From Candidatus Accumulibacter sp. ACC003 (GTDB lineage: Bacteria; Pseudomonadota; Gammaproteobacteria; Burkholderiales; Rhodocyclaceae): 64,000 nucleotides of DNA. The notes under the pieces were generated by a model. That model ran no database searches, had not been told where the DNA came from, and saw only the letters and a program-made list of their open reading frames with translations. The stretch lies in assembly GCF_907163085.1 (NCBI RefSeq), contig NZ_CAJQTX010000008.1, positions 1 to 64,000 of the forward strand, read 5' to 3'. The position numbers were made by a program, and so were the translations under genes. Below, piece after piece: positions 1-64,000 of the stretch; within the stretch, counting starts at the first letter, position 1, and each line of letters starts with the position of its first letter.

Positions 1-896
1 CTTGATGCCGGGTTCCAGTTGCTCGATGAAGGGGCCGGCAATGTGCGCCCGGCGTTCCCATCAGGCTATGGTATTATTAGCAGAAGGTTTACTTCGGAAG
101 GGCGGCCGCGATTCGTGTTCATTGAATCACCACCGCCCGCCCAGCGACTTCGGTCGCCCGGTCGCCCAGACGTCGTGGCGATCCCCAGGTCCGGTGGTTC
201 AAATTGCTCGATAATCACAAGCTCTCACGCATCCGGACCTACCGCCCGTCAGGCCTGCTAGCTATGCATCCTTGTTCGATGTCACTCGGTAGCCTGACAG
301 GTTAAAGAACATGTGGTCGATACCGCGGCTGGCCATGGTAAGCCCCGCGCTCTGCTGACGTACCAGACGACAGCGTCGCAATCAGGAAGCCCGCCCGGCG
401 ATGAAAATTAGTACGCCTGCGTAATCGGCGATGTAACCATGCTGGCCTTTCCTTTAATTATTTTCTAACGCGTGACAGAAGCCGGCACGTCGGCCCCGGT
501 GCGCGGCTTCTGCGGACTTCCTCGACGGGCAAGGCTGGTTAAAGTTTCGTCAGGTCACTCGAACAGTGCGAGAGCGGTCTGTCAGCGAGTTGAAAAACGG
601 ATCCGCTGGGGGCCGTGCGAAAACAGCGCAAACGAAGCGTTGAACCCAAGGAGCGTGGAACACGCAACTGCAGCGAGGCCAGGCAGGGGGTTTGCGGTGA
701 AAACGCTGTAACTGCCGCAAAGTAGCTCGGTGTGCTGGCGACCGAAATAGGAGGGAAAACAGGAAAGGAGCTTTCTTGACGGCGTTTCGGTCAGATTTTC
801 TTGACGAGTACGAAAAGGGTGGCCAGCGAAGAACCTGGCGCGACAGACGTATGTCTGGTTTCTATCAGGAGCGCCTCGAAGTCATGAGAGAGCAAA
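1..896. other. Non-coding or eroded DNA, no gene recognised
   Basis: No reading frame here resembles a known protein, and the open frames are short with arginine- and proline-rich translations typical of GC-rich non-coding DNA. A small dyad (GAAGCCG ... CGGCTTC) lies near 479-511. Given the two broken transposases downstream, I infer this is old mobile-element debris, but nothing in the sequence proves it. Confidence 0.4.
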
Positions 897-1275
897 GCCA
901 AATTCCGCGATAGGCTTCTTGCCGACTGATGCCGGGGCCTGGCCTGCGCTGGAGCACCGCAAGGCGCGAGTTAGCATGCGCCAGAGCGTGCCGAAGGTCG
1001 CTAGCAAGTCAAAGCTGGCGCGAGGTGCACCATGGCATGCTGAAGCGAATTCTAGGGGCCGAGCGATGTTTCGGGTATCGAGAAGACGGGCCGCTTGCTC
1101 TGGAAGGGACTTGTCATGGCCTGTGCGAAGTACGGATACGAAGGGTGGATCGTTTTTTGACAGGGCGCTGCGGCAGCAGTCATACCACGAGCCGGCATGC
1201 GCACCACTGACAGACGATGAATGAAACAGAAGCCAGCGAACGTAACGACGTTGTGCGCTCCGGCGGTTGTCGGAG
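897..1275 (-). pseudogene. Remnant of the 3' end of an IS1380-family transposase
   Basis: Read on the minus strand, this stretch aligns by eye with the end of the IS1380-type transposase fragment at 22178-22712 and with the DNA just after it. The degenerate protein keeps a VRWLLFH...HAGSW block matching VRWRLFH...HAGAW. Downstream of the stop, about 220 bp of non-coding tail match to roughly three quarters identity, up to a shared end near AATTCCGCGAT. The catalytic part is missing and the frame is broken, so this is a dead 3' fragment. Confidence 0.6.
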
Positions 1276-2195
1276 GGCGGCATGCCTTGAACAGGACGAA
1301 AACTGCTTGTGGGTGATTGACGCCGATGCGGGAAGGCGGCTATTGCGGCACACTGTCAGAGGGCATGCGCTCTGCCGAAGCCAATAGTCAGGTTCCGGGT
1401 TGTGTCGTTTCGGGTGGAACGGGGCCGAGGCTGTGCCGAGCCCTTCGGGCGCCCCCACCCCTGAACCCGCCCCCGAGGGCGGGAAGTCTCGCCGCGGACG
1501 ACTCGTGGGGCGGGCTCAGAGGCCTGGGACGGAAGAAAAAAAAACCGCACCAGCCCCAAGCCTGAGCTACTAGCGTTTCTGGCGCATAAAGGGTTCGCTT
1601 CGTCGGGCTTCGCCCGCCCTGACAGCGCTTCCAACGCTCGCAACGCCGCTGGTCGGGGTGGACATGTAGCCGCAGCCACACACAGGTCGGTTGTCGCCGT
1701 TCCACACGAAAACGACATAGACCCTCAGTTCTTGATCGCGTTCTCGGAAGTGTCGCCGAGAGGCGATACCAGATCAAGGTTGTAGGACGTCAGCGGACCC
1801 CAGCATCAAATTCCCAGTCAAACCCCGTGCGTCGATACCCGGGTCGCTTATCGAGCGTCGTCGCCAATACCTGCTGCGCTTAGCTTGACAGACGGACGGT
1901 TCGCTGCGCAAAGCGTCGCCGGAGCTGGTACGTCCGGCACCCTACGGTCATTGCGTGAGGCGGCTCGCGCCACCCGGATGATGAAAGAAAATACGAGTGG
2001 GTGGAAACGGCAGAGGTCGAGCAATGAGATGGTGGTTGGGACCCCGATGCCTAACGTGACCCGCTGAACCGACTCGTACCCCGGATTGCCTCGTAGAGAG
2101 CGCACGGTAAAAAGGCCGCAGGGGCAACCCTGCAGGTTGTTTTCGGTCAAGCGCCGTTCCCACCCGTTCGTGACTTTACGGGGAAGGAGTAACGG
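1276..2195. other. Non-coding or eroded DNA, no gene recognised
   Basis: No recognisable protein is encoded on either strand. It contains a GC-rich stretch around 1430-1530 and a run of nine A residues near 1535. The last 100 bases form the leader of the IS110-type pseudogene, including a small CCTGCAGG-centred dyad near 2115-2140. Confidence 0.4.
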
Positions 2196-3450
2196 ATGGA
2201 ACTGGCGAAACTGTACAAGCGTGTCGTCGGGCTGGACGTTCATCAGGCGAAGATCACGGCCTGTGCGATCACGGAAGATGAGGCCGGCCAGACGAGTGTC
2301 GAGGTTGGCCGAGTTTGGTGGTTTCAAGCGTGACCGCCAGGCGATGGCGAATGGTGGCGCCGCTCACGGCGCCGAGATTGGTCCGTCATGGAGTACAAGC
2401 ACCGGCATTCTCCTGGAGAGCGCCGCATGCGGCGCAGAATGGAACCAGGTCGGGATCCGTATAGGGCGACGGTGGTTTCAATGAGAGCCGGCCGTGAAGA
2501 CCGTACCCGGCCGCCAAGACGGAACTGGGCGGATGCGCATGGCTGGCCCCGATGCTGGCGAGAGCGGCATGATACGCGCGTCCTTTGTCCGCCAGGGCAC
2601 CAGTTTCGGGCTTGCGCCACGTCGGGCGGACGACAACGACAGCCAGTGGGCGGATACCTTTTCGAAGCGAGAAGAACCGCGTGCACAAGCTCTCTCGAGG
2701 GCGGCATTCGTTTGCGGTGGGGTGAGCGGAAATCCACGGCTAGCCGGGCGGGCGATGGTCAAGGCGGTCTGATCGCCAGAGCACTCTCCCGACCGATGTG
2801 TTGATGCTCGCGGTCACACGTCTCAAGGCCGACCGGTATCGGAATCTGCTCGACCGCGCTCGACGGCGAACTCAACGGAAGACAACGCTTCGTGCGGCCT
2901 GAATGATCGCGCAAGATCGAGGAGCTCGAAAGCCGTACGGGATCGTTTCGACGTATCTGCTCGATAATGACACCTACGAAGCACGCTGGCATTTGGTGCG
3001 ACCATCCGCATCGCCGCCCGTCGGTTGCTTGCGCCTTGCTGATGGTCGAGATCGTGTCATGACAGGCGTCTCGGAGCGGTTGATACGACTGGACTCTGGG
3101 TGGGCTTTGTCATGGCAACAACGAGTCCGCCGGCAAGCGAAAGAACGGACGGGATACGAAAAGGTAACCCATGGGTCCGCCCGCCTGCTTGCCAGTTCAG
3201 CGCACGCGGACCAGTCAGGACCGCGATATGTGCTTTCAAGTCCCAGTTCGGGCGCTTCGCTTGCGACGAGATAGGCGCAATCGTCGCAAATCGCCCCACA
3301 AGATTCTCAAAACGGTTCTTCCTGTTGATCAGCCGACAGGGGACGCATACCGGGATCGGCAACCGATTCGAAAGCCCATCGTTGCACGCAACGCCCCCTC
3401 GCTGGTTGAAGATGCTCAAGGAAGCACGGTTTTATCCCCGCTGCCGCCTG
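2196..3450 (+). pseudogene. IS110/IS1111-family transposase, heavily frameshifted
   Basis: The start at 2196 has a good ribosome site (AAGGAG). It reads a classic IS110 N-terminus with VGLDVHQAKITACAI, the first acidic residue of the DEDD site, then stops after 45 codons at 2331-2333. The rest of the protein continues in changing frames: EFGGFKRDRQAMA and a STGI block around 2300-2400, KTVPGR near 2500, YLLDN.TYEARWHLVR near 2960, RKGNPWVRPPACQFS near 3155, and RNAPRWLKMLKE near 3400. The order and spacing match a full IS110 transposase of about 400 residues, so this is one element eroded by many indels rather than several genes. It cannot make an active enzyme. Confidence 0.85.
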
Positions 3451-4323
3451 AAGCTACTCTTCCCGCCTGTTGCTCTCAATGGCATCAAGTGCCAGAGATT
3501 CGCTCGCCTTCAGGAGGGTGTTCTTTCACGGTAATCAGACTCCTCGGCCCAAGCTTTTCGAGCAACGGTGTCCGGTTGCCTCATAGGTATGCCAATAACA
3601 ATGGCCGCAGCTGGGCCTCATAAAGCGCCTGCGAGGCCGGTTTGTGAAAACAGTGCTTGAAAGAAGCGCAGGACCTGGCGGCTCACCTTCGAGGTGTAGC
3701 GGAATACCGGGGTGCTCCAGTCGGGGCGATCGGTTCGTCGGTCGCGGAGGTCTGGCGCCGGTCCTGCTTGCGCAATGCTTTCTCGTCCTCGATTCCGTGC
3801 TGACCCATTTTGCGGTGCAACAGCAGGGCCACCAGGAGGCTGGTGACAATCGCCAGCGCCTCGACGCTCACGAAACCTGACCCTTTTTCGCTCACTAGAA
3901 CGGATCCAGGAGATGCGCAGGAGTCGGCCATCTGCGCGATGCCGGCTGTGATCGAATGAGGTTTTGTGGCGGCGCGGCGGCGCGGCGACACGCTCCGTCC
4001 GACGGGGATTTTTTTGACGGTAAATGGATGCGCTTGGCGCGTGCGGCAGGGAGGCCTCGGAGCTGGGTCAAGGGCAGGCTGCGGCTTTTTGCAGCCTGGC
4101 GAAGCCTCCCTTGACGCCGCGGAGGGGCGCGAGACTGAGGGGTGGCAGTAAGCGCGGCAGTATCGGGCTTACTGCCCTGGAGACGGGTGTTTGCGTGGAT
4201 CGAATTCGCGCCGATCGCCGTTTCAGCTACTGATTATGGTGACCCTCCCGGCGGCGGTCAGGGCGCGAGCGGGCGAGCAGCTCAGCCGCCGGCGAGCGAT
4301 CCAGTGCACACGCCGCCGCGCCT
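3451..4323. other. Eroded DNA; possible transposase tail and one structured repeat
   Basis: No intact gene is seen. On the minus strand, 3683-3991 reads a peptide with VEALAIVTSLLVALLL followed by a basic tail. This faintly recalls the C-terminus of IS1634/IS4-type transposases, but the match is too weak to name. Positions 3533-3562 share a 25-30 bp motif with 30020-30051. A structured dyad repeat sits at 4055-4125. The IS21-type element starting with istB probably begins near here, but its exact end could not be identified. Confidence 0.35.
4055..4125 (+). repeat. Structured dyad repeat, copy 1
   Basis: Nested inverted repeats: outer arms TCAAGGG (4068-4074) and CCCTTGA (4108-4114), inner stem CAGGCTGC (4075-4082) and GCAGCCTG (4091-4098). 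The same architecture, with very similar sequence including flanking CCTCGGAGC, occurs in reverse orientation at 30212-30284. Confidence 0.6.
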
Positions 4324-5145
4324 TCAGGACGCCGCGGACTCGTTCGTTGGGGCGATGCTCCTCGACGCCGAGCCTTTCGCCGCCGCTACCGAGGCCGCCG
4401 TCGCGATCGTCGGGGCGCTTCCTGGCTCGCTGCGCAGAGAAGGTCCGCTCAAGCGCAGGATGATGCAACGATGCTGAAGTCGGTCGAGCAGCGCATCGAC
4501 GAGCGGCTTCCTCTGAAACAGCTCGTACCAGTCGGGCAGATCGAGATTCGTCGTGATCAGCGTTGACAGCCCCAGGCTATAGCGCTGATCCATCAGGCGG
4601 AAGAAGGCGTTGACCTGTTCCGGCTTCAGGTTGAGGTAGCCCAGTTCATCGATGGCGATCAGCGGCATGCGGCACAACTGGTTGAGCAGGCCCACCGTCG
4701 AGCGATCGGCAAGCGAGGCATACAAGGCGTCGAGCAAAGCCTGCGCGTTGAAGAAGCGTGCGCGATAACCGTTCAGACACGCTTCACGGAGCAATCCCAG
4801 CGCGATCCCGGACTTGCCGGTCCCCGGCGGACCGATCAACAACACGTTCTCGCCCCGGCGCAGGAATTCCAGTCCGGCCAGCGTCATCACCTGCGCCTTG
4901 TTCACGCTCGGCTGCCGCGCAAACGGAAACGACTGCAAGGTCCACGGCCAAGGCAAATGCGCCTGGCTCAGGCGATAAGCCAGACTCTTCTCACGTCGGG
5001 CCGCGTCTTCCGCGCCGAGCAGACGGAAGAGCACCTCCGGAACCGGCGTCCCCTGGCGCTCGGCCAAATCGAGTTCCGCATCGAGCACCGCCGCCATCCC
5101 CGACCAGCGCATCTGCCCAAGCAAAGCCTTCAGACGCTCACGCAT
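4324..5145 (-). CDS. istB: IS21-family helper ATPase IstB
   Basis: IstB is the AAA+ ATPase that assists the IstA transposase in target DNA capture. The protein has the N-terminal IstB helical region, a Walker A motif GPPGTGKS, a Walker B-like LIAIDELGYL, and the sensor segment STLITTNLDLPDW. I chose the ATG at 5145 because GGAGG lies five bases upstream; in-frame ATGs at 5157 and 5148 also exist. The coding region overlaps the end of istA, as usual in IS21. The conserved IstB region ends near RLSGPSLR. The following roughly 35 residues are Ala/Ser-rich and look like read-through into flanking DNA. The gene itself looks intact although its partner istA is broken. Confidence 0.9.
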   Translation of the reverse strand: MRERLKALLGQMRWSGMAAVLDAELDLAERQGTPVPEVLFRLLGAEDAARREKSLAYRLSQAHLPWPWTLQSFPFARQPSVNKAQVMTLAGLEFLRRGENVLLIGPPGTGKSGIALGLLREACLNGYRARFFNAQALLDALYASLADRSTVGLLNQLCRMPLIAIDELGYLNLKPEQVNAFFRLMDQRYSLGLSTLITTNLDLPDWYELFQRKPLVDALLDRLQHRCIILRLSGPSLRSEPGSAPTIATAASVAAAKGSASRSIAPTNESAAS

Positions 5146-5147
5146 CA

Positions 5148-5871
5148 TCACCTCCATCGTCGAGATTGAAGAAAATCCCCCGCCACCTGCTGCAGGATCA
5201 TGTGCTCCAGGCGACCCATGTCGAACAGACCGAACTGCAGCGCCTGTGCCACGGCTGCCAGCAAAGGCTCCTTCGGATAGGTCCGCTTGAAGTCCAGCAA
5301 GCGGCGCAGCGGTCGCACCCCCCGGCCATGCGCCTGCCGGACCAGCGCGGCGACATACGCATCGAGCAGCGGGTCGTGCCCCTGCAACAATGTCGCCTCG
5401 CGAGGCGGCGTGCGCGGCCGCGGCTGCGGGGTCGGGTGATGCCCGGGGAGCTTCTGCTTCGTATCGCGCACGCCAAGCAGGCGGGCATGCACGGCGAGCA
5501 GTTGCTCACCCCGGCAGACCCTGACCTCGGTGGCATACAGATAGACGCTCAGCGCCTTGCCCACCCAGCGCTCGGGCACCGAATAGCGATTCGTCTCAAG
5601 CGACACGAAGCCCTGCAGATCGACCACCCGCTCGACGACTTGATAGACCGGCGGCAGCACCGCCGGCAGCGGCCTGCAGGCAAGGCCTCTCGACGGCGTA
5701 GGCGGCGCTTGGCGCCACCCCCAGAGCGCGCTTCGGTTTGGCATTGGCGACGTTCTCGCACCAGGCCAGCACCTGCGCGTTCAGGTCGGCGAAATCGCGG
5801 AACGTCCGGCCGGCCAGGAAATTGCCTTCGATCCAGGAAAAAGGTCTTTCAATCCTCCCCTTCAAATGAGC
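5148..5871 (-). pseudogene. istA: IS21-family transposase IstA, C-terminal part
   Basis: This is the downstream half of the istA gene whose N-terminal half lies at 9217-9917. Reading starts at the insertion junction near 5871 with the IstA signature GRIERPFSWIEGNFL and continues through PKRALGVAP. A one-base insertion near 5690 then shifts the frame into PPVYQVVERVVDLQGFVS and the C-terminal domain. The end overlaps the start of istB. The separation by the 3.3-kb recombinase element and the frameshift make it non-functional. Confidence 0.85.
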
Positions 5872-5874
5872 AGC

Positions 5875-5895
5875 CGACTGCACGTGATGCAGTCG
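5875..5895. repeat. Perfect inverted repeat at left end of recombinase element
   Basis: CGACTGCA (5875-5882) and TGCAGTCG (5888-5895) are perfect complements around a 5-base loop, starting within four bases of the inferred insertion junction. The position suggests part of the recombinase attachment site; that role is inferred. Confidence 0.55.
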
Positions 5896-6206
5896 ATGGG
5901 CAAGAAGTCTTTCAGGTCACCCATCCCTTCCACCCCCTCTTCGGACGCGAGTTCGTTCTGATCGAGCGGCGCAATGCCTGGGGCGAGGAGCGCGTCTACT
6001 TTCACGATGACAGTGGCCGGGTACGCCGCCTGACGGCCGCCTGGACCAACGCGGTTGCGCCAGATCCGTTCGAGAGGGTGTCGGCCGGACGCTCGCACTT
6101 CCGCGTCGACCACCTCTTGCACCTCGTGGCGCTGATTGCCCGCCAGAACGAGGCCAAGGGTGCCCTCAGGGCGCGTCCGCGGTCGCGGAAAGTGTCAAGT
6201 AAATAA
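5895..6206 (+). CDS. DUF5372-like small protein, 5' end unclear
   Basis: The frame reads FQVTHPFHPLFGREF...WGEERVYFHDD...WTNAVAPDPFERVSAGRS, which I recognise as the conserved pattern of the DUF5372 family, a short protein of unknown function. The family is often found beside HTH and recombinase genes of this element type. No ATG, GTG or TTG start exists in frame between the element end and the conserved region. The ATG at 5896 would fit only with a one-base frame change. The gene may therefore have a damaged start, a sequencing error, or a start borrowed from the target. The stop is TAA at 6204-6206. Confidence 0.55.
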   Translation, partial: DGQEVFQVTHPFHPLFGREFVLIERRNAWGEERVYFHDDSGRVRRLTAAWTNAVAPDPFERVSAGRSHFRVDHLLHLVALIARQNEAKGALRARPRSRKVSSK

Positions 6207-6338
6207 TGCCGTCGATGTAAAGACAATTATGCCTTGTTTGACGAGGCCAGGCTCGTGGTCCGGCCTCTAGAAGGCGTATTGGCGGGCATATAGTGGATAA
6301 TAATCCTTGGGTTATCGTCAGATTCTCACAAATATCCC

Positions 6339-6367
6339 TTGACGTCGTGCAATGTTTGACATAATTT
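6339..6367 (+). promoter_or_regulatory. Sigma70-type promoter for the HTH/recombinase operon
   Basis: TTGACG at 6339-6344 and TAATTT at 6362-6367 are separated by exactly 17 bases in an AT-rich patch. Transcription would start about 6374, only a few bases before the ATG at 6377, and no Shine-Dalgarno sequence precedes that ATG. This implies a leaderless message if the start is right. Confidence 0.5.
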
Positions 6368-6376
6368 AAATTACAC

Positions 6377-6845
6377 ATGGCCCACTCCTTCAAACCCGAC
6401 CTCAAGCTCCTTGCGCTGGCAGAGAGCGGCACCGTGAATCCGCATGCGCAGGACGTGCAGGATGCCGCCTTCATCGGCAGCGATTTCTTCGATGCGCGGG
6501 ATTTGGTGCAGGTGCGTTACGAGATGCTGCGTCGGGTACGCACCGAGGGTCAGAGCATTGCCGACATCGCGACGCGCTTCGGGGTCTCCCGGCCGACTTT
6601 CTACAAGGTCCAGGCAGATTTCGAACGGGCCGGTCTGGCGGGGCTGCTGCCGGCTAAACGGGGACCCGCACGGACCGCACAAGATCACCGCCGAGGTGAT
6701 GGCCTTCATCGAAACGGCACGCACCCAGGAAGAAGGCCTGGAGGCCCAGGTTCTGGTCGAGAGGATCGCGCAGCACTTCGGGCTGGCCGTCCATCGGCGG
6801 ACCGTGGAACGGGCTCTGGCCCGGAGCAAAAAAAAACACCCATGA
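6377..6845 (+). pseudogene. Helix-turn-helix protein of the recombinase element, frameshifted
   Basis: The first part (6377 to about 6668) encodes an HTH segment with SIADIATRFGVSRPTFYKV at about residues 59-77, typical of transposon-borne Helix_turn_helix_23/28-type proteins. The continuation (KITAEVMAFIETARTQEEG ... HRRTVERALARSKKKHP) lies in a different frame, to the stop at 6843-6845. One extra C in GGACCCGCAC near 6668 explains the change. The split may be a true mutation, a sequencing error or a +1 shift. The end overlaps the next ATG as ATGA, so the genes are translationally coupled. Confidence 0.65.
6828..6836 (+). other. Run of nine A residues at the HTH/ORF junction
   Basis: Nine consecutive A residues lie in the last codons of the HTH gene. 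A -1 slip here would carry ribosomes or RNA polymerase product from the HTH frame directly into the frame of the 92-residue protein that starts at 6842, giving a fusion through KTPMKAATV. Such A-runs drive programmed slippage in several IS families; whether it happens here is inference. Confidence 0.4.
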
Positions 6846-7120
6846 AAGCCGCTACGGTGATCGGTGGCCACACGCTGGCCGAGCGTTACGAGTCCTTGCG
6901 GCAAGACGTGGTCGAGTTGTGCGGGCGCGGTGTGCACGGGCGCGCGCTGCTGATGTTCAAAGGGATGGCGGCCTGGATGCGCGGCGCGGACGAGACCGCC
7001 CCGCGTCCGATCCCCGCCGCCTCGCCAAGTGAGTCGCGCTTACCGGCGGGGATCGAGCAGAACCTGATTCATCTCGTCGCCAACATGACGCTGGCGATGG
7101 CAAGGGAGAGCCAGCCATGA
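6842..7120 (+). CDS. Small protein of the serine-recombinase element
   Basis: A 92-residue protein of unknown function lies between the HTH gene and the recombinase gene. It overlaps both by ATGA, so the three genes form a tightly coupled operon. The sequence is partly helical (ERYESLRQDVVELCGRGVHGRALLMFKGMAAWM) with a Pro/Ala linker and a hydrophobic C-terminal helix (LIHLVANMTLAMA). No enzyme motif is visible. Its conserved place next to the recombinase suggests an accessory or directionality role, but that is only inferred from position. Confidence 0.65.
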   Translation: MKAATVIGGHTLAERYESLRQDVVELCGRGVHGRALLMFKGMAAWMRGADETAPRPIPAASPSESRLPAGIEQNLIHLVANMTLAMARESQP

Positions 7121-9195
7121 TGGGTGAGACACACGCGAAAGTGCAGGCACGACACCTCAAGAGAAATGCCTATCTCTACGTGCGCCAGTCGACACTGCGC
7201 CAGGTCCTCGAGAATACCGAGAGTACCAAGCGCCAGTATGCTTTGCGCGAGCGGGCCGTGGCGCTGGGGTGGCGTCTCGATCAAGTCATCGTCATCGATT
7301 CTGATCTCGGGCAATCGGGCGCGAGTGCAGTGGATCGCGAAGGTTTCCAGCATCTGGTCAGCGAGGTCGGTCTGGGGCGGGCGGGAATCGTCATGGGCCT
7401 GGAAGTGTCGCGTCTGGCGCGCAATTCGACCGACTGGCACCGCCTCCTGGAAATCTGTGCGCTGGCCGACACGCTGATCCTGGACGAGGACGGGGTGTAC
7501 GACCCGGCGCACTTCAATGATCGCTTGCTGCTCGGTCTGAAGGGAACGATGAGCGAAGCCGAGCTGCACGTCTTGCGGGCCCGGTTACGCGGCGGCATCC
7601 TCAACAAGGCACGCCGTGGCGAACTGGAGATGCGCTTGCCGATTGGCTTTGACTACGATCCGGCCGGGCGCGTCCGTCTGGATCCCGATGTCCGTGTTCA
7701 GGAAAGCCTGCGCCAGTTCTTCCGGACGTTTCGGCGCACCGGCTCGGCGACGGCGACGGTCAAGGCCTTTCGTGCCGAAGGGCTGAGCTTCCCGCACCGG
7801 ATTTACCGCGGCCCCCAAACCGGCGAGCTGTTGTGGACTGATCTCGAACACTCGCGCGCGCTATGGCTTCTGCATCATCCGCGTTATACCGGCGCCTTTT
7901 GCTTTGGACGCACGCGCGTACGCAAACGGCCCGACGGTTCTTGCCAGCATCAACGGCTGCCGACGGAAGAATGGATCGCGCTGATTCGTGACGCCCACCC
8001 CGGGTACATCACCTGGGACGAGTACGAGCAGAACCTCCAGATCCTGCGTGACAATACCCAGGGGCCGGCCGCGGGGCGTGATCGGGGCCCGCCGCGTGAA
8101 GGGCCGGCGCTGCTACAGGGATTGCTGATCTGCGCCAAGTGTGGTGATCGCATGACCGTGCGCTATCACCTGCAAGGCGCACGGCGCGTGCCGGATTATC
8201 TCTGTCAGCACCACGGTGTCGCGCATGCCGAACCTATCTGTCAGCAGATCGTGGGCGGCGAACTCGACGCGGCCATCGGCCGCTTGCTGGTGGAGGCGGT
8301 GACCCCGGTCACCCTGGAGGTGGCGCTGGCCGTGCAGAAGGAACTGGAGAGTCGCTCCGAGGAAAGCGACCGCTTGCGCCGTCAAGCCGTTGAACGGGCA
8401 CGCTACGAGTCCGATCTGGCACGCCGCCGGTATATGCGCTGCGATCCCGACAACCGCCTGGTCGCCGACTCGCTGGAAGCGGAATGGAACCAGGCGCTGC
8501 GCAACCAGACGGCGGCCCAGGAGCACTACGACAAACAGCGCGAGAGCGAGACCGGGCTCGACGACCAGCAGCGCGCCGCCATCCTGGCGCTGGCGAAAGA
8601 CTTCCCGCGACTGTGGAACGATCCCCATACGGCTGACCGGGAGCGCAAACGCATGGCTCGCCTGCTGATTGCCGATGTCACCTTGCTCAAGGAGAGCGGG
8701 GTCCGGGCGCAAGTGCGCTTTCACGGCGGTGCGACGCACACGCTACACCTTCCCCCGCCCAAGCCGGCCTGGCTGCTGCGCCAGACACCGGCCAAGGTGG
8801 TGGCCGAGATTGACCGACTCCTGGAAGATCATACCGACGGCGAAATCGCCGCCTTGCTCAACGGCCAGGGCTTGCTCTCGGGCGAGGGCAAACCCTTGCA
8901 TCGCCTGATGGTTCGTCACATCCGAATGGCCTATGCGCTCCCCAGTCGTCATGATCGCCTGCAGACACGTGGCTTGCTGACCCTGCATGAAATGGCACAG
9001 CGTCTCGACATCTGTTCGGACACCCTCAAATACTGGCGCCGCGCCGGCCTGCTCAAAGCGCACAAGTATGACGACAGGGGCGGCTACCTCTTCGAACTGC
9101 CTGATTCTGACACGCCGATCAAGCATCAACATCAAGGCAAAACCACAGGCAAATCAACCACCCGCGAGGGAAGTTTCCCCGCACATACCGCATGA
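7117..9195 (+). CDS. Large serine recombinase
   Basis: A 692-residue site-specific recombinase. The N-terminal resolvase domain (about residues 17-160) has the catalytic serine in YVRQST (Ser25) and the conserved EVSRLARN and GTMSEAELH segments. A Recombinase domain follows, then a zinc ribbon (CAKCGDRM ... CQHHG ... C, about residues 340-380) and a charged coiled-coil region. The C-terminus has a MerR-like helix-turn-helix (LTLHEMAQRLDICSDTLKYWRRAGLL). It starts four bases inside the previous gene (ATGA). It is the likely mobilising enzyme of the 5872-9216 element and looks intact. Confidence 0.92.
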   Translation: MMGETHAKVQARHLKRNAYLYVRQSTLRQVLENTESTKRQYALRERAVALGWRLDQVIVIDSDLGQSGASAVDREGFQHLVSEVGLGRAGIVMGLEVSRLARNSTDWHRLLEICALADTLILDEDGVYDPAHFNDRLLLGLKGTMSEAELHVLRARLRGGILNKARRGELEMRLPIGFDYDPAGRVRLDPDVRVQESLRQFFRTFRRTGSATATVKAFRAEGLSFPHRIYRGPQTGELLWTDLEHSRALWLLHHPRYTGAFCFGRTRVRKRPDGSCQHQRLPTEEWIALIRDAHPGYITWDEYEQNLQILRDNTQGPAAGRDRGPPREGPALLQGLLICAKCGDRMTVRYHLQGARRVPDYLCQHHGVAHAEPICQQIVGGELDAAIGRLLVEAVTPVTLEVALAVQKELESRSEESDRLRRQAVERARYESDLARRRYMRCDPDNRLVADSLEAEWNQALRNQTAAQEHYDKQRESETGLDDQQRAAILALAKDFPRLWNDPHTADRERKRMARLLIADVTLLKESGVRAQVRFHGGATHTLHLPPPKPAWLLRQTPAKVVAEIDRLLEDHTDGEIAALLNGQGLLSGEGKPLHRLMVRHIRMAYALPSRHDRLQTRGLLTLHEMAQRLDICSDTLKYWRRAGLLKAHKYDDRGGYLFELPDSDTPIKHQHQGKTTGKSTTREGSFPAHTA

Positions 9196-9216
9196 GGTGC
9201 AATATGCAGCACACTC

Positions 9217-9917
9217 CTTGCGATCGGGTTTGTTCACCGCGTGCGCGCGGAAAGCGAAGCCCAGCGTACGTGCCAGGGCGACCATCTCGGGCGCGAACAC
9301 GGCCTCGTCGCCGGCCCCGGCGACGACGATCACGCTGGTATTGTCGATGACGCAGGTCGGGCAGCTGCCGGCCATGAAACGGACGGCTTCGAGCAGGAAC
9401 TGCTTGGCTTCGAAACGCGTGAAACGCGGAAAGTACTGAACGAAGAGCCGCCGCGAGTACGCCAGGATCAGTGACGCGCATTGCGCCGTCAGCGGCTTGC
9501 CGGCCAGGATCACGCGATGCGGCGAGGTGTCGTGCTGCATCTCCTGGCGAAGTAATATTCGCCGGCGCGTTTCGGCGGCGTGCGCAGATCGGCTTCGCGG
9601 ATCCAGCGGGTCAGCGTGCTGTAGCCCGGACGCAGGTCCAGCTCCGCCGCCAGCATCTCCTGGATCCGCACCCCATTGCCGCGCGCGCGCTCGAAGGCCG
9701 AGACCAGCCACAGCCGAACCGGCGCCGGGCACGCGACAGGCGCCGGGCACGCGGCTGGCCGCGCACCCTCTGCGGTATCGGGCGGAGCCGCCACGGGCGA
9801 GCGCAAGATACGGCGAACGGTGTTACGCGAGAGCTTCAAGAGCCGGCTGATCTCGCGCAGCGCCAGACCTTGCTGACGCAGTGTCTGCACGGCTTGATGA
9901 ATTTCGGGCGATTTCAT
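9217..9917 (-). pseudogene. istA: IS21-family transposase IstA, N-terminal and catalytic part
   Basis: The start at 9917 reads MKSPEIHQAVQTLRQQG followed by an HTH (LALREISRLLKLSRNTVRR), then the IstA region to KRAGEYYF. Around 9553 a short deletion shifts the frame. The protein continues as EMQHDTSPHRVILAGKPLTA and then the RNase-H-like catalytic core with CVIDNTSVIV. The frame is lost at 9217 where the recombinase element is inserted, and it resumes at 5871. The gene is dead for two independent reasons. Confidence 0.85.
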
Positions 9918-10818
9918 CGGGGCATACCTTCCTCAGATGGCACTGGAGAGACGCCAGCGCCAATTGCAAAGCGCCGACCGCGGCGGTGATGGCGGGCGGC
10001 AGCTCCGCTGGCGAGGGCGCCAGGGCGAACAGACGCCGAGTCAAGCGGGCGCCCACCGCGTCGAGAATGCGGATGTCGGCCAGCACCTCGCCTTCTGGAC
10101 CCTGGTGCAGGCGCTCGGCGCTCTTCTCGTCGGCCTTGGCGGTCAGCGAATTGAGCAACAGTTGCGGCGCCTCGACCATCCGCTCGCGCACCGTCCGCGA
10201 AGCGCCTTGATAGTGCGCGAACCAGGTCGCCAGCTGCCGGGTCGTCAGCGGCGTCGTGTGCAAACTCTCCAGTAGCTGTTCGGCGTGGGCGCTGTTGGCG
10301 CGCGCCAACGGGCCGAGAATCCGCACCGCCGCCCAGGTCGAGACCTTTCCCTGGCGTACCGCCGTCAACACCGCATCCGAGAGGACCGTCACGAGTTGCA
10401 GGCGGCGACTGACCCAGCTCACGTCGCGGCCGCAGCGGCGGGCGATTTCATGCTGGCTCAGGGGGCCGCTGGCGATCAGTTCGCGCAGCAGCAGCGCTTC
10501 TTCGATCGGCGCAAACGCGCGGCTGCGGGTTCGTGCCAACACGCCCAGCAGGCCTTGCACCGGATCGCCGTCCCAGCATTCGACCTCGGCCGTATCCCGG
10601 CCGAGTTGCCGCAACGCGGCGACGCGTCGATAGCCGTCGAGCAGGATCGCCGAGTTGCCCTCGCCGGCGACCGCGATGCACGGGACGAGCTGGCCATTGA
10701 CCGCGATCGATTGGGCCAGACGCGTGATCGCCGCCGTATCCAGCACGCGAAGATCGGCGTAGCGCAACTCCAGGCGGTGCAAATCCAGAGTCTGAGCCGT
10801 AGCGGCCGTGTGATCCAT
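9823..10818 (-). CDS. ParB-like nuclease/CTPase-fold DNA-binding protein of the IS21 element
   Basis: This 331-residue protein opens with a ParB N-terminal domain (about residues 10-95). It includes the nucleotide-binding type motif LLDGYRRVAALRQLG, the counterpart of the GERR box in chromosomal ParB. A ParB-type HTH follows (GPLSQHEIARRCGRDVSWVSRRLQL, about residues 115-140), then an alpha-helical C-terminus. It lies directly upstream of istA on the same strand and overlaps it by 95 bases, so it belongs to the element rather than to a plasmid partition locus; no ParA gene is near. I infer a role in element regulation or end binding. Confidence 0.8.
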   Translation of the reverse strand: MDHTAATAQTLDLHRLELRYADLRVLDTAAITRLAQSIAVNGQLVPCIAVAGEGNSAILLDGYRRVAALRQLGRDTAEVECWDGDPVQGLLGVLARTRSRAFAPIEEALLLRELIASGPLSQHEIARRCGRDVSWVSRRLQLVTVLSDAVLTAVRQGKVSTWAAVRILGPLARANSAHAEQLLESLHTTPLTTRQLATWFAHYQGASRTVRERMVEAPQLLLNSLTAKADEKSAERLHQGPEGEVLADIRILDAVGARLTRRLFALAPSPAELPPAITAAVGALQLALASLQCHLRKVCPDEIARNSSSRADTASARSGAARDQPALEALA

Positions 10819-10904
10819 GCGCTTGACCTCCTATGGCATCCAGCCTAGCGAGGCGACCGCCGCAAGGCGATCGAGTCCTCTCTTTGCAAGCCGCGGCAGG
10901 GGCC

Positions 10905-11336
10905 TCAGGGCGAGGCGCAAGCGGCTGAAATAACGGTGATTTCAACCATCCACGCGTTCTTCTTTGCAAGCGACGCGTCCACTACCCGCGATAGGCGATA
11001 AGTGCCTGAGGAAAAGCCTGTTTCAGCCATTGACGCGTCCATCTTTGCAACGCCGGCCGGGGCGGGCGCGCGTTCCCGCTGCCGAGCCCGATTGCGTGCG
11101 ACGTACTCCGGATGCTGCTCTCGATACGCCCGCCAGTAGTCGGGGTGACGCTCCGCCCAGGCCTTCTGCGCACGCTTCTGGTTATCGCGATAGTCGGGAT
11201 CGTTCTGGCGCTTGGCCGCCTGCCAACGCCGTCGCCGTTCGCGCTGGCAGGCGGCGGCCGAACAGAAGCATTGGTCGGGGTTCTGCGGACGCGGCCGGAA
11301 CGGCTGGTGACACGCCTCGCACTGTCGGAATTCCAT
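10905..11336 (-). CDS. Zinc-ribbon protein, first gene of IS21-type element 1
   Basis: Of about 143 residues, the first 40 hold a C-x2-C ... C-x4-C pattern (CEACHQPF ... CFCSAAAC), so a zinc ribbon is likely. A very basic, repeat-like region follows with NDPDYRDNQKRAQKAW, HPDYWRAYREQHPEY and RNRARQRER. The ATG at 11336 has GGGAG about nine bases upstream; a GTG at 11354 is an alternative. A homologous protein opens the second IS21-type element at 39979-40575. The function is unknown; DNA or RNA binding is inferred from the composition. Confidence 0.7.
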   Translation of the reverse strand: MEFRQCEACHQPFRPRPQNPDQCFCSAAACQRERRRRWQAAKRQNDPDYRDNQKRAQKAWAERHPDYWRAYREQHPEYVARNRARQRERAPAPAGVAKMDASMAETGFSSGTYRLSRVVDASLAKKNAWMVEITVISAACASP

Positions 11337-11616
11337 GACGGTTTCTCCCCACACGACGTCGTGCGGGAAGAATGGGCCCGTGCCGGGCTTCCTGTCGCGG
11401 AGCCGGAGATCTGGCGAGGCCTGACCGCAACCTGGCGGCGGTCGGACTGCACGGACGCGGCGAGCTTGGCGAAGGGGCTTGACCGCGCAATCAGAAGGTC
11501 GGGCAGCCGGAGCTACACGCGCTGCCGCGTTGCCAACGGGCGATGCCTGCCGACTGAGCCTGGGGCGGAGCTACGAAGTTCGCTTCCCGGGAACCACTAC
11601 GGGCCTCAACACGGGC

Positions 11617-12192
11617 TCACTGGGTCACGCTTGATGGGTCAGCTTTGGTGAGCAAGAGCGGGTCAGTTCCGGAGAGCGTCAAGGCCAGGCGGACCTGATT
11701 TTCGATGGCTGCGACACTGGCACCCCAGGCCTTGGCCTGGCTGAAGTCGTTCTTCCAGGTGTCAAAACACTTCTCCTCCTCCCAGCGGCGCGAGTAGAGG
11801 AAAGCGATGAGGCCGGGTTCGAGCTTGAACTCGTTGGTCAGAAACTCCACGAGATGCCCACGCCGGCTGCGGAAGGTGATCAAGCGCCAGTCTTGCCGGG
11901 AACTGCGCAGGGTGATGCGCAGATCCTTGAGCACGCCTTCGTTGGCCGGGAGGTCCGCCACCGGCAAGGGCTCGGTAGAATCGATGCACAGGCTGCTTTT
12001 CATGCGCGTGATCAGGGTCACGCCCAAGCGCTTTTTCCGGCTATCCCAGAACGCCGCGTCGATGAAAGCGCGGTCGACCAGCCACAGGGCATCCTTGTGA
12101 CGGGTCATGGCCTGCTCGGACTGGTCGTAGTCGCGCAACAGTGTTATCTCGTGGCTGAGTGTGATCACCCGATTTGATGTTCTGATGTTCAC
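11617..12192 (-). pseudogene. IS4-type DDE transposase, N-terminally truncated
   Basis: The frame contains WLVDRAFIDAAFWDSRKKRLG and TLITRMKSS, the region around the second catalytic Asp of IS4-like transposases. The YREK-like region follows (FLYSRRWEEEKCFDTWKNDF), with the catalytic Glu near the end. The N-terminal part with the first Asp is missing, so this is the 3' portion only. Its C-terminal tail GTDPLLLTKADP is encoded by a motif that recurs at 30102-30150 and resembles element-end repeats (GGGTCAGTTCCGGAGAGCG), so the end of the frame may run into another element's terminus. Confidence 0.65.
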
Positions 12193-12229
12193 CTACGGCG
12201 ATGGTTGGTAGGGGTGATGGTAGGCGACC

Positions 12230-12403
12230 CTGGGGCTCCGCCCCAGACCCCGCGCTCGTCGCGAGGCAGCCGCCGGGGATGAACAAGTACTTCCCCGGCA
12301 ACTGCTCGCAAGCATCGGGACCCTCCAAGGCGTCAAGAGGCTTTCGCGGCATAAACGGGCCGATGAAGCCGGCCCATTTATTCCACGGTCCTCTTGACGC
12401 CTT
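12230..12403. repeat. Cluster of three hairpins
   Basis: Three separate inverted repeats follow one another: CTGGGGC/GCCCCAG at 12230-12246, GCCGGGGA/TTCCCCGGC at 12272-12299, and a 14-bp perfect pair AAGGCGTCAAGAGG (12327-12340) with CCTCTTGACGCCTT (12390-12403) enclosing an inner GGGCC/GGCCC stem. No reading frame crosses the cluster convincingly. It lies between the IS4-type remnant and the four-gene element. Confidence 0.5.
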
Positions 12404-12505
12404 TCCTGGTCAAAGAGCCACCCCCTTCTGTCGGCTCGTTCGTCGAGAGGGCCAAGACGACGCCTCCCGAGCGGACTTTCCGTCCGTCGTTCCTGTCGCC
12501 GCTGG

Positions 12506-12772
12506 TCATTCCGTGACCGTCATGAATCCGTACCGCTGACCGAAAGCCAGCCACGCCCGTCGGGCTGAAGAACGAGCCGGGTCGGATACCTCCACTCGCC
12601 CCAGGAGGTCGAGCAGCGCCCGAAGTGGCGCGTCGGTCTCATTGCCGATGGCGTCAATGACCGTTCTTCGGTCGCGCATCCGCTGGGCACGCTTGCGCTC
12701 TCGGTCTGTCATCGCTCGCTCGCCCTGGGGTGGGCGGCCTCTTTTCGTGACGGTCACCAAGGGCTCGGTCAT
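12506..12772 (-). CDS. Small basic protein of DDE/ATPase element 1
   Basis: An 88-residue protein, strongly basic in its first half (KRGRPPQGERAMTDRERKRAQRMRDRR) and helical in the second. The first half resembles the N-terminal arm of small RHH/HTH-type accessory proteins. No family was recognised. It lies 158 bases downstream of the ATPase gene on the same strand and may be the last gene of the element. The role is unknown. Confidence 0.5.
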   Translation of the reverse strand: MTEPLVTVTKRGRPPQGERAMTDRERKRAQRMRDRRTVIDAIGNETDAPLRALLDLLGRVEVSDPARSSARRAWLAFGQRYGFMTVTE

Positions 12773-12929
12773 CTTGTCCTCCTGTTTTTGTGCCCGTCAC
12801 GGGAAGAACCGAACGTTCTGCGGTAGCCCCTCCCAAGGTCCGCAGGCGTCGTTCCGCCCGGGGCAGCGGTCAAGGGTCTTGGGGCGTGATCGCACAACAG
12901 CGCGGGCCCGTCGCCTGGCGGGAGGGTCG

Positions 12930-13775
12930 TCACCGGCCGGCCGCCACACGACGCAGCGCAGGGGCCTCGGGTGACGCGAAGACCTCGAGGTAAAGTTTCT
13001 CGTCGAGTTGCGGCAACTCACGCTGCGCCGCGGCGGCGAGCAGTTCGGCCGCGAGGGTGGTCAGGATGCGGTAGTTACCGGCGGCGTGATCGCACAGCGT
13101 ATGACAGAGTGCGGGGGTCATCAGGCTGGCGTTCCCGGCGCGGCTCAGCAGATGGGTCAGGCAGGCGAGTAGCTCGTCACGCGACGCATACTCGGTGGCG
13201 AGGCGGGTACGGATGCGGGAGCCGAGCGGGATCAACTCCTCACGACGCAGCTTCTCGATGAGACGCGCATCGCCGGCCAGCACCACACACAGGAGCGGCT
13301 GCGAATCGAACCGCGCACTGGCGAGCAGGCGCAACTCGCAAAGAACGGCCGGACTCATCTCCTGCGCCTCATCGACCAGCAACACCACCCGGCGACGGGT
13401 CGTTTCCAGATGCGCGAACCAGACTTCGCGCAGCGCCTTGAAGCCACCCCAGCGGTTATGCGGGCGCAAGGGCACGGTGAAGATGTCGCCCATTTCGCGA
13501 TAGAAATCGGCCAGGTTGCTCTGCGGATGGTTGATCGCGCCGACGGTGACGTCCGACTGACTTCCCAGACGGTCGGCCAGGAGGCGCAAGGCCACGCTTT
13601 TGCCGGTGCCTGGATCGCCGTGGATCATCGCGAAGCCCCCTTCGCGGATCTGAGCGTGTTCGATTCGCCAGCAGAAGTTCTCGATCCGGGGCGGAACAAA
13701 GAGGACCTCGATTGGCAATTCAGGGGAGAAGGGATTCCACTTCAGCCCGTAGAGGGCGAGGAGCCGATGGTTCAT
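12930..13775 (-). CDS. ExeA/TniB-like AAA+ ATPase of element 1
   Basis: A 281-residue P-loop ATPase with N-terminal ALYGLKWNPFSPELP typical of ExeA/GspA-type proteins. It has a Walker A motif HGDPGTGKSVA, a Walker B motif RRVVLLVDEAQEM, and a C-terminal helical lid. In this context it is the transposition helper (MuB/TniB analogue), not a secretion protein, because it overlaps the DDE transposase gene by ATGA. The gene is intact. Confidence 0.85.
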   Translation of the reverse strand: MNHRLLALYGLKWNPFSPELPIEVLFVPPRIENFCWRIEHAQIREGGFAMIHGDPGTGKSVALRLLADRLGSQSDVTVGAINHPQSNLADFYREMGDIFTVPLRPHNRWGGFKALREVWFAHLETTRRRVVLLVDEAQEMSPAVLCELRLLASARFDSQPLLCVVLAGDARLIEKLRREELIPLGSRIRTRLATEYASRDELLACLTHLLSRAGNASLMTPALCHTLCDHAAGNYRILTTLAAELLAAAAQRELPQLDEKLYLEVFASPEAPALRRVAAGR

Positions 13776-14369
13776 GCCGGCTCCTTGTCGGCGGACGGTA
13801 AATACGCAGGCGGCAAGCCCGTCGCAGCGTAGTCAGCGAGCAGCTGGCGCAGCAGCGGCGCGATCCCGGTAGACGGCGGCGCCAGAGCCTCTGTCGTGAC
13901 GGGCGCGAGGTGCCGACGCTGACCGTCGGCGTTGGCCGACTTGTCGAGCACCTTGACCGGGCACAGCACGACGCCGGTGCTCGGATCCACGAGATCGACG
14001 TGCCTGAGGTCCCAGCGGGCGTAGCGTAGATGAACCACCGGCAGGTGCCGATAACTGGCGGGGATCTCGAAGCGTATGCCAGCCAGACTGACCGTGCCAT
14101 CGGCACGCCGCTGGCGGCGCGCGACCTCAATCCGGAAGGCGGCCTGCAGCGTGCCAGTATCCGGGCAGTCACGGCGAACACTGGGCCCAGCGAGATAGCG
14201 CGCCAAGGGGGTCGCATCGATCTCGGAATGGAGCGTACGGTGGTACTCTTGTTCGACCCAGGCCTGGCTGGCCTGATTGAGCAGGTCCAGCGTCAGCAAT
14301 TTCTCGCCTTCGAGCATCGCCATCAGGCGCCCTTCGATGCGCCCCCAAAACGATTCCTGTTTGGCATTT
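13772..14369 (-). pseudogene. DDE transposase of element 1, C-terminal part
   Basis: Reading resumes after the RIT element with YQNAKQESFWGRIEGRL, which contains the catalytic Glu region of an rve/DDE integrase core. A Mu-type C-terminal beta-barrel domain follows (VEQEYHRTLH ... RYARWDLRHVDLVDPSTG). The N-terminal part lies at 20525-21402. Removing the RIT element and one copy of the short CTATCA repeat joins the two halves in frame (SPYQ-NAKQ). Confidence 0.8.
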
Positions 14370-14401
14370 TGATAGTTACGTGGCCGGCCACGTAACTATC
14401 A
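14370..14401. repeat. Perfect 32-bp palindrome abutting the RIT element
   Basis: TGATAGTTACGTGGCC followed by its exact reverse complement. It sits between the interrupted transposase and the RIT terminal repeat, and its outer six bases (TGATAG) match the sequence on the far side of the RIT element at 20525-20530. It may be the RIT target or crossover site or an extra terminal segment. Confidence 0.75.
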
Positions 14402-14490
14402 GTATGTGGCGCTCAAAGATATGTGGCCCCGGGCCTCATTCTCTTGAAGACACGAGGCCGGGAGCCGGGCAAATGCCACATAAACTTTGT
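14402..14490. repeat. RIT element left terminal repeat
   Basis: Contains ATGTGGC at 14404 and again about 25 bases further in, plus an inverted GCCACATA near 14475. It is matched by the mirror arrangement at 20436-20524. These clustered motifs are likely recombinase binding sites. Confidence 0.7.
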
Positions 14491-15492
14491 CTACAAACCG
14501 CGCAAGAAAGCCAGCAGGTCTGGCTGTTGGCGCCAGGACTTATTGATCGCGCCCTCTGCCGCCGGCGCGCACATGGCCAGTGCACGGGCCTTGGTCGCAA
14601 GATCGGTCTCTGCATAGAGATTTGTCGTGGCGAGCGAAACGTGACCCAGCCAGGCACGGACAGTGTTGATGTCGGCGCCGGACCGTAGCAGATGGGTTGC
14701 CGCGGTGTGGCGAATCACGTGCGGGCTGACTCGCTTGCTGGCCAGCGACGGTGATTGCGCACAAGCTCTGGATGCGTAGCGTTCGACCAGCGTATGGATG
14801 CCGAAGCGAGTAAGAGGCTGACCGTTGCGGTTCAGAAACAGACGCTGCTCCGGCGCGCGGTTTGCCACCAGGAACTGCAACTCATCCAAGGTGTTTGGCC
14901 ACAATGGACAGGCACGCCGTTTGTTACCCTTGCCGGTGATTCGAACGCATTGAGCATACCAGTCAATGGCGCTGACCCGGACCTCCGCCGCTTCGCTCGC
15001 GCGCGCCCCCGAGTTGTAGAGGAAGAGCAACAGCACGTAGTCGCGCCGACCCAGAGCGGTATGGCGATCCGGAGACGCCAGGATCGCATCCATTTCCGGT
15101 TTCTCGAGATAGGTGATGCCAGGGTGAGCCGTTTTCTTGAAGGGGATCAGCCGGATCTGTGCGCACCACGCGATGTGCTCGGGACTGTTCTGGCCGATGA
15201 ATCGAGCCAAGGCGTGAAGGCCGCCGAGGCGTTGATTGCGAGTGGCGGCGATACAGCGACGCCTCGCTTCCAGATCAGCGAGGAACTGGCGGACCAGATC
15301 TACCGACAGATCTTCGACGGTCAGTCGGTCCACCGATTTCTTGAGATGATCGCCAACGTAGGGGAGGAGCAGCGCCAGCATGTCGCGATAGCTTCTCTGG
15401 GTGTTGATCGAAAGGTTGCGCTCCTGCACCAGATAGTCGATCAGGAAACGCCGGACCCAAGGTCCGAGCAAAGCGTGGTCAGTCATGATCAT
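14491..15492 (-). CDS. RIT tyrosine recombinase, third gene
   Basis: A 333-residue phage-integrase family recombinase. The SAM-like N-terminal domain (about residues 8-95) precedes the catalytic domain, with the active residues Arg in NSGARASEAAEV, H-x2-R in HVIRHTAATHLL, the second His in WLGHVSLATTNLY and the tyrosine nucleophile in that last motif. Its start overlaps the end of the second recombinase. An in-frame ATG at 15486 is an alternative start. All catalytic residues are present. Confidence 0.88.
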   Translation of the reverse strand: MIMTDHALLGPWVRRFLIDYLVQERNLSINTQRSYRDMLALLLPYVGDHLKKSVDRLTVEDLSVDLVRQFLADLEARRRCIAATRNQRLGGLHALARFIGQNSPEHIAWCAQIRLIPFKKTAHPGITYLEKPEMDAILASPDRHTALGRRDYVLLLFLYNSGARASEAAEVRVSAIDWYAQCVRITGKGNKRRACPLWPNTLDELQFLVANRAPEQRLFLNRNGQPLTRFGIHTLVERYASRACAQSPSLASKRVSPHVIRHTAATHLLRSGADINTVRAWLGHVSLATTNLYAETDLATKARALAMCAPAAEGAINKSWRQQPDLLAFLRGL

Positions 15493-16420
15493 TCTCCATG
15501 GCGTAACGTTCGAATCGCCGGCTTGCCTCTTGAAGCAAGTCAGGCGTCATCGTCAAATAGTGTTGCGTGGCCGACAGGTTCACGTGGCCGAGGTAGGTCG
15601 CCAGCTTGGGCAGGAGATCGTGCAGGTCTGCGCCGCTGCGATACCAGGCGACGAGCCGATGAACGGCGGCCGAATGACGCAAGTCGTGGAGTCGTGGCTG
15701 CTCTCTTGAGCCACCGTCGCGGGCAACGCCGGCGGCAGTTCGCAGGCGTCGAAAGGTGCAGCGCGCGGCAGACTTGCTCAGCGGCGCGCCGTTCCGGAAG
15801 CAGAAGAACGGCGTGTCCCCGCCGCCTGAGTGGCGGTCGTTGCGTTTGCCCACATACTCGCTCATGACATGCGTCAGATCCTTGCCCAGTGGCACAAGCC
15901 GGCTCTTGTAGAACTTCGTCCCCCGGACGATCAGGCGGGCTTGCTCGAGGTCGACATCAGCGATGTTCAGCGAGACGGCTTCGCTGATGCGGAGCCCCGC
16001 CCCGTAGAGCAGCAAGAGCAAGGCTCTGAAGACATACGCGTCGATTGGCGCTCGGCCGGTACAGGCGATGGGGACCGCGTCGAGCAGGCGCTTGAGTTCG
16101 TCGTGGGAGTAGATGTAGGGCACGAAGACGGGAGTGTCCAGCCTCGGTAGGCTGTACGGCAACGGCACGCTGCTGACCAAACCACGTGCCAGGGCGAAGC
16201 GGTAGAACCCCGAAAGCACGTGGTACTTCTTGACCCAGTACGCGCTCACCGGTCCGTCGCCGTTCAGGAAAGCGAGCACGGACTTGCCTTCAACGCTGGC
16301 CAGTGGGCCTTCACCGACGGTCCGGCAGAAGGATTTGAAGATCGCCTCCTCGGTCTCGAACTTGTATCCCAAGGCGCGCTTATGAGCGATGTACATGGAA
16401 ACCTGCGCGGAGAGCGTCAT
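15479..16420 (-). CDS. RIT tyrosine recombinase, second gene
   Basis: A 313-residue tyrosine recombinase starting MTLSAQVSMYIAHKRALG. The catalytic Arg is in YGAGLRISEAVSL, H-x2-R in LHDLRHSAAVHRL, and the final His and Tyr are in YLGHVNLSATQHYLTM. The ATG at 16420 overlaps the stop of the first recombinase (ATGA) and its end overlaps the third gene, the arrangement expected for RIT elements. It is intact. Confidence 0.88.
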   Translation of the reverse strand: MTLSAQVSMYIAHKRALGYKFETEEAIFKSFCRTVGEGPLASVEGKSVLAFLNGDGPVSAYWVKKYHVLSGFYRFALARGLVSSVPLPYSLPRLDTPVFVPYIYSHDELKRLLDAVPIACTGRAPIDAYVFRALLLLLYGAGLRISEAVSLNIADVDLEQARLIVRGTKFYKSRLVPLGKDLTHVMSEYVGKRNDRHSGGGDTPFFCFRNGAPLSKSAARCTFRRLRTAAGVARDGGSREQPRLHDLRHSAAVHRLVAWYRSGADLHDLLPKLATYLGHVNLSATQHYLTMTPDLLQEASRRFERYAMENDHD

Positions 16421-17332
16421 AGCAGTGCCCCCAGATCGAGTTCGGCCACCTGCCGCAGCCCCGTCAGGTCGACCTTGGTATAGCTCAGGGTCGAATTGGC
16501 GCTGCGATGTCCGAGATGGTCGCCAATCTGCTTCAGGGAGAAGCCCGACGCGAGAAGGTGGCTGGCACAGGCGTGCCGCAAACAGTGCGCCCCACGTGGC
16601 GACAGGGTGAGGCCCAGGCGACTCAGATGGGCATGCGCAACCGGCGTAATGCTCGGCGCCGACAGCGGGCGAATGGGTGCGCCGAGCGTCAAGAACAATG
16701 CCCGATGCCCGCAGCGCGGTCGCACTTCGCGCAGGTAGCGCAAGATCGCCTCGCCCACGGCGTGCAGCAAAGGATAACGCTGAGCACGACGTTGCTTGGG
16801 TCGCGTGATGTGGATCGACTCGCCTTCCCAATCCAGATCGTCCAGCCGCAACGCCGCGACCTCGCCTCGCCGCAGGCCGTAGACCGCGAGCAACATCAGG
16901 ATGGCGTGGTCGCGAATATCTGCCGGTCGATCACCGCTTGTGGCGACAAGGAGGCGCTGGACGTCGTCCCAGCCTGGGCCTTCCGGGATACCTTCACGGG
17001 TATAGAGCCGCGGCGATTCGATGACCGCAGTGATTCCCGAAGGGCACCACCCGCGGGCTTCGGCGAAGGCGAAGAAGCTGCGCAACGAACTGGACAACGC
17101 GGCCAAAGAGGCACGTGTCCAACCTTTCTTACTCTTCGACTCAATGAAGGCGTCGACATCGGCAACGGTAATCGCGCTCAACGTATCCCGGGGCGGGCAC
17201 AGTCCGGCAAAGAACCAGGTCAGGCGCTCACAACGCGTGCTGATCGTCACTGGCGACAGGCCTCGTTCGTCGCGCATATGGCAGGCAAAGGCGTCAATCT
17301 GAGCCATGAAGGCGTTCGGTGCCTCTTCGGTC
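16417..17332 (-). pseudogene. RIT tyrosine recombinase, first gene, C-terminal part
   Basis: The catalytic half of the first recombinase, with EEAPNAFMAQIDAF at the junction, Arg in VYGLRRGEVAALRL, HCLRHACASHLL, and HLGHRSANSTLSYTKV. The N-terminal part is at 20049-20385. Excising the IS66-type element with one copy of the 8-bp duplication CTTCGGTC restores an uninterrupted frame (QQTE-EAPN), so the gene was intact when hit. Confidence 0.88.
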
Positions 17333-17381
17333 GTAAGTATTCGGCCAACCCGTAGCGCGCCAGCGCCATTGCCGAGGCGGG

Positions 17382-18239
17382 TTAGCGGCAGAGGACTGAT
17401 CGGAAGGCTCTGTGAAGGGGGTAGAGCCAGATGTCCTTGATCGGGAGGATGGACTTGCTGGTGGGGCATTTCTTGCCTCGCCCGGCGGTTTGACCGACCT
17501 TGATCCAGTTGGCGGCCTGGTAGCAGGTGCCGCGATGGCGGGGCGTCTCGACGAAGGTTTCGAGCAGTACGGGGCGGTAGCCGTAGCGCGCCAGCCAGTC
17601 CTTGGGCAGTTGCCGCTGCATAAGCGAGAGGATCTTGGAGGCCAGGCCCTTGCACTGGATCCAGGGCAGGATCAGAAAGCGGGCATTGTTCACCACCAGT
17701 TGCAGGTTCCTTTGTCGCTGCTCATCGTGCCAACCGATGAATTGCTCGCGCGCGGCGAGTTTCCAGGCGCTGGCGCCGAAGCTGAGCAAGGCGACCAGGG
17801 TCTCGCCGGCGAAGACGAAGTAGCGGCTCTGACTGCCCGCCATGGGCGTGTGGCCGAGATAGTGGTAGCGGGCGATGTACTCGTTCCACAGACGCGAGTT
17901 CGCCGAACCGACGACCTGATGCAGACGCAGCGGCGGCAGTTCATGCACCGGCTGAGTGAGCAACGGTTGTGGATCGGTGGCGTGAGTAGGCAGATACTCG
18001 GGTTGGCGAGGAGCGGCCCGTCGTGCCGCCGGCAGGGTGAGCAGGCCGTCGGCCTGCATACGCAGCATGGCCACCCGGCAGGTCATATCCTTCAGCTCGC
18101 CATTGGGCTTACGCCAGTCGAAGAGCTCACACACCTGGCGCGACAGTTGCGCGCGGCTGCTGCCAGGATGGGCTTCGATCAGGCGGCAGAGGGCCTGCAG
18201 TTCGTCGTCGGTAAAGTGACGCCCGCAATAAGGCTTCAC
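17382..18239 (-). CDS. DUF4338 (DruA-like) protein in IS66-type element, copy 1
   Basis: A 285-residue protein with the DUF4338 signature: ARYHYLGHTPMAGSQSRYF, FGASAWKLAAREQFIGW, LVVNNARFLILPW, and YGYRPVLLETFVE followed by GTCYQAANWIKVG. The N-terminal 80 residues look like a small winged-helix region. This domain is that of DruA, a component of the Druantia anti-phage system, but it is also common as a single gene on IS elements. The GTG start overlaps the tnpC stop (GTGA), so it is co-translated with the transposase. The role in transposition is unknown. Confidence 0.85.
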   Translation of the reverse strand: MKPYCGRHFTDDELQALCRLIEAHPGSSRAQLSRQVCELFDWRKPNGELKDMTCRVAMLRMQADGLLTLPAARRAAPRQPEYLPTHATDPQPLLTQPVHELPPLRLHQVVGSANSRLWNEYIARYHYLGHTPMAGSQSRYFVFAGETLVALLSFGASAWKLAAREQFIGWHDEQRQRNLQLVVNNARFLILPWIQCKGLASKILSLMQRQLPKDWLARYGYRPVLLETFVETPRHRGTCYQAANWIKVGQTAGRGKKCPTSKSILPIKDIWLYPLHRAFRSVLCR

Positions 18240-19936
18240 GAGCTATCGATGGGACGGCTCTGATCGACCGGGATGCCACGCATCTGAGCCAGTCGATCGG
18301 TCGCCATCGCCCAGGGCAGAAAGGCACTCAAGTCCGTCGGCGGCAGGTTGCCGTTGGCGGCGCAGGCCTCCAGATACGCCGTCAGCCAGGTGCGCGGGTT
18401 GATTCCCCACAAGCGCAGCGTCAGCAGCAAGCTGAACATCGTCGCGGCGAGTGCGCCGGACCAGAGACTGCCCGACCCATAGAAGTTCTTGCGTGCGACC
18501 ACCGGCGTGCGCTGTGCGCGCTCGGCGGCATTATTGTCCATCGCCACCTCGGGGCGGTCGACAAAGACGGTCAGGCCGGACCAATGTTTGCGCATGCTTC
18601 GCAGCACCTTGCTCGCCGGCATTTTGAGCGCCGGGTTCGCCAGTTCGCTTTCCCGTTGACTGGCCATTTGCGTGATCGCCTGCCGCAAGGCGCGGTCGCG
18701 TTCGGCCCACTGTACTGGGTCGCTACGGACTTCCAGGCGCCGTCCATTCAAGTGGTAGAGCTGAGCGATCTGCTCGACCCAGGCCAGTGCCCAGTCCGCG
18801 AGCTCCGGATGGGCGTTGGCCAGTTCCAGGAAATCACGCCGCTGATGTGCCCAGCAGAAAGCCAGAATGAAGTGGTCAAGGACTCGCGCGAGCTTCTTGT
18901 AGGCCGAATAGCGATCACAGATGATGACTCCTCCGGCGCTACCGGAGAGCTCCCGGATCGGCACCGCCGCCGAGCGGCTCGGGTCGAGCACGAAGTGGAT
19001 GACCGATGGGCCGTGGAACACCCAGAAATACCAGCGATGTCCGACCTTCCCTTCGGTCTCGGCAAAGACCCGCCAGCGGGTCTCGTCTGCGTGCCACTGT
19101 TTCTCGCTGCGTAGTTGGCCAAGCAGTGCTTCTTCAAGCGGCTCGAACAGCGGTGCCAAGGCACGCAGTCCGCCGGCCACCGTTCCTGCCGAGAGCGTCA
19201 GTCCGTGGTCGGACAAGTCTCGCAGAAGCCGATGCGTCGGCTGGCCGTACAAGAACTTCGACAGCAGCAGGTGCACCCAGATCGACACGCCGTACTTTCC
19301 ACGCGGGATCAATCGTGCCGGCGGTGGCGCGGTCAGAATACCCCGCGCGCCCGAACACTGACAGGTCCGCCGGTAGCGCCGCCGGCAGATCTTCCGGCGG
19401 TAGGCCTTGACCTCGATCTCGAGGACTTCACTGTCTTCCGTGCCGGGAAAGTCGACGTAGCCCAGACCACAGTCCGGGCAATGCGGGCAGTCGATGTCGA
19501 TGACCTCGATCTGCGTCGGCAAGTGACTTTCCGGGTTCCGCCCGTGACCCGCTGCTCCCGGTTGCTGACCTCGAGCTCGCGACGATTTTTGGTCCGCCGC
19601 CGGGTTCTTCTCGGCTCCCGAAGAGCGTTCTGACTTGCGACCAAACAGGCGTTTTTGCAGATCGCGGATCTTGCCCTTGGCCTGCTCCAGTTCGCTGCGC
19701 AAGGCCGCCTCGCGCGCCGCCGCTTGCGCCATTTCCACCCGATGAGCTGCCTCCGATTGCGCCAACCGAACCAGCGCTTGTCGATGTTGGCTCCGCCAGA
19801 AGCTGGCCTCCCAACGGAGCTTGATTTCCTGCTCCTTGGTTAGCGTCACCAACACCTCGGCGAACGGCGCCACTTGGCGGTGACTTGCCGCCGATCCTCC
19901 GCCAATGATGTCCGCACCCGTGTCCATGCGCCGCAT
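18236..19936 (-). CDS. tnpC: IS66-family transposase TnpC, copy 1
   Basis: A 566-residue protein with an N-terminal coiled coil (about residues 35-90, LRWEASFWRSQHRQALVRLA onward). A zinc-finger region follows (CPHCPDCGLGYVDF ... CRRRYRRTCQC), then the DDE_Tnp_IS66 core: HADETRWRVF holds the first Asp, ICDRYSAYKKLA the second, and DNNAAERAQRTPVVARKNF the Glu region. It is intact and identical to the copy at 34764-36464, which points to recent transposition. Confidence 0.93.
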   Translation of the reverse strand: MRRMDTGADIIGGGSAASHRQVAPFAEVLVTLTKEQEIKLRWEASFWRSQHRQALVRLAQSEAAHRVEMAQAAAREAALRSELEQAKGKIRDLQKRLFGRKSERSSGAEKNPAADQKSSRARGQQPGAAGHGRNPESHLPTQIEVIDIDCPHCPDCGLGYVDFPGTEDSEVLEIEVKAYRRKICRRRYRRTCQCSGARGILTAPPPARLIPRGKYGVSIWVHLLLSKFLYGQPTHRLLRDLSDHGLTLSAGTVAGGLRALAPLFEPLEEALLGQLRSEKQWHADETRWRVFAETEGKVGHRWYFWVFHGPSVIHFVLDPSRSAAVPIRELSGSAGGVIICDRYSAYKKLARVLDHFILAFCWAHQRRDFLELANAHPELADWALAWVEQIAQLYHLNGRRLEVRSDPVQWAERDRALRQAITQMASQRESELANPALKMPASKVLRSMRKHWSGLTVFVDRPEVAMDNNAAERAQRTPVVARKNFYGSGSLWSGALAATMFSLLLTLRLWGINPRTWLTAYLEACAANGNLPPTDLSAFLPWAMATDRLAQMRGIPVDQSRPIDSS

Positions 19937-20048
19937 GGTGCCGGATTTCCGCTGCTGTGTCCAGTCCAGATTTCCGGTCTACCCGCCAATCGCTGACTGA
20001 ACCACGCCGACCAAAAAAGCGGGGGCTACGGGTTCACCGAATACTTAC

Positions 20049-20385
20049 CTTCGGTCTGCTGAAGGCAGTCCAGGTATCGCAGCCATTCCGTCGCGAAGTG
20101 GATAAACATCTGGCGTGTCCACACCGAGTCCTCGGTACGGATGGGCTGATGTCTCAACCGTCGTCTGCAGTCCGCAGCGCGCTCAATGTCCTGCGTACTG
20201 ACCTTCCCATGCTCAAGGTCAAGGCCCTCTGCGACGGCCAGGAGTACCCAAGCGATCTTCTGCAGCATCGAGCGTGAGTAACCATCGTTGGCACATCGGT
20301 CGAGAAATTGTTCTCGCGCTTTTGCAAGCGGGCCTTCCCGGTAGCGCGCCAGCGCCGTGGGGCGCTTGAATAGCTCTTCAATCAT
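20049..20385 (-). pseudogene. RIT tyrosine recombinase, first gene, N-terminal part
   Basis: Starts at the ATG at 20385 with MIEELFKRPTALARYREGPL and runs to the IS66-type insertion, ending in YLDCLQQTE before the frame enters the element's terminal repeat. It provides the N-terminal DNA-binding region of the recombinase whose catalytic half is at 16417-17332. Confidence 0.85.
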
Positions 20386-20435
20386 GATCGATCTCCGTCT
20401 TCAACAAGATGGACGATCATCGTGATCCTGATCCG

Positions 20436-20524
20436 CGCAAACTTATGTGGCGTAAATTTGACCGACCGCCCGCAACCAAGCGGGGTGCCGGATTCGTCGC
20501 CACATATTTCTGAGCGCCACATAC
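20436..20524. repeat. RIT element right terminal repeat
   Basis: Mirror image of 14402-14490: the reverse complement from 20524 reads GTATGTGGCGCTCAGAAATA, then a second ATGTGGC, then an inverted GCCACATAA further in. The outermost 13 bases match the left end perfectly. Confidence 0.7.
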
Positions 20525-21402
20525 TGATAGGGCGAATACGGCAAGGTTGTCTGATGCACGACACCCAGACGGGCGAGGCCGCTGACGGTCTCTTCGGCGA
20601 GCATGGCGGCGCCGTTGTCGGTCATCAGGGCTCGTGGCAATCCGCGCTTCATGAAGGCCTGCGACAAGCCGTGCACGAGACTCTCGGCGGTCTCGTCGAG
20701 ATACCACTGCAGATGGCAGACCAGCCGGGAGCGATCGTCGATGACGCCAAACAGCAGCGGCTTGACCCACAGGCCGGTTCGGGTCAGAACCTTGCGTGAG
20801 GCGTGATGGAAGTCGAGATGCCAGAGTGCGCCGACATAGTCGACTTCGTAGCTCCTGACTTCCAGCCGGTCGAGCCGATCCCGGGCCAACAGCGCCCCGG
20901 CGGTTGCCCGTTTGGCGGACGCCTGGCGGAACATTCCCCGGGCCTTGAGATAGCGACGGATCGTCGGATACGACGCCAGGGAAGAGTCGGTCCCGGCCAG
21001 GGCGACACGGAGGTTGTCGAAGTGCAGTTGCACCGTCCAGCCCGGATGCTCGTGGTACTGGGCGGTCAGAATCTGGATGGCCACGGGCGTGATGCTCTTG
21101 AACCGACCGACGTTGCTGCGCAGGCGATTCCTGAGAACCGCTACCGGATCGGCGGCCGCGCGGGCCGCGTAGTATCAGCGCTCAATTGTCGAGGCGCCAA
21201 AGCACACCTCCTGTCCTGATACCGGATGCCGCCAGGACTTGGTCGACAGGGCGCGCAGCGCCGGGGATAACTCGCCGGCGGCGGGCGGAGCCGCCAGCAA
21301 GGGGCCGATGATCGCAAAGCGCAGGCGCGCCCAGCGATCGCGTTTGAGGGGATCGATGTGAGAGGTCAAAAGGGTCTTCCAGAAGGTCGGTGCCGGCGGC
21401 AC
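20525..21402 (-). pseudogene. DDE transposase of element 1, N-terminal part
   Basis: The frame reads FWKTLLTSHIDPLKRDRW and a winged-helix-like N-terminal domain, reaching FGASTIER. There a TGA replaces the expected TGG (Trp) codon at 21177-21175. Immediately after, in the same frame, it continues YYAARAAADPVAVL, then the rve core DYVGALWHLDFHHASR (first Asp), FGVIDDRSRL and LMTDNGAAM (second Asp), and ends at SPYQ where the RIT element is inserted. Hence one nonsense mutation plus one insertion. The start codon is uncertain (GTG at 21402). Confidence 0.8.
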
Positions 21403-21466
21403 CAGGACGGGAAGTGAAGGCTACAAGCCCTTGAGGAACGGGCCTATCGACATCTTCTGCGGGTCA

Positions 21467-22087
21467 TCAGCACCCCCCACGCAACGTGCTCGGCCGGACC
21501 GTGATCGGCGCCAGAAAGAGGAGGAAATGCCCCATGGCTTCTGTGGCGTCGCCGACAAAACGTTCCAGCAAACGGCTCGGGAAGTCGTCAGTTACCGGCG
21601 GCATGAAGCGCGCACAACACGCTTGCCATAGCGCGGTCAGCGGAAACTGTTCTTTCCACCACTGACGCCAACGCGCCAGGGTAAGCAACGGAATCGCCAG
21701 GGTCATGGAGAGCCGCGCCGCCGCTGGGTTCTGCCCGGCATGCCGGGCAGAACCCAGCACTACCAGCAGCGCCAGATAGACGCGCCGGCCCAGGAAACGT
21801 ACGGACATCGAGGTCGTCCGACGACGACAAGCGTTGCAGCAGAAGCTGAACCGCCGAGCAAAGTCGGCACGCGCTTCCGGCGGGCACCCACGGGGCTTTC
21901 GCGGATAGTCAGCGCGGTGCAGAACGCCGCCGCACGCACATCCTGCCGCTCGCGCCTCGTCCGCCAGCTCCGTGTCAACGCGCAGCAACCATCGAAAAAA
22001 TTGGGGATTTTGCAGGAGGGCATGGCACACTGGAATGGTCTCTTGGCGTCGAAACCAGAGACTCCCCCAACGGGTGCGTTTGTTCAA
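21467..22087 (-). CDS. Cysteine-rich zinc-binding protein of element 1
   Basis: A 206-residue protein with paired cysteines (CACGGVLHRADYPRKPRGC and FSFCCNACRRRTTS), the pattern of a DUF6431-like zinc-binding protein. A helical region with RFLGRRVYLALLVVLG follows. It is the first gene of the four-gene element, upstream of the DDE transposase, matching the position of the protein at 41869-42402 in element 2. The only in-frame start before the conserved part appears to be a TTG at 22087, so the true start is uncertain. The function is unknown; target or end recognition is a possibility. Confidence 0.65.
   Translation of the reverse strand: MNKRTRWGSLWFRRQETIPVCHALLQNPQFFRWLLRVDTELADEARAAGCACGGVLHRADYPRKPRGCPPEARADFARRFSFCCNACRRRTTSMSVRFLGRRVYLALLVVLGSARHAGQNPAAARLSMTLAIPLLTLARWRQWWKEQFPLTALWQACCARFMPPVTDDFPSRLLERFVGDATEAMGHFLLFLAPITVRPSTLRGGC
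21723..21758. repeat. Perfect 36-bp palindrome inside a coding region
   Basis: GCTGGGTTCTGCCCGGCA followed by its exact reverse complement, with no loop bases, within the cysteine-rich protein gene (encoding roughly GSARHAGQNPAA). Such a perfect cruciform-forming sequence inside a gene is unusual and may be a small inserted repeat. Confidence 0.75.
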
Positions 22088-22177
22088 GCCCCCTGAGGGG
22101 GGTCACCACCTCAACATCACCCTGCTTGACCAGTCAGGCAGCGAATTCCACCACGATTGGTGACCGTGCTCAGCCGG

Positions 22178-22712
22178 AATCCCCGAAGCCGCCTGGAAAA
22201 ACTACGTGGACTGTGCCGTTGCCGAAACGCTGCACAGCATGAACGAGACCAGGAAAGCGTTCCGCTTGATCGTCGTCAAATATCGACGGCAGGCCGAGCT
22301 GTTCGACGACGCACCGAAATACCACGTCATTGTCAGCAATCGGGTCGAATCGACCGCAGACACCTTGATCTGGTATCGCCAGCGCGGCGAAACTTCCGAG
22401 AACGGGATCAAGGAACTGAAGATCGGCTTCGGCATGGAGCGCATGCCCTGCGGACAGTTTGCCGCCAACGCCGCCTTTTTCCGCATCGGCGTCATCGCCC
22501 ACAACCTGTTCGTCCTGTTCAAGCAGGCCGCCCTGGACACCGCCTGGCAACGCCACAAAGTCGCTACCGTTCGCTGGCGTCTGTTTCATCTGCCGGGCAA
22601 GGTCGTGCGCCATGCCGGGGCATGGGTGTTGAAGGTCGCCGGCGACACCGTCGACTTATTCCACAGCATTCGCACCCGTAGCTTCGCGCAGGCCATGGCA
22701 AGTCCTCCATAG
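22178..22712 (+). pseudogene. IS1380-family transposase, C-terminal fragment
   Basis: About 175 residues of the DDE_Tnp_1 (IS1380-type) C-terminus: NGIKELKIGFGMERMPCGQF holds the catalytic Glu region, followed by NAAFFRIGVIAHNLFVLFK and the VRWRLFHLPGKVVRHAGAW tail. The first part of the frame, from about 22178, reads IPEAAWKNYVDCAVAETLHS without a start codon. The N-terminal two thirds are absent. The IS tail continues non-coding to about 22943, matched by the remnant at 897-1275. Confidence 0.8.
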
Positions 22713-22994
22713 CAAGCGCCCGTTCTCTCTCGACACGCCGGAAAAAACTCCCCCGCGCCGCGATGCGCGAGGATCGGTTCGCCCAGAATTCGCGTCAGCA
22801 ATGCCATTGGGATCCTTTCGTCCCGCTTTTGACTGCTCAGCGACCTTCAGCACGCTCTGGCGCAGGCTAACTCGCGCCTTGAGGTGCTCCAGCGTAGGGC
22901 AGAGCCCCGGCATCAGGTCGGCAAGAATTCCAATCGCGGAATTTGGGACCGAAGCTTAACGTGCGTTATTTTCCGTTTTCTGAGAGGATCCCAA

Positions 22995-23518
22995 CTAGGC
23001 GCGCGCGACCAACCTTGTCCGAACGAGCCGGTACCTATCGCTGTCAGAGCGCAAGTCCTCCGGCTTGGTGTTGCGAACTGCCATAGCCGCAAGTGAGCCG
23101 GTCCGGTAGAGTTCGGAACACCGTGCCAAGTGATCCGCATATGCCGAACGAATTCTTCCCTCATAGTGTTCTGCCACCTTCTCCAGAGGCTCCCCGCCTG
23201 TGACTGCGACAAGGCATGCGGCCAACAGCACGGCCCCGCGTAGGGCATGCCCGGTTCCATCCCCACCCATCGGATCGAAGGACACAGCAGCGTCACCCAC
23301 GGCCCACACTCCTTGACGTTGCATCGGTGTCGTCAGAGCTGGGGACGCGTCGAAGCGCAGCCAGCAAGACTTGCGAGCACCGAGCCGTTGACCGATCTCT
23401 GGTGGCAGTTCCACGGCCCCTGCAGGGACTCGCTGAAGCACGGCGGTCGCGTGACTCACAGGCTGAAGAAAAAACCAGGCACCTCGATGCATGGACCAGA
23501 TTGCACTAGTGTTTAATT
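22995..23518 (-). pseudogene. FAD-dependent oxidoreductase, C-terminal part
   Basis: Second half of the flavoprotein gene that starts at 27550. It holds the typical FAD-binding C-terminal motif GVWAVGDAAVSFDPMGGDGTGH, as in halogenase-like and LodB/GoxB-like flavoproteins. Removing the IS630 insertion joins the halves in frame across a TA dinucleotide (HNAS-AIWSMHRG), so only the insertion inactivates it. The stop is at 22995, about 50 bases from the end of the IS1380 tail. Confidence 0.8.
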
Positions 23519-23522
23519 GCAT

Positions 23523-23697
23523 AGATTAACGATAGTATTCCGCAGCTGCGCGCCCTTGACCTCTCGCTTTCGCCAGGCGAATGGGGCGGCGTTCTGGTTG
23601 TAAGCCGCGGTGAAGCTGTGAATGGCGGCAACGAGTTGATCCAGGCTCGAGAAGCTGGCGTTTCTCAGGGTCTTGCGCTGGAAGATGCCGAACCAAA
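23523..23697 (-). pseudogene. IS630 transposase, C-terminal part
   Basis: Reads GIFQRKTLRNASFSSLDQL, then a conserved NQNAAPFAWRKREVKG tail, to a TAA stop just inside the IS630 end. It completes the transposase of 26127-27074; the joint is EIWF-GIFQ when the IS66 and one copy of GAACCAAA are removed. Confidence 0.85.
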
Positions 23698-23772
23698 GTA
23701 AGCGTCCAGCCCGACCATCTATAAGTTATCCCTGCTCTCGTTCAAGCTGACGACTTTCGACGAGAGGAAGAC

Positions 23773-24093
23773 ATGGACAAGAACGCGGAGCGGGAAGCGT
23801 ACTGGCGCGCGCATGTGGGTGCCTGGCGGGCGAGCGGCGAGAGCCAGAAGGCGTATTGCCACCGTCAAGGGCTGAAGGAGCACTCGCTCAGCTACTGGCA
23901 CCTTCGCCTGGCAAGAGGCGAAAGCGCGCCTGGAGCCGAGACGCCATTGACGCTGATTCCGGCGGTGAAGATCGGCAATAGCCCGAGCGCACAGCCGAGC
24001 CTGTCGCTCGACACGCCCACCGGCTGGCGCCTGGAATTTGCGGCGCTGCCTCCGGCCACGTGGTTGGCCGCGCTCTGCGCTGAACATTCATGA
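23773..24093 (+). CDS. tnpA: IS66 accessory protein TnpA
   Basis: A 106-residue protein with the IS66 TnpA pattern: YWRAHVGAWRASGESQKAYC followed by HSLSYWHLRLARG, an HTH-like DNA-binding region near the N-terminus. It is required with TnpB for transposition of canonical IS66 elements. The end overlaps tnpB by ATGA. Confidence 0.9.
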   Translation: MDKNAEREAYWRAHVGAWRASGESQKAYCHRQGLKEHSLSYWHLRLARGESAPGAETPLTLIPAVKIGNSPSAQPSLSLDTPTGWRLEFAALPPATWLAALCAEHS

Positions 24094-24443
24094 TCGCCCC
24101 GCTCAGCCGCCCGTTGGCCGGCGTCTGGCTGGCGATCGAACCGGTGGACATGCGCCTGGGCATTGATGGCCTATCCGCTCGCCTGCAGAACAGCCTTGGG
24201 CGCTCCCCCTGCGACGGCAGCGCCTACGCCTTCACCAATCGCAAGCGCAGCCGCCTCAAACTACTGCTCTGGGACGGCGCCGGCGTCTGGTTATCGCAAC
24301 GGCGACTGCACCGCGGGAGCTTCACCTGGCCCCAAGCCGGCGACCCCGTATGCGCCCTGACAGCGGCCCAATGGCGGTGGCTGATCGCCGGCGTGGACTG
24401 GCAGCGTCGCGACGCGCCCGCACCGGCGCACTGGCAGGTCTAA
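24090..24443 (+). CDS. tnpB: IS66 accessory protein TnpB
   Basis: A 117-residue IS66 Orf2-like protein. Its core EPVDMRLGIDGLSARLQ, AYAFTNRKRSRLKLLLWDG and GVWLSQRRLHRG segments are diagnostic. It overlaps tnpA at its start and precedes tnpC by about 78 bases. Its biochemical role is not established in the family. Confidence 0.92.
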   Translation: MIAPLSRPLAGVWLAIEPVDMRLGIDGLSARLQNSLGRSPCDGSAYAFTNRKRSRLKLLLWDGAGVWLSQRRLHRGSFTWPQAGDPVCALTAAQWRWLIAGVDWQRRDAPAPAHWQV

Positions 24444-24521
24444 GCACCTGTGCTTGATAAGAAAGCTAGCAAAAGCGGCTACTTGCGCCCCTTCCGGACG
24501 ATCTGTTTGGTATAATCTGTT

Positions 24522-26090
24522 ATGGATTTCGCCACCGAACTTGCCGCCTTTGACCCCTCGCCAGAACTGCTGGCGTGGATGGAAAAGCGGGTCGGTGGCC
24601 TGGTCGAAAACGCACGTACCCGGGCCACGGAGATTCACTGGCGCGACGTCAAAATCGAGAAGCTCACGCTCGAACTGGCGCATTTGCGCCGCATGAAATT
24701 CGGCGTCAAGAGCGAAGCGCTGATCGCCGGCAACAGAGACCTCTTCGATGAAACGCTGGCGGCGGACCTGGCCGTCTGCGAAGCGCGCCTGGCCGAAGAA
24801 CGCCAGGCGGCCGAAATGGGGCCGCATCAACCGCTTCCCGAAAAACCCAAGCGCGAACGTGCTGGCCGTCAGCCCCTGCCCGCACAGCTGCCGCGCGTCG
24901 AGCACCGGCACGAGCCCGAGACGTGCACCTGTGGTCAATGCGGTCAAGCGCTGGTACTGATCGGCGAGGACGTGACCGAGAAGCTCAATATCGTTCCGGC
25001 CGAGTTCTTCGTCGATCGCCACATCTACCCCAAGTACGCCTGCCGCCCCTGCGCGACCGTGACGGCGGCAGCGGCCGTGCCGTCGGTGATCGATGGCGGC
25101 CTGGCCGCGCCGGCCTTGCTGGCCTGGGTCATGGTCAGCAAGTACGCCGATCACCTGCCGCTCTATCGTCTGGAGCAGCAGGCGGCTCGTTCGGGGGTAT
25201 CGCTGGCGCGCTCGACCCTGGCCGACTGGGTCGGGCGCATCGGCTACGCGCTTGAACCGCTCGGCGATCGCCTCGCCGACTTGCTGCGTCAAGGAACGAT
25301 GCTGCATGCGGACGAAACGCCGGTACAGCAACTCGACCCGGGCAAGGGAAAAACCAAACGTGCGTATCTCTGGGCCTACCGCAGCAATGACCTGAGCACC
25401 GATCCGCCGATCGTCGTCTTCGACTACCAGACGGGCCGGGCCGGGGCGCATGCGGTGAACTTCCTGAACGGCTGGCGAGGGGTCTTGATGGTCGATGATT
25501 TCGCCGGTTACAAAGTGCTGTTTCGCGGCGGCACGATCGAACTCGCCTGCATGGTGCATGCGCGACGAAAGTTCTTCGACCTGCACAAGGCGAATGGCAA
25601 CCCGATCGCCGCGGAGGCGGTGCGTCGGATCGGCGAGTTGTATGCGATCGAAGCGCAGGCCAAGGAGAAAACGGCGGCGGAACGGGCCGAGCTACGCCAG
25701 GCTTACAGCAAGCCGCGGCTTGATGCTCTGCACCTGTGGCTCTCGCACACCCGCCGCTCGGTCGCCGACGGCGGCGCCCTTGCCAAGGCCATCGACTACA
25801 GCTTGAGGCGCTGGTCGGCCTTCGCCCGCTATGCCGAGAATGGCTTCTACCCGATCGACAACAACCCCGTCGAAAATGCCATCCGCCCGATTTGCCTGGG
25901 GAAAAAGAATTGGCTGTTCGCCGGTTCCGAGGCCGCCGGCCAACGCGCCGCAGTGATTCAGTCCTTGCTCGCCACCGCCCGACTGAATGGTATCGAGCCT
26001 ATGGCCTGGCTCACCGACACGCTCGAGAAACTCCCCACCTGGCCCAATAGCCGCATCGACGAGTTGTTACCCATCAAACAACCCGCCTGA
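24522..26090 (+). CDS. tnpC: IS66-family transposase TnpC
   Basis: A 522-residue transposase. It has an N-terminal leucine-rich coiled coil, then the zinc-finger region with CTCGQCGQAL and CRPCATVTAA. The DDE core follows: HADETPVQQL with the first Asp, VDDFAGYKVLF with the second and DNNPVENAIRPICLGKKNW with the Glu, and the C-terminal SLLATARLNGIEPMAWL. The length and motif set match canonical IS66. It is intact. Confidence 0.95.
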   Translation: MDFATELAAFDPSPELLAWMEKRVGGLVENARTRATEIHWRDVKIEKLTLELAHLRRMKFGVKSEALIAGNRDLFDETLAADLAVCEARLAEERQAAEMGPHQPLPEKPKRERAGRQPLPAQLPRVEHRHEPETCTCGQCGQALVLIGEDVTEKLNIVPAEFFVDRHIYPKYACRPCATVTAAAAVPSVIDGGLAAPALLAWVMVSKYADHLPLYRLEQQAARSGVSLARSTLADWVGRIGYALEPLGDRLADLLRQGTMLHADETPVQQLDPGKGKTKRAYLWAYRSNDLSTDPPIVVFDYQTGRAGAHAVNFLNGWRGVLMVDDFAGYKVLFRGGTIELACMVHARRKFFDLHKANGNPIAAEAVRRIGELYAIEAQAKEKTAAERAELRQAYSKPRLDALHLWLSHTRRSVADGGALAKAIDYSLRRWSAFARYAENGFYPIDNNPVENAIRPICLGKKNWLFAGSEAAGQRAAVIQSLLATARLNGIEPMAWLTDTLEKLPTWPNSRIDELLPIKQPA

Positions 26091-26126
26091 TCTGCACAAG
26101 GGAAGGTGGGTGCGCTGCACGCTTAC

Positions 26127-27074
26127 GAACCAAATCTCCACTTGGTTTAGCCAACTGGCGCTGGTGGGCGTGAAGTGAAAGGTGACGTTGGGGTGAGCGG
26201 CGAGCCACTCGTCGTTTTTCTTGTGCGTGTTGAGGTTGTCCAAGATGACGTGGATCTCACGGTCGACGGGTTCATCAGCGATGGTCTCCTCCATGAAGGC
26301 CTGGAAATCAGCGCGCTTCTTGGTTAGGGTAGTCTTGCCTCGAATGACGCCGGTGGCCACTTCGAGGGCGGCGAACAGGTTGACCGTGCCATGGCGTTTG
26401 TAGGTGCTTTTCAGTCCCTGAACCACCTTTCCGCTACTGGTTTGGACATAGCCGCGCCGACGCTCCAGAGCCTGGATCGAGGGTTTCTCGTCGACGCTCA
26501 GGACCAGCGCGTTTTCAGGTGGGTTAAGGTACAACCCGATGACATCCGCTGCTTTGGCGGCGAACTCTGGGTCCGTGCTCACGCACCAGGAGCGATGCCG
26601 CTGCAGCTGGATGCCCTCCCGACGCAACACGCGCCACACGGCATCGTCCGATACTTCCAGCGCCTTCGCCAGCGAACCACCATCCCAACTTGCCATACCT
26701 TCCGGCGGTGTCCGTTCGAGTTGCGCCAGAATGCGGTCACGCAGATCCTGCCCGTACTTCGCCGGCTTGCCCGGCCGCGCAGCATCACGCAAGCCCGACA
26801 AACCATGCTCGGCAAAGCGCCGACGCCACAGCCCCACCGTGTTCGCACGTACGCCAACTGCGCGGGCAACCTCGTCGTTTCGCAGACCCTCCAAACAACC
26901 CAGCACGATTCTCGCTCGCTCGGCCAAGCGAACCTCGCCACTGCGACTCCGTGACATACGCTCCAATTCCTCCTTCACCTCCGCTGTGCAAGACAGCGCC
27001 ACCGCCACACGTCCCACCACATCTACTCCACCACGAAGCAATGGAGAAGCATGATAGTTACTACCGGTTAACAA
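26127..27074 (-). pseudogene. IS630 transposase, N-terminal and catalytic part
   Basis: The frame contains a homeodomain-like HTH (LGCLEGLRNDEVARAVGVRANTV, SGLRDAARPGKPAKY) and the IS630 DDE core with SVDEKPSIQALERR (first Asp), HVILDNLNTHKK (second Asp) and SWLNQVEIWF (Glu region), where IS66 is inserted. The remainder is at 23523-23697. The start codon is not certain: the ATG at 27074 lies within the IS end, and a later GTG is possible. Confidence 0.85.
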
Positions 27075-27087
27075 TGCAATTAGACAC

Positions 27088-27550
27088 TAGCATTGTGTTC
27101 ACTCAACTCGAAATATGCTTGGTCAGCCCAGCGATCATCTGCGCGGATGCGCTGTACCTCTGGTTGTTGGCGCAGTACTCGGGCTCCACGCCCCGTGGCG
27201 TCGATCGTTTTGCTGGAGTCGAGTGGTTGGTCGCCAACGCCCAACTCTTTCAGGCGCGCCACCATACGTGTTGCCAATACGGCAAGGTCGACGACAGGCG
27301 TGCGAACCTGTTGAATGCCATGTCGATGGCCATCATGGTGCACTTCGCGTTCTGCGACCCTCCACGCATCAACGAGAATGTTCGGCCCCCACAGGTCAGC
27401 AAGGAGGCGCTCAGCCGCCGGCGAGAGTCCGATAATGGGTGCGCTGTGTGTGGGCTGGCGTACCTGAGCCACCCGCCACCCAGCTGTTGCCAAGAGTAAC
27501 GCGACAGTGCATCCGGCCACACCGCCACCGTGGACCGTAGTAGCTTTCAT
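27088..27550 (-). pseudogene. FAD-dependent oxidoreductase, N-terminal part
   Basis: Starts with the ATG at 27550, two bases after the stop of the propeller gene, so the two are one operon. The N-terminus has the dinucleotide-binding fold TTVHGGGVAGCTVALLLATAG (GxGxxG). The frame runs to ELSEHNA, where IS630 is inserted at a TA. With the C-terminal half at 22995-23518 it would be a protein of about 325 residues, short for the family. It resembles LodB/GoxB-like and halogenase-like flavoproteins; the substrate is unknown. Confidence 0.78.
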
Positions 27551-27552
27551 TA

Positions 27553-29367
27553 CTATGTCCCAGGCCTGCGCAGCCGAACGACGCGGCTCTCCGCATCGTT
27601 GTCGACCGTCAGGCGGTAAACATATATCCCCCCGGGGAGACCTTCGCCGCCGTCGTTGTCGCCGTCCCACTCCAAATGCCTGAACCCGGAAGCGGGGCTC
27701 TCGTCGTCGACCAATGTGCGCACCAAGCGTCCAAACTGATTCCAGACGTGCAGCGCAGCATGGCGAGCCCCCTTGGGAATGGTCAATTCGATTCCGATAG
27801 GGCCATCGAAGGATGCCGGCTGAGTCGTCGTCAGCATCTTTGCGCAGGGGATGCCGGGGGGGCTGGATTTCGGAAGTGCGCCCACCGTCAGCTTATATAC
27901 GGTGCGACCGCTTGCATAGCCAGTGTGCACAGGGTCGCCGAAAAAGCGAAAGCGGTTGATGAAGGCGCCAACCTCGTTGGCATTCGCCCAACTTTCGCCC
28001 GCATCGGTAGTGGCACTGGTGAAGCCGCCGGTGAATGTGTCGTCGCCCCAGCCACCTACCCAGCCCCGGTTTTCATCAATGAATCCGACGCCTTCGAGAT
28101 TTGCGTTGGTCTGGGGGTCGTTTATAGCCAGCCGTACCCACGTCTGCCCCCCGTCAACACTCTTGGCGATGGCTCCGGCGTTGACGTTTTCGAGCGAGAC
28201 GTAACCGACATCGTCGTTGACCCAATGGATCTTCCAGCCCCACTCTCCTCGAGGATACTCATCCACCGTGGCGGCGAGGCGGTCGCGCCAAGTCGTGCCT
28301 CCATCATCGGTGTAGAGGATCACCGGCTGGACATCAGATCGGGAGGGCTCGCCCTTTCCGGATCGATCGAGCCCCCCGACTACCATACCCCGCTCGGCAT
28401 TGAAGAAGTAGATATCCACGAGCAGGGTTGCGTTGGCCGACATGTCGAAGACCTGCCAAGTAGCTCCACCATCGGTCGTCTTCATCACCCGTGCTGGGTC
28501 ATCCGGCTCGTTTGTACCGGAGGCCCACACGGTGTTCTCGTCGACGATGGATAGCCCACAAATCTTGACCGGTGCGTCTGAGGGGAGGTTGTTGACCGCC
28601 CGCCAGCTCTGGCCACCATCTTCAGTGTCGAACAGCACCTGCTCGGCAGAGATGGTTCCTGCCCACCCCCGTCGGGATGTGGCGAATGCCACCGAGCGAA
28701 GATAGATGGGGCGTCCATTCACCAGCGGCGTCTGGAACTGGCGGTTCCAGGAGTCACCGCCATCTGTTGTATGCAGGATATGCCCGTTGCTGTTCACCGC
28801 CCATCCAGTGTCCTTGTCCAGAAACCAGATATCGTCGTAGCGGGAACTCGCGTCCGGAGCGCCCGTCGGTGTCCAGTGGAAAGGCATGGGCTGCGGCTCC
28901 CCCACGGGACATCCCGCGTCGAGCCATTTGCGGAAGCACGTGATCTGCTTCGGCGCCCATGGCTGGCCGGGCGGCATGGACCCGCTCTTCACGGATCGGT
29001 AGATCACTTCGCCCTGCTCTTTTACCTGCTCGTAGCGACCGAGGTTTAGACCACGCATCGTTAGCATGCAGCTAATATCCCGTGCAGTGAACATCCCGCG
29101 AATGGTTCCGTGCCAAGTTACCTGCTCGGGGCAGTCGAAGGGGCGACCGTGGACAGAGGCTGCCCATTGGATGAATGCCTGCACGCGCGCCGAGGTCCAG
29201 CTGCCCTCCGGGTTTCGGTAGGCTGCGGGTGCGTCCTCGTCACCCAAGAGGTAGTTTGGCGGCATCGTGACCGAGCCGCCTGCACCCGTCACTCGCTCCA
29301 GGATTTGCACGACATTCTCGCGAATGGCGTCTTCGGACGCGATCCACGTGCCCATGCGGAATACATC
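27553..29367 (-). CDS. Beta-propeller protein with FlgD-like C-terminal domain, 5' truncated
   Basis: The first 150 residues hold a cytochrome-like region without a CxxCH heme motif (MPPGQPWAPKQITCFRKWLDAGC). At least six BNR/Ycf48-type blades follow, marked by repeats such as HTTDGGDSW, DTEDGGQSW, KTTDGGATW, YTDDGGTTW and KSVDGGQTW. The C-terminus matches a FlgD-like Ig domain (WNQFGRLVRTLVDDESPASG ... LPGGIYVYRLTV), common as a sorting or scaffold domain of secreted proteins. The frame is open up to the IS630 end at 29370, so the natural start is probably lost; the ATG at 29355 may be fortuitous. No signal peptide remains. It is coupled to the flavoprotein gene. Confidence 0.75.
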   Translation of the reverse strand, partial: DVFRMGTWIASEDAIRENVVQILERVTGAGGSVTMPPNYLLGDEDAPAAYRNPEGSWTSARVQAFIQWAASVHGRPFDCPEQVTWHGTIRGMFTARDISCMLTMRGLNLGRYEQVKEQGEVIYRSVKSGSMPPGQPWAPKQITCFRKWLDAGCPVGEPQPMPFHWTPTGAPDASSRYDDIWFLDKDTGWAVNSNGHILHTTDGGDSWNRQFQTPLVNGRPIYLRSVAFATSRRGWAGTISAEQVLFDTEDGGQSWRAVNNLPSDAPVKICGLSIVDENTVWASGTNEPDDPARVMKTTDGGATWQVFDMSANATLLVDIYFFNAERGMVVGGLDRSGKGEPSRSDVQPVILYTDDGGTTWRDRLAATVDEYPRGEWGWKIHWVNDDVGYVSLENVNAGAIAKSVDGGQTWVRLAINDPQTNANLEGVGFIDENRGWVGGWGDDTFTGGFTSATTDAGESWANANEVGAFINRFRFFGDPVHTGYASGRTVYKLTVGALPKSSPPGIPCAKMLTTTQPASFDGPIGIELTIPKGARHAALHVWNQFGRLVRTLVDDESPASGFRHLEWDGDNDGGEGLPGGIYVYRLTVDNDAESRVVRLRRPGT

Positions 29368-29369
29368 TA

Positions 29370-30004
29370 GTGTCTAATTGCATTATTAACCGGTAGTAAC
29401 TATCATGCTTCTCCATTGCTTCGTGGTGGAGGAGATGTGGTGGGACGTGTGGCGGTGGCGCTGTCTTGCACAGCGGAGGTGAAGGAGGAATTGGAGCGTA
29501 TGTCACGGAGTCGCAGTGGCGAGGTTCGCTTGGCCGAGCGAGCGAGAATCGTGCTGGGTTGTTTGGAGGGTCTGCGAAACGACGAGGTTGCCCGCGCAGT
29601 TGGCGTACGTGCGAACACGGTGGGGCTGTGGCGTCGGCGCTTTGCCGAGCATGGTTTGTCGGGCTTGCGTGATGCTGCGCGGCCGGGCAAGCCGGCGAAG
29701 TACGGGCAGGATCTGCGTGACCGCATTCTGGCGCAACTCGAACGGACACCGCCGGAAGGTATGGCAAGTTGGGATGGTGGTTCGCTGGCGAAGGCGCTGG
29801 AAGTATCGGACGATGCCGTGTGGCGCGTGTTGCGTCGGGAGGGCATCCAGCTGCAGCGGCATCGCTCCTGGTGCGTGAGCACGGACCCAGAGTTCGCCGC
29901 CAAAGCAGCGGATGTCATCGGGTTGTACCTTAACCCACCTGAAAACGCGCTGGTCCTGAGCGTCGACGAGAAACCCTCGATCCAGGCTCTGGAGCGTCGG
30001 CGCG
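29370..30004 (+). pseudogene. Truncated second copy of IS630 with transposase fragment
   Basis: The left end GTGTCTAATTGCAT starts at 29370 after a TA. The transposase frame from 29416 is nearly identical to the copy at 26127-27074 (HTH region, SVDEKPSIQALERR) but breaks off after about 195 codons at 30004, where unrelated sequence begins. The second and third catalytic residues are missing. Its orientation is opposite to the first copy. Confidence 0.88.
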
Positions 30005-30019
30005 TGTTACGTCCGGCCG

Positions 30020-30051
30020 TAATCCAGACTCCTTGGCCCAAGCTTTTCGAG
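30020..30051. repeat. Short motif shared with 3533-3562
   Basis: About 30 bases, including CTTGGCCCAAGCTTTTCGAG, nearly identical to a stretch at 3533-3562. Probably the remains of the same element end at two sites; the parent element is not identified. Confidence 0.45.
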
Positions 30052-30211
30052 GTTGAAACGATGGCCGAGTCCCTCGCTGCAAGCGGAAGAGAGATCCCGC
30101 CTTGACGCTCTCAGGAATTGACCCACTTTTGCTCACGAAACCGGACCCGCCTAGTCGTCATGGCTGTGCGCACGAAAATGCCGCGCACACAGTCATTCCC
30201 GAGCGTACTCG

Positions 30212-30284
30212 CCTCTACACGGCGTCAAGGGTACGCTGCGCCGGGCTGCAAAAACCGCAGCCCGCCCTTGACCCCGCTCCGAGG
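30212..30284 (-). repeat. Structured dyad repeat, copy 2
   Basis: TCAAGGG (30225-30231) pairs with CCCTTGA (30265-30271), and the inner CGGGCTGC (30242-30249) pairs with GCAGCCCG (30257-30264). The reverse complement closely matches the repeat at 4055-4125, including flanks. Confidence 0.6.
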
Positions 30285-30297
30285 CGAAAACCTGGGT

Positions 30298-30359
30298 GTT
30301 GGCGCGCGCCAACGGTGGGTCAATTTCCGTGAGCGAAAAAGGGTCAGTTTTCGTGAGCG
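30298..30359 (+). repeat. Palindrome and two direct end repeats of DDE/ATPase element 2
   Basis: A 16-bp palindrome GTTGGCGCGCGCCAAC (30298-30313) is followed by two direct copies of a 19-bp motif, GGGTCAATTTCCGTGAGCG at 30317 and GGGTCAGTTTTCGTGAGCG at 30341. Related motifs occur near 11650 and 30115. Repeated end motifs are typical transposase-binding sites of Tn7/Tn5053-type elements, so this probably marks the end of element 2. Confidence 0.5.
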
Positions 30360-30392
30360 TTGAGATCCCGGCGGCAGCGTGGGATGAAGGCC

Positions 30393-30593
30393 CTACCGAG
30401 GCGGCAGCGGTGGCGTCCGCCAAGGGGCTTCGGGATCGTACAGATTAATCTGCCGCTGGTGATAGCGGCGTAGCTGCACGAAGTAGGGGCTTTCGCATGC
30501 GGCGGCGAGCTGATTAAGGAATTCACTGAGCGCTGCCGCGCTTTCATCGGAGAGCCCATCGGGGAACAGCGGGAGAGCCGGATGGCGCTTCAT
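30393..30593 (-). CDS. Small protein of DDE/ATPase element 2
   Basis: A 66-residue protein (starts MKRHPALPLFPDGLS, ends LYDPEAPWRTPPLPPR) overlapping the ATPase stop by ATGA, so it is translationally coupled to it. The middle is a helical stretch (AAALSEFLNQLAAACESPYF). No family name is known to me, but its tight coupling shows it is part of the transposition module. Confidence 0.65.
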   Translation of the reverse strand: MKRHPALPLFPDGLSDESAAALSEFLNQLAAACESPYFVQLRRYHQRQINLYDPEAPWRTPPLPPR

Positions 30594-31384
30594 CGCAATT
30601 CCTCGATCGCCAACTGCAACAGATCGTCCGGCAAATGATTCAGGCCACGCGGCACCGCCAGGCGCATCGCCGTGCGCAGAATTCGCCCGGCATGCCGCGG
30701 CAAGCCCTTGCTCGCCTGGCGCAAGATCTCCAGGCCTGAATCGCTGAGCAGCGTACTGGTACAACCGGCACTCTTCAGGCTGTGCTGGATCAGCTGCGCG
30801 AAGCGCTCGCGTTCGAGCACCGGCTTGAGCTGCACGCGCACCTGAATCCGCCCCGCCAGCGCCGCGTACGGCGCCCGCTCCAGCGTTTGCGCCAGTGTCG
30901 GATGGCCGATCAACCAGACCGCCATCACATCGCGCGTATCGAAGGCGAAGTTGAGGAAGGCCGGCAAATCCCGAAAGAACTCCGGCGGCAGATTCTGCGC
31001 CTCATCGATGATCCACACCGGCATCAGCTGACGGCTATCGACCAACTGCAGAATCCGCTCCTTCAGATCGCGCCACAGCTGCGCCCGCCGATACCCCGGC
31101 TCGACACCCAGCGCCCGTGCCAGACCGCGATAGATATCCAGCCGACCAAAGTCGGTCTCCGCCTGATAGATCACCTGATAACGATGCGGATTCAGGCCAC
31201 GGGTCAATTGGCGCAAGGCCGCCGTCTTGCCCACCCCGGGTTCGCCGGTGATCAGGCCGACCCCGGGCGAGTGCAACAACCAGGCAAAGCGCTCGGCCAA
31301 CTGTCCCAGCGTACCGTCATCCCACAGCTCGGCCGCTTGCTTGCCCAGCGGCGGATGCCGCAAACCAAAGTGTTGAAGGTCCAC
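30590..31384 (-). CDS. ExeA/TniB-like AAA+ ATPase of element 2
   Basis: A 264-residue ATPase with the N-terminal HFGLRHPPLGK typical of ExeA-like proteins, a Walker A motif ITGEPGVGKTAALRQ and a Walker B motif LMPVWIIDEAQNLP, plus a helical C-terminal lid. It begins with GTG one base after the transposase stop and is co-expressed with it. As in Tn5053-type systems it probably acts as the target-selection or helper ATPase. Confidence 0.85.
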   Translation of the reverse strand: MDLQHFGLRHPPLGKQAAELWDDGTLGQLAERFAWLLHSPGVGLITGEPGVGKTAALRQLTRGLNPHRYQVIYQAETDFGRLDIYRGLARALGVEPGYRRAQLWRDLKERILQLVDSRQLMPVWIIDEAQNLPPEFFRDLPAFLNFAFDTRDVMAVWLIGHPTLAQTLERAPYAALAGRIQVRVQLKPVLERERFAQLIQHSLKSAGCTSTLLSDSGLEILRQASKGLPRHAGRILRTAMRLAVPRGLNHLPDDLLQLAIEELR

Positions 31385-31385
31385 C

Positions 31386-31776
31386 TCACTCTCCTTCGGG
31401 GTCGTAGTACTGCTGATAGATCTGCTCGATCAGATTCGGGCCGCTCGTCCCTTTCTGGGGTTGGCTAGCGTCCGCCGGGTCAGGCGAGCGTCGTTGGCGC
31501 GTGGCATTGGCCAGCGCATCGAGTGGCGTCGCCGCACCGATCGATTCCCCTTGCTCGTCCTCGACGCCGATCACCGTCTCGGTATGCGGATCGACCACCA
31601 GAGACACCGTTTTACCCGACAGTTCAAAGGGCACCTCGAAGCGTTGTCCCTGATACGATACCGTGCCATCTTTGCGAACCAGTCGCGTGACGCGATGCTG
31701 GAACAGGGCATCGAGGCTTGCCGCCAACGGCCCCAACGGACGAATCCTGGACAGGTCCTGCTGGTAACGCGCCAAC
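31386..31776 (-). pseudogene. DDE transposase of element 2, C-terminal part
   Basis: Resumes after IS21-type element 2 with ARYQQDLSRIRPLGPLAASL and continues through a Mu-type C-terminal barrel (RLVRKDGTVSYQGQRFEVP). The N-terminal and catalytic part is at 40797-41739. Removing the IS21 element and one GTTGG duplication restores the frame (GMTPL-ARYQQD). Confidence 0.85.
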
Positions 31777-32019
31777 TGTGCGCGGCGGCGTGAATTTCGG
31801 TGGAAATGGGCGGTTTGAAATTCGTGCCTGTAAAGTGGCCGAGAGAGCGACGATTGGCGGCTCAATCGGGTCGTTCGAGCTATAGATCGTGGTCGTGATG
31901 AGGAGATGTTTCGCCCTGGTGGATCTGGCCGCCGGGTTCGAAACGCAACGGGCTAACGGACGCGTGCAATCGCCCGTCGACAGAAATCTGCGACGGGCGG
32001 TAGCCAGACTGGCGGCGAA

Positions 32020-32277
32020 CTACCGCTTGTTACGCGGTAACGCGAAGTACTGATCGAAGACCTCGTCGCTCATCGCCCGCGTGGTGATCCGATCGGCGTC
32101 GAGGATGAGCTTTTCCAGGAAGGCCCGTCTCGTCACGCTGGCGTGGCGAGCCAAGCGAGCCAGAGCGAGGGCCGTCGCGGTCGAGACCCATACCTGCAAA
32201 CGGCGTTCGCCGTTTTCGCCGGCGCAGGGTCGCTTGGCACGATAGGCTCGCTGCCTTTCTGCGGAAGTCGTCGCCAT
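32020..32277 (-). CDS. Small RHH-like protein downstream of istB
   Basis: About 85 residues starting MATTSAERQRAYRAKRP, with a beta-strand then helix pattern (RRLQVWVSTATALALARLARHASVTRRAFLEKLI) reminiscent of ribbon-helix-helix repressors. The ATG at 32277 is preferred over one at 32319, because the latter would include a GTTAC-N3-GTAAC motif as coding sequence. A matching motif also overlaps the stop. It lies between istB and the element end on the same strand and may be a self-regulated repressor of the element; that role is inferred. Confidence 0.55.
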   Translation of the reverse strand: MATTSAERQRAYRAKRPCAGENGERRLQVWVSTATALALARLARHASVTRRAFLEKLILDADRITTRAMSDEVFDQYFALPRNKR

Positions 32278-32289
32278 GAGCGCTCGTCC

Positions 32290-32302
32290 GTTACCGCGTA
32301 AC
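32290..32302. promoter_or_regulatory. Candidate operator GTTAC-N3-GTAAC
   Basis: GTTACCGCGTAAC lies 13 bases upstream of the ATG at 32277; its complement, GTTACGCGGTAAC, recurs at 32029-32041 over the end of the same gene. Dyads of this size suit dimeric RHH proteins. Confidence 0.4.
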
Positions 32303-32364
32303 GCCGACCGGATTGGCACCGGCGAACGACAGGTGCGCGCAGATCGGCCGGCAAATGGTGCCAG

Positions 32365-33129
32365 TCATGGCTCGATCTGGTCCTTCATGCGATAGCTCTT
32401 GCCCTCGATGATGACGGTTTCGGCATGGTGGAGCAGGCGGTCGAGGAGCGCTGAGGTCAGCGTGCTGTCGTGGTTGAAGATTTCCGACCAATGTTTGTAG
32501 GCGAGATTGGTCGTGATGACCAAGGCGCCGCGCTCATAGCGTTCGCTGATCACCTGGAAGAGCAGATCGGCGCCATGCTTGTCGATGGGCAGATAGCCGA
32601 GCTCGTCGACGACCAGCAGTCGCGGCTGCAGATACTTGCGCAGCTCGCGCTTGAGGCCACCCTGCGCCTGCGCGGCAGAAAGCGAGTTGATGATCTCGAC
32701 CGCCGTGGTAAACAGCACCGGGTAGCCGTGCAGACAGGCGGTGTGGGCCAGCGCGATACTGAGATGGCTCTTGCCCAGGCCGACATTGGCCATGAAGATC
32801 ACATTGCCCTTGTCCTCGATGAAACGCAGGCGAAAGAGATTCTGGATCTGCGGCCGGTTGATCTTCGTCGGCCAACTCCACTGGAACTGATCGAGCGTCT
32901 TGAGCACCGGCAATCGAGCCAGCCCGACGCGTCGCTGGATGCTGCGATCTTCACGGGCATGCGCCTCCCCTTCGATCAGGCGCGCCAGATACTCGACGTG
33001 CGACCACTGCTCGGCGCCCGCTTGCTGCGCCAGGGATTCAAAGTGCTCGCCCAGATGCGACAGTTTCAGGCTCGCCAGTTGGACGCGTAAGGCCTCGCTT
33101 GCCGCGGTGCCGGAAGCTTCAGTGCGCAT
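32365..33129 (-). CDS. istB: IS21-family helper ATPase IstB, element 2
   Basis: A 254-residue IstB with an N-terminal helical domain (LASLKLSHLGEHFESLAQQA), Walker A in MANVGLGKSHLSIALAHTA, Walker B in RLLVVDELGYLPID, and the sensor segment ALVITTNLAYKHWSEIF. The ATG at 33129 is chosen because GAGGGG sits seven bases upstream; an ATG at 33135 is also in frame. It overlaps the end of istA. It is intact. Confidence 0.9.
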   Translation of the reverse strand: MRTEASGTAASEALRVQLASLKLSHLGEHFESLAQQAGAEQWSHVEYLARLIEGEAHAREDRSIQRRVGLARLPVLKTLDQFQWSWPTKINRPQIQNLFRLRFIEDKGNVIFMANVGLGKSHLSIALAHTACLHGYPVLFTTAVEIINSLSAAQAQGGLKRELRKYLQPRLLVVDELGYLPIDKHGADLLFQVISERYERGALVITTNLAYKHWSEIFNHDSTLTSALLDRLLHHAETVIIEGKSYRMKDQIEP

Positions 33130-34036
33130 GGCCATGCCCCTCATAAAGGGAGAGATCGGGTGCGGCGATCTCGATTTCCAGGAGGTCCTGGCGGCGGGTG
33201 AGATGGAGCGCACCGGCCGCCGGGATTTCGCGGGCCCGCATCTCCAGGATGTTGGCGACGTACTCACTACTGTAGGCGGCAAAGGCAATGCCATCCTGGA
33301 TCGCCCGGTCGACGGCGTCGGCGCCATAGATCTCGCTCAAGGCGACGATCTTGCGCAGGTGATGGCGCGAGTTCACGCGGCGTTGCTCGATGCCCTCCAG
33401 ATAGGCCGATGCGTGCCGCGAGAGACTCAGGAACTGCACCAGCAAGCGCTGCTCACGGGCATTTCGCCGCTGCGCGAGCAGCTCCTTCGGATGCTCGGGG
33501 TCCTCGATATCCTGGCGGCGATCGTAGCTGCGGACATGGCGGGCGACGAGCTTGTTCTGGTGGTAAATGCACACCCGGTCCGGGTACGCCTTCAGCGTCA
33601 CCCGCTGACTCGCCAACTCGGCGGGGACCGAATAGTGGTTGCCTTCGAGCGCCACACGGAACTGCTTGGAAGCGCGCTGACTCTGGATGCGAGCGATGTC
33701 GTAGGGCATCGGATTGAGTGACTGCAGCTTCGCTTGCTCGTCCTTGAACAGGTCGACGGGTCGCTGGTGCGTTTCCCCATGGATGCGAACATTGGCGATG
33801 CTCGCCAGCCACAGCTCGGCGGCCGGGTTCACCGCGCTGAAGTCGAGAAGCTCCAGACCGTTCAGGAAATTCTTTTTGACATAACCCACACCGTTTTCGA
33901 CGCGTCCTTTTTCGTGGCCTTGCCCGACGTTACACGCCGAGATCTCGAACCCCCAATGACGAGCGAAATCGACGTAGCGCGGATTGAACAGCGGCGCCTC
34001 ACCGACGACGCGGGCGAGCACCGCCGATTTCAAATT
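33119..34036 (-). pseudogene. istA: IS21-family transposase IstA, element 2, C-terminal part
   Basis: Continues istA after the inserted IS with NLKSAVLARVVGEAPLFNPR, then the catalytic Glu region GHEKGRVENGVGYVKKNFLNG and the C-terminal domain ending EGHGHAH. Joined with the upstream part (39142-39696) the frame is continuous (LMIDN-LKSAV). Only the insertion disrupts it. Confidence 0.9.
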
Positions 34037-34073
34037 CAGATTTCCTGATCTCGGAGGAAACCGGGTTGGCACT

Positions 34074-34651
34074 TCAGACAAGAGTGAAGGTCATTCTTGC
34101 CCCGGTTTCCGGATGCGGAAAATCTTGCAGGGTGAGTTCCTCGAGGAGCGCGGCGATAGCGCGATCATGAGCTGGGCTGGCCATCCGGTGAATTTTGATG
34201 GTCAGGGTGTTGGCTAGCGCGTTCGGTTCGATGTCAGCGGAAGAAACGAACAATTCGCGAATGAGCGCACGTGCGTCGTCCTCCTTCTTCAAGTGGCGGC
34301 GCAATAGCGCCACCATGGCGGTCTCGGCCCGGTAGGCGACCATTTTCACGGTATCGCAGAGCATCTTGTTCAGCGGCGGCAGTTGGGTCGGTCGCTCGGT
34401 CTCGGGCAGACTGTCGATCGTCACCTTTCGGGGGCTTGCCTTGCGCGCCGCGCAAAGTCGCTTGAGCTCCTCCTGAACGGCCTGCAGTGCTTCGACAGAC
34501 TCGGCGTTTTTCTGGATTTCGCCGCCGTCGTTCAAGGCCGTCCTGGCGATTGCGGCCTGCAGTTTTCTTTCGCTCTGGCGGGTTTGCCTGACGGCCTTGT
34601 CGAGTTCCCGCCAGCGGGGGTTGACGACCTGGTGAGTGCCGGGAAGAGAGT
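34074..34651 (-). pseudogene. Transposase of unclassified IS, C-terminal part
   Basis: Continues the transposase of 37376-39008 after the IS66-type copy: SLPGTHQVVNPRWRELDKAV, then a helical region and TVKMVAYRAETAMVALLRRH to a stop at 34074 just inside the IS end. The frame rejoins across the 8-bp duplication AAGAGAGT. Total length would be about 740 residues. Confidence 0.82.
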
Positions 34652-34763
34652 GTAAGTATTCGGTGAACCCGTAGCCCCCGCTTTTTTGGTCGGCGTGGTT
34701 CAGTCAGCGATTGGCGGGTAGACCGGAAATCTGGACTGGACACAGCAGCGGAAATCCGGCACC

Positions 34764-36464
34764 ATGCGGCGCATGGACACGGGTGCGGACATCATTGGCG
34801 GAGGATCGGCGGCAAGTCACCGCCAAGTGGCGCCGTTCGCCGAGGTGTTGGTGACGCTAACCAAGGAGCAGGAAATCAAGCTCCGTTGGGAGGCCAGCTT
34901 CTGGCGGAGCCAACATCGACAAGCGCTGGTTCGGTTGGCGCAATCGGAGGCAGCTCATCGGGTGGAAATGGCGCAAGCGGCGGCGCGCGAGGCGGCCTTG
35001 CGCAGCGAACTGGAGCAGGCCAAGGGCAAGATCCGCGATCTGCAAAAACGCCTGTTTGGTCGCAAGTCAGAACGCTCTTCGGGAGCCGAGAAGAACCCGG
35101 CGGCGGACCAAAAATCGTCGCGAGCTCGAGGTCAGCAACCGGGAGCAGCGGGTCACGGGCGGAACCCGGAAAGTCACTTGCCGACGCAGATCGAGGTCAT
35201 CGACATCGACTGCCCGCATTGCCCGGACTGTGGTCTGGGCTACGTCGACTTTCCCGGCACGGAAGACAGTGAAGTCCTCGAGATCGAGGTCAAGGCCTAC
35301 CGCCGGAAGATCTGCCGGCGGCGCTACCGGCGGACCTGTCAGTGTTCGGGCGCGCGGGGTATTCTGACCGCGCCACCGCCGGCACGATTGATCCCGCGTG
35401 GAAAGTACGGCGTGTCGATCTGGGTGCACCTGCTGCTGTCGAAGTTCTTGTACGGCCAGCCGACGCATCGGCTTCTGCGAGACTTGTCCGACCACGGACT
35501 GACGCTCTCGGCAGGAACGGTGGCCGGCGGACTGCGTGCCTTGGCACCGCTGTTCGAGCCGCTTGAAGAAGCACTGCTTGGCCAACTACGCAGCGAGAAA
35601 CAGTGGCACGCAGACGAGACCCGCTGGCGGGTCTTTGCCGAGACCGAAGGGAAGGTCGGACATCGCTGGTATTTCTGGGTGTTCCACGGCCCATCGGTCA
35701 TCCACTTCGTGCTCGACCCGAGCCGCTCGGCGGCGGTGCCGATCCGGGAGCTCTCCGGTAGCGCCGGAGGAGTCATCATCTGTGATCGCTATTCGGCCTA
35801 CAAGAAGCTCGCGCGAGTCCTTGACCACTTCATTCTGGCTTTCTGCTGGGCACATCAGCGGCGTGATTTCCTGGAACTGGCCAACGCCCATCCGGAGCTC
35901 GCGGACTGGGCACTGGCCTGGGTCGAGCAGATCGCTCAGCTCTACCACTTGAATGGACGGCGCCTGGAAGTCCGTAGCGACCCAGTACAGTGGGCCGAAC
36001 GCGACCGCGCCTTGCGGCAGGCGATCACGCAAATGGCCAGTCAACGGGAAAGCGAACTGGCGAACCCGGCGCTCAAAATGCCGGCGAGCAAGGTGCTGCG
36101 AAGCATGCGCAAACATTGGTCCGGCCTGACCGTCTTTGTCGACCGCCCCGAGGTGGCGATGGACAATAATGCCGCCGAGCGCGCACAGCGCACGCCGGTG
36201 GTCGCACGCAAGAACTTCTATGGGTCGGGCAGTCTCTGGTCCGGCGCACTCGCCGCGACGATGTTCAGCTTGCTGCTGACGCTGCGCTTGTGGGGAATCA
36301 ACCCGCGCACCTGGCTGACGGCGTATCTGGAGGCCTGCGCCGCCAACGGCAACCTGCCGCCGACGGACTTGAGTGCCTTTCTGCCCTGGGCGATGGCGAC
36401 CGATCGACTGGCTCAGATGCGTGGCATCCCGGTCGATCAGAGCCGTCCCATCGATAGCTCGTGA
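34764..36464 (+). CDS. tnpC: IS66-family transposase TnpC, copy 2
   Basis: A 566-residue transposase identical in sequence to the copy at 18236-19936, with HADETRWRVF, ICDRYSAYKKLA and DNNAAERAQRTP as DDE motifs. It begins about 110 bases inside the element. The identity of the two copies indicates very recent movement of this IS, and makes this copy a candidate for the active version together with the DUF4338 gene that overlaps its stop. Confidence 0.93.
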   Translation: MRRMDTGADIIGGGSAASHRQVAPFAEVLVTLTKEQEIKLRWEASFWRSQHRQALVRLAQSEAAHRVEMAQAAAREAALRSELEQAKGKIRDLQKRLFGRKSERSSGAEKNPAADQKSSRARGQQPGAAGHGRNPESHLPTQIEVIDIDCPHCPDCGLGYVDFPGTEDSEVLEIEVKAYRRKICRRRYRRTCQCSGARGILTAPPPARLIPRGKYGVSIWVHLLLSKFLYGQPTHRLLRDLSDHGLTLSAGTVAGGLRALAPLFEPLEEALLGQLRSEKQWHADETRWRVFAETEGKVGHRWYFWVFHGPSVIHFVLDPSRSAAVPIRELSGSAGGVIICDRYSAYKKLARVLDHFILAFCWAHQRRDFLELANAHPELADWALAWVEQIAQLYHLNGRRLEVRSDPVQWAERDRALRQAITQMASQRESELANPALKMPASKVLRSMRKHWSGLTVFVDRPEVAMDNNAAERAQRTPVVARKNFYGSGSLWSGALAATMFSLLLTLRLWGINPRTWLTAYLEACAANGNLPPTDLSAFLPWAMATDRLAQMRGIPVDQSRPIDSS

Positions 36465-37318
36465 AGCCTTATTGCGGGCGTCACTTTACCGACGACGAAC
36501 TGCAGGCCCTCTGCCGCCTGATCGAAGCCCATCCTGGCAGCAGCCGCGCGCAACTGTCGCGCCAGGTGTGTGAGCTCTTCGACTGGCGTAAGCCCAATGG
36601 CGAGCTGAAGGATATGACCTGCCGGGTGGCCATGCTGCGTATGCAGGCCGACGGCCTGCTCACCCTGCCGGCGGCACGACGGGCCGCTCCTCGCCAACCC
36701 GAGTATCTGCCTACTCACGCCACCGATCCACAACCGTTGCTCACTCAGCCGGTGCATGAACTGCCGCCGCTGCGTCTGCATCAGGTCGTCGGTTCGGCGA
36801 ACTCGCGTCTGTGGAACGAGTACATCGCCCGCTACCACTATCTCGGCCACACGCCCATGGCGGGCAGTCAGAGCCGCTACTTCGTCTTCGCCGGCGAGAC
36901 CCTGGTCGCCTTGCTCAGCTTCGGCGCCAGCGCCTGGAAACTCGCCGCGCGCGAGCAATTCATCGGTTGGCACGATGAGCAGCGACAAAGGAACCTGCAA
37001 CTGGTGGTGAACAATGCCCGCTTTCTGATCCTGCCCTGGATCCAGTGCAAGGGCCTGGCCTCCAAGATCCTCTCGCTTATGCAGCGGCAACTGCCCAAGG
37101 ACTGGCTGGCGCGCTACGGCTACCGCCCCGTACTGCTCGAAACCTTCGTCGAGACGCCCCGCCATCGCGGCACCTGCTACCAGGCCGCCAACTGGATCAA
37201 GGTCGGTCAAACCGCCGGGCGAGGCAAGAAATGCCCCACCAGCAAGTCCATCCTCCCGATCAAGGACATCTGGCTCTACCCCCTTCACAGAGCCTTCCGA
37301 TCAGTCCTCTGCCGCTAA
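36461..37318 (+). CDS. DUF4338 (DruA-like) protein in IS66-type element, copy 2
   Basis: A 285-residue protein identical to the one at 17382-18239, starting with GTG inside the tnpC stop (GTGA). Key segments are YHYLGHTPMAG, AAREQFIGW, NNARFLILPW and GTCYQAANWIKVGQTAGRGK. No other Druantia component is nearby. It ends about 50 bases before the IS terminus, so it clearly travels with the transposase. Confidence 0.85.
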   Translation: MKPYCGRHFTDDELQALCRLIEAHPGSSRAQLSRQVCELFDWRKPNGELKDMTCRVAMLRMQADGLLTLPAARRAAPRQPEYLPTHATDPQPLLTQPVHELPPLRLHQVVGSANSRLWNEYIARYHYLGHTPMAGSQSRYFVFAGETLVALLSFGASAWKLAAREQFIGWHDEQRQRNLQLVVNNARFLILPWIQCKGLASKILSLMQRQLPKDWLARYGYRPVLLETFVETPRHRGTCYQAANWIKVGQTAGRGKKCPTSKSILPIKDIWLYPLHRAFRSVLCR

Positions 37319-37375
37319 CCCGCCTCGGCAATGGCGCTGGCGCGCTACGGGTTGGCCGAATACTTACAAGAGAGT

Positions 37376-39008
37376 CGTCTCCGTACTCGATAAGTCCATC
37401 AATATCATAGTGTTCCATCATGTACGCGAAGTAGTTTTCCTGGCACCAACGGGCGAACATCCGCCCAGCGATGGTGGTGTTTCCGAGTTGCCGGGCGGTC
37501 GTGATCACGGCTGTTTGATGTCCCGTCTGGGTCAGCCGACGAACTTCGCTCACGGCCAGGCTGCTATCGCCTGTGCCGAGTCGGGTTTCGCGCATGGCGA
37601 GTTTCATCCCGGTGCTGCCGCCTGCCGGCAGATGGACTTCCTGTTCCTGAAACACCTCTTCGGACCAGAGGTCCTTGACGTTCTTGCGGTAGGTCAGTGC
37701 GCCGATGCGCTGTTTCCAGAGTCTGCCGAGGAGACTCTGGGTGGCCCCTTCCCGATCGAAGACCATGACAAACCGGTGCAGGGTCGGGTCGGCGTCCAGT
37801 TCGGCCGGCGTCGGCTGTCCCGGGACAATCTCCAGCAGTTGGGGGACGATGTCCTTGAGCAGGGTCTCGGCGAGTCCGTCATTGAGCGGCTGCGAAACCA
37901 CAAAGAACGGGCGACCCAGGGCATCGTTAACCCAGTAGTCGGTGGTGCCCCGCAGGCACAGGCGTTCGCGCGAGACGTAGCGCTTCGACAGCCTGGCCTG
38001 CTCGCCGTGATACACCCGAACATGACCATCGACATACAGGTAACCCGCTTCTTCTGGCTCACTTTCCATCCAGAGCTTCGCGAGATCCCGCATCCAGGCT
38101 GCCGGGTCACCCGTCTTGGCCAGCAGATGGACCTTTTCCCGCAGGGTGCGGACTTCCGGTACCCGGTCCAGGCCGATGACTTTGCCGAGTTCTCCGGGCG
38201 AGGTTTGTCGCAGATGTTCCGGCCGCTTGATTCGCCCCAGGGCCATGAAGCCGAGGACGAGAAGGATGTGCAAGGCGCTGTAGAATCCCCGGGGCAGCTT
38301 GAGATGGCGATCCAGGCCGGTCAGTAGCCCGTTCGCGCACAAGGCCGGCAAGCCGGCCAACAGCCCCCCCATCGCCACATCGTGGCTCGCTTCGAAGCGC
38401 GTCGTCGCACCGGTCGCCAATCCCAGCGCCGTTTGGATCCGCTCGTCGGCGCGCGTGCAGGCGGTGCCCATCCCCGCGGCGGCTTCCGCATCCGCCCGGC
38501 TGCGCTCACTCTTGGTGCTCGCCGCTTCCAACTCCCCTGCCTCTTGCGGCAAGGCGGCCAACTGCGGCACGCCCTGGCGCCGGATCGCCTTGCGCAGCGT
38601 CGACTCCTGGACGCCCACCTGCCGTGCCACTTCGGCAGGACGCTTTCCCTCGCTCAACAGCCGCGCGCATTCGGCACTCTTGTCCGGCGTCATGATCCGC
38701 GGCCGGCTCGCCGCCGCCGGTCGAAAGAAAGACGATGGCCCGGCTTTGCGGCTTTGTCCCACCCAGTTCATCAGCGTGCGGTGCGGGATGCACAGCGGTG
38801 GCCTTTCCAGTTCGACCGCCTTGACGTGCCCGTTCTCCATCAGGCTGGTCAGAGCGAACCTGCGGCCAGCGTCGTCTCCTACGGGGTGCGAGAAGTAATT
38901 GTCTCCCCCAACAAAGTAGATCGCTTGGCCATCCTTCTCCAGAATCGCCAACCCTTCTCCCACTTTCTGCGCACCATCCGGAAACCCTGGAAGCCACGAT
39001 TGCCTCAA
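37376..39008 (-). pseudogene. Transposase of unclassified IS, N-terminal and catalytic part
   Basis: Begins MRQSWLPGFPDGAQKVGEG, followed by a helix-turn-helix region (CARLLSEGKRPAEVARQVGV and STLRKAIRRQGV). The RNase-H-like core has YLYVDGHVRVYHG (probable first Asp), MVFDREGATQSLLGRLW (probable second Asp) and RMFARWCQENYFAYMMEHY (probable Glu region). The gene stops being readable at the IS66-type insertion and continues at 34651. It looks intact apart from that. The family is not recognised beyond DDE-type. Confidence 0.78.
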
Positions 39009-39141
39009 CGTCTGCTCCTCCTTGCACTCCTAGCGAAGCTTGGTTTATGCCATAAGAAAATCATGGCCGTCAAAATAAAGTGCCACGTGCAATTCCGGAA
39101 TTCTACCTACATTCCCGGCCGGGATCAGGAAATCTGAAATT

Positions 39142-39696
39142 GTCGATCATCAAGCGGGCTGGGCAACCCCGGAACGCCGTGAAGGCGTGCTCATGGGCGG
39201 CGAGGAAATGCTCCATGGTTTGCGAGACGGTGAACTCGACGTACATCAGGCGGCTGTAGCACAGCACCATGACGAAGAAGGACAGTCGCCGACGCGTCGA
39301 GCCGACCGCGATGCTGCCGTATTCGCCCCAGTCAACCTGGGCGCATTCCCCGGGGGCAAAGGAGAGCTTGAGAAAGGCGGGCCGACGCACCGGCCGGACC
39401 TTGCGTACATACGTCTTGACGATCGTGTAGCCGCCCGTAAAACCTTCCTCGCGCAGGCGCTGGAAGATCTGCTGCGCGCTGTACGGGTGGCTTTCCAGCA
39501 GGCGAACGATGCGCGCCTTGAAGGGGTCGAGGCGACTGCTGCGTGGTGGCGACTGGCGGGCATGAAACTGCGCGACGCCGACCCACTTCGCCACCGTGTC
39601 CGCATCCAGAGCGAGGGCGCGGGCGGTCTGCGCGATGGTCAGCTGCTGCCGATCGTGGTGATCCTTGATCTTGCAGTAGGTTTCGTAGTCGATCAT
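39142..39696 (-). pseudogene. istA: IS21-family transposase IstA, element 2, N-terminal part
   Basis: Starts MIDYETYCKIKDHHDRQQLT with an HTH (IAQTARALALDADTVAKWV). It continues into the catalytic core APGECAQVDWGEYGSI (first Asp) and ARLMIDN (second Asp), where the unclassified IS is inserted with an AAATT duplication. The start overlaps the stop of the 130-residue gene (ATGA). Confidence 0.9.
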
Positions 39697-40085
39697 GGCG
39701 TCCGTCCCAGAGCAGCGCGCAGCTGACCGATTCGGATGTCAATCTCGTCCGCTGCCAGTTCGTCCGCTTCGATGCGCCGGGCAGCATCTAGCGCCAGTAC
39801 CTGGTAGAGCGGGCGTTGATAGGCGATCAGGCCGACGTGGACGAGGTCGCCACGTGCCTGGCTGAGCCGGGCAAGGCCGATCGACAGGCGCCGGCCGAGT
39901 ACGGCATCCGAGTAGTAGCTGCGCCCCTGGGCGTCGGCGACGGTGACCAGAAACAGATAGAGTGCCGCCGCTGGGGGATCACAGCGATCGAGGTAAGGTT
40001 GCCGCACCAGGCGGTGGTCGACCCAGCTGAACTGGGCCGGGATCGTTCGCATCCGTTCCGGACAGAGCACCCGTTTGATGGTCAT
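39693..40085 (-). CDS. Accessory protein of IS21-type element 2
   Basis: 130 residues starting MTIKRVLCPERMRTIPAQFS at the ATG at 40085, which has GGGGAGG upstream. The region ALYLFLVTVADAQGRSYYSDAVLGRRL and LSQARGDLVHVGLIAYQRPLYQVLAL resembles a winged-helix fold as in replication-initiator-like or HTH proteins. It is coupled to istA by ATGA and overlaps the zinc-ribbon gene by 107 bases. It takes the position that a ParB-like gene has in element 1. The function is unknown. Confidence 0.65.
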   Translation of the reverse strand: MTIKRVLCPERMRTIPAQFSWVDHRLVRQPYLDRCDPPAAALYLFLVTVADAQGRSYYSDAVLGRRLSIGLARLSQARGDLVHVGLIAYQRPLYQVLALDAARRIEADELAADEIDIRIGQLRAALGRTP

Positions 40086-40575
40086 CGCCGATCCTCCCCG
40101 CCAAGATGTCATGCCCCAGTTGTAGCAGCTGGCGGGTGCTCCTGGCGATGTCATCCTGTAACGCACTGCCCGTGAATTGTGCGATAAAGCCAATCAAAAC
40201 AGCGGGTTGGTCGCGCCAGACATCTTGTAACGCCGTTTCTGCCTTATTCTGGAAATCTTCAGCGATTTCAAGCGCTTGGACCGGGCAGACCTCTTGTAAC
40301 GCAAGCGTTGGGGGCGACTCCGCAGCGCTTGCCTTGGGTGGTCGTCGCCAGTAGCCCGGGTGCTCAGCCCGCCAAGCCTGCACCCGCGCGACATTCTCTG
40401 GTCCGCGGAAGTAGTCCTGGTTCTCCGGTTTGGCGAGCCAGGCGCGACGACTCGCCGCCCGGCTTGCCTTCCGACAGTCCACTTTGGCGCAGTACTTCTG
40501 GCGGCCCGCGTTGCGCGCATCCGCCTGGAAGATCTCTCCGCAAAACAAACAGTTGTGCCGTCCCTGGTGCGCCAT
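39979..40575 (-). CDS. Zinc-ribbon protein, first gene of IS21-type element 2
   Basis: 198 residues; the ATG at 40575 follows GGAGG. The N-terminus has CLFCGEIF ... YCAKVDCRKASR, a C-x2-C and C-x4-C zinc ribbon like that at 10905-11336, followed by a basic stretch (RRAWLAKPENQDYFRGPENV, HPGYWRRP). The last 35 residues overlap the next gene. The shared presence of this gene at the 5' end of two different IS21-type elements suggests a conserved accessory function. Confidence 0.68.
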   Translation of the reverse strand: MAHQGRHNCLFCGEIFQADARNAGRQKYCAKVDCRKASRAASRRAWLAKPENQDYFRGPENVARVQAWRAEHPGYWRRPPKASAAESPPTLALQEVCPVQALEIAEDFQNKAETALQDVWRDQPAVLIGFIAQFTGSALQDDIARSTRQLLQLGHDILAGRIGDDHQTGALSGTDANDPGPVQLGRPPPGAATLPRSL

Positions 40576-40796
40576 GGCTCGCCCTCCTTGCGCCGCATAA
40601 TGCAACGCCATGGCATGCTACGAGGCCCCACGCGCACGCTGACGGAAAGGAGGAAAAGCGAAGAACGAAAAAGAGCGAAGAGCGAGGAAGAAGAGCCAGC
40701 AAACCCTTCAGAGGAAAGCCGTCGAAGAAGATCGACGAAGAAAATACACGACTTTCAAACCGCCAGAATTAACGGACTTTCAGAACGCCGCTGACA

Positions 40797-41739
40797 CCAA
40801 CGGCGTCATGCCGGCGAGACCGGCGTGCGGGCTGCGGTGATAGACCTGTTCAAGCCACGCCCAGAGGCGGGCATTGAGATCGTCCAGGCTGGCGATATGG
40901 CGCTCATCGAGTTCGCTGAGAAACTGATCGCGGCAGCGGCGGTGCCAGCGCTCCAACTTCCCTTTGCCCTCGGGCGCGTACGGCCGGCAGTGAATCAGAT
41001 GGATGCCCAGCCGGGCGCAGATCCCTTGCAGCGTCTCGGCGCGGTAGGCGGCGCCGTTATCGACCACCAGCTTGAGCGGAATGCCGCGCTTGAGCACCGC
41101 CTGCTTGAGCACGCCTTCGATATCCAGGGCGGTTTCTCCGGGGCAGAAGGCGCTGTGCGTGAGCAGCCGGGAGGCGTCGTCGAAGAGCGATACGAGATAG
41201 CTCTTGGCGAGTTTGCCGTCGATCGGCACGCGTGGGCCGTGCATCACGTCGCCGTACCAGATCGCCCCCGCTGTCGCGGCGACGAAGCTGCGTTTCTCCT
41301 CGGGCAGGCTGGCCGAGCCGGTGATCCGTGACAGGCCGTGCTGCTGCAGCAGACGGTGAATGGTCGACCGGGCCAGGCGGCCACGGGCGACGGTGCCGGT
41401 GGCTTCGAGCAATTGTCGAATCTGGCACAGCGAGCGCCGCGGGTTGTCGCGCTTGGCGGCGAGAATGGCCGCCTGGGTGGCGGCCGGGAGCTTCGATTGG
41501 CCGCGGTCGGCGCGCGGCTTGGGCGTCAGGCCATCAAGCTGGTGGAGGCGCCAGGCGTAGTACCACGCCTGAATCGTCTTCTCGCTCAGATAGCGCCGAC
41601 GGCTGCCGGGGATGGCGTACTCGCGGCTGGCCAGCTCCCGGAGGAGCTGTTGCAGTTCGCCACGTTCCAGCCGCTCGCGGCTGATCAGGGGACCGAGAAC
41701 GGACAGGCGAAACAGGGCTTTCGGATCAATCGGGTTCAT
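40797..41739 (-). pseudogene. DDE transposase of element 2, N-terminal and catalytic part
   Basis: Starts MNPIDPKALFRLSVLGPL at 41739. It has an N-terminal HTH (YLSEKTIQAWYYAWRLHQLDGL), a second HTH-like region, then an rve integrase core with GAIWYGDVMHGPR (first Asp), KLVVDNGAAYRAE (second Asp) and APEGKGKLERWHRRCRDQFL (Glu). It breaks off after HAGLAGMTPL at the IS21 insertion. The C-terminal domain is at 31386-31776. Confidence 0.88.
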
Positions 41740-41777
41740 AACCACTCCTGGTGATAAATCGGAGCGGTGATCAAACC

Positions 41778-41840
41778 AGAACGGCCGTTCTAATGACAGG
41801 AGCAAACTGTGTGGGGTCCCCGCCCGGGCGGGGACCTCAC
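41778..41840. repeat. Two palindromes between zinc-protein and transposase genes
   Basis: AGAACGGCCGTTCT (41778-41791, perfect) and a 30-bp GC-rich dyad centred on CCCGGG at 41811-41840 (one mismatch). The second could form a strong stem but has no T-run, so it is not a clear terminator. The pair lies between the first and second gene of element 2 and may be regulatory. Confidence 0.45.
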
Positions 41841-41868
41841 CGTCTGCCGCTCGTTCGGAATCAGTTCA

Positions 41869-42402
41869 TCACGGGACGCTGATCTGCCGATCAAGCCAGG
41901 TCATGGCCTGTGCCAGGCCGATCGATTCGAACACCCGGCGCCAGAAAGCGCTGCCGTCGACCGTCCGCCCGAGGTCGGCAAAGCGAGCACGCAGGTGAAA
42001 CTCGAACAGCAGGCGGCGCTCCTGGAGCCAGGCCCACCAGCGACCGGCGGTGCGCCGCTCGGGCGCCGCGCCGGGTGCGCCGGGGCGATCGGGCGCGCCG
42101 CTCAGCCGCTGTGCCAGGACCGCTTGCTGCACTGACCAGTCATACCAGCGGCGCGGCGCGATGCACGCCGGCAGACGCGAACACGTCCGCCGACATCCAG
42201 AGCAACAGTAGCGGCAGATCGGCACCGGATTGAGTGAATCCTGCCCGGCTCGCCGGTCGGCCTTGCGCTCGTAGTGCCCGTGCTGCCAGAGAATCTTCAG
42301 GCCGCAATGCGGGCAGCACGGCGGTCGATACGCTTCGGGGGTTTGCTTGATGGCCTCAAGATGCTGCTCGATCGTCTCGATGCCGGCTACAATTCGCTGC
42401 AT
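41869..42402 (-). CDS. Cysteine-rich zinc-binding protein of element 2
   Basis: A 177-residue protein with PPCCPHCGLKILWQHGHYE and PICRYCCSGCRRTCSRLP, two cysteine pairs that form a DUF6431-like zinc-binding region. A helical C-terminus follows (FEFHLRARFADLGRTVDG). It is the first gene of the four-gene element, as the protein at 21467-22087 is in element 1. The function is unknown. Confidence 0.68.
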   Translation of the reverse strand: MQRIVAGIETIEQHLEAIKQTPEAYRPPCCPHCGLKILWQHGHYERKADRRAGQDSLNPVPICRYCCSGCRRTCSRLPACIAPRRWYDWSVQQAVLAQRLSGAPDRPGAPGAAPERRTAGRWWAWLQERRLLFEFHLRARFADLGRTVDGSAFWRRVFESIGLAQAMTWLDRQISVP

Positions 42403-42549
42403 GGGCTGGGCGCTTTGCTGTGTGGTTTGTCTTGATAACTTCCCACGATAGCAGAGTTGTCCCGGCCCTTCTTTCGTTCACTTCGTCCCAACATCCTTCA
42501 GGCAGGCCGCCTTCTTTCGCTCTGACCGTTCTCGGGATGAAGCGCGCCG

Positions 42550-42996
42550 TCAGACCCGGGAGAGCGGCGGACGTAGCACTTTGCTCGCCTCGTCGACCGC
42601 GTGCTGCGCTTCCGGAGGCATGTAGTTCTCGTCGTGCTTGGCCAACACCTCGTTGGCCATGAAGTGGCCGTTGGCGTCGATCTGGCCGTGGGCGACGACG
42701 CCCTTTCCTTCGCGGAACATGTCGGGGAGGATGCCCGTGTAAGCCGTCTGGATATCCTTGGCGGTGTCGGTGACGACCAAGTTCACCGTCAGGTTGTCGC
42801 GCTTGACCGAGCCTTCCTTGACCAGCCCGCCGATGCGGAAAGCACGGTCCCTGGGTGCCTCACCGGCGGCGACCTGGGTCGGCGTAAAGAAGAAGACGAG
42901 GTTGCTGTTCATGGCATTGAGGACCAGCGCGGTGGCGACGGCGAGGGTCGCCAGTCCGCCACCGATCAAGGCCAGCCGCTTCTGTCGGGGCGTCAT
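42550..42996 (-). CDS. ccmE: Cytochrome c maturation protein CcmE (heme chaperone)
   Basis: 148 residues: a short cytoplasmic tail, one membrane helix (about residues 9-28), and a periplasmic OB-fold domain. The heme-attaching histidine is His121 in [10 protein letters not shown], with the conserved Tyr125. CcmE receives heme from CcmC and passes it to apocytochrome c. It overlaps the htpX stop by ATGA and stands apart from other ccm genes, which is unusual. The C-terminal extension is short. Confidence 0.92.
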
Positions 42997-43877
42997 GCAG
43001 GCCCGGCATTGTTGCGCAGCGCGGCGATACGTTCGGCCAGCGGCGGGTGGGTCATGAACAGGCGCTTGATGCCGCTGCCACCGCCACCGCTGATACCGAA
43101 GGCCGCCAGTTTTTCCGGCAGGGGCGCGGGATGCTGCGAGTTCAGGCGCTCCAGCGCGGCGATCATCTGCGGCCGCCCGGCGAGAGCGGCGCCGCCCTGG
43201 TCGGCGCGGAATTCGCGTTGGCGTGAGAACCACATGACGATGATCGAAGCGAGGACGCCGAGCACCAGTTCGGCGACGATCATGGTGACGTAGAAAGCCG
43301 GCCCCTGGCCGCGCTCGGTCTTGAAAACGACGCGATCGACGAGATGGCCGATGACGCGCGACAGGAACATGACGAAGGTGTTCACCACGCCCTGGATCAG
43401 CGCCAGCGTCACCATGTCGCCGTTGGCGATGTGGGCGATTTCGTGACCGATGACGGCTTCGGCCTCGCTTTTCGACATCTGCTGCAAGAGGCCGCTGGAA
43501 ACCGCCACCAGCGAACTGTTCTTGCTCATGCCGGTGGCGAAGGCGTTGACCTCGGGCGTGTCGAAAATGCCGACCTCGGGCATCTTGATGCCGGCTTTGG
43601 CCGAGTAGCTGCGTACCGTTTCCAGCAGCCAGAACTCGGTGCTGTTCGCCGGCGTCTCGATCACCTGCACGCCCATCGCCTTCTTCGCCGACCACTTGGA
43701 GATGGCGAGCGAGATGAAGGAACCGCCAACACCCATGACCGCGGCAAAGATCATCAGCGACGTGAGATTCAGCCCGTTGGCGTTCAGGTAGGGCTCGACA
43801 CCCAGCACGCGCATGCTGACGGAGAGCACCAACACGATGGCCATGTTGGTGGCGAGGAAGAGCACGACGCGTTTCAT
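42993..43877 (-). CDS. htpX: Membrane zinc metalloprotease HtpX
   Basis: 294 residues starting [19 protein letters not shown]. It has two N-terminal membrane helices, the M48 active-site motif [11 protein letters not shown] (HEXXH), two further hydrophobic segments, and [13 protein letters not shown], which supplies the third zinc ligand. HtpX degrades misfolded inner-membrane proteins with FtsH. The start overlaps the stop of the ion-channel gene (ATGA), so the two are co-translated. Motif order and length match the family. Confidence 0.95.
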
Positions 43878-44779
43878 GGATTGTCCTTGGCGGTGAGGTT
43901 TGGCGACGGCGTTTGGCGAAAGCCGGACGGCGCCGTTGCGCCGACCGCGAGCATCGGTTTCAGGGCGCGGATTTCGTCGCGCAGGCTGCGCATCTCGGCG
44001 TGCAGGTCGGCCTCGATGTGCTCGCGGGCCGCTTGCACGGCCAGGTTCGTGTCGTGCTGCTCGGCCTCGGTGTAGCTTTGCATGGCGTTGACGATGATGG
44101 CGATGAACAGGTTGAGCATGGTGAAGGTCGCCACCAGGATGAAGGGGATGAAGAAAGTCCAGGCGTAGGGGAAGTTCTCCATCACCGGGCGGGCGATGCC
44201 CATCGACCAGCTCTCCAGGGTCATGATCTGGAACAGCGTAAAGAGCGAGCGGGCGAGGTCGCCGAACCATTCCGGGTGGGCCGCGGCGAACAGCTTGGTG
44301 GCAATCACCGCGAAGACGTAATAGATGATCAGCAGCACCAGGGCGATCGAGCCGAGGCCCGGAATCGCCGCCAGCAAGGCGCTGACCACGCGTCGCATCG
44401 ACGGCACCATGGTCAGCAGACGCAGCACGCGCAACACCCGTAGCGCCCGCAGCACGGCCAGCGGCCCGCTCGCCGGGAGCAACGCGATGGCGACCACGGC
44501 GAGATCGAAGACGCTCCATGGGTCGCGCCAGAAGGCCGCGCGGTGAGCGTAAAGGCGCAAGGCGATTTCGCCGACGAATACCGCCAGAATGGCCCGGTCG
44601 AACACGGCGATCAGCCCGCCGGTCGCCGCCATCGCACTGGCCGAGGTTTCCAGGCCGAGCAAGGCGGCATTGAGCACGATCAGCGCGATGATGAAGTTCT
44701 GCACGCGCGGCTGCTCGAGCCAGGCGCGTAGCCGCTGGCGGGCATCGCTTGGCAGGTGGTCATCGATGTTGGTATTCAT
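43874..44779 (-). CDS. Voltage-gated sodium-type ion channel (BacNav-like)
   Basis: 301 residues with six membrane segments of one ion_trans unit. S4 is rich in regularly spaced arginines ([20 protein letters not shown]). The pore helix and filter read [17 protein letters not shown], where TLESWS closely matches the sodium filter of NaChBac. A cytoplasmic coiled-coil C-terminus follows ([20 protein letters not shown]), also typical of BacNav tetramers. It starts 7 bases after the DedA-type gene's stop and overlaps htpX. Sodium selectivity is inferred from the filter. Confidence 0.88.
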
Positions 44780-44786
44780 GACCGTT

Positions 44787-45362
44787 TCAGTGGTACACCA
44801 GAAAGCCCAGCGCCAGCAGCGCCACCGTCGCCCAACCCAGGCGGTCGATATAGCGGTGCAGGGCCGCTTCCATGCGCGCGCCGCCCCTGGCCATCAGCGC
44901 TGCGACCAGGAAGAAACGCGCGCCGCGGCCGATCAGCGAAGCGATCGTGAACGGCAACAGGGCCATCGACAGGGCGCCGGCGGCGATGGTGAACAGCTTG
45001 TAGGGAATCGGTGAGAAGCCAGCGATGAACACCGCCCAGAAGCCCCAGCGCTCGAACCAGTCGACCGCTGTCTGATAGGCCGGCCAATAGCGGCTGCCCT
45101 GCAACCAGTGCAGGACAGCGTCGATGGCGAAGTAGCCGATGCCATAGCCGAGGAGCCCGCCGGCCACCGAGGCCAGCGTGGTCAGCAGGGCGAGACGCCA
45201 CGCGCGCCGCGGCTGCGCCAGGCACATCGGCGCCAGCATCACGTCCGGCGGGATCGGGAAGAACGACGACTCGGCAAAACTCATGCCGCCCAGGTACCAG
45301 GGCGCGTGCGGATGCCGGGACCAGACCATGGCCCGGCGATAGAGCGATGAAAACAGTCTCAT
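44787..45362 (-). CDS. DedA-family (YqaA-like) membrane protein
   Basis: A 191-residue integral membrane protein of the SNARE-associated/DedA family. It has the region SSFFPIPPDVMLAPMCLAQP near the N-terminus, then GGLLGYGIGYFAI and FIAGFSPIPYKLFTIAAGA, which carries the conserved G-x-F/S-P-x-P-x-K motif. DedA proteins are linked to membrane-potential maintenance and lipid-carrier recycling. The start overlaps the previous stop by ATGA. Confidence 0.85.
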   Translation of the reverse strand: MRLFSSLYRRAMVWSRHPHAPWYLGGMSFAESSFFPIPPDVMLAPMCLAQPRRAWRLALLTTLASVAGGLLGYGIGYFAIDAVLHWLQGSRYWPAYQTAVDWFERWGFWAVFIAGFSPIPYKLFTIAAGALSMALLPFTIASLIGRGARFFLVAALMARGGARMEAALHRYIDRLGWATVALLALGFLVYH

Positions 45363-45706
45363 TGGCGGACATCGTGCGGGTCAAAAGCACGGCAGGGTCC
45401 AAGGATGGTCGCCATGACCACGCCGTCCTGCACGGCGCGCCGGCTGCCCAGCAGCGAGCTCCGGGAATAACGCCGTCGCCCCGGCGCGACGGCCGGCGCA
45501 TCGCTGCGGCCAGGAGCGTCGTCGGCGATGCCGGCAAGCGCCGCCGCCGCCGCGCTGTCCGTCAGCTCCTCGGGGATTTCGGAAAACTGCTCGTCGCCAG
45601 CGGGCTCTTCCGGCGCCTGCGGTCCGAAGCGCTTGGTCAGGTACTGAAACGCCAGAATGACCAGAAACACCAGGACATAGAGCAGTTCCTCAGGGATGCT
45701 TTGCAT
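45359..45706 (-). CDS. Small membrane-anchored protein next to FloA
   Basis: 115 residues: one N-terminal membrane helix ([21 protein letters not shown]) and a proline/alanine-rich, acidic then basic soluble tail. It overlaps floA by 17 bases and the DedA-type gene by 4. No domain is recognised. Its position suggests a NfeD-like or FloA-associated role, but the sequence does not show an NfeD fold, so this is only a contextual guess. Confidence 0.65.
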
Positions 45707-46697
45707 GCACTTGCTCCTGGTTTCGCTGCGTGGCCAGCGGCGCGTTATCGGCGCCAGCGATCTCTTCGCGCATGCTCGTATCGGCTTGCAGGTTTTTCAT
45801 GCGGAAATAATCCATGATGCCCAGGTTGCCCTGGCGGAAAGCCTCGGCCATGGCGCGCGGCACCTCGGCCTCGGATTCGACGACGCGCGCGCGCATCTCC
45901 TGCTCGAGCGCGACGGCGATGGCGCGGCGCTCCTCGGCCTTGGCCTGGGCGATCTGCTTGTCGGCATTGGCCTGGTCGATCTGCAACTTGGCGCCGATGT
46001 TCTCGCCAACCGTCACGTCGGAGACGTCGATGGATAGAATCTCGTACGCCGTACCCGCGTCCAGGCCCTTGGAGAGGACGTGCTTGGAGATGTGATCCGG
46101 ACTCTCCAGCACGCTCTTGTGGCTCGCTGAAGAACCGATGGTGCTGACCATCCCTTCGCCGACGCGCGCGATGATCGTCTCCTCGCCGGCGCCGCCGACC
46201 AGGCGGTTGATGTTGGTGCGCACGGTGACCAGGCAAACGGCAATCAACTGGATGCCGTCCTTGGCCACGGCGGCGATTTTCGGCGTCTGGATCACCTTCG
46301 GCAGCACCGACATCTGTACCGCTTCGAGCACATTGCGTCCGGCCAGATCGATGGCTGCCGCTTGCTTGAAGGGCAGGGGAATGTTCGCCTTGTCCGCTGA
46401 AATCATGGCGTTGACCACCCGCACGACATTGCCGCCGGCCAGGAAGTGGGCCTCCAGATCGTTGATGGAAATATCCAGGCCGGCCTTCACCGCGCTGATT
46501 CTTGCCGTCACCACCGTTGCCGGCGGCACCCGGCGCAGGCGCATGGCGATCAGTGTGAAGAGGCCGACGTAGGCCCCGGATGCCCACGCGGAAATCCACA
46601 GCGGGATGGGCACCAGATAAAGCACCAGGGCCAGCCCCGCCATCACCACCATGAGAATGCCCAGTTCGCCGGTCATGCCATTCAGGATTTCGATCAT
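45690..46697 (-). CDS. floA: Flotillin-like protein FloA
   Basis: 335 residues. The N-terminal hydrophobic hairpin ([19 protein letters not shown] and [18 protein letters not shown]) is followed by the conserved FloA/UPF0365 region: [72 protein letters not shown] and [14 protein letters not shown]. FloA organises functional membrane microdomains. It belongs to the minus-strand membrane-stress cluster. Confidence 0.95.
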
Positions 46698-46769
46698 TTT
46701 GGTGTCCTTTGTTGCCGATGTGCGGTATTCGCCGCACGACGATCGCCGCAGAAGCCGCGGCTACTCATT

Positions 46770-46791
46770 GCTGTTGGCGAACCCCAACAGC
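46770..46791. terminator. Hairpin between alx/terC-like gene and floA
   Basis: A perfect 8-bp stem GCTGTTGG/CCAACAGC with a six-base loop in the 128-bp gap between the two genes. There is no T-run on either side, so it may be an attenuator or processing site rather than a true rho-independent terminator. Confidence 0.35.
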
Positions 46792-46825
46792 GGCAGTGCA
46801 GGGGCAGGAAGGTCGATCGCATGGC

Positions 46826-47809
46826 TCATGCGGCTTCGCCTGTTGCGACCGTTTTGGCTTTCGACAGGGCCAGGCTGGCGACGACCGAAATCACGATGAT
46901 GCTGCCGACGATGCCGAGTGACCACTGGATCGGCATGTGGAACCACGGCGCCGCCAGCATCTTGCCGCCGATGAACAGCAGCACCAGGGCCAGTCCATAC
47001 TTGAGCAGGTGGAAGCGATCGGCGACGCCGGCGAGCAGGAAATACAGCGCGCGCAGGCCCATGATGGCGAAGATGTTCGAGGTGAAGACGATGAATGGAT
47101 CGGTGGTGACGGCGAATATCGCCGGGATGCTGTCTACGGCGAAGACCACGTCGCTGGCCTCGATCAGGATCAGTACGAGAAACATCGGCGTCGCCCAGAC
47201 GATGCCGTTCTGGCGGACGAAGAAGGATTCGCCCTGGAAGCTCGGCGTGATGCGCAGATGCCCGCGCAGCCAGCGGAGCAGCGGGTTCTTCTCCAGGTCC
47301 GGCTGGTGGTCGGCAAAAATCAGCATCTTGATGCCGGTGATCACCAGGAAAGCTCCGAAGACATACAAGGCCCAGGCGAACTCCGATACCAGCCAGACGC
47401 CGGCCAGGATCATGCCGGCGCGCATGACAATGGCGCCGAGCACGCCATAGAGCAGCACGCGGCGTTGCAGCTCCGGCGGCACCGCGAAGTAGCCGAAGAT
47501 CATCAGGAAGACGAACATGTTGTCCACCGACAGCGATTGTTCGATCAGGTAGCCGGCGATGAATTCGAGGGTCTTGCGTTGGGCCACCTCGGCGCCCTGC
47601 GTGCCGTTCAGATACCACCAGAGCAGGCCGGCAAAGAGCAGTGCCAGGCAGACCCAGGCAATCACCCAGGCCAGCGACTCCTTGACCGTCACCCGGTGCG
47701 CCTTGCGGCCACCGAAGACGAACAGGTCCAGCGCCAGCATGCCGAGCACGAAGGCAATGAAGCCGGCCCACATCGGGCCGGTGGCGAAACTGTCGATGTT
47801 GGTGCTCAT
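46826..47809 (-). CDS. alx: TerC/Alx-family membrane protein
   Basis: 327 residues with about nine membrane segments. The TerC signatures are present: IEQSLSVDNMFVFLMIFGYF in the first half and LILIEASDVVFAVDSIPAIFAV in the second, with conserved acidic residues that bind metal. Alx exports manganese in E. coli; TerC homologues work in tellurite resistance and metalation of exported proteins. The start overlaps the TerB-like gene's stop by ATGA. I assign the alx/terC family with confidence; the substrate is inferred. Confidence 0.88.
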   Translation of the reverse strand: MSTNIDSFATGPMWAGFIAFVLGMLALDLFVFGGRKAHRVTVKESLAWVIAWVCLALLFAGLLWWYLNGTQGAEVAQRKTLEFIAGYLIEQSLSVDNMFVFLMIFGYFAVPPELQRRVLLYGVLGAIVMRAGMILAGVWLVSEFAWALYVFGAFLVITGIKMLIFADHQPDLEKNPLLRWLRGHLRITPSFQGESFFVRQNGIVWATPMFLVLILIEASDVVFAVDSIPAIFAVTTDPFIVFTSNIFAIMGLRALYFLLAGVADRFHLLKYGLALVLLFIGGKMLAAPWFHMPIQWSLGIVGSIIVISVVASLALSKAKTVATGEAA

Positions 47810-48819
47810 GCCGGATGCTCGGTGCTAGCGCGCAGCAGCGCCATGATCTGGCCGGCGTCCAGGGTCGAGGCCTGCTGCTGGATTTGCGGCAGGTATTGCG
47901 CCTGCAGCTGTTTGGCGGGGCCGAGCAGGTTCTGGAAAGCGTCGCGCAGCATCGCCGTGTGCATCGTCCGGCCGCCGGCGTAATAGCGCTTGGCGACCAT
48001 CCCGAGCGCGTAAGTGGTGGCAAAGGAAAAGGCCATGCCGACGGCGGCGCCGCCGACCTTGCCGGAGGTCTTTCCCGCCGTCTTGCCGAAGGTCTTGCCG
48101 GCGGCCTTGCCGAGCAGCCCGCCGAGCAGCTTGCGGCCGAATTGTTCAAGGTATTGCGAAGTCAGGCCGACCCCGGCGGCGGCAATGAATTCCTTGATGT
48201 GACCCTGATCTAGTTCGACCCCGTGGGCGCGGCCGATGCCATAAACCATGCGTATTTGCAGCGGGATGATGGCCATCGATGCCCAGGACTGCGGCAGCAG
48301 TTCCAGCGCACCGTTCAACAGAGCGTGCTTGAGAATCGATTGGTCGAGCTCGGCTTCGGCGACTTTCGGCTGTGCCGCCAGCGTGCTTGGCGGCGTGTTG
48401 GCGACTGCGATGCCGCTGTTCACCGGTGCGCCAGCCTCGCTCTGGTCGACGATGTCGTCGACCTCCCCCTCGATCAACGCCGCCTGAGCGCTGTCGAGCC
48501 CGAGGAGGGGCTGCAGCGTTGCCAGGAAGCGCCGCTCGGCATCGGCCAGGCGTCCGTCGGCCTCGCAGACGCACACCGCCATTTCATAGGCGAGCTGACG
48601 CTGGCCGGGATCGGTCAGCGCTGCTGCAGCGCTGGCCAGTGGCAGGCGCTTGAGCAGCACGTCCTGATATAGCCTGGCGAGGTCGGGCGCGCCGGACTGC
48701 TCGGCGAGGGCGTCGGCGATGCGGCGCACTTCCTGGCGTTCGTGGTCGTTCTTGACGCCGTCGGCGAAGGCGGCGTACAGCGCAATCGCCAGAACTGCTT
48801 TTTGTTCGTCGTGATTCAT
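47806..48819 (-). CDS. TerB-like and DUF697-like protein
   Basis: About 337 residues from the ATG at 48819 (MNHDEQKAVLAIALYAAFAD). An N-terminal TerB-like helical domain (acidic, residues 1-125) is followed by a linker. The C-terminal part resembles the DUF697 region of YcjF-type proteins (LLPQSWASMAIIPLQIRMVYGIGRAHGVELD, with Gly-rich GKAAGKTFGKTAGK repeats). TerB domains usually partner with TerC proteins, and the next gene is TerC-like. The upstream ATG at 48933 would overlap the nhaR-like gene and is unlikely. Confidence 0.78.
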   Translation of the reverse strand: MNHDEQKAVLAIALYAAFADGVKNDHERQEVRRIADALAEQSGAPDLARLYQDVLLKRLPLASAAAALTDPGQRQLAYEMAVCVCEADGRLADAERRFLATLQPLLGLDSAQAALIEGEVDDIVDQSEAGAPVNSGIAVANTPPSTLAAQPKVAEAELDQSILKHALLNGALELLPQSWASMAIIPLQIRMVYGIGRAHGVELDQGHIKEFIAAAGVGLTSQYLEQFGRKLLGGLLGKAAGKTFGKTAGKTSGKVGGAAVGMAFSFATTYALGMVAKRYYAGGRTMHTAMLRDAFQNLLGPAKQLQAQYLPQIQQQASTLDAGQIMALLRASTEHPA

Positions 48820-48925
48820 GCTTTTGTATTTCCAGTAGAGGCCTGGATTATGGCTATGGACAATATTCGAAACAATCATATATAAACACGCGTTACGATC
48901 GAAAAATACGAACATTGGAGGCGCC
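48820..48925. promoter_or_regulatory. Divergent promoter region of TerB/TerC operon and nhaR-like gene
   Basis: The 106-bp gap between divergent starts is markedly AT-rich (TCATATATAAAC and GAAAAATACGAAC). It holds a candidate LysR-type box with the dyad ATTCGAAACAAT around 48866. A divergent LysR gene normally controls both directions from such a gap; exact -35/-10 boxes cannot be fixed by eye. Confidence 0.4.
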
Positions 48926-49837
48926 ATGATCAACTACAAACACTTGCATTACTTCGTCAGTGTGGCCCGCTCGGGCGGCGTCATCCGCGCCGCGGAGCGC
49001 CTGCATCTGACGCCGCAGACGCTCTCCGGGCAAATCTCGCAGTTCGAAGAACGGCTGGGCGTGGCGCTGTTCCAGCGCGTCGGGCGGCGGCTGGAACTAA
49101 CCGAAACGGGCAAACTGGCGCTCTCCTACGCCGAGGAAATCTTCCAGACCGGCGCCGAGCTGGAAGACATGCTGAAGAATGGCGCCGAGGAGCGCTTCAT
49201 CACCTTCCGCATCGGCATCGCCGACGTGGTGCCGAAATTCATCGCCCATCGCCTGCTGACGCCGGTCTTGGGGCTGCCCACGCCAGTGCGTCTGATCTGT
49301 CAGGAGGACCGCCTGGAGCGTCTGCTGGCGGAACTGGCGATCCACCGTCTCGACATGGTGCTGGCCGATCGCCCGATGCCGCCGGGAACGGAGATCAAGG
49401 GCTACAGCCATCCTCTCGGTGAGTCGGCGCTGGCGTTCATGGCGGCGCCGGCCTTGGCGGCGCGGCTGACGGGCGGCTTCCCGGACTGCCTGGACGGCGC
49501 GCCGCTACTGCTGCCCGGGCGCGATAGCGCTCTGCACGGCGCCCTGCCGCGCTGGCTGGAACGAACCGGGAAGCGTGTGCGTATCGTCGGCGAATTCGAC
49601 GACAGCGCCTTGATGAAGGCTTTCGGCGAAGCCGGCGCCGGCGTCTTCCCGACGCCAGCGGCCAGCGTGGCGGACGTGACGGCGCACTACAAGGTCGTCA
49701 AGCTCGGCGAAACGGAGGAGATTCGCGAGCGATTTTTCCTCATTTCAGCCGAGCGGCGGCTGACCCACCCCGCTGCGCGGGCGGTCAGCGAGAACGCTCG
49801 GGCCGGGGTGTTTGCTACGCTGCCCGAGGCCGGTTGA
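48926..49837 (+). CDS. nhaR: LysR-family regulator, NhaR-like
   Basis: 303 residues. The N-terminal winged HTH (LHYFVSVARSGGVIRAAERL onward, residues 6-65) matches NhaR-type LysR proteins, which begin INYKHLHYF and prefer LTPQTLSGQI. The C-terminal effector domain reads FRIGIADVVPKFIAHRLLTP. NhaR senses Na+ in E. coli and activates the nhaA antiporter. Here it is divergent from an operon with a sodium-type channel. The GGAGGCGCC before the ATG is a strong ribosome site. Confidence 0.88.
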   Translation: MINYKHLHYFVSVARSGGVIRAAERLHLTPQTLSGQISQFEERLGVALFQRVGRRLELTETGKLALSYAEEIFQTGAELEDMLKNGAEERFITFRIGIADVVPKFIAHRLLTPVLGLPTPVRLICQEDRLERLLAELAIHRLDMVLADRPMPPGTEIKGYSHPLGESALAFMAAPALAARLTGGFPDCLDGAPLLLPGRDSALHGALPRWLERTGKRVRIVGEFDDSALMKAFGEAGAGVFPTPAASVADVTAHYKVVKLGETEEIRERFFLISAERRLTHPAARAVSENARAGVFATLPEAG

Positions 49838-49998
49838 AGAGAGAGTGCGTCGCGGGATTAATGTGAAAGTTGCGTACGCGACTTACCATTCCAACAGCGT
49901 ACGCCCCATCCCCGGAGTGGATGGCGGGAAGGGCTCGAGTGGCAGTGAGCACGAAGCGCGAAAGCGCAGGTCAATGGCGAACCGCCTCGGTCGTGCGA

Positions 49999-52100
49999 CT
50001 ACGACGACGATTCCCCGTCGTCGAGACCGGTAAGCTTCCTAACCCTGCGCCGAATCTCTCGCTGATCGCCGCCAAGCCCTGCCGGATCGCTCTCGGCAAG
50101 CCACAGCAGATGCTCATGGAGCACTCCGCTGGCGGCCTCGGCGTCCTCGGCCTGGAGGAGCGCGGCGAACAGATTCCACGCGGAGATCGACGTCTTCGGG
50201 TGCTCCTCGCCCAGCACCCGCCGGCGCATCGCCAGCGTCTGTTCATGGAGCTTCCGCGCCCCGGCCAGATCGCCCTGCGCCTTCAGCGCTTCGGCGAGGT
50301 TGTTCATCGAGGGGAGGGTAGTAGCCGGGTGCTCGTCGCCTAAAGCTTCGCGGCTCAACGCGAGGGCCCGCTCGATTAGGTTCGTGGCCTGCGAATACAG
50401 GGCGGGACCGTATTGAAGATAGGTCGCAATCCGATCCCACAGGCGTCTCAGGCGGGCGGGATCCAGCGGAGAGTGCCCGTGGAGCGGCGCCAGATGCACA
50501 GCGTGCGGCCAAAGTGCGGCACAGCGCGGCCAGGCGGCAGGAAGTGCAGCGTGCTCGGGCAGTGCGGCATGCAGCACGACCAGGAGCGTCTCTGCATCGC
50601 GCGCGGCATCGGTCAGCATCGCCCGCACCACCTGCTGAGTCAGTCGGTGCAGGGTAAGCGTGCTCGCAGTCGCCATTGCCGGCGTCGAGCGCCTCGATCT
50701 CGATCCGCTCGGCCAGCCCGTAGCGGCGCAATTCGGCGACGGTGCTTTGCCAGGCTAGAGGGTTGGCGGCGGCTGTGTTGAGTGCGTCCGGCAGTTGGTC
50801 GGCCGCTGCAAGCAGGAAGCGTTCAGGCAGGGGCTCTGGCGCGGCGAACGAGGCCAGGCGAAGCAGTTGTTGCGCCGCCGGTGTGAGTCTGGCGAAGGCC
50901 AGCGACAGGGTAGCCGCGACGCTGCGCTCGTAGCCGGTGCTGGCGCGGCCGGCGTCCAGCACCAGCGCGCCGGTAGCTACGCCGGCCTGCAGCCGACGGT
51001 ATTCGGCGATCGCCAGGCCGGTTTCTTCCAGATAGCTGGCGGCCTGTTCGAGCGCCAGCGGCAAACCGTCGAGGTCGGCGCTGAGCGCGCGCAGGTCATC
51101 GCGGCGCCGACCAGCAAACCTCGCTTCAAGAAAGTCGGCGCCCTGTTCTTCGCTCCAGGTCGCCAGCCCCAGCGGCTCGGCCAAGCCACCCCAGGCCGGA
51201 TTGCGCGAGCTCAGCAACACGTGGTGGCGATCGCCGTCGGGAAGCAGGGGTCGCAACAGCTCGGATCCTCGGCGTTGTCATAGACCAGAAGCCAGGCGGC
51301 CGGCTGGCCTGCGAGCCAGCGCTTCAGCGCGGTGCTGGCGGCTTCGCCCTCGCGCTGGGGCGCAGCCACCGCTGCGCAGCAGGCCGCAGCGTCAGCCTCC
51401 AGCAGGTCCGCGCTCTCGGCACGAAACCACCACACGCCGGCATAGCGGTCACGAAAGTCGTGGCTGTATTTCAAGGCCAGCTGCGTCTTGCCCAGCCCGC
51501 CCATGCCATAGATCGCGGCGCGCGCGACCAGCGCCACCCGCTGCCCGCCAGCCAGTGTTTCACGGAGCTGGCCGAGCTGAGCGTGCGGGTCCTGAAAGTG
51601 GGGACTGAGCACCTGATCGATCAGGCGGAACGGCTGCTCGACGCCGGCCGGCAAGCGGAAGCGCGGCGGCGGCACGCCGGGAAGCGTCTTCAGCTTGTCG
51701 AGCAGGCGCATGAACTGAAGCTGCCAGTCCGCATCCTTGCCGATGAATCGATGGACCTCGATTTCGGCCAGCGCTTGCAGCGATTCCGGCAGCAAGGCGA
51801 AGTTCGGCAGCGTTTCTCGGCCGAGTAGCAGCGGGATCAGCGCCAGTTCGCCAGCCGCGGCGCGGGCCAGGCCGATTTCCACTTCGAGCCGTACCCAGTC
51901 TTTCACGCCACCCAATTTGGCCCGCTCGGCCAGGATATTTTCCCAATCCGGCCCGATCACCACGAGCAGTACCCTGGCGCCGGCCAGCCCTTCAAGCCAA
52001 CAGGCCGGGGGCAGGCGAGTACCGGTAGTGACACGCTTGACGAGGCCTTGGCGATCGACCTTGCGATGCTGAACGTCAAGGTCGGCACCAAGGTCATTGC
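49999..52100 (-). pseudogene. TIR/NB-ARC/TPR (STAND) protein, frameshifted
   Basis: Three frames together give one protein. The first is a TIR-like C-terminal half (ARVLLVVIGPDWENILAERA, WVRLEVEIGLARAAAGELAL, LIPLLLGRETLP). NB-ARC follows with Walker A IYGMGGLGKTQLALKYSH and Walker B AWLLVYDNAEDP. A one-base loss near 51265 shifts the frame to LLRPLLPDGDRHHVLLSSRN and the NB-ARC lid. A second shift near 50675 leads to TPR-like helices (NLIERALALSREALGDEHPA, LHEQTLAMRRRVLGEEHP). The N-terminal TIR start is also degenerate. The family includes abortive-infection proteins. Both shifts are single bases, so sequencing error cannot be excluded. Confidence 0.75.
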
Positions 52101-52250
52101 GGGGCAGGCAGCCGCTTCGTATCATGAGCCATTCGGCGACGTGCTCTACCGCAACTGCAGCACCGACGCGGAGTTGGCAATTCAACCAACTGCGCTTACA
52201 TCGCTTGCCGGCAGCGCTTCCCTTCAAGAGTTTCAGGATATGACTCGACC

Positions 52251-55103
52251 ATGACGACAACGACCAACGCCCTTGATGCGCTGCTGTATATCCGGGATGG
52301 CAGCACCACTGCCCGCTGGAATTTTCCCGATGCCGTCGGTGGCCCGCTTGCCTCGCCAGCGGGGATTGGCCATTCGGTCAGCCTGACCTACAGCTTTCTG
52401 ACGGCGACTCCTGCCTATTTTCTCGAATCCACTCTTGTGGCGTTTGACAGCACCCAGAAACAGGCCACACGTGATGTCCTGGCCTTGATCGCAGAGGTGG
52501 TAGGCGTCAAGTTCGTGGAAGTCTCAGGGGTCGGGCAGATGACATTTGCCATGTCGTCACAGGCCGCTGGGCAAGGGGGCTACGCCTATTCGCCGAGTTA
52601 TTCCTACAGCTATTCAGGCGCTACGATCACGTCCGTGACCGAGCAAGGCGTCGCCGGCGATGTCTGGCTTAACCGAAATGCAGGCTGGAAAGCCGAGGAT
52701 TGGCAGCCCGGCCACAATGGCCATCTAACGCTGATCCATGAGATTGGTCATGCCTTGGGATTAAAGCATTCCTTTGCATCAACGCAGAGCGGCTACACGC
52801 TGGTGTCGTCTCTGGAAGACGAGAGTCATACGGTGATGTCCTATGCAAGAGCCCCGCATTCGCGCTTGATCAGCGTCTCCGGTACCGCAATGAATTACTC
52901 CTGGCAGGAAAGCTTCCTTCGGCCAAGTACCTTGATGCCCCTGGATATCACGGCACTGCAATATCTTTACGGTGCCAATACCGCGACCAGATCTGGTAAT
53001 GATGTCTATCAGTGGTCACCCAACGCCGAGTTGTTGGCAACGATATGGGATTCTGGTGGCGTCGATACCATTGATTGCTCCAATCAAACGCTGACCTGCG
53101 TCATCGACTTGCGAGCAGGCAATTACAGTTCGATCGCCTATCGTCAGACCGATGCCGAGCTTCGCCTGGGCCTCGATTTGCCCTCCTGGTTTACCCAGCC
53201 GCTGCCGTCAGATATCTACGACGGCAGCAATAATCTGGCCATCGCGCCCGGCGTTGTCATCGAGAAGGCCTTCGGCGGCATGGGCAACGACCGGATAACC
53301 GGTAATGATGCCAACAACACGCTGAATGGCGGCGGTGGAAATGACAGCATCTTTGGGGGCTTGGGCAGTGACAGCATCGACGGCGGCTCCGGCAATGACA
53401 CTATCGATGGCGGCTCCGGTATCGACAGCATGGTCGGCGGCGACGGCAACGACATCTACTACGTCCGCGACGTCGGCGACATCGTCATCGAGACCAACGC
53501 CAGCGCCAGCATCGGCGGCACCGACACCGTCTACAGTTACCTCGCCAGCTACACCCTTGGCACCAACGTCGAGAATGGCCGCATCCTGGCGACGGGCGCC
53601 GCCAACCTCACCGGCAACAGTCTTAACAACGTCCTCTACGCCGGTGCCGGCAACAACGCTCTCGACGGCAGCAGCGGCACCGACACCGCCTCGTACGTTT
53701 ATGCCACCGCCGCAGTGAAGGTCAGCCTCGCGGTCGCCACCGCCCAGGCGACCGGTGGCTCGGGATCGGACACGCTGGTCGCGATCGAGAACCTGACCGG
53801 TTCGACATACGCCGACACGCTGACCGGCAACGCCGGTGCCAACGTCCTCGACGGCGGTGCCGGCATCGACACCATGCTCGGTGGCGACGGCAACGACATC
53901 TACTACGTCCGCGACGTCGGCGACATCGTCATCGAGACCAACGCCAGCGCCAGCATCGGCGGCACCGACACTGTCTACAGTTACCTCGCCAGCTACACCC
54001 TCGGCGCCAACGTCGAGAATGGCCGCATCCTGGCGACGGGCGCCGCCAACCTCACCGGCAACAGTCTTAACAACGTCCTCTACGCCGGTGCCGGTAACAA
54101 CGTTCTCGACGGCAGTAGCGGTACCGACACCGCCTCGTACGCTTATGCCACCGCCGCAGTGAAGGTCAGCCTCGCGGTCGCCACTGCGCAGGCGACCGGC
54201 GGCTCGGGCTCGGACACGCTGGTGGCGATCGAGAACCTGACCGGTTCGACATACGCCGATACGCTGACCGGCAACGCCGGTGCCAACGTCCTCGACGGTG
54301 GCGCAGGCATCGACACCATGCTCGGCGGCGACGGTTCCGATATCTACTACGTCCGCGACGTCGGCGACATCGTCATCGAGACCAACGCCAGCGCCAGCTC
54401 CGGCGGCAGCGACACCGTCTATAGTTACCTCGCCAGCTACACCCTCGGCGCCAACGTCGAGAATGGGCGCGTTGTCGCGACGGGAACCGCCAACCTCACC
54501 GGCAATACCCTCGCCAACGTCCTCTACGCGGGTGCCGGCAACAACGTTCTCGACGGCAGCAGCGGCACCGACACCGCCTCGTACAAATACGCCACGGCCG
54601 GGGTGACGGTCAGCCTCGCGGTCGCCGGCGCGCAGGCGACCGGCGGCTCGGCTTCCGACACGCTGACCTTGATCGAGAACCTGACTGGTTCGAAATACAA
54701 CGACACCCTGACCGGCGACGCTGGTGCCAACGTGATCAATGGTGGAGCTGGCAACGACACCCTGAGCGGCGGCCTGGGTTGCGACATCATCCGCTTCGAC
54801 TCGGTACTCGACGCGCTGACCAACAGCGACACGATCGTCGACTTCAACGTCCTCGACGATACGATACAACTCGAGAACGCCATTTTCACGTCGCTGACGA
54901 CTCTCGGCATCCTCGCCGCCGATTTCTTCCGCTCGGGAGCAGGAGTCAGCAGCGCGGCCGATGCCAACGACTTCGTGTTGTACGACAGCACCTCCGGAGC
55001 CCTCCGCTATGATCCTGACGGTAGCGGCGTTGCCGCCGCTGTACAATTCGCCACGCTGAGCAGCGGCCTGGCGCTGAGCAATGCGGACTTCCTGGTGACT
55101 TGA
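52251..55103 (+). CDS. Serralysin-like RTX metalloprotease
   Basis: 950 residues without signal peptide, as usual for type I secretion substrates. The metzincin zinc site is HEIGHALGLKH (His163, Glu164, His167, His173) and the Met-turn lies near Met196 in TVMSYA. The M10 serralysin C-terminal domain follows (PLDITALQYLYGANTATRSG), then RTX nonapeptides (GGGGNDSIFGGLGSDSIDGG). Three near-identical 148-residue units (IYYVRDVGDIVIETNASAS ... VLDGGAGIDTMLGG) and a C-terminal RTX domain (FDSVLDALTNSDTIVDFNV) complete it. Calcium binding by the RTX repeats is expected. No type I secretion genes are within the window. Confidence 0.9.
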   Translation: MTTTTNALDALLYIRDGSTTARWNFPDAVGGPLASPAGIGHSVSLTYSFLTATPAYFLESTLVAFDSTQKQATRDVLALIAEVVGVKFVEVSGVGQMTFAMSSQAAGQGGYAYSPSYSYSYSGATITSVTEQGVAGDVWLNRNAGWKAEDWQPGHNGHLTLIHEIGHALGLKHSFASTQSGYTLVSSLEDESHTVMSYARAPHSRLISVSGTAMNYSWQESFLRPSTLMPLDITALQYLYGANTATRSGNDVYQWSPNAELLATIWDSGGVDTIDCSNQTLTCVIDLRAGNYSSIAYRQTDAELRLGLDLPSWFTQPLPSDIYDGSNNLAIAPGVVIEKAFGGMGNDRITGNDANNTLNGGGGNDSIFGGLGSDSIDGGSGNDTIDGGSGIDSMVGGDGNDIYYVRDVGDIVIETNASASIGGTDTVYSYLASYTLGTNVENGRILATGAANLTGNSLNNVLYAGAGNNALDGSSGTDTASYVYATAAVKVSLAVATAQATGGSGSDTLVAIENLTGSTYADTLTGNAGANVLDGGAGIDTMLGGDGNDIYYVRDVGDIVIETNASASIGGTDTVYSYLASYTLGANVENGRILATGAANLTGNSLNNVLYAGAGNNVLDGSSGTDTASYAYATAAVKVSLAVATAQATGGSGSDTLVAIENLTGSTYADTLTGNAGANVLDGGAGIDTMLGGDGSDIYYVRDVGDIVIETNASASSGGSDTVYSYLASYTLGANVENGRVVATGTANLTGNTLANVLYAGAGNNVLDGSSGTDTASYKYATAGVTVSLAVAGAQATGGSASDTLTLIENLTGSKYNDTLTGDAGANVINGGAGNDTLSGGLGCDIIRFDSVLDALTNSDTIVDFNVLDDTIQLENAIFTSLTTLGILAADFFRSGAGVSSAADANDFVLYDSTSGALRYDPDGSGVAAAVQFATLSSGLALSNADFLVT
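53451..54782 (+). repeat. Three 444-bp tandem direct repeats in the RTX gene
   Basis: The sequence beginning GACATCTACTACGTCCGCGA recurs at 53451, 53895 and (with small changes) 54339, exactly 444 bases (148 codons) apart. Copies 1 and 2 are nearly identical at DNA level; copy 3 is more diverged. Confidence 0.9.
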
Positions 55104-55607
55104 GCCGGCCCAAAGCGCCTGGTGACCGAGCGGGGGGGCGCAAATCGGAGCAAAGCGGCGGAGCAAACCGCAAACCGGGACAGACGACTGTTTCTGACGT
55201 TTGCCAATGATATTGAGAACGGATCATCAAGCCGCTTGCTCAGGCAAAGTTTCCCGAGAACTTGTGAGCAATGCCTCGGGCCATGATCGCCGGGTCCGCT
55301 GCGTTGCTCGCGCCAGGCACTGACCGTTATCTGGCCTCAATGCCAGCACCCGCCGGTACCCGGAGCCAGCGCGGCGGCGGCTTGATTGCAAGCGCTGGTC
55401 AGAACCGCCTCGTGATCTTCGGCGCGCCGCGCCGGGTAGCCTCAGAGCCGAGACCCGGCCGTCGCAGCGTCGGGGTCGCGGCCACCGTCGGCCTTTCGGG
55501 GCGCTGGCTCGGCGCAGGGCTTCGGCGGCGCGCAAAGTTCGCTATAATCCGCCGCGAACCGTTCTCATCTTCGCTCGCCACCATCAGGCTCCGGGGGAGT
55601 CTCTCCG
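55104..55607. other. Intergenic region between RTX protease and moaA, with promoter
   Basis: No convincing gene is seen; open frames on both strands are proline/arginine-rich shadows. A sigma70-like promoter for moaA lies near its end: TTCGGC at 55521-55526, 16 bases, then TATAAT at 55543-55548. A purine-rich GGGGGAG stretch near 55592 precedes the moaA ATG. I looked for the conserved Moco riboswitch fold and could not recognise it. Confidence 0.5.
55521..55548 (+). promoter_or_regulatory. Candidate moaA promoter
   Basis: A perfect -10 hexamer TATAAT at 55543-55548 with a poor -35 (TTCGGC) 16 bases upstream, 60 bases before the moaA start and followed by a GGGGGAG ribosome site. Confidence 0.5.
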
Positions 55608-56687
55608 ATGCGCAATGAATCACTGACGCCAGCGCCTGTTTCAGACGCTCTGCTCGGCTTCACCCCACCGACTTCGCCAGCGACTTCGCGGCACGCCGAC
55701 AGGACGCTGGTCGACAAGTATGGGCGGCACGTCACCTACATCCGGCTGTCGATCACCGACCGCTGCGACTTCCGCTGCAATTACTGCATGGCCGAGGAGA
55801 TGACTTTTCTGCCACGTGCGCAGGTGTTGACACTCGAGGAATGCCTGCGCGTTGCCCGTACCTTCGTCGATCTTGGCGTGACCAAGGTGCGCGTCACCGG
55901 CGGCGAACCACTCGTTCGACAGAACGTCGTCTGGCTGCTCGAACAGATCGCCGGCCTGCCTGGCCTGAAAGAGCTGGTGATCACCACCAATGGCTCGCAG
56001 CTCGATCGCTTTGCGCCGGCCCTGCGTGCCGCCGGCGTCAAGCGCATCAACGTCAGCCTCGATACGCTGCGCGCCGATCGCTTCCGGGCGATCACCCGCG
56101 TTGGCGACCTGAGCAAGGTTCTGCGCGGCCTGGACGCGGCGCGGGCGGCGGGTTTCCAGCGCGTCAAACTGAACACGGTGATGATGCGCGGCAGCAACGA
56201 CGACGAACTCGTCGACCTCGTTCAATTTGCCGTCGACCGCGACATCGATATTTCCTTTATTGAAGAGATGCCGCTCGGTGAAATCGGCCACGGGCGCCAA
56301 TCAACCTACCTCGGCAGCGAGGAGGCGCTGGCCAGCCTCGAGCAGCGCTTTGTCCTGCTGCCATCCACCGAAAGCAGCGGTGGGCCGGCGCGTTACTGGC
56401 GGATCCCCGGCACGGCGACGCGCGTCGGCTTCATCTCGCCGCACAGCCACAACTTCTGCGAGTCGTGCAACCGGGTACGGATCACCGCCCGCGGCGACCT
56501 CTATCCTTGCCTGGGTAACAACGACGCCGTGCCCCTGCTGCCGTTGCTGCGTGCGCATCCGACCGACGACGCGCCGCTGCGGGCGGCGATCGTCCATGGC
56601 ATGGGCATCAAGGCCAAGGGCCACGATTTCAGCCGCCAGATGGACGCCCCGCAGGTCGTCCGCTTCATGTCGATGACCGGCGGCTGA
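55608..56687 (+). CDS. moaA: GTP 3',8-cyclase MoaA
   Basis: A 359-residue radical SAM enzyme that, with MoaC, converts GTP into cyclic pyranopterin monophosphate for molybdenum cofactor. The N-terminal [4Fe-4S] motif is CDFRCNYCM (C-x3-C-x2-C), and the SAM-binding VTGGEPLVRQ follows. The second cluster is FCESCNRVRITARGDLYPC (C-x2-C-x13-C), and the protein ends in the conserved GG (SMTGG). The first 35 residues are a non-conserved extension. moeA follows on the same strand after 113 bases. Confidence 0.95.
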   Translation: MRNESLTPAPVSDALLGFTPPTSPATSRHADRTLVDKYGRHVTYIRLSITDRCDFRCNYCMAEEMTFLPRAQVLTLEECLRVARTFVDLGVTKVRVTGGEPLVRQNVVWLLEQIAGLPGLKELVITTNGSQLDRFAPALRAAGVKRINVSLDTLRADRFRAITRVGDLSKVLRGLDAARAAGFQRVKLNTVMMRGSNDDELVDLVQFAVDRDIDISFIEEMPLGEIGHGRQSTYLGSEEALASLEQRFVLLPSTESSGGPARYWRIPGTATRVGFISPHSHNFCESCNRVRITARGDLYPCLGNNDAVPLLPLLRAHPTDDAPLRAAIVHGMGIKAKGHDFSRQMDAPQVVRFMSMTGG

Positions 56688-56800
56688 TTGGCCGCCGCGG
56701 CGCCAGCCGATCGGCTCCGCCTGCCGCCCGCGAGCAGCTGGTCCAGTACCAGCCGGGCTCCGTCAACAGACCGATCAACCCACCAACAAGGTGACTCGCC

Positions 56801-58072
56801 ATGAGCCTTACCTCCCGCTTCAGTTGCCTCAGTGACCACGACCCCAACACCCTTTCGGTCGATCAGGCGCGTGCCTTCATCCGCAGCCAACTGACGCCGC
56901 TGGCGATGCACGAGCGTCTGGCGCTGCGCAGCGCGCTGGGCCGCGTCCTGGCCCGCGACGTGATCGCGCCGTTCAACGTCCCGGCGCACGATAACTCGGC
57001 GATGGACGGCTACGCGCTGCGCCACGCCGAACTCTCGAGCAGCGCTGAAACGCATTTGCGAATCGTTGGCACGGCGCTCGCCGGCAAGGTGTTTACCGGC
57101 ACCGTCGGCGCCGGTGAGTGCGTGCGCATCATGACCGGCGCGCTACTGCCGGCGGGCTCCGACACGGTCGTCATCCAGGAGAGCGTCGAGACAGACGGTG
57201 AGGACATCGTCGTTCCGGTGGGGCAGCGAGCGGGCCAGAACATTCGGCTCGCTGGTGAAGATCTGGCCGCCGGCCAGCCGGCGCTCGCCGCCGGGCGGCT
57301 GATCCGCCCGGCCGAACTGGGGCTGCTGGCTTCGCTGGGCTGTGCCGAAGTCAGCGTCTACCGTCGGCTACGCGTCGCCTTCTTTTCGACCGGTGACGAA
57401 TTGTGCTCGATCGGCACGCCCCTGGTCGATGGCCAGGTCTACGACAGCAATCGCTACACGATCTTTGGCATGCTCAGCCGTCTCGGCTGCGAAGTCCTTG
57501 ACATGGGCGTCGTCGGCGACGATCCGGTGACGCTCGAAGCGGCGTTTCGCGACGCCGCGGCGGCCGCCGACGTGGTGATCACCAGCGGCGGCGTATCGGT
57601 CGGCGAGGCCGATTTCGTGAAGCGACTGATGGCGCAGCTCGGCGAAGTTCTGTTCTGGAAAATTGCCATGAAGCCCGGTCGCCCGATGGCCTTCGGTCGC
57701 CTCGATGGTGGCCCGCAGTCGGCCTGGCTTTTCGGCCTGCCGGGCAATCCGGTGGCGGTGATGGCGACTTTCTACGAGTTCGTTCGCGACGCGCTGTACG
57801 TCCTGATGGGTGCCGACCCCGTTCCTGTCGTGCCGCTGCTGCCGGCACGTTGTGCCGCGGCCATCAGGAAGGCGCCGGGGCGTACTGAATTCCAGCGTGG
57901 CGTTCTCGGTGTGGTAGATGGGCAGTGGAGCGTTCGTCCGGCCGGCGCCCAGGGTTCGGGCATCCTGCGTTCGATGTCCGACGCCAACTGTTTCATCGTC
58001 CTCGAACACGATCGCGGCCCGGTCGCCGTTGGCGATCAGGTCCAGGTGCAGCTGTTTGAGGGACTGGCCTGA
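56801..58072 (+). CDS. moeA: Molybdopterin molybdenumtransferase MoeA
   Basis: 423 residues. MoeA inserts molybdate into adenylated molybdopterin. The protein begins with the domain III/I region (DQARAFIRSQLTPLAMHERL, FNVPAHDNSAMDGYALRH). The MoCF-binding domain has FFSTGDELCSIGTPLVDGQ, YDSNRYTIFGML, ITSGGVSVGEADFVK, KIAMKPGRPMAFGRL and LPGNPVAVMATFYEFV. A C-terminal beta domain follows. Length and motif set are typical. It pairs with moaA upstream. Confidence 0.95.
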   Translation: MSLTSRFSCLSDHDPNTLSVDQARAFIRSQLTPLAMHERLALRSALGRVLARDVIAPFNVPAHDNSAMDGYALRHAELSSSAETHLRIVGTALAGKVFTGTVGAGECVRIMTGALLPAGSDTVVIQESVETDGEDIVVPVGQRAGQNIRLAGEDLAAGQPALAAGRLIRPAELGLLASLGCAEVSVYRRLRVAFFSTGDELCSIGTPLVDGQVYDSNRYTIFGMLSRLGCEVLDMGVVGDDPVTLEAAFRDAAAAADVVITSGGVSVGEADFVKRLMAQLGEVLFWKIAMKPGRPMAFGRLDGGPQSAWLFGLPGNPVAVMATFYEFVRDALYVLMGADPVPVVPLLPARCAAAIRKAPGRTEFQRGVLGVVDGQWSVRPAGAQGSGILRSMSDANCFIVLEHDRGPVAVGDQVQVQLFEGLA

Positions 58073-58120
58073 GGCGGCAAGCGCCAGCTCGTGCCGTCGG
58101 CGAGTGCCCTGAGTGCGCCG

Positions 58121-59233
58121 CTACACGTTCAGCCGGTCGGCGTAACCCGTCATTTCCAGGTAGCCGCGGCCGCGCACGCTGCCTTCGACGTGCACCAGGC
58201 CTTCCCAATAGACGATCGTCGCCGGTTGGTGGGTCGATAGCTCCTGGTCGTCGAGCACCGGGCGCGTGCGTAGCGTCAGCTCGCCGACGCGGATCTCGAT
58301 CTCGACCGGGTAGCGGCCGCCGCTGCGCGGCGACGACCAGTCCCGCCGCGGCGTGAAGCTGACCTGGTCGGTCGCGAACTGCCGCAAGCGGCCGCCGGCG
58401 TCGCGCCAGGCGGCGTGCGCGAAAAGCGTTTGGCGCTGCGCGTCGCGCATGCGGAAAGCCATCAGCGCGCCGCCGTCGTCGAGGTTGATGCCGACCCAGT
58501 CCCAGCCGACGGCGCCCGCACCGAGAATCGCCGTCGACCATTCGTGATCGAACCAGGCGCGACCGCTGGCGTTCTGCCGCTTGCCGTCGAGTACCAGCAC
58601 GCCATCGACGCGCAGCTGCGGCCAGCTGACGTAATAGCTCGCCAGTTCCGGCGCGTCTCCCTTGCGCGAATAGCCGCCGTCGCCCTGTAGCAGCGGCGCT
58701 TGTGAAGGCGTCAGCGTGAAGTCGTACGAAAATTGCGGGCTCTGCATCTGCAGCTTAAAGACTTCGCCGCTGCGGCGCTCTGCGCGGGCGATCCGCCAGG
58801 CGCCGATATGGACGTCGCAGTCGACTTCGGAAAAGCCGGCGCCGAGATTGGCGCGCGCGGCGCGTTCGCTGTGCCGCAGGCGGTCGCCGGGAAGCGTCAG
58901 CGCCGCGTGCGCAAAGAGGATCTGGCGCGCGGCAATCGGCGACTGCAGCGCTTCGGCGACGCCGGGTCGGCTGCGGAAGAAGGTCAGCTGAAAACCGCTG
59001 TCGGCGATCGGCGAGTCGAGCGCGCCGGTGACGTACCACCATTCGGTGCGGAAATCGGCGTGCGCGCCGTGGTCGCGCGGGAAGGCGAGGGCGACGCCGC
59101 GGCGCACCGGCGGATAGACGATCAGCGCGCTGTTGGCGGCGTCGGCAGCTGCCGATTCGGGCATCACCGTCGCCGCGGCGCGCGCCAGCGCTGGCAGCAC
59201 GAAGGGCGTGGCGAGGAAGTGGCGGCGGCGCAT
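58121..59233 (-). CDS. AttH/CrtC-type lipocalin-like protein, Tat-exported
   Basis: 370 residues starting MRRRHFLATPFVLPALARAA, with a twin-arginine-like signal. The body matches the AttH/carotenoid 1,2-hydratase fold (HADFRTEWWYVTGALDSPI, FSYDFTLTPSQAPLLQGDGG, SYYVSWPQLRVDGVLVLDG, ASGRAWFDHEWSTAILG, GWDWVGINLDDGGALMAFRM). It follows the FtsX-type permease by about 20 bases, a known pairing of these lipocalins with ABC exporters. The substrate is unknown. The last gene of the operon. Confidence 0.85.
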   Translation of the reverse strand: MRRRHFLATPFVLPALARAAATVMPESAAADAANSALIVYPPVRRGVALAFPRDHGAHADFRTEWWYVTGALDSPIADSGFQLTFFRSRPGVAEALQSPIAARQILFAHAALTLPGDRLRHSERAARANLGAGFSEVDCDVHIGAWRIARAERRSGEVFKLQMQSPQFSYDFTLTPSQAPLLQGDGGYSRKGDAPELASYYVSWPQLRVDGVLVLDGKRQNASGRAWFDHEWSTAILGAGAVGWDWVGINLDDGGALMAFRMRDAQRQTLFAHAAWRDAGGRLRQFATDQVSFTPRRDWSSPRSGGRYPVEIEIRVGELTLRTRPVLDDQELSTHQPATIVYWEGLVHVEGSVRGRGYLEMTGYADRLNV

Positions 59234-59253
59234 GGTGATCGTTCGCGGGGCGG

Positions 59254-61782
59254 CTACTGGGCGCTGGCCAGGACTTGCGCCACCGGCAGTCGGGTGGCCT
59301 GGCGCGCCGCGTAGCGACTGGCGAGAACCGCCGCCACCAGGGTCATCGCCGCGCCGGCGATGACCGTCGGCCAGGGGATGTCCAGTGGCATTCGCCAGTG
59401 GAAAGCTTGCGGATTGACGACGTAGGTGAGGATCGCACCGATCGCGACGCCGCAAGCGAGGCCCAGCAGCAGGCCGATGCTGGCGATCAGTGCGCCTTCG
59501 AGCATCACCGCGCGGCTCAGCATCTGCCGGTCGAAGCCAAGCGCGCCGAGGGTCGCCAACTCGCGGGCGCGCAGCCAGACGCTGGCCGCCAGCGTCACCG
59601 CCAGGCCGAACAGCCCGATCAGCATGGCGGCGGCTTCAAGTGCGTAAGTCACGGCGAAGCTCTTGTCGAAGATCGATAGGCTCAAACGCCGGATCTCGGC
59701 GCTGTCGACGAGTTCGAGTCCGTATTTGCCGGTGTAGGGCGCCAGCCAGGCGCTGGCGGCTGCCTCTCTTCCCGGGAGAGGCCACAAGGCGAGGTCGGTC
59801 GGCTGGAAATCGCCGCCGAGGCGCAGGTAATCGTCGCGGCTGATGACCACCGCGCCGAACTGCCTGGCGTAGTCGCGCCAGACGCCGCCGACGAAGACCT
59901 CGACCTGACGTCCGAGCAAGGGCAGGCGCAGCCTTTGCCCGGCGATAAAGCCGTAGATTTCGTGCAGCGGTTCGCTGATCCAGACCACCGGCAGGTCGGC
60001 TGGCGGCGCGATCAGCGGGCCGGTGAAGGGTAGCCGCGCCGCTGGTCTGTCGCGATCGAGTTCGCGTATCAGCAGCGTCACCTTGGGCCGCTGCGGGTCG
60101 ATCGTCAGCGACGCGCTGGCCAGCCCCTCGACGCTGGCGAACGGTGCGTCGGGTTGGCTGAGCGCGTCGAGCAAGTCTTGCGGTAGCGGCGTCGCCTTGC
60201 TGCGCAGGTACAGTGGCGCTGGCAGGACGTGCTCCAGCCAGTGGTCGACGGCGACGCGAAAGCTCGAGACCATGATCACCATGCTGGCGGTCAGCGCGAA
60301 GCTGACGATCAGTCCGCTGGCCGCGACCTGCGCCATCAACGGCGCCTGCGCGACGTTCTGCAACGCGATCCGTTGCGTCGCCGGCAGCGGCAAGCCGCTG
60401 AACCAACTGAAAAGAACTTGCGTCAGCAGGGGTGCGCTGGTGATGCCGACGCCGAGGGTCAGGGCAATCGACGCATAAGCGGCGAGCGGCAATTCGAACA
60501 GCGCCGGCAGTTGCGCCAGCGCCAACGCCGCCACCGCCAGCAGCAGCGGCAGCAACAGTTTGCTGCGTGCGGCGTCGCCGGCCGCGGCACGCTGCGCAAA
60601 GCCGGTTTTCAGCGCCTGCGCCAGCGGCTGCCTGCCATTCAGGAAGGCCGGGTAGGCGGCGCCGGCGACGCTCGCCAGGCCGCCCAGTGCCAAAAAAATC
60701 AGCGCCGGTGCGAGTGCCGGAACGAGCAGTGGAGCGCTGGCTGCGAAGTAGCCGCCGCCGAGGTCGCCACCGAGCAGGCGAGTGAACACGACGGCCAGCG
60801 CGTAGCCGAGCGCCAGCCCGAGCAGCGAGCCGGGAACGCCGATCGCCAGCCCCTCGAACAAGACCTGCAGCAGACGCATGCGCGGCGACAGACCAAGGAC
60901 GCCGAGCACGGCGAACTGCGTCGAGCGTTGCGCAACCGCCGTCAGTTGCGTGGCGAAGACCAGGAAAGCGCCGGTCAGTAAGGCCACCAGCGCCAGGACG
61001 TTGAGGTTGACGCGATAGGCGCGCGACAGATTCGAGACGCGCGCACGGTCGTCGTCGGCGGCGCGGATCAGCAGGCCCGCCGGCAGTCGCTGCGCCAGCG
61101 CCGTCCGCCAGCTTGCCGGGTCGGTGTCGGGTGCCAGGCGTACGCGACCCTCGCTGACCGCGCCGGCGGGGCCGAAGTACTCCTGCACCCAGGCGATGTC
61201 GGCGACCAGCAGCAGCTCGTCGGGGCGTGCCGCCGGCAGGTCACCGGCAATCGTCGTGCGCCACTGCTGCTCTCCGCGAACCAGGGTGAGCGCCGCGCCC
61301 GGCTGCAGTCCGAGTTTGTCGAGCAGCGCCGGTGACGCGTAGACGCCGCCGGCGAAGATGTTGGCCGCTAGCGCGCGTTGGTCGTGCCGTGGTAGCAGTT
61401 GCGGCATCACGGCCGCGGCGCTGAAGACGTCGAGACCGATCAGCGAGACCGCTGTCGGCGACTGGTCGATGCGCACGCGCGTTTCGATGACCGGTGCGAC
61501 GAGCAGCACCGCCGGGTCGCTGGCCAGCGCGTTGATGCTCGCCAGCGGCACGCTGCCGGCGCTGTCGCGCGCGGCGAGCACGGCGTCGGGGTCGCCCTGG
61601 ACGCTCGTCATCGCCCGCGCAAAGTCGGCCAGCGCGGCGTCGTTGATCAGATGGATGGCGTAGCCGAGCGCGACGCCGAGCGCGATCGCCAGCATCGACA
61701 GCAGCGTCGCCGCGCGCCGCGTCCGGAACTGCGCGCCGATCAGCCACCAGGCGAGCGTTGCCAGGGCGCGTGTCGAGCTCAC
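59254..61782 (-). CDS. FtsX-type ABC transporter permease
   Basis: 842 residues with a GTG start overlapping the ATPase stop. An N-terminal membrane helix (TLLSMLAIALGVALGYAIHL) and a MacB-like periplasmic domain are followed by three helices with LTAVAQRSTQFAVLGVLGLSPRM. A second membrane set and a second periplasmic domain follow, ending in ARELATLGALGFDRQMLSRAV and the last helices. The duplicated FtsX arrangement resembles YbbP/LolE-type permeases. With the neighbouring ATPase it likely extracts or exports a lipophilic compound. Confidence 0.88.
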   Translation of the reverse strand: MSSTRALATLAWWLIGAQFRTRRAATLLSMLAIALGVALGYAIHLINDAALADFARAMTSVQGDPDAVLAARDSAGSVPLASINALASDPAVLLVAPVIETRVRIDQSPTAVSLIGLDVFSAAAVMPQLLPRHDQRALAANIFAGGVYASPALLDKLGLQPGAALTLVRGEQQWRTTIAGDLPAARPDELLLVADIAWVQEYFGPAGAVSEGRVRLAPDTDPASWRTALAQRLPAGLLIRAADDDRARVSNLSRAYRVNLNVLALVALLTGAFLVFATQLTAVAQRSTQFAVLGVLGLSPRMRLLQVLFEGLAIGVPGSLLGLALGYALAVVFTRLLGGDLGGGYFAASAPLLVPALAPALIFLALGGLASVAGAAYPAFLNGRQPLAQALKTGFAQRAAAGDAARSKLLLPLLLAVAALALAQLPALFELPLAAYASIALTLGVGITSAPLLTQVLFSWFSGLPLPATQRIALQNVAQAPLMAQVAASGLIVSFALTASMVIMVSSFRVAVDHWLEHVLPAPLYLRSKATPLPQDLLDALSQPDAPFASVEGLASASLTIDPQRPKVTLLIRELDRDRPAARLPFTGPLIAPPADLPVVWISEPLHEIYGFIAGQRLRLPLLGRQVEVFVGGVWRDYARQFGAVVISRDDYLRLGGDFQPTDLALWPLPGREAAASAWLAPYTGKYGLELVDSAEIRRLSLSIFDKSFAVTYALEAAAMLIGLFGLAVTLAASVWLRARELATLGALGFDRQMLSRAVMLEGALIASIGLLLGLACGVAIGAILTYVVNPQAFHWRMPLDIPWPTVIAGAAMTLVAAVLASRYAARQATRLPVAQVLASAQ

Positions 61783-62474
61783 GCCAGGCCATCCGGAGTC
61801 AGCGTCAGAATCCGGTCGCAGCAGCGCGCGACTTGCTGCGAGTGGGTGACCAGCAGGGCGCTGGCGCGCTGTTCGCGGACGCGTTCGAGGAGCAGCGCGA
61901 GAACCTCGTTGGCGGTGCGTGGATCGAGGTTGCCGGTCGGCTCGTCGGCGAGAATCAGCGCCGGCTGGTGCACCAGCGCGCGCGCGATCGCCACGCGCTG
62001 CAGTTCGCCACCCGACAGTGAAGCCGGCCAGCGCGATGCGAAGCCCGCCATGCCGACGCGCTCGAGCAGCGCCTGCGTACGTGCGCCGTGCGTGCTCGCC
62101 GGCGCGCCGCAGAGCAGCAGCGGTACGGCGATGTTCTGCGCGACGGTCAGCGTCGGCAGGATATGAAAGGCCTGGAAAACGAAACCGATGTGGCGTGCGC
62201 GTAGCGCCGCGCGGGCGCTTTCGTCGAGGCGGACGATGTCGATCGCCTGCGGGCCGATGCAGATCGAGCCGCTGTCGGCGGTTTCCAGCCCGGCGATGCA
62301 GTTCAGCAGCGTGCTCTTGCCGACGCCCGATTCACCGACCAGGGCGACGATCTCGCCGGCAGCGACGGCAAAAGCGAGGCCGCTGAAGAGCGGCCGGCTG
62401 GCCAGAGCGTGCCGCTTGGCGAGGTCGGCGAGCACCAGCATCGCGCCGCCGCTGGCGGCGTCGGCCGTGCTCAT
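61779..62474 (-). CDS. ABC transporter ATP-binding protein (LolD/MacB type)
   Basis: 231 residues with Walker A LVGESGVGKSTLLNCIAGL, Q-loop FVFQAFHILPTLTVAQNI, signature SLSGGELQRVAIARALVH, Walker B LILADEPTGNLD, and switch His in LLVTHSQQVA. The ATG at 62474 overlaps the HD-GYP stop (ATGA), and the stop overlaps the permease GTG, so three genes are coupled. Confidence 0.92.
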   Translation of the reverse strand: MSTADAASGGAMLVLADLAKRHALASRPLFSGLAFAVAAGEIVALVGESGVGKSTLLNCIAGLETADSGSICIGPQAIDIVRLDESARAALRARHIGFVFQAFHILPTLTVAQNIAVPLLLCGAPASTHGARTQALLERVGMAGFASRWPASLSGGELQRVAIARALVHQPALILADEPTGNLDPRTANEVLALLLERVREQRASALLVTHSQQVARCCDRILTLTPDGLA

Positions 62475-63793
62475 GGTCGTGCCGGCAGGTACGACCAATT
62501 GATCTTGCGGCGCGGCAGCAGGTAGTCGAGTTCTTCGGCCGGACGCTCCTGCAGCCGCAAGGGCCGCTCGACGGTGAGCGCGCTGTCGCTCGCCAGGTCG
62601 ATGATGATCGACTGGCGGCGCGGTACCTCGGGCGCGTAAATCATCACTTTCGGGCTGAGCGGCTTGCCGGCCGGCGCCGAGCCGACGACCGCGCCGACCC
62701 GGCCGTCGCTGAGCTCGACAATCGAGCCTGGCGGATAGACGCCCATCGCGCGCACGAAGAGTTGCAGCAAGGAGCTGTCGAAGGCTTTCTGTTCGCGCGT
62801 CCACATCGTCGACAAGACCTCGGAGGGAGAACGCGCGCGGCGCTGGTCGAGCGGATTGACGAGATTGTCGAAGCGGTTGGCAATGGCCACCATGCGTGCC
62901 GCCAGGGGTATCGCGTTGCCACTCTGGCGGTCCGGGAAGCCGCTGCCGTCGAAGCGCTCGTGATGGCGCAGGATGGCGTCGAGCATCGGTTGCGACAGGC
63001 TGCCGGCGCGCGACGCGAGGTCGAAGCCCTGGCGGCAGTGCGTCTGATAGAGCGCCTCTTCGTGGCGGTTGCGCTCCTCGCTGCGCAGGACCGCCGGACT
63101 GATCGCCAGCTTGCCGATGTCGTGCAGCAGCGCGCCGATGCCGAGCGCCCGCAGCGCCGCTTCCGGCAGCTTGGCCTGCTTGCCGAGCAGCAGCGCCAGC
63201 GTCATGACCGACAGCGAGTGCGCAGCGTGGCCGTCGTCGTGCGCTTTTTCGGCAATCAGCACGATGGCGCTGTCGGGGTCGGCGAGCAGCGCCGCGGTCG
63301 ACTCCTCGCTGACCTGGGCGACTTGCCTGATCGACTCGCGCGGGTTGCGGGTGAAGCCGCTGAGCGCCGCACCGACCGCCCGCGCGGCGCCCAGGTAATG
63401 TTGCTGCGCCTTGTCGAGCCGCCCCCTGAGTTCGCTCATCACGCGTGCGCGCTGGTGCTTCTCGGCCATGCGCGCGGCGGCCAGGGCGGCCAGCCGCTCG
63501 TTCTCGGCGGCACGCTGCGCCTCGTTTTCGGCGCCGCGTGTGTCGTCGGCGGGCGCGTTGCCCGGCGGTGCCAGCGGCACCGTACAGCGACTGGGGTCGG
63601 AGAACAGCTGCGGCAGTTGCATCGCCGCGATCTGTCGCACCTGTTCTTCATCCGCAATGACGAAGGAGTTGAACATGAACTGGTGCTCGATCCACGCCAC
63701 CGGTAGCCTGACGTGCATTCCCGGACGCAGTTGCGATACGTCGATGGAGATTTCACCTGCGTGCGGGGTGACCGCGTCGGGGGCTGGCGGCAT
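62471..63793 (-). CDS. HD-GYP domain protein with DUF3391 N-terminus
   Basis: About 440 residues from the ATG at 63793. The N-terminal DUF3391 (EISIDVSQLRPGMHVRLPVAWIEH) is followed by a charged coiled region and an HD-GYP domain: ALLHDIGKLAISPAVL holds the HD pair and ILRHHERFDGSGFPDR the GYP motif, here GFP. HD-GYP enzymes degrade cyclic di-GMP; the Tyr-to-Phe change still occurs in some members. It heads the ABC/lipocalin operon. Catalytic activity is inferred. Confidence 0.88.
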   Translation of the reverse strand: MPPAPDAVTPHAGEISIDVSQLRPGMHVRLPVAWIEHQFMFNSFVIADEEQVRQIAAMQLPQLFSDPSRCTVPLAPPGNAPADDTRGAENEAQRAAENERLAALAAARMAEKHQRARVMSELRGRLDKAQQHYLGAARAVGAALSGFTRNPRESIRQVAQVSEESTAALLADPDSAIVLIAEKAHDDGHAAHSLSVMTLALLLGKQAKLPEAALRALGIGALLHDIGKLAISPAVLRSEERNRHEEALYQTHCRQGFDLASRAGSLSQPMLDAILRHHERFDGSGFPDRQSGNAIPLAARMVAIANRFDNLVNPLDQRRARSPSEVLSTMWTREQKAFDSSLLQLFVRAMGVYPPGSIVELSDGRVGAVVGSAPAGKPLSPKVMIYAPEVPRRQSIIIDLASDSALTVERPLRLQERPAEELDYLLPRRKINWSYLPARP

Positions 63794-63948
63794 GTCCTGT
63801 TCTTTCGTGCGAAACAAGCGCGCGGGCGCGCGCGGCAGCCGCCACTATAGGGCAGTCTGGCCGGCAATCGCTAGCCGCGTCGTGCTCTACGGCGGCAAGC
63901 GCGCGGCGGCGCCTGCTCTTTCCGGCTGGCGGCCAGCGGTGCTGGCGC

Positions 63949-64000
63949 TTACTGGTTAGCGCGCAGGCTGCTCAGCAGCTTCTGCCCGGGACGACCATCG
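63949..64000 (-). CDS. 3' end of a minus-strand gene, cut by the window edge
   Basis: The last visible frame reads DGRPGQKLLSSLRANQ then a TAA stop at 63951-63949. Too little is present to name the product. Confidence 0.35.
   Translation of the reverse strand, partial: DGRPGQKLLSSLRANQ

Follow-up and report, generated by a model that had tools for sequence, protein, structure and literature searches.

Nested insertion sequences (ISs) are common. The ends of IS66-family elements begin with GTAA, and the tnpA- and tnpB-type accessory genes are absent in the ISBst12 subgroup. The Mom gene of phage Mu is annotated as a DNA adenine modification and antirestriction gene, and passages of two papers (PMC7824862; PMC6483171) present it as an antirestriction modification gene. 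The DUF4338 family has been called GCN5-like, with proteins among its possible targets (PMC10853773). Our literature searches found neither a link between DruA and Mom nor one between DruA and transposases, and no paper that brings together DNA modification, Mom and insertion sequences; a search on ISs in Accumulibacter returned nothing on topic, as judged by title. Here, we analyze a stack of mobile elements in a stretch of 64,000 nucleotides (the window) from Candidatus Accumulibacter sp. ACC003, the innermost of which pairs an IS66 transposase with a gene for a DruA-domain protein.

The window contains a stack of five mobile elements

A preliminary description of the region, made from the letters alone, had proposed four mobile elements inserted one inside another. 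The pile is real, and the three inner insertions have the limits then assigned to them. The innermost, IS66-type element (34652..37367, plus strand; 2716 bp) has AAGAGAGT on either side, the IS that surrounds it (34037..39136, minus strand), then left unclassified and here recognized as a Transposase_29 (PF21804) element, is flanked by AAATT, and the IS21-type element (31777..40796, minus strand) by CCAAC; upon inspection of the flanks all three target duplications were exact. The count of four, on the other hand, missed a fifth insertion, of 262 bp, within the outermost element, and the DruA-domain gene at 36461-37318 inside the innermost element had also been overlooked.

The outermost element had been placed at 30317-42402. 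The termini of nine other copies, which start with TGTTACGTCCG and end with CGGACGTAACA, set its limits instead at 30005..42578 (minus strand), where the window copy reads TGTTACGTCCG...CGGACGTAGCA. According to Pfam, it codes for a DUF6431 protein (41869..42402, minus strand; PF20020, E 2.1e-9), a DDE (rve) transposase (31386..41805, minus strand; split by the IS21-type element into 40780-41805 and 31386-31776) and an AAA_22 ATPase (30590..31384, minus strand; PF13401, E 1.9e-24), together with a small ORF. Other copies are flanked by short repeats, about 5 bp long; no matching repeat flanks the window copy (GCGCG versus CTTTG), and thus at least one flank has been rearranged. The 262-bp insertion (30100..30361, no strand assigned) is bordered by the 9-bp repeat GAGATCCCG; no large ORF was noted in it, and near-identical copies are present in L147 and L151.

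As had been claimed, the split genes rejoin in frame when the insertions are excised in silico, and intact copies of every host element were found in the same genome. With its flanks joined by script, the outer element measures 3278 bp, equal to a natural copy (intact, for example, at L149), and its transposase regains the 464-residue frame of that copy. The IS21-type element becomes 3915 bp long and identical to the uninterrupted copy on C9 (L147). It has istB (32365-33327; PF01695, 252.7 bits), an istA gene split into 39103-39696 and 33119-34036, terminal TGT and the short duplication CCAAC, features of IS21 elements; one istA piece scored 101 bits against the NF033546 cut-off of 160 because the gene is split. 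The middle IS is restored to 2376 bp; it has 8 mismatches relative to a natural copy, whose open frame of 743 codons it shares. In natural copies (L165 is an intact one) PF21804 matches above the cut-off in one piece, and full-length copies of this type account for 24 of the 36 Transposase_29 matches in the genome. A fifth split Transposase_29 gene was observed at L163 on C2.

The parsimonious order of events would be insertion of the outer element, then of the IS21-type element, the Transposase_29 IS and the IS66-type IS. The preliminary description took this for a clean relative dating; the order holds as the parsimonious one, but strict dating is too strong a claim, since full-length Transposase_29 copies could in principle have moved the already interrupted middle IS in trans.

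The innermost element is a two-gene IS66-type insertion sequence

The 2716 bp of the innermost element, with ends GTAAGTATTCGG, hold only two large genes. The first (34764..36464, plus strand) codes for an IS66 DDE transposase of 566 residues, well above the cut-offs for both PF03050 (201 bits, cut-off 23.1; E 3.6e-59) and NF033517 (302 bits, cut-off 180). The second (36461..37318, plus strand) codes for a DruA-domain (DUF4338) protein with a predicted winged helix of the DNA-binding type and Mom-like GNAT fold, and its GTG start overlaps the transposase stop by 4 bp (GTGA). No tnpA- or tnpB-type accessory genes were seen in the element; we take its nearest group within IS66 to be the ISBst12-like, single-transposase form. 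An identical copy lies elsewhere in the window (17333..20048, minus strand), and the genome has 28 full copies, with 8-bp duplications that are exact in 26, carry one mismatch in another and are absent in the last, in line with the IS66 family. The element looks like a self-sufficient insertion sequence.

It had further been suggested that insertion occurred into transposase genes rather than elsewhere. As a general preference this was not borne out: repeats contain the empty sites of 7 of the 28 IS66-DruA copies and 209 of 2000 sites drawn at random (p 0.02, one-sided, against a library that had in part been picked with these elements in mind), which suggests a general bias into transposases at most weakly. 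No target consensus emerged over 26 sites, in which the highest column reached 0.27 bits. One hot spot stands out, an 8-bp site in the middle IS that IS66-DruA occupies in three distinct copies; these copies have flanking repeats of their own, and IS66-DruA occurs at the site in two orientations.

The DruA domain resembles Mom of phage Mu

The window protein matches PF14236 ('Druantia DruA', DUF4338) with an E value of 7.1e-41. Sequence searches at E values up to 1 found no solved relatives of DruA. When an AF2 model (pLDDT 89.6) was used in a structure search, Mom was the top PDB match (E 1.2e-4). RimI followed (E 2.4e-4) and had the higher target TM-score (0.70 versus 0.56), so that structure alone does not point uniquely to Mom. 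Of 45 DruA proteins, 31 matched the Pfam Mom family (E 2.1e-5 at best), the only one of the 13 families listed for these 45 to be matched by more than one protein; the window protein itself scored 18.2 bits against the Mom cut-off of 27.1. The Mom profile retrieved DruA loci in three of the eight genomes positive for that profile. Alignment of DruA with six near-identical Mom proteins using hhalign, in which the Mom alignment is shallow, was weak, at a probability of 4% and P 0.01, with a weaker score for a control GNAT.

Among DruA sequences with a residue at the position concerned, a His is present in 97 of 97, a Ser in 93 of 94 and a Tyr in 91 of 92, and all three occur in the three Mom sequences aligned. 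The conserved Ser corresponds to the residue changed in PDB entry 8bv8, titled 'inactive mutant S124A'. The window protein combines the GNAT fold with this activity-linked serine and the conserved His and Tyr, and homology between the DruA domain and Mom of phage Mu is supported.

Possibly, the DruA protein is an ordinary GNAT that acylates proteins or small molecules and regulates, for instance, the transposase or a host factor. All 31 PDB matches with E ≤0.001 are acyltransferases by title, mostly acting on such substrates, and the GCN5-like label, with proteins among the possible targets (PMC10853773), is in agreement. This possibility seems improbable to us, as none of the 13 families listed is a general acetyltransferase family, Mom alone recurs there, and Ser, His and Tyr are common to DruA and Mom.

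The DruA domain is a recurrent partner of DDE transposases

The domain has 83 matches in the source genome, as compared to 0 to 5 in 27 other genomes of the genus, and the source genome has it in four or more types of element, whose DDE transposases differ. A DDE transposase is fused to the domain, or encoded on the same strand no more than 150 bp away, at 61 of the 80 named loci and at 23 of the 28 loci from the genus. Fusions to IS4-type and to ISAs1-type transposases occur, and one fusion protein, on C7, has 741 residues. A stop-start overlap, GTGA or ATGA, is present in the window and at nine of ten other loci inspected. On the DruA tree the DDE partners form clusters, and the partner family has switched at least four times. 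The distances among transposases and those among DruA proteins are correlated (r 0.855 over 39 rows; 0.829 over the 20 rows with a single gene order), and none of 2000 shuffles gave a correlation as high; of the two proteins, DruA has diverged less (mean identity 0.56 versus 0.41). On the other side, in a less biased sample of the phylum, only five of the 19 loci with a DruA-profile match adjoin one of the four transposase types, nine have room but no such transposase, and five lack room; four further loci without a profile match stand outside the 19. No transposase directly adjoins the DUF4338 gene of a Thiodictyon plasmid. The partnership of the DruA domain with DDE transposases is supported.

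The gene could still be a Mom-like antirestriction passenger, which would modify DNA and guard the element, or whatever carries it, against restriction, without a role in transposition itself. Homology to Mom speaks for this explanation, and Mom itself is such a gene by annotation and in the passages cited above. A closer partnership is indicated by the transposase fusions (IS4-type and ISAs1-type), by the overlap of stop and start and by the way in which DruA and transposase diverge together, and we regard a mere passenger of this kind as unlikely. Less likely still is an ordinary pile-up of ISs with the DruA gene as an inert passenger, even though the genome is rich in ISs (of a 400-kb random sample, 10.7% recurs within the 805 kb examined): over 10 comparisons, dN/dS is 0.06-0.32 for the DruA gene and 0.05-0.29 for the transposase, indicating purifying selection, and the catalytic-type residues are conserved and the partnership recurrent. 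Part of a Druantia-type defense system the gene is almost certainly not, in spite of the PF14236 match and of one weak match to the PADLOC DruA model (E 2.7e-4) among the two innermost-element proteins, since L188 and L187, which match that model at E 4.4e-80 and 7.4e-106, lack His, Ser and Tyr at the corresponding positions and the window gene lies within a 2716-bp IS with the transposase as sole companion; we rejected it as Druantia cargo on these grounds. One of these two PADLOC-model proteins adjoins a TniQ gene.

A proposed nucleobase-modifying enzyme working with the transposase

We infer, at about even chances, that the DruA-domain protein is a Mom-like nucleobase-modifying enzyme that works with the transposase. 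It would be made via the 4-bp stop-start overlap after the IS66 transposase, its GNAT domain would modify nucleobases in the manner of Mom, by transfer of a chemical group, and the protein would act on DNA jointly with the transposase. It may mark the element or the donor DNA, or shield transposition intermediates from host nucleases. More tentatively, and with the balance tilting against it, DUF4338 may be at root a Mom-type enzyme, recruited by at least four DDE kinds (IS66, IS4/Tn5-like, ISAs1 and one unclassified, by neighborhood or fusion) to take part in transposition itself and marking DNA during movement, with the DruA of anti-phage Druantia a derived form that lost the Mom-type residues.

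Should the activity be as proposed, some of the simplest mobile elements would carry their own DNA-marking enzyme, which would bear on the choice of ends, targets or strands by transposases and also on the means by which transposons escape restriction by the host. The proposal offers a chemical hypothesis for a family otherwise known only by a defense label, and cautions that annotated 'DruA' matches may be transposon genes. With its 83 domain matches, the source genome would be the natural place to seek a modified base.

Comparison with known systems

The IS21-type element shares istA and istB with IS21 insertion sequences but has additional small ORFs at 39693-40611. Full-length copies of the Transposase_29 IS are 2376 bp long, with 5-bp repeats in 15 of the 15 copies whose two ends are both covered by the sequence examined. 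The innermost element resembles the IS66 family in its transposase, above the NCBIfam cut-off, in its 8-bp duplications and in its ends, which begin with GTAA; it differs in lacking a tnpB-type gene and in having a Mom-like winged-helix/GNAT gene that overlaps the transposase stop. With Druantia type I DruA (PF14236; PADLOC DruA1), the window protein shares the Pfam family and the region of an RD-x-x-x-G/F motif, whereas the two PADLOC-model proteins compared are devoid of the Mom-type His, Ser and Tyr and DruB-DruE are absent within the innermost element. With phage Mu Mom (PF25680), the DruA domain shares the GNAT fold, the invariant H, S, F, G, Y, A, N and G positions, and residence in a transposing element; unlike Mom, it has an N-terminal winged helix and its own RDxxIGW motif, and is without the C-terminal part of Mom.

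Nested insertions and the limits of the outer element

The innermost of the nested elements, an IS66-type element (34652-37367), carries the target duplication AAGAGAGT on both sides and lies in a Transposase_29 (PF21804) element (the middle IS; 34037-39136, duplication AAATT), which in turn lies in an IS21-type element (31777-40796, duplication CCAAC). These three insertions and their duplications, proposed in the preliminary description, were borne out on inspection, as was the claim that in silico removal with one duplication kept restores open frames. The joined flanks of the IS21-type element form 3915 bp identical to a copy on contig C9, with an istA frame of 490 aa, and those of the middle IS form 2376 bp that differ from a natural copy at 8 positions and share its frame of 743 codons. 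The uninterrupted relatives sought were found for all three host elements elsewhere in the same genome (5.39 Mb in 13 contigs), and the joints coincide exactly with the duplications, the matches to the intact copies overlapping there by 5, 5 and 8 bp. Beside istA and istB, the IS21 element has additional small ORFs at 39693-40611. In itself, a nest of this kind is unremarkable in a genome rich in IS.

The limits initially assigned to the outer DDE/ATPase element (30317-42402) proved to be gene limits and not element ends. The ends of nine other copies (TGTTACGTCCG at the start, CGGACGTAACA at the end) place the window copy at 30005-42578. Other copies are bordered by short repeats, but this one has GCGCG on one side and CTTTG on the other, and we conclude that it is rearranged in the window. 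Identity to the other copies is 95-97% over the left part and about 98-99% over the right, as expected of a mosaic. Five of 12 copies, the window's included, are interrupted, and one more is truncated by the end of its contig. A 262-bp insertion (30100-30361) with a 9-bp repeat has near-identical copies at loci L147 (contig C9) and L151 (contig C1). The left end of the element cuts one of two similar DDE_3-type transposase genes (26067-27074 and 29416-30105), which bracket, in opposite orientation, a gene at 27553-29355.

Order of insertion and choice of target

The nest had been taken to give a clean relative dating. The order read from it remains the simplest, but it is not forced, because the 24 full-length copies of the middle-IS type in the genome might have moved an already broken copy in trans. 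The middle IS, 2376 bp long, has 5-bp repeats, mostly with TT at the end, in all 15 copies with both ends in the sequence compared (17 left ends were found). That insertion goes into transposase genes rather than elsewhere is only weakly backed overall: the empty sites of 7 of 28 full copies of the innermost element (IS66-DruA) fall within repeats, against 209 of 2000 random sites, a weak excess since the comparison sequence was partly picked for these elements. One target site is recurrent. The genome has five Transposase_29 genes that are split, four of them by IS66-DruA and three of these four at the same 8 bp, GTAGTTTT or the complementary sequence; the three host copies have different flanking repeats and carry the element in two orientations and two variants, and thus at least two of the insertions were independent. 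The reverse nesting, a Transposase_29 IS within an IS66-DruA copy, was seen once (L164).

The innermost element is a variant of IS66

IS66-DruA is a new variant of IS66, of 2716 bp, with two genes, one for an IS66 transposase (34764-36464) and one for a protein with the PF14236 (DUF4338) domain, 'Druantia protein DruA' (36461-37318). The start codon of the second overlaps the stop of the first (GTGA in the window), an arrangement found again, as GTGA or ATGA, in 9 of 10 other loci inspected, some from the same genome. Among 28 full copies, 26 have an exact 8-bp duplication, one has a duplication with one mismatch and one has none. Accumulibacter HK-STAS-PROT-102 has both genes, in two copies, within the same kind of ends and 8-bp repeats, and the nearest named relatives of the second gene are from Accumulibacter. 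IS66-DruA-like copies on an Arenicellales chromosome have related ends in common; matching flanking repeats were not found at the three copies inspected there. The variants at L042-L048 have a mosaic look, with identity to the window copy in L045 of 99.3% for the DruA protein against 92.3% for the transposase, which suggests recombination between copies.

The DruA domain beside DDE transposases

The genome holds 83 DruA-domain matches: about 32 with IS66, 25 fused to an ISAs1 transposase, 19 beside 'T4', an unclassified DDE-like gene adjoining the domain, 4 in IS4/Tn5-like fusions and 3 pieces, as sorted by match range and open-frame length with the type verified on examples only. Matches occur in 20 of 28 genomes of the genus (0 to 5 in genomes other than the window's) and in 16 of 299 of the phylum, surveys that scored part of the window genome's own candidates and hence give it a lower count than 83. 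We scanned with profiles of the four transposases and counted as a partner any that was fused to the domain or lay on its strand no more than 150 bp away. Of 80 named loci, 61 had one (13 lacked 300 bp of room, 6 had room but none); these loci were picked by similarity to the window gene and so do not represent the family fairly. The genus gave 23 of 28 loci. The phylum gave a fairer and lower figure, 5 of the 19 loci with a profile hit (9 had room but none, 5 lacked room; 4 further loci without a DruA-profile hit stand outside the 19). On one Candidatus Thiodictyon plasmid record the annotated ISAs1 transposase spans the DruA-domain match; on a second plasmid, no transposase directly adjoins the DUF4338 gene.

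A tree of 97 DruA rows requires at least four changes of partner family, and the partner labels are clustered far beyond shuffles, which argues for partnerships that are long-lived yet exchanged between transposase families. Distances between transposases follow those between DruA proteins (r 0.855 over 39 rows, 0.829 over 20 rows of one gene order), and 0 of 2000 shuffles reached the observed correlation. DruA is the more conserved (mean identity 0.56 vs 0.41). Over 10 comparisons, dN/dS was 0.06-0.32 in the DruA gene and 0.05-0.29 in the transposase gene. The two genes are co-encoded, move together and diverge together, a DDE transposase with a conserved Mom-like protein. In four copies (L155 twice, L158 and L159) the DruA-ISAs1 fusion is broken at the same point into frames of 358 and 250 codons (for example C4:168178-169251 and 170597-171670), suggesting a programmed frameshift.

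The DruA domain resembles Mom

An AF2 model of the DruA-domain protein (45 sequences; mean pLDDT 89.6, pTM 0.80) predicts three N-terminal helices, of winged-helix type by our own reading, followed by a GNAT-like alpha/beta domain. Foldseek returned 31 PDB matches at E <=0.001, all acyltransferases by title, led by phage Mu Mom (8bv8; E 1.2e-4, TM 0.42/0.56, 16% identity) and RimI (E 2.4e-4, TM 0.41/0.70); in a viral structure library, Mom of a Salmonella phage ranked fourth (5.7e-7). Taken alone, the modelled structure would only say GNAT, and nothing narrower. The sequence says more, and would narrow the domain toward Mom. In an all-Pfam scan, Mom (PF25680) was matched by 31 of the 45 DruA proteins, with a best E of 2.1e-5, and each of the 11 further families listed, DruA itself aside, by a single protein; the window protein matched Mom at E 0.002 (residues 119-251), under the Mom cut-off. 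Of the 299 genomes, 8 were positive with the Mom profile, and for 3 of them the site is a DruA-domain gene (E 1.4e-4, 2.9e-4 and 6.0e-4, under the curated cut-off). When 3 Mom and 13 DruA proteins are aligned, the columns without variation are Mom H48, S114, F137, G146, Y149, A151, N153 and G158, S114 being the residue exchanged in the crystallised 'inactive mutant S124A' (8bv8). Over the 97 DruA rows, His is retained in 97/97, Ser in 93/94 and Tyr in 91/92 of rows with a residue there. Weaker was the hhalign comparison of DruA with six near-identical Mom proteins, at a probability of 4% and P 0.01 (control GNAT, P 0.15). The proteins of L187 and L188 strongly match the PADLOC DruA model; they gave no Mom match, and the Mom-type His, Ser and Tyr are absent at their aligned positions. 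In L188 (G219:C1) the DruA gene directly adjoins a TniQ gene, a neighbourhood that suggests a Tn7-like element.

Possible role and known systems

That the two genes overlap so tightly and diverge in parallel, and that other families have the domain fused to the transposase, makes us favour a role of the DruA-domain protein in transposition over plain cargo. The protein may use its helices to bind DNA and may attach a small group to a base; it could mark the ends, the donor or the target, or else shield intermediates. In the parts of the literature covered, DUF4338 appears as a GCN5-like domain fused to DndF (PMC10853773), as DruA of Druantia (PMC7251935) and as an entry in a table (PMC6174562), and a link to Mom or transposases was not found in those parts of the three papers. 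Nor was such a link found in the extracts of open-access literature on DruA or Druantia with IS66, transposase or insertion sequence, PMC12458937 included, or among the matches listed, likewise extracts, for transposase with acetyltransferase and IS66. As far as these open-access searches show, the connection is apparently unreported. For Mom itself, the part of PMC7824862 covered describes momylation as well as families in which Mom is fused to a nuclease. The innermost element points to an overlooked link among transposases, Mom and DruA.
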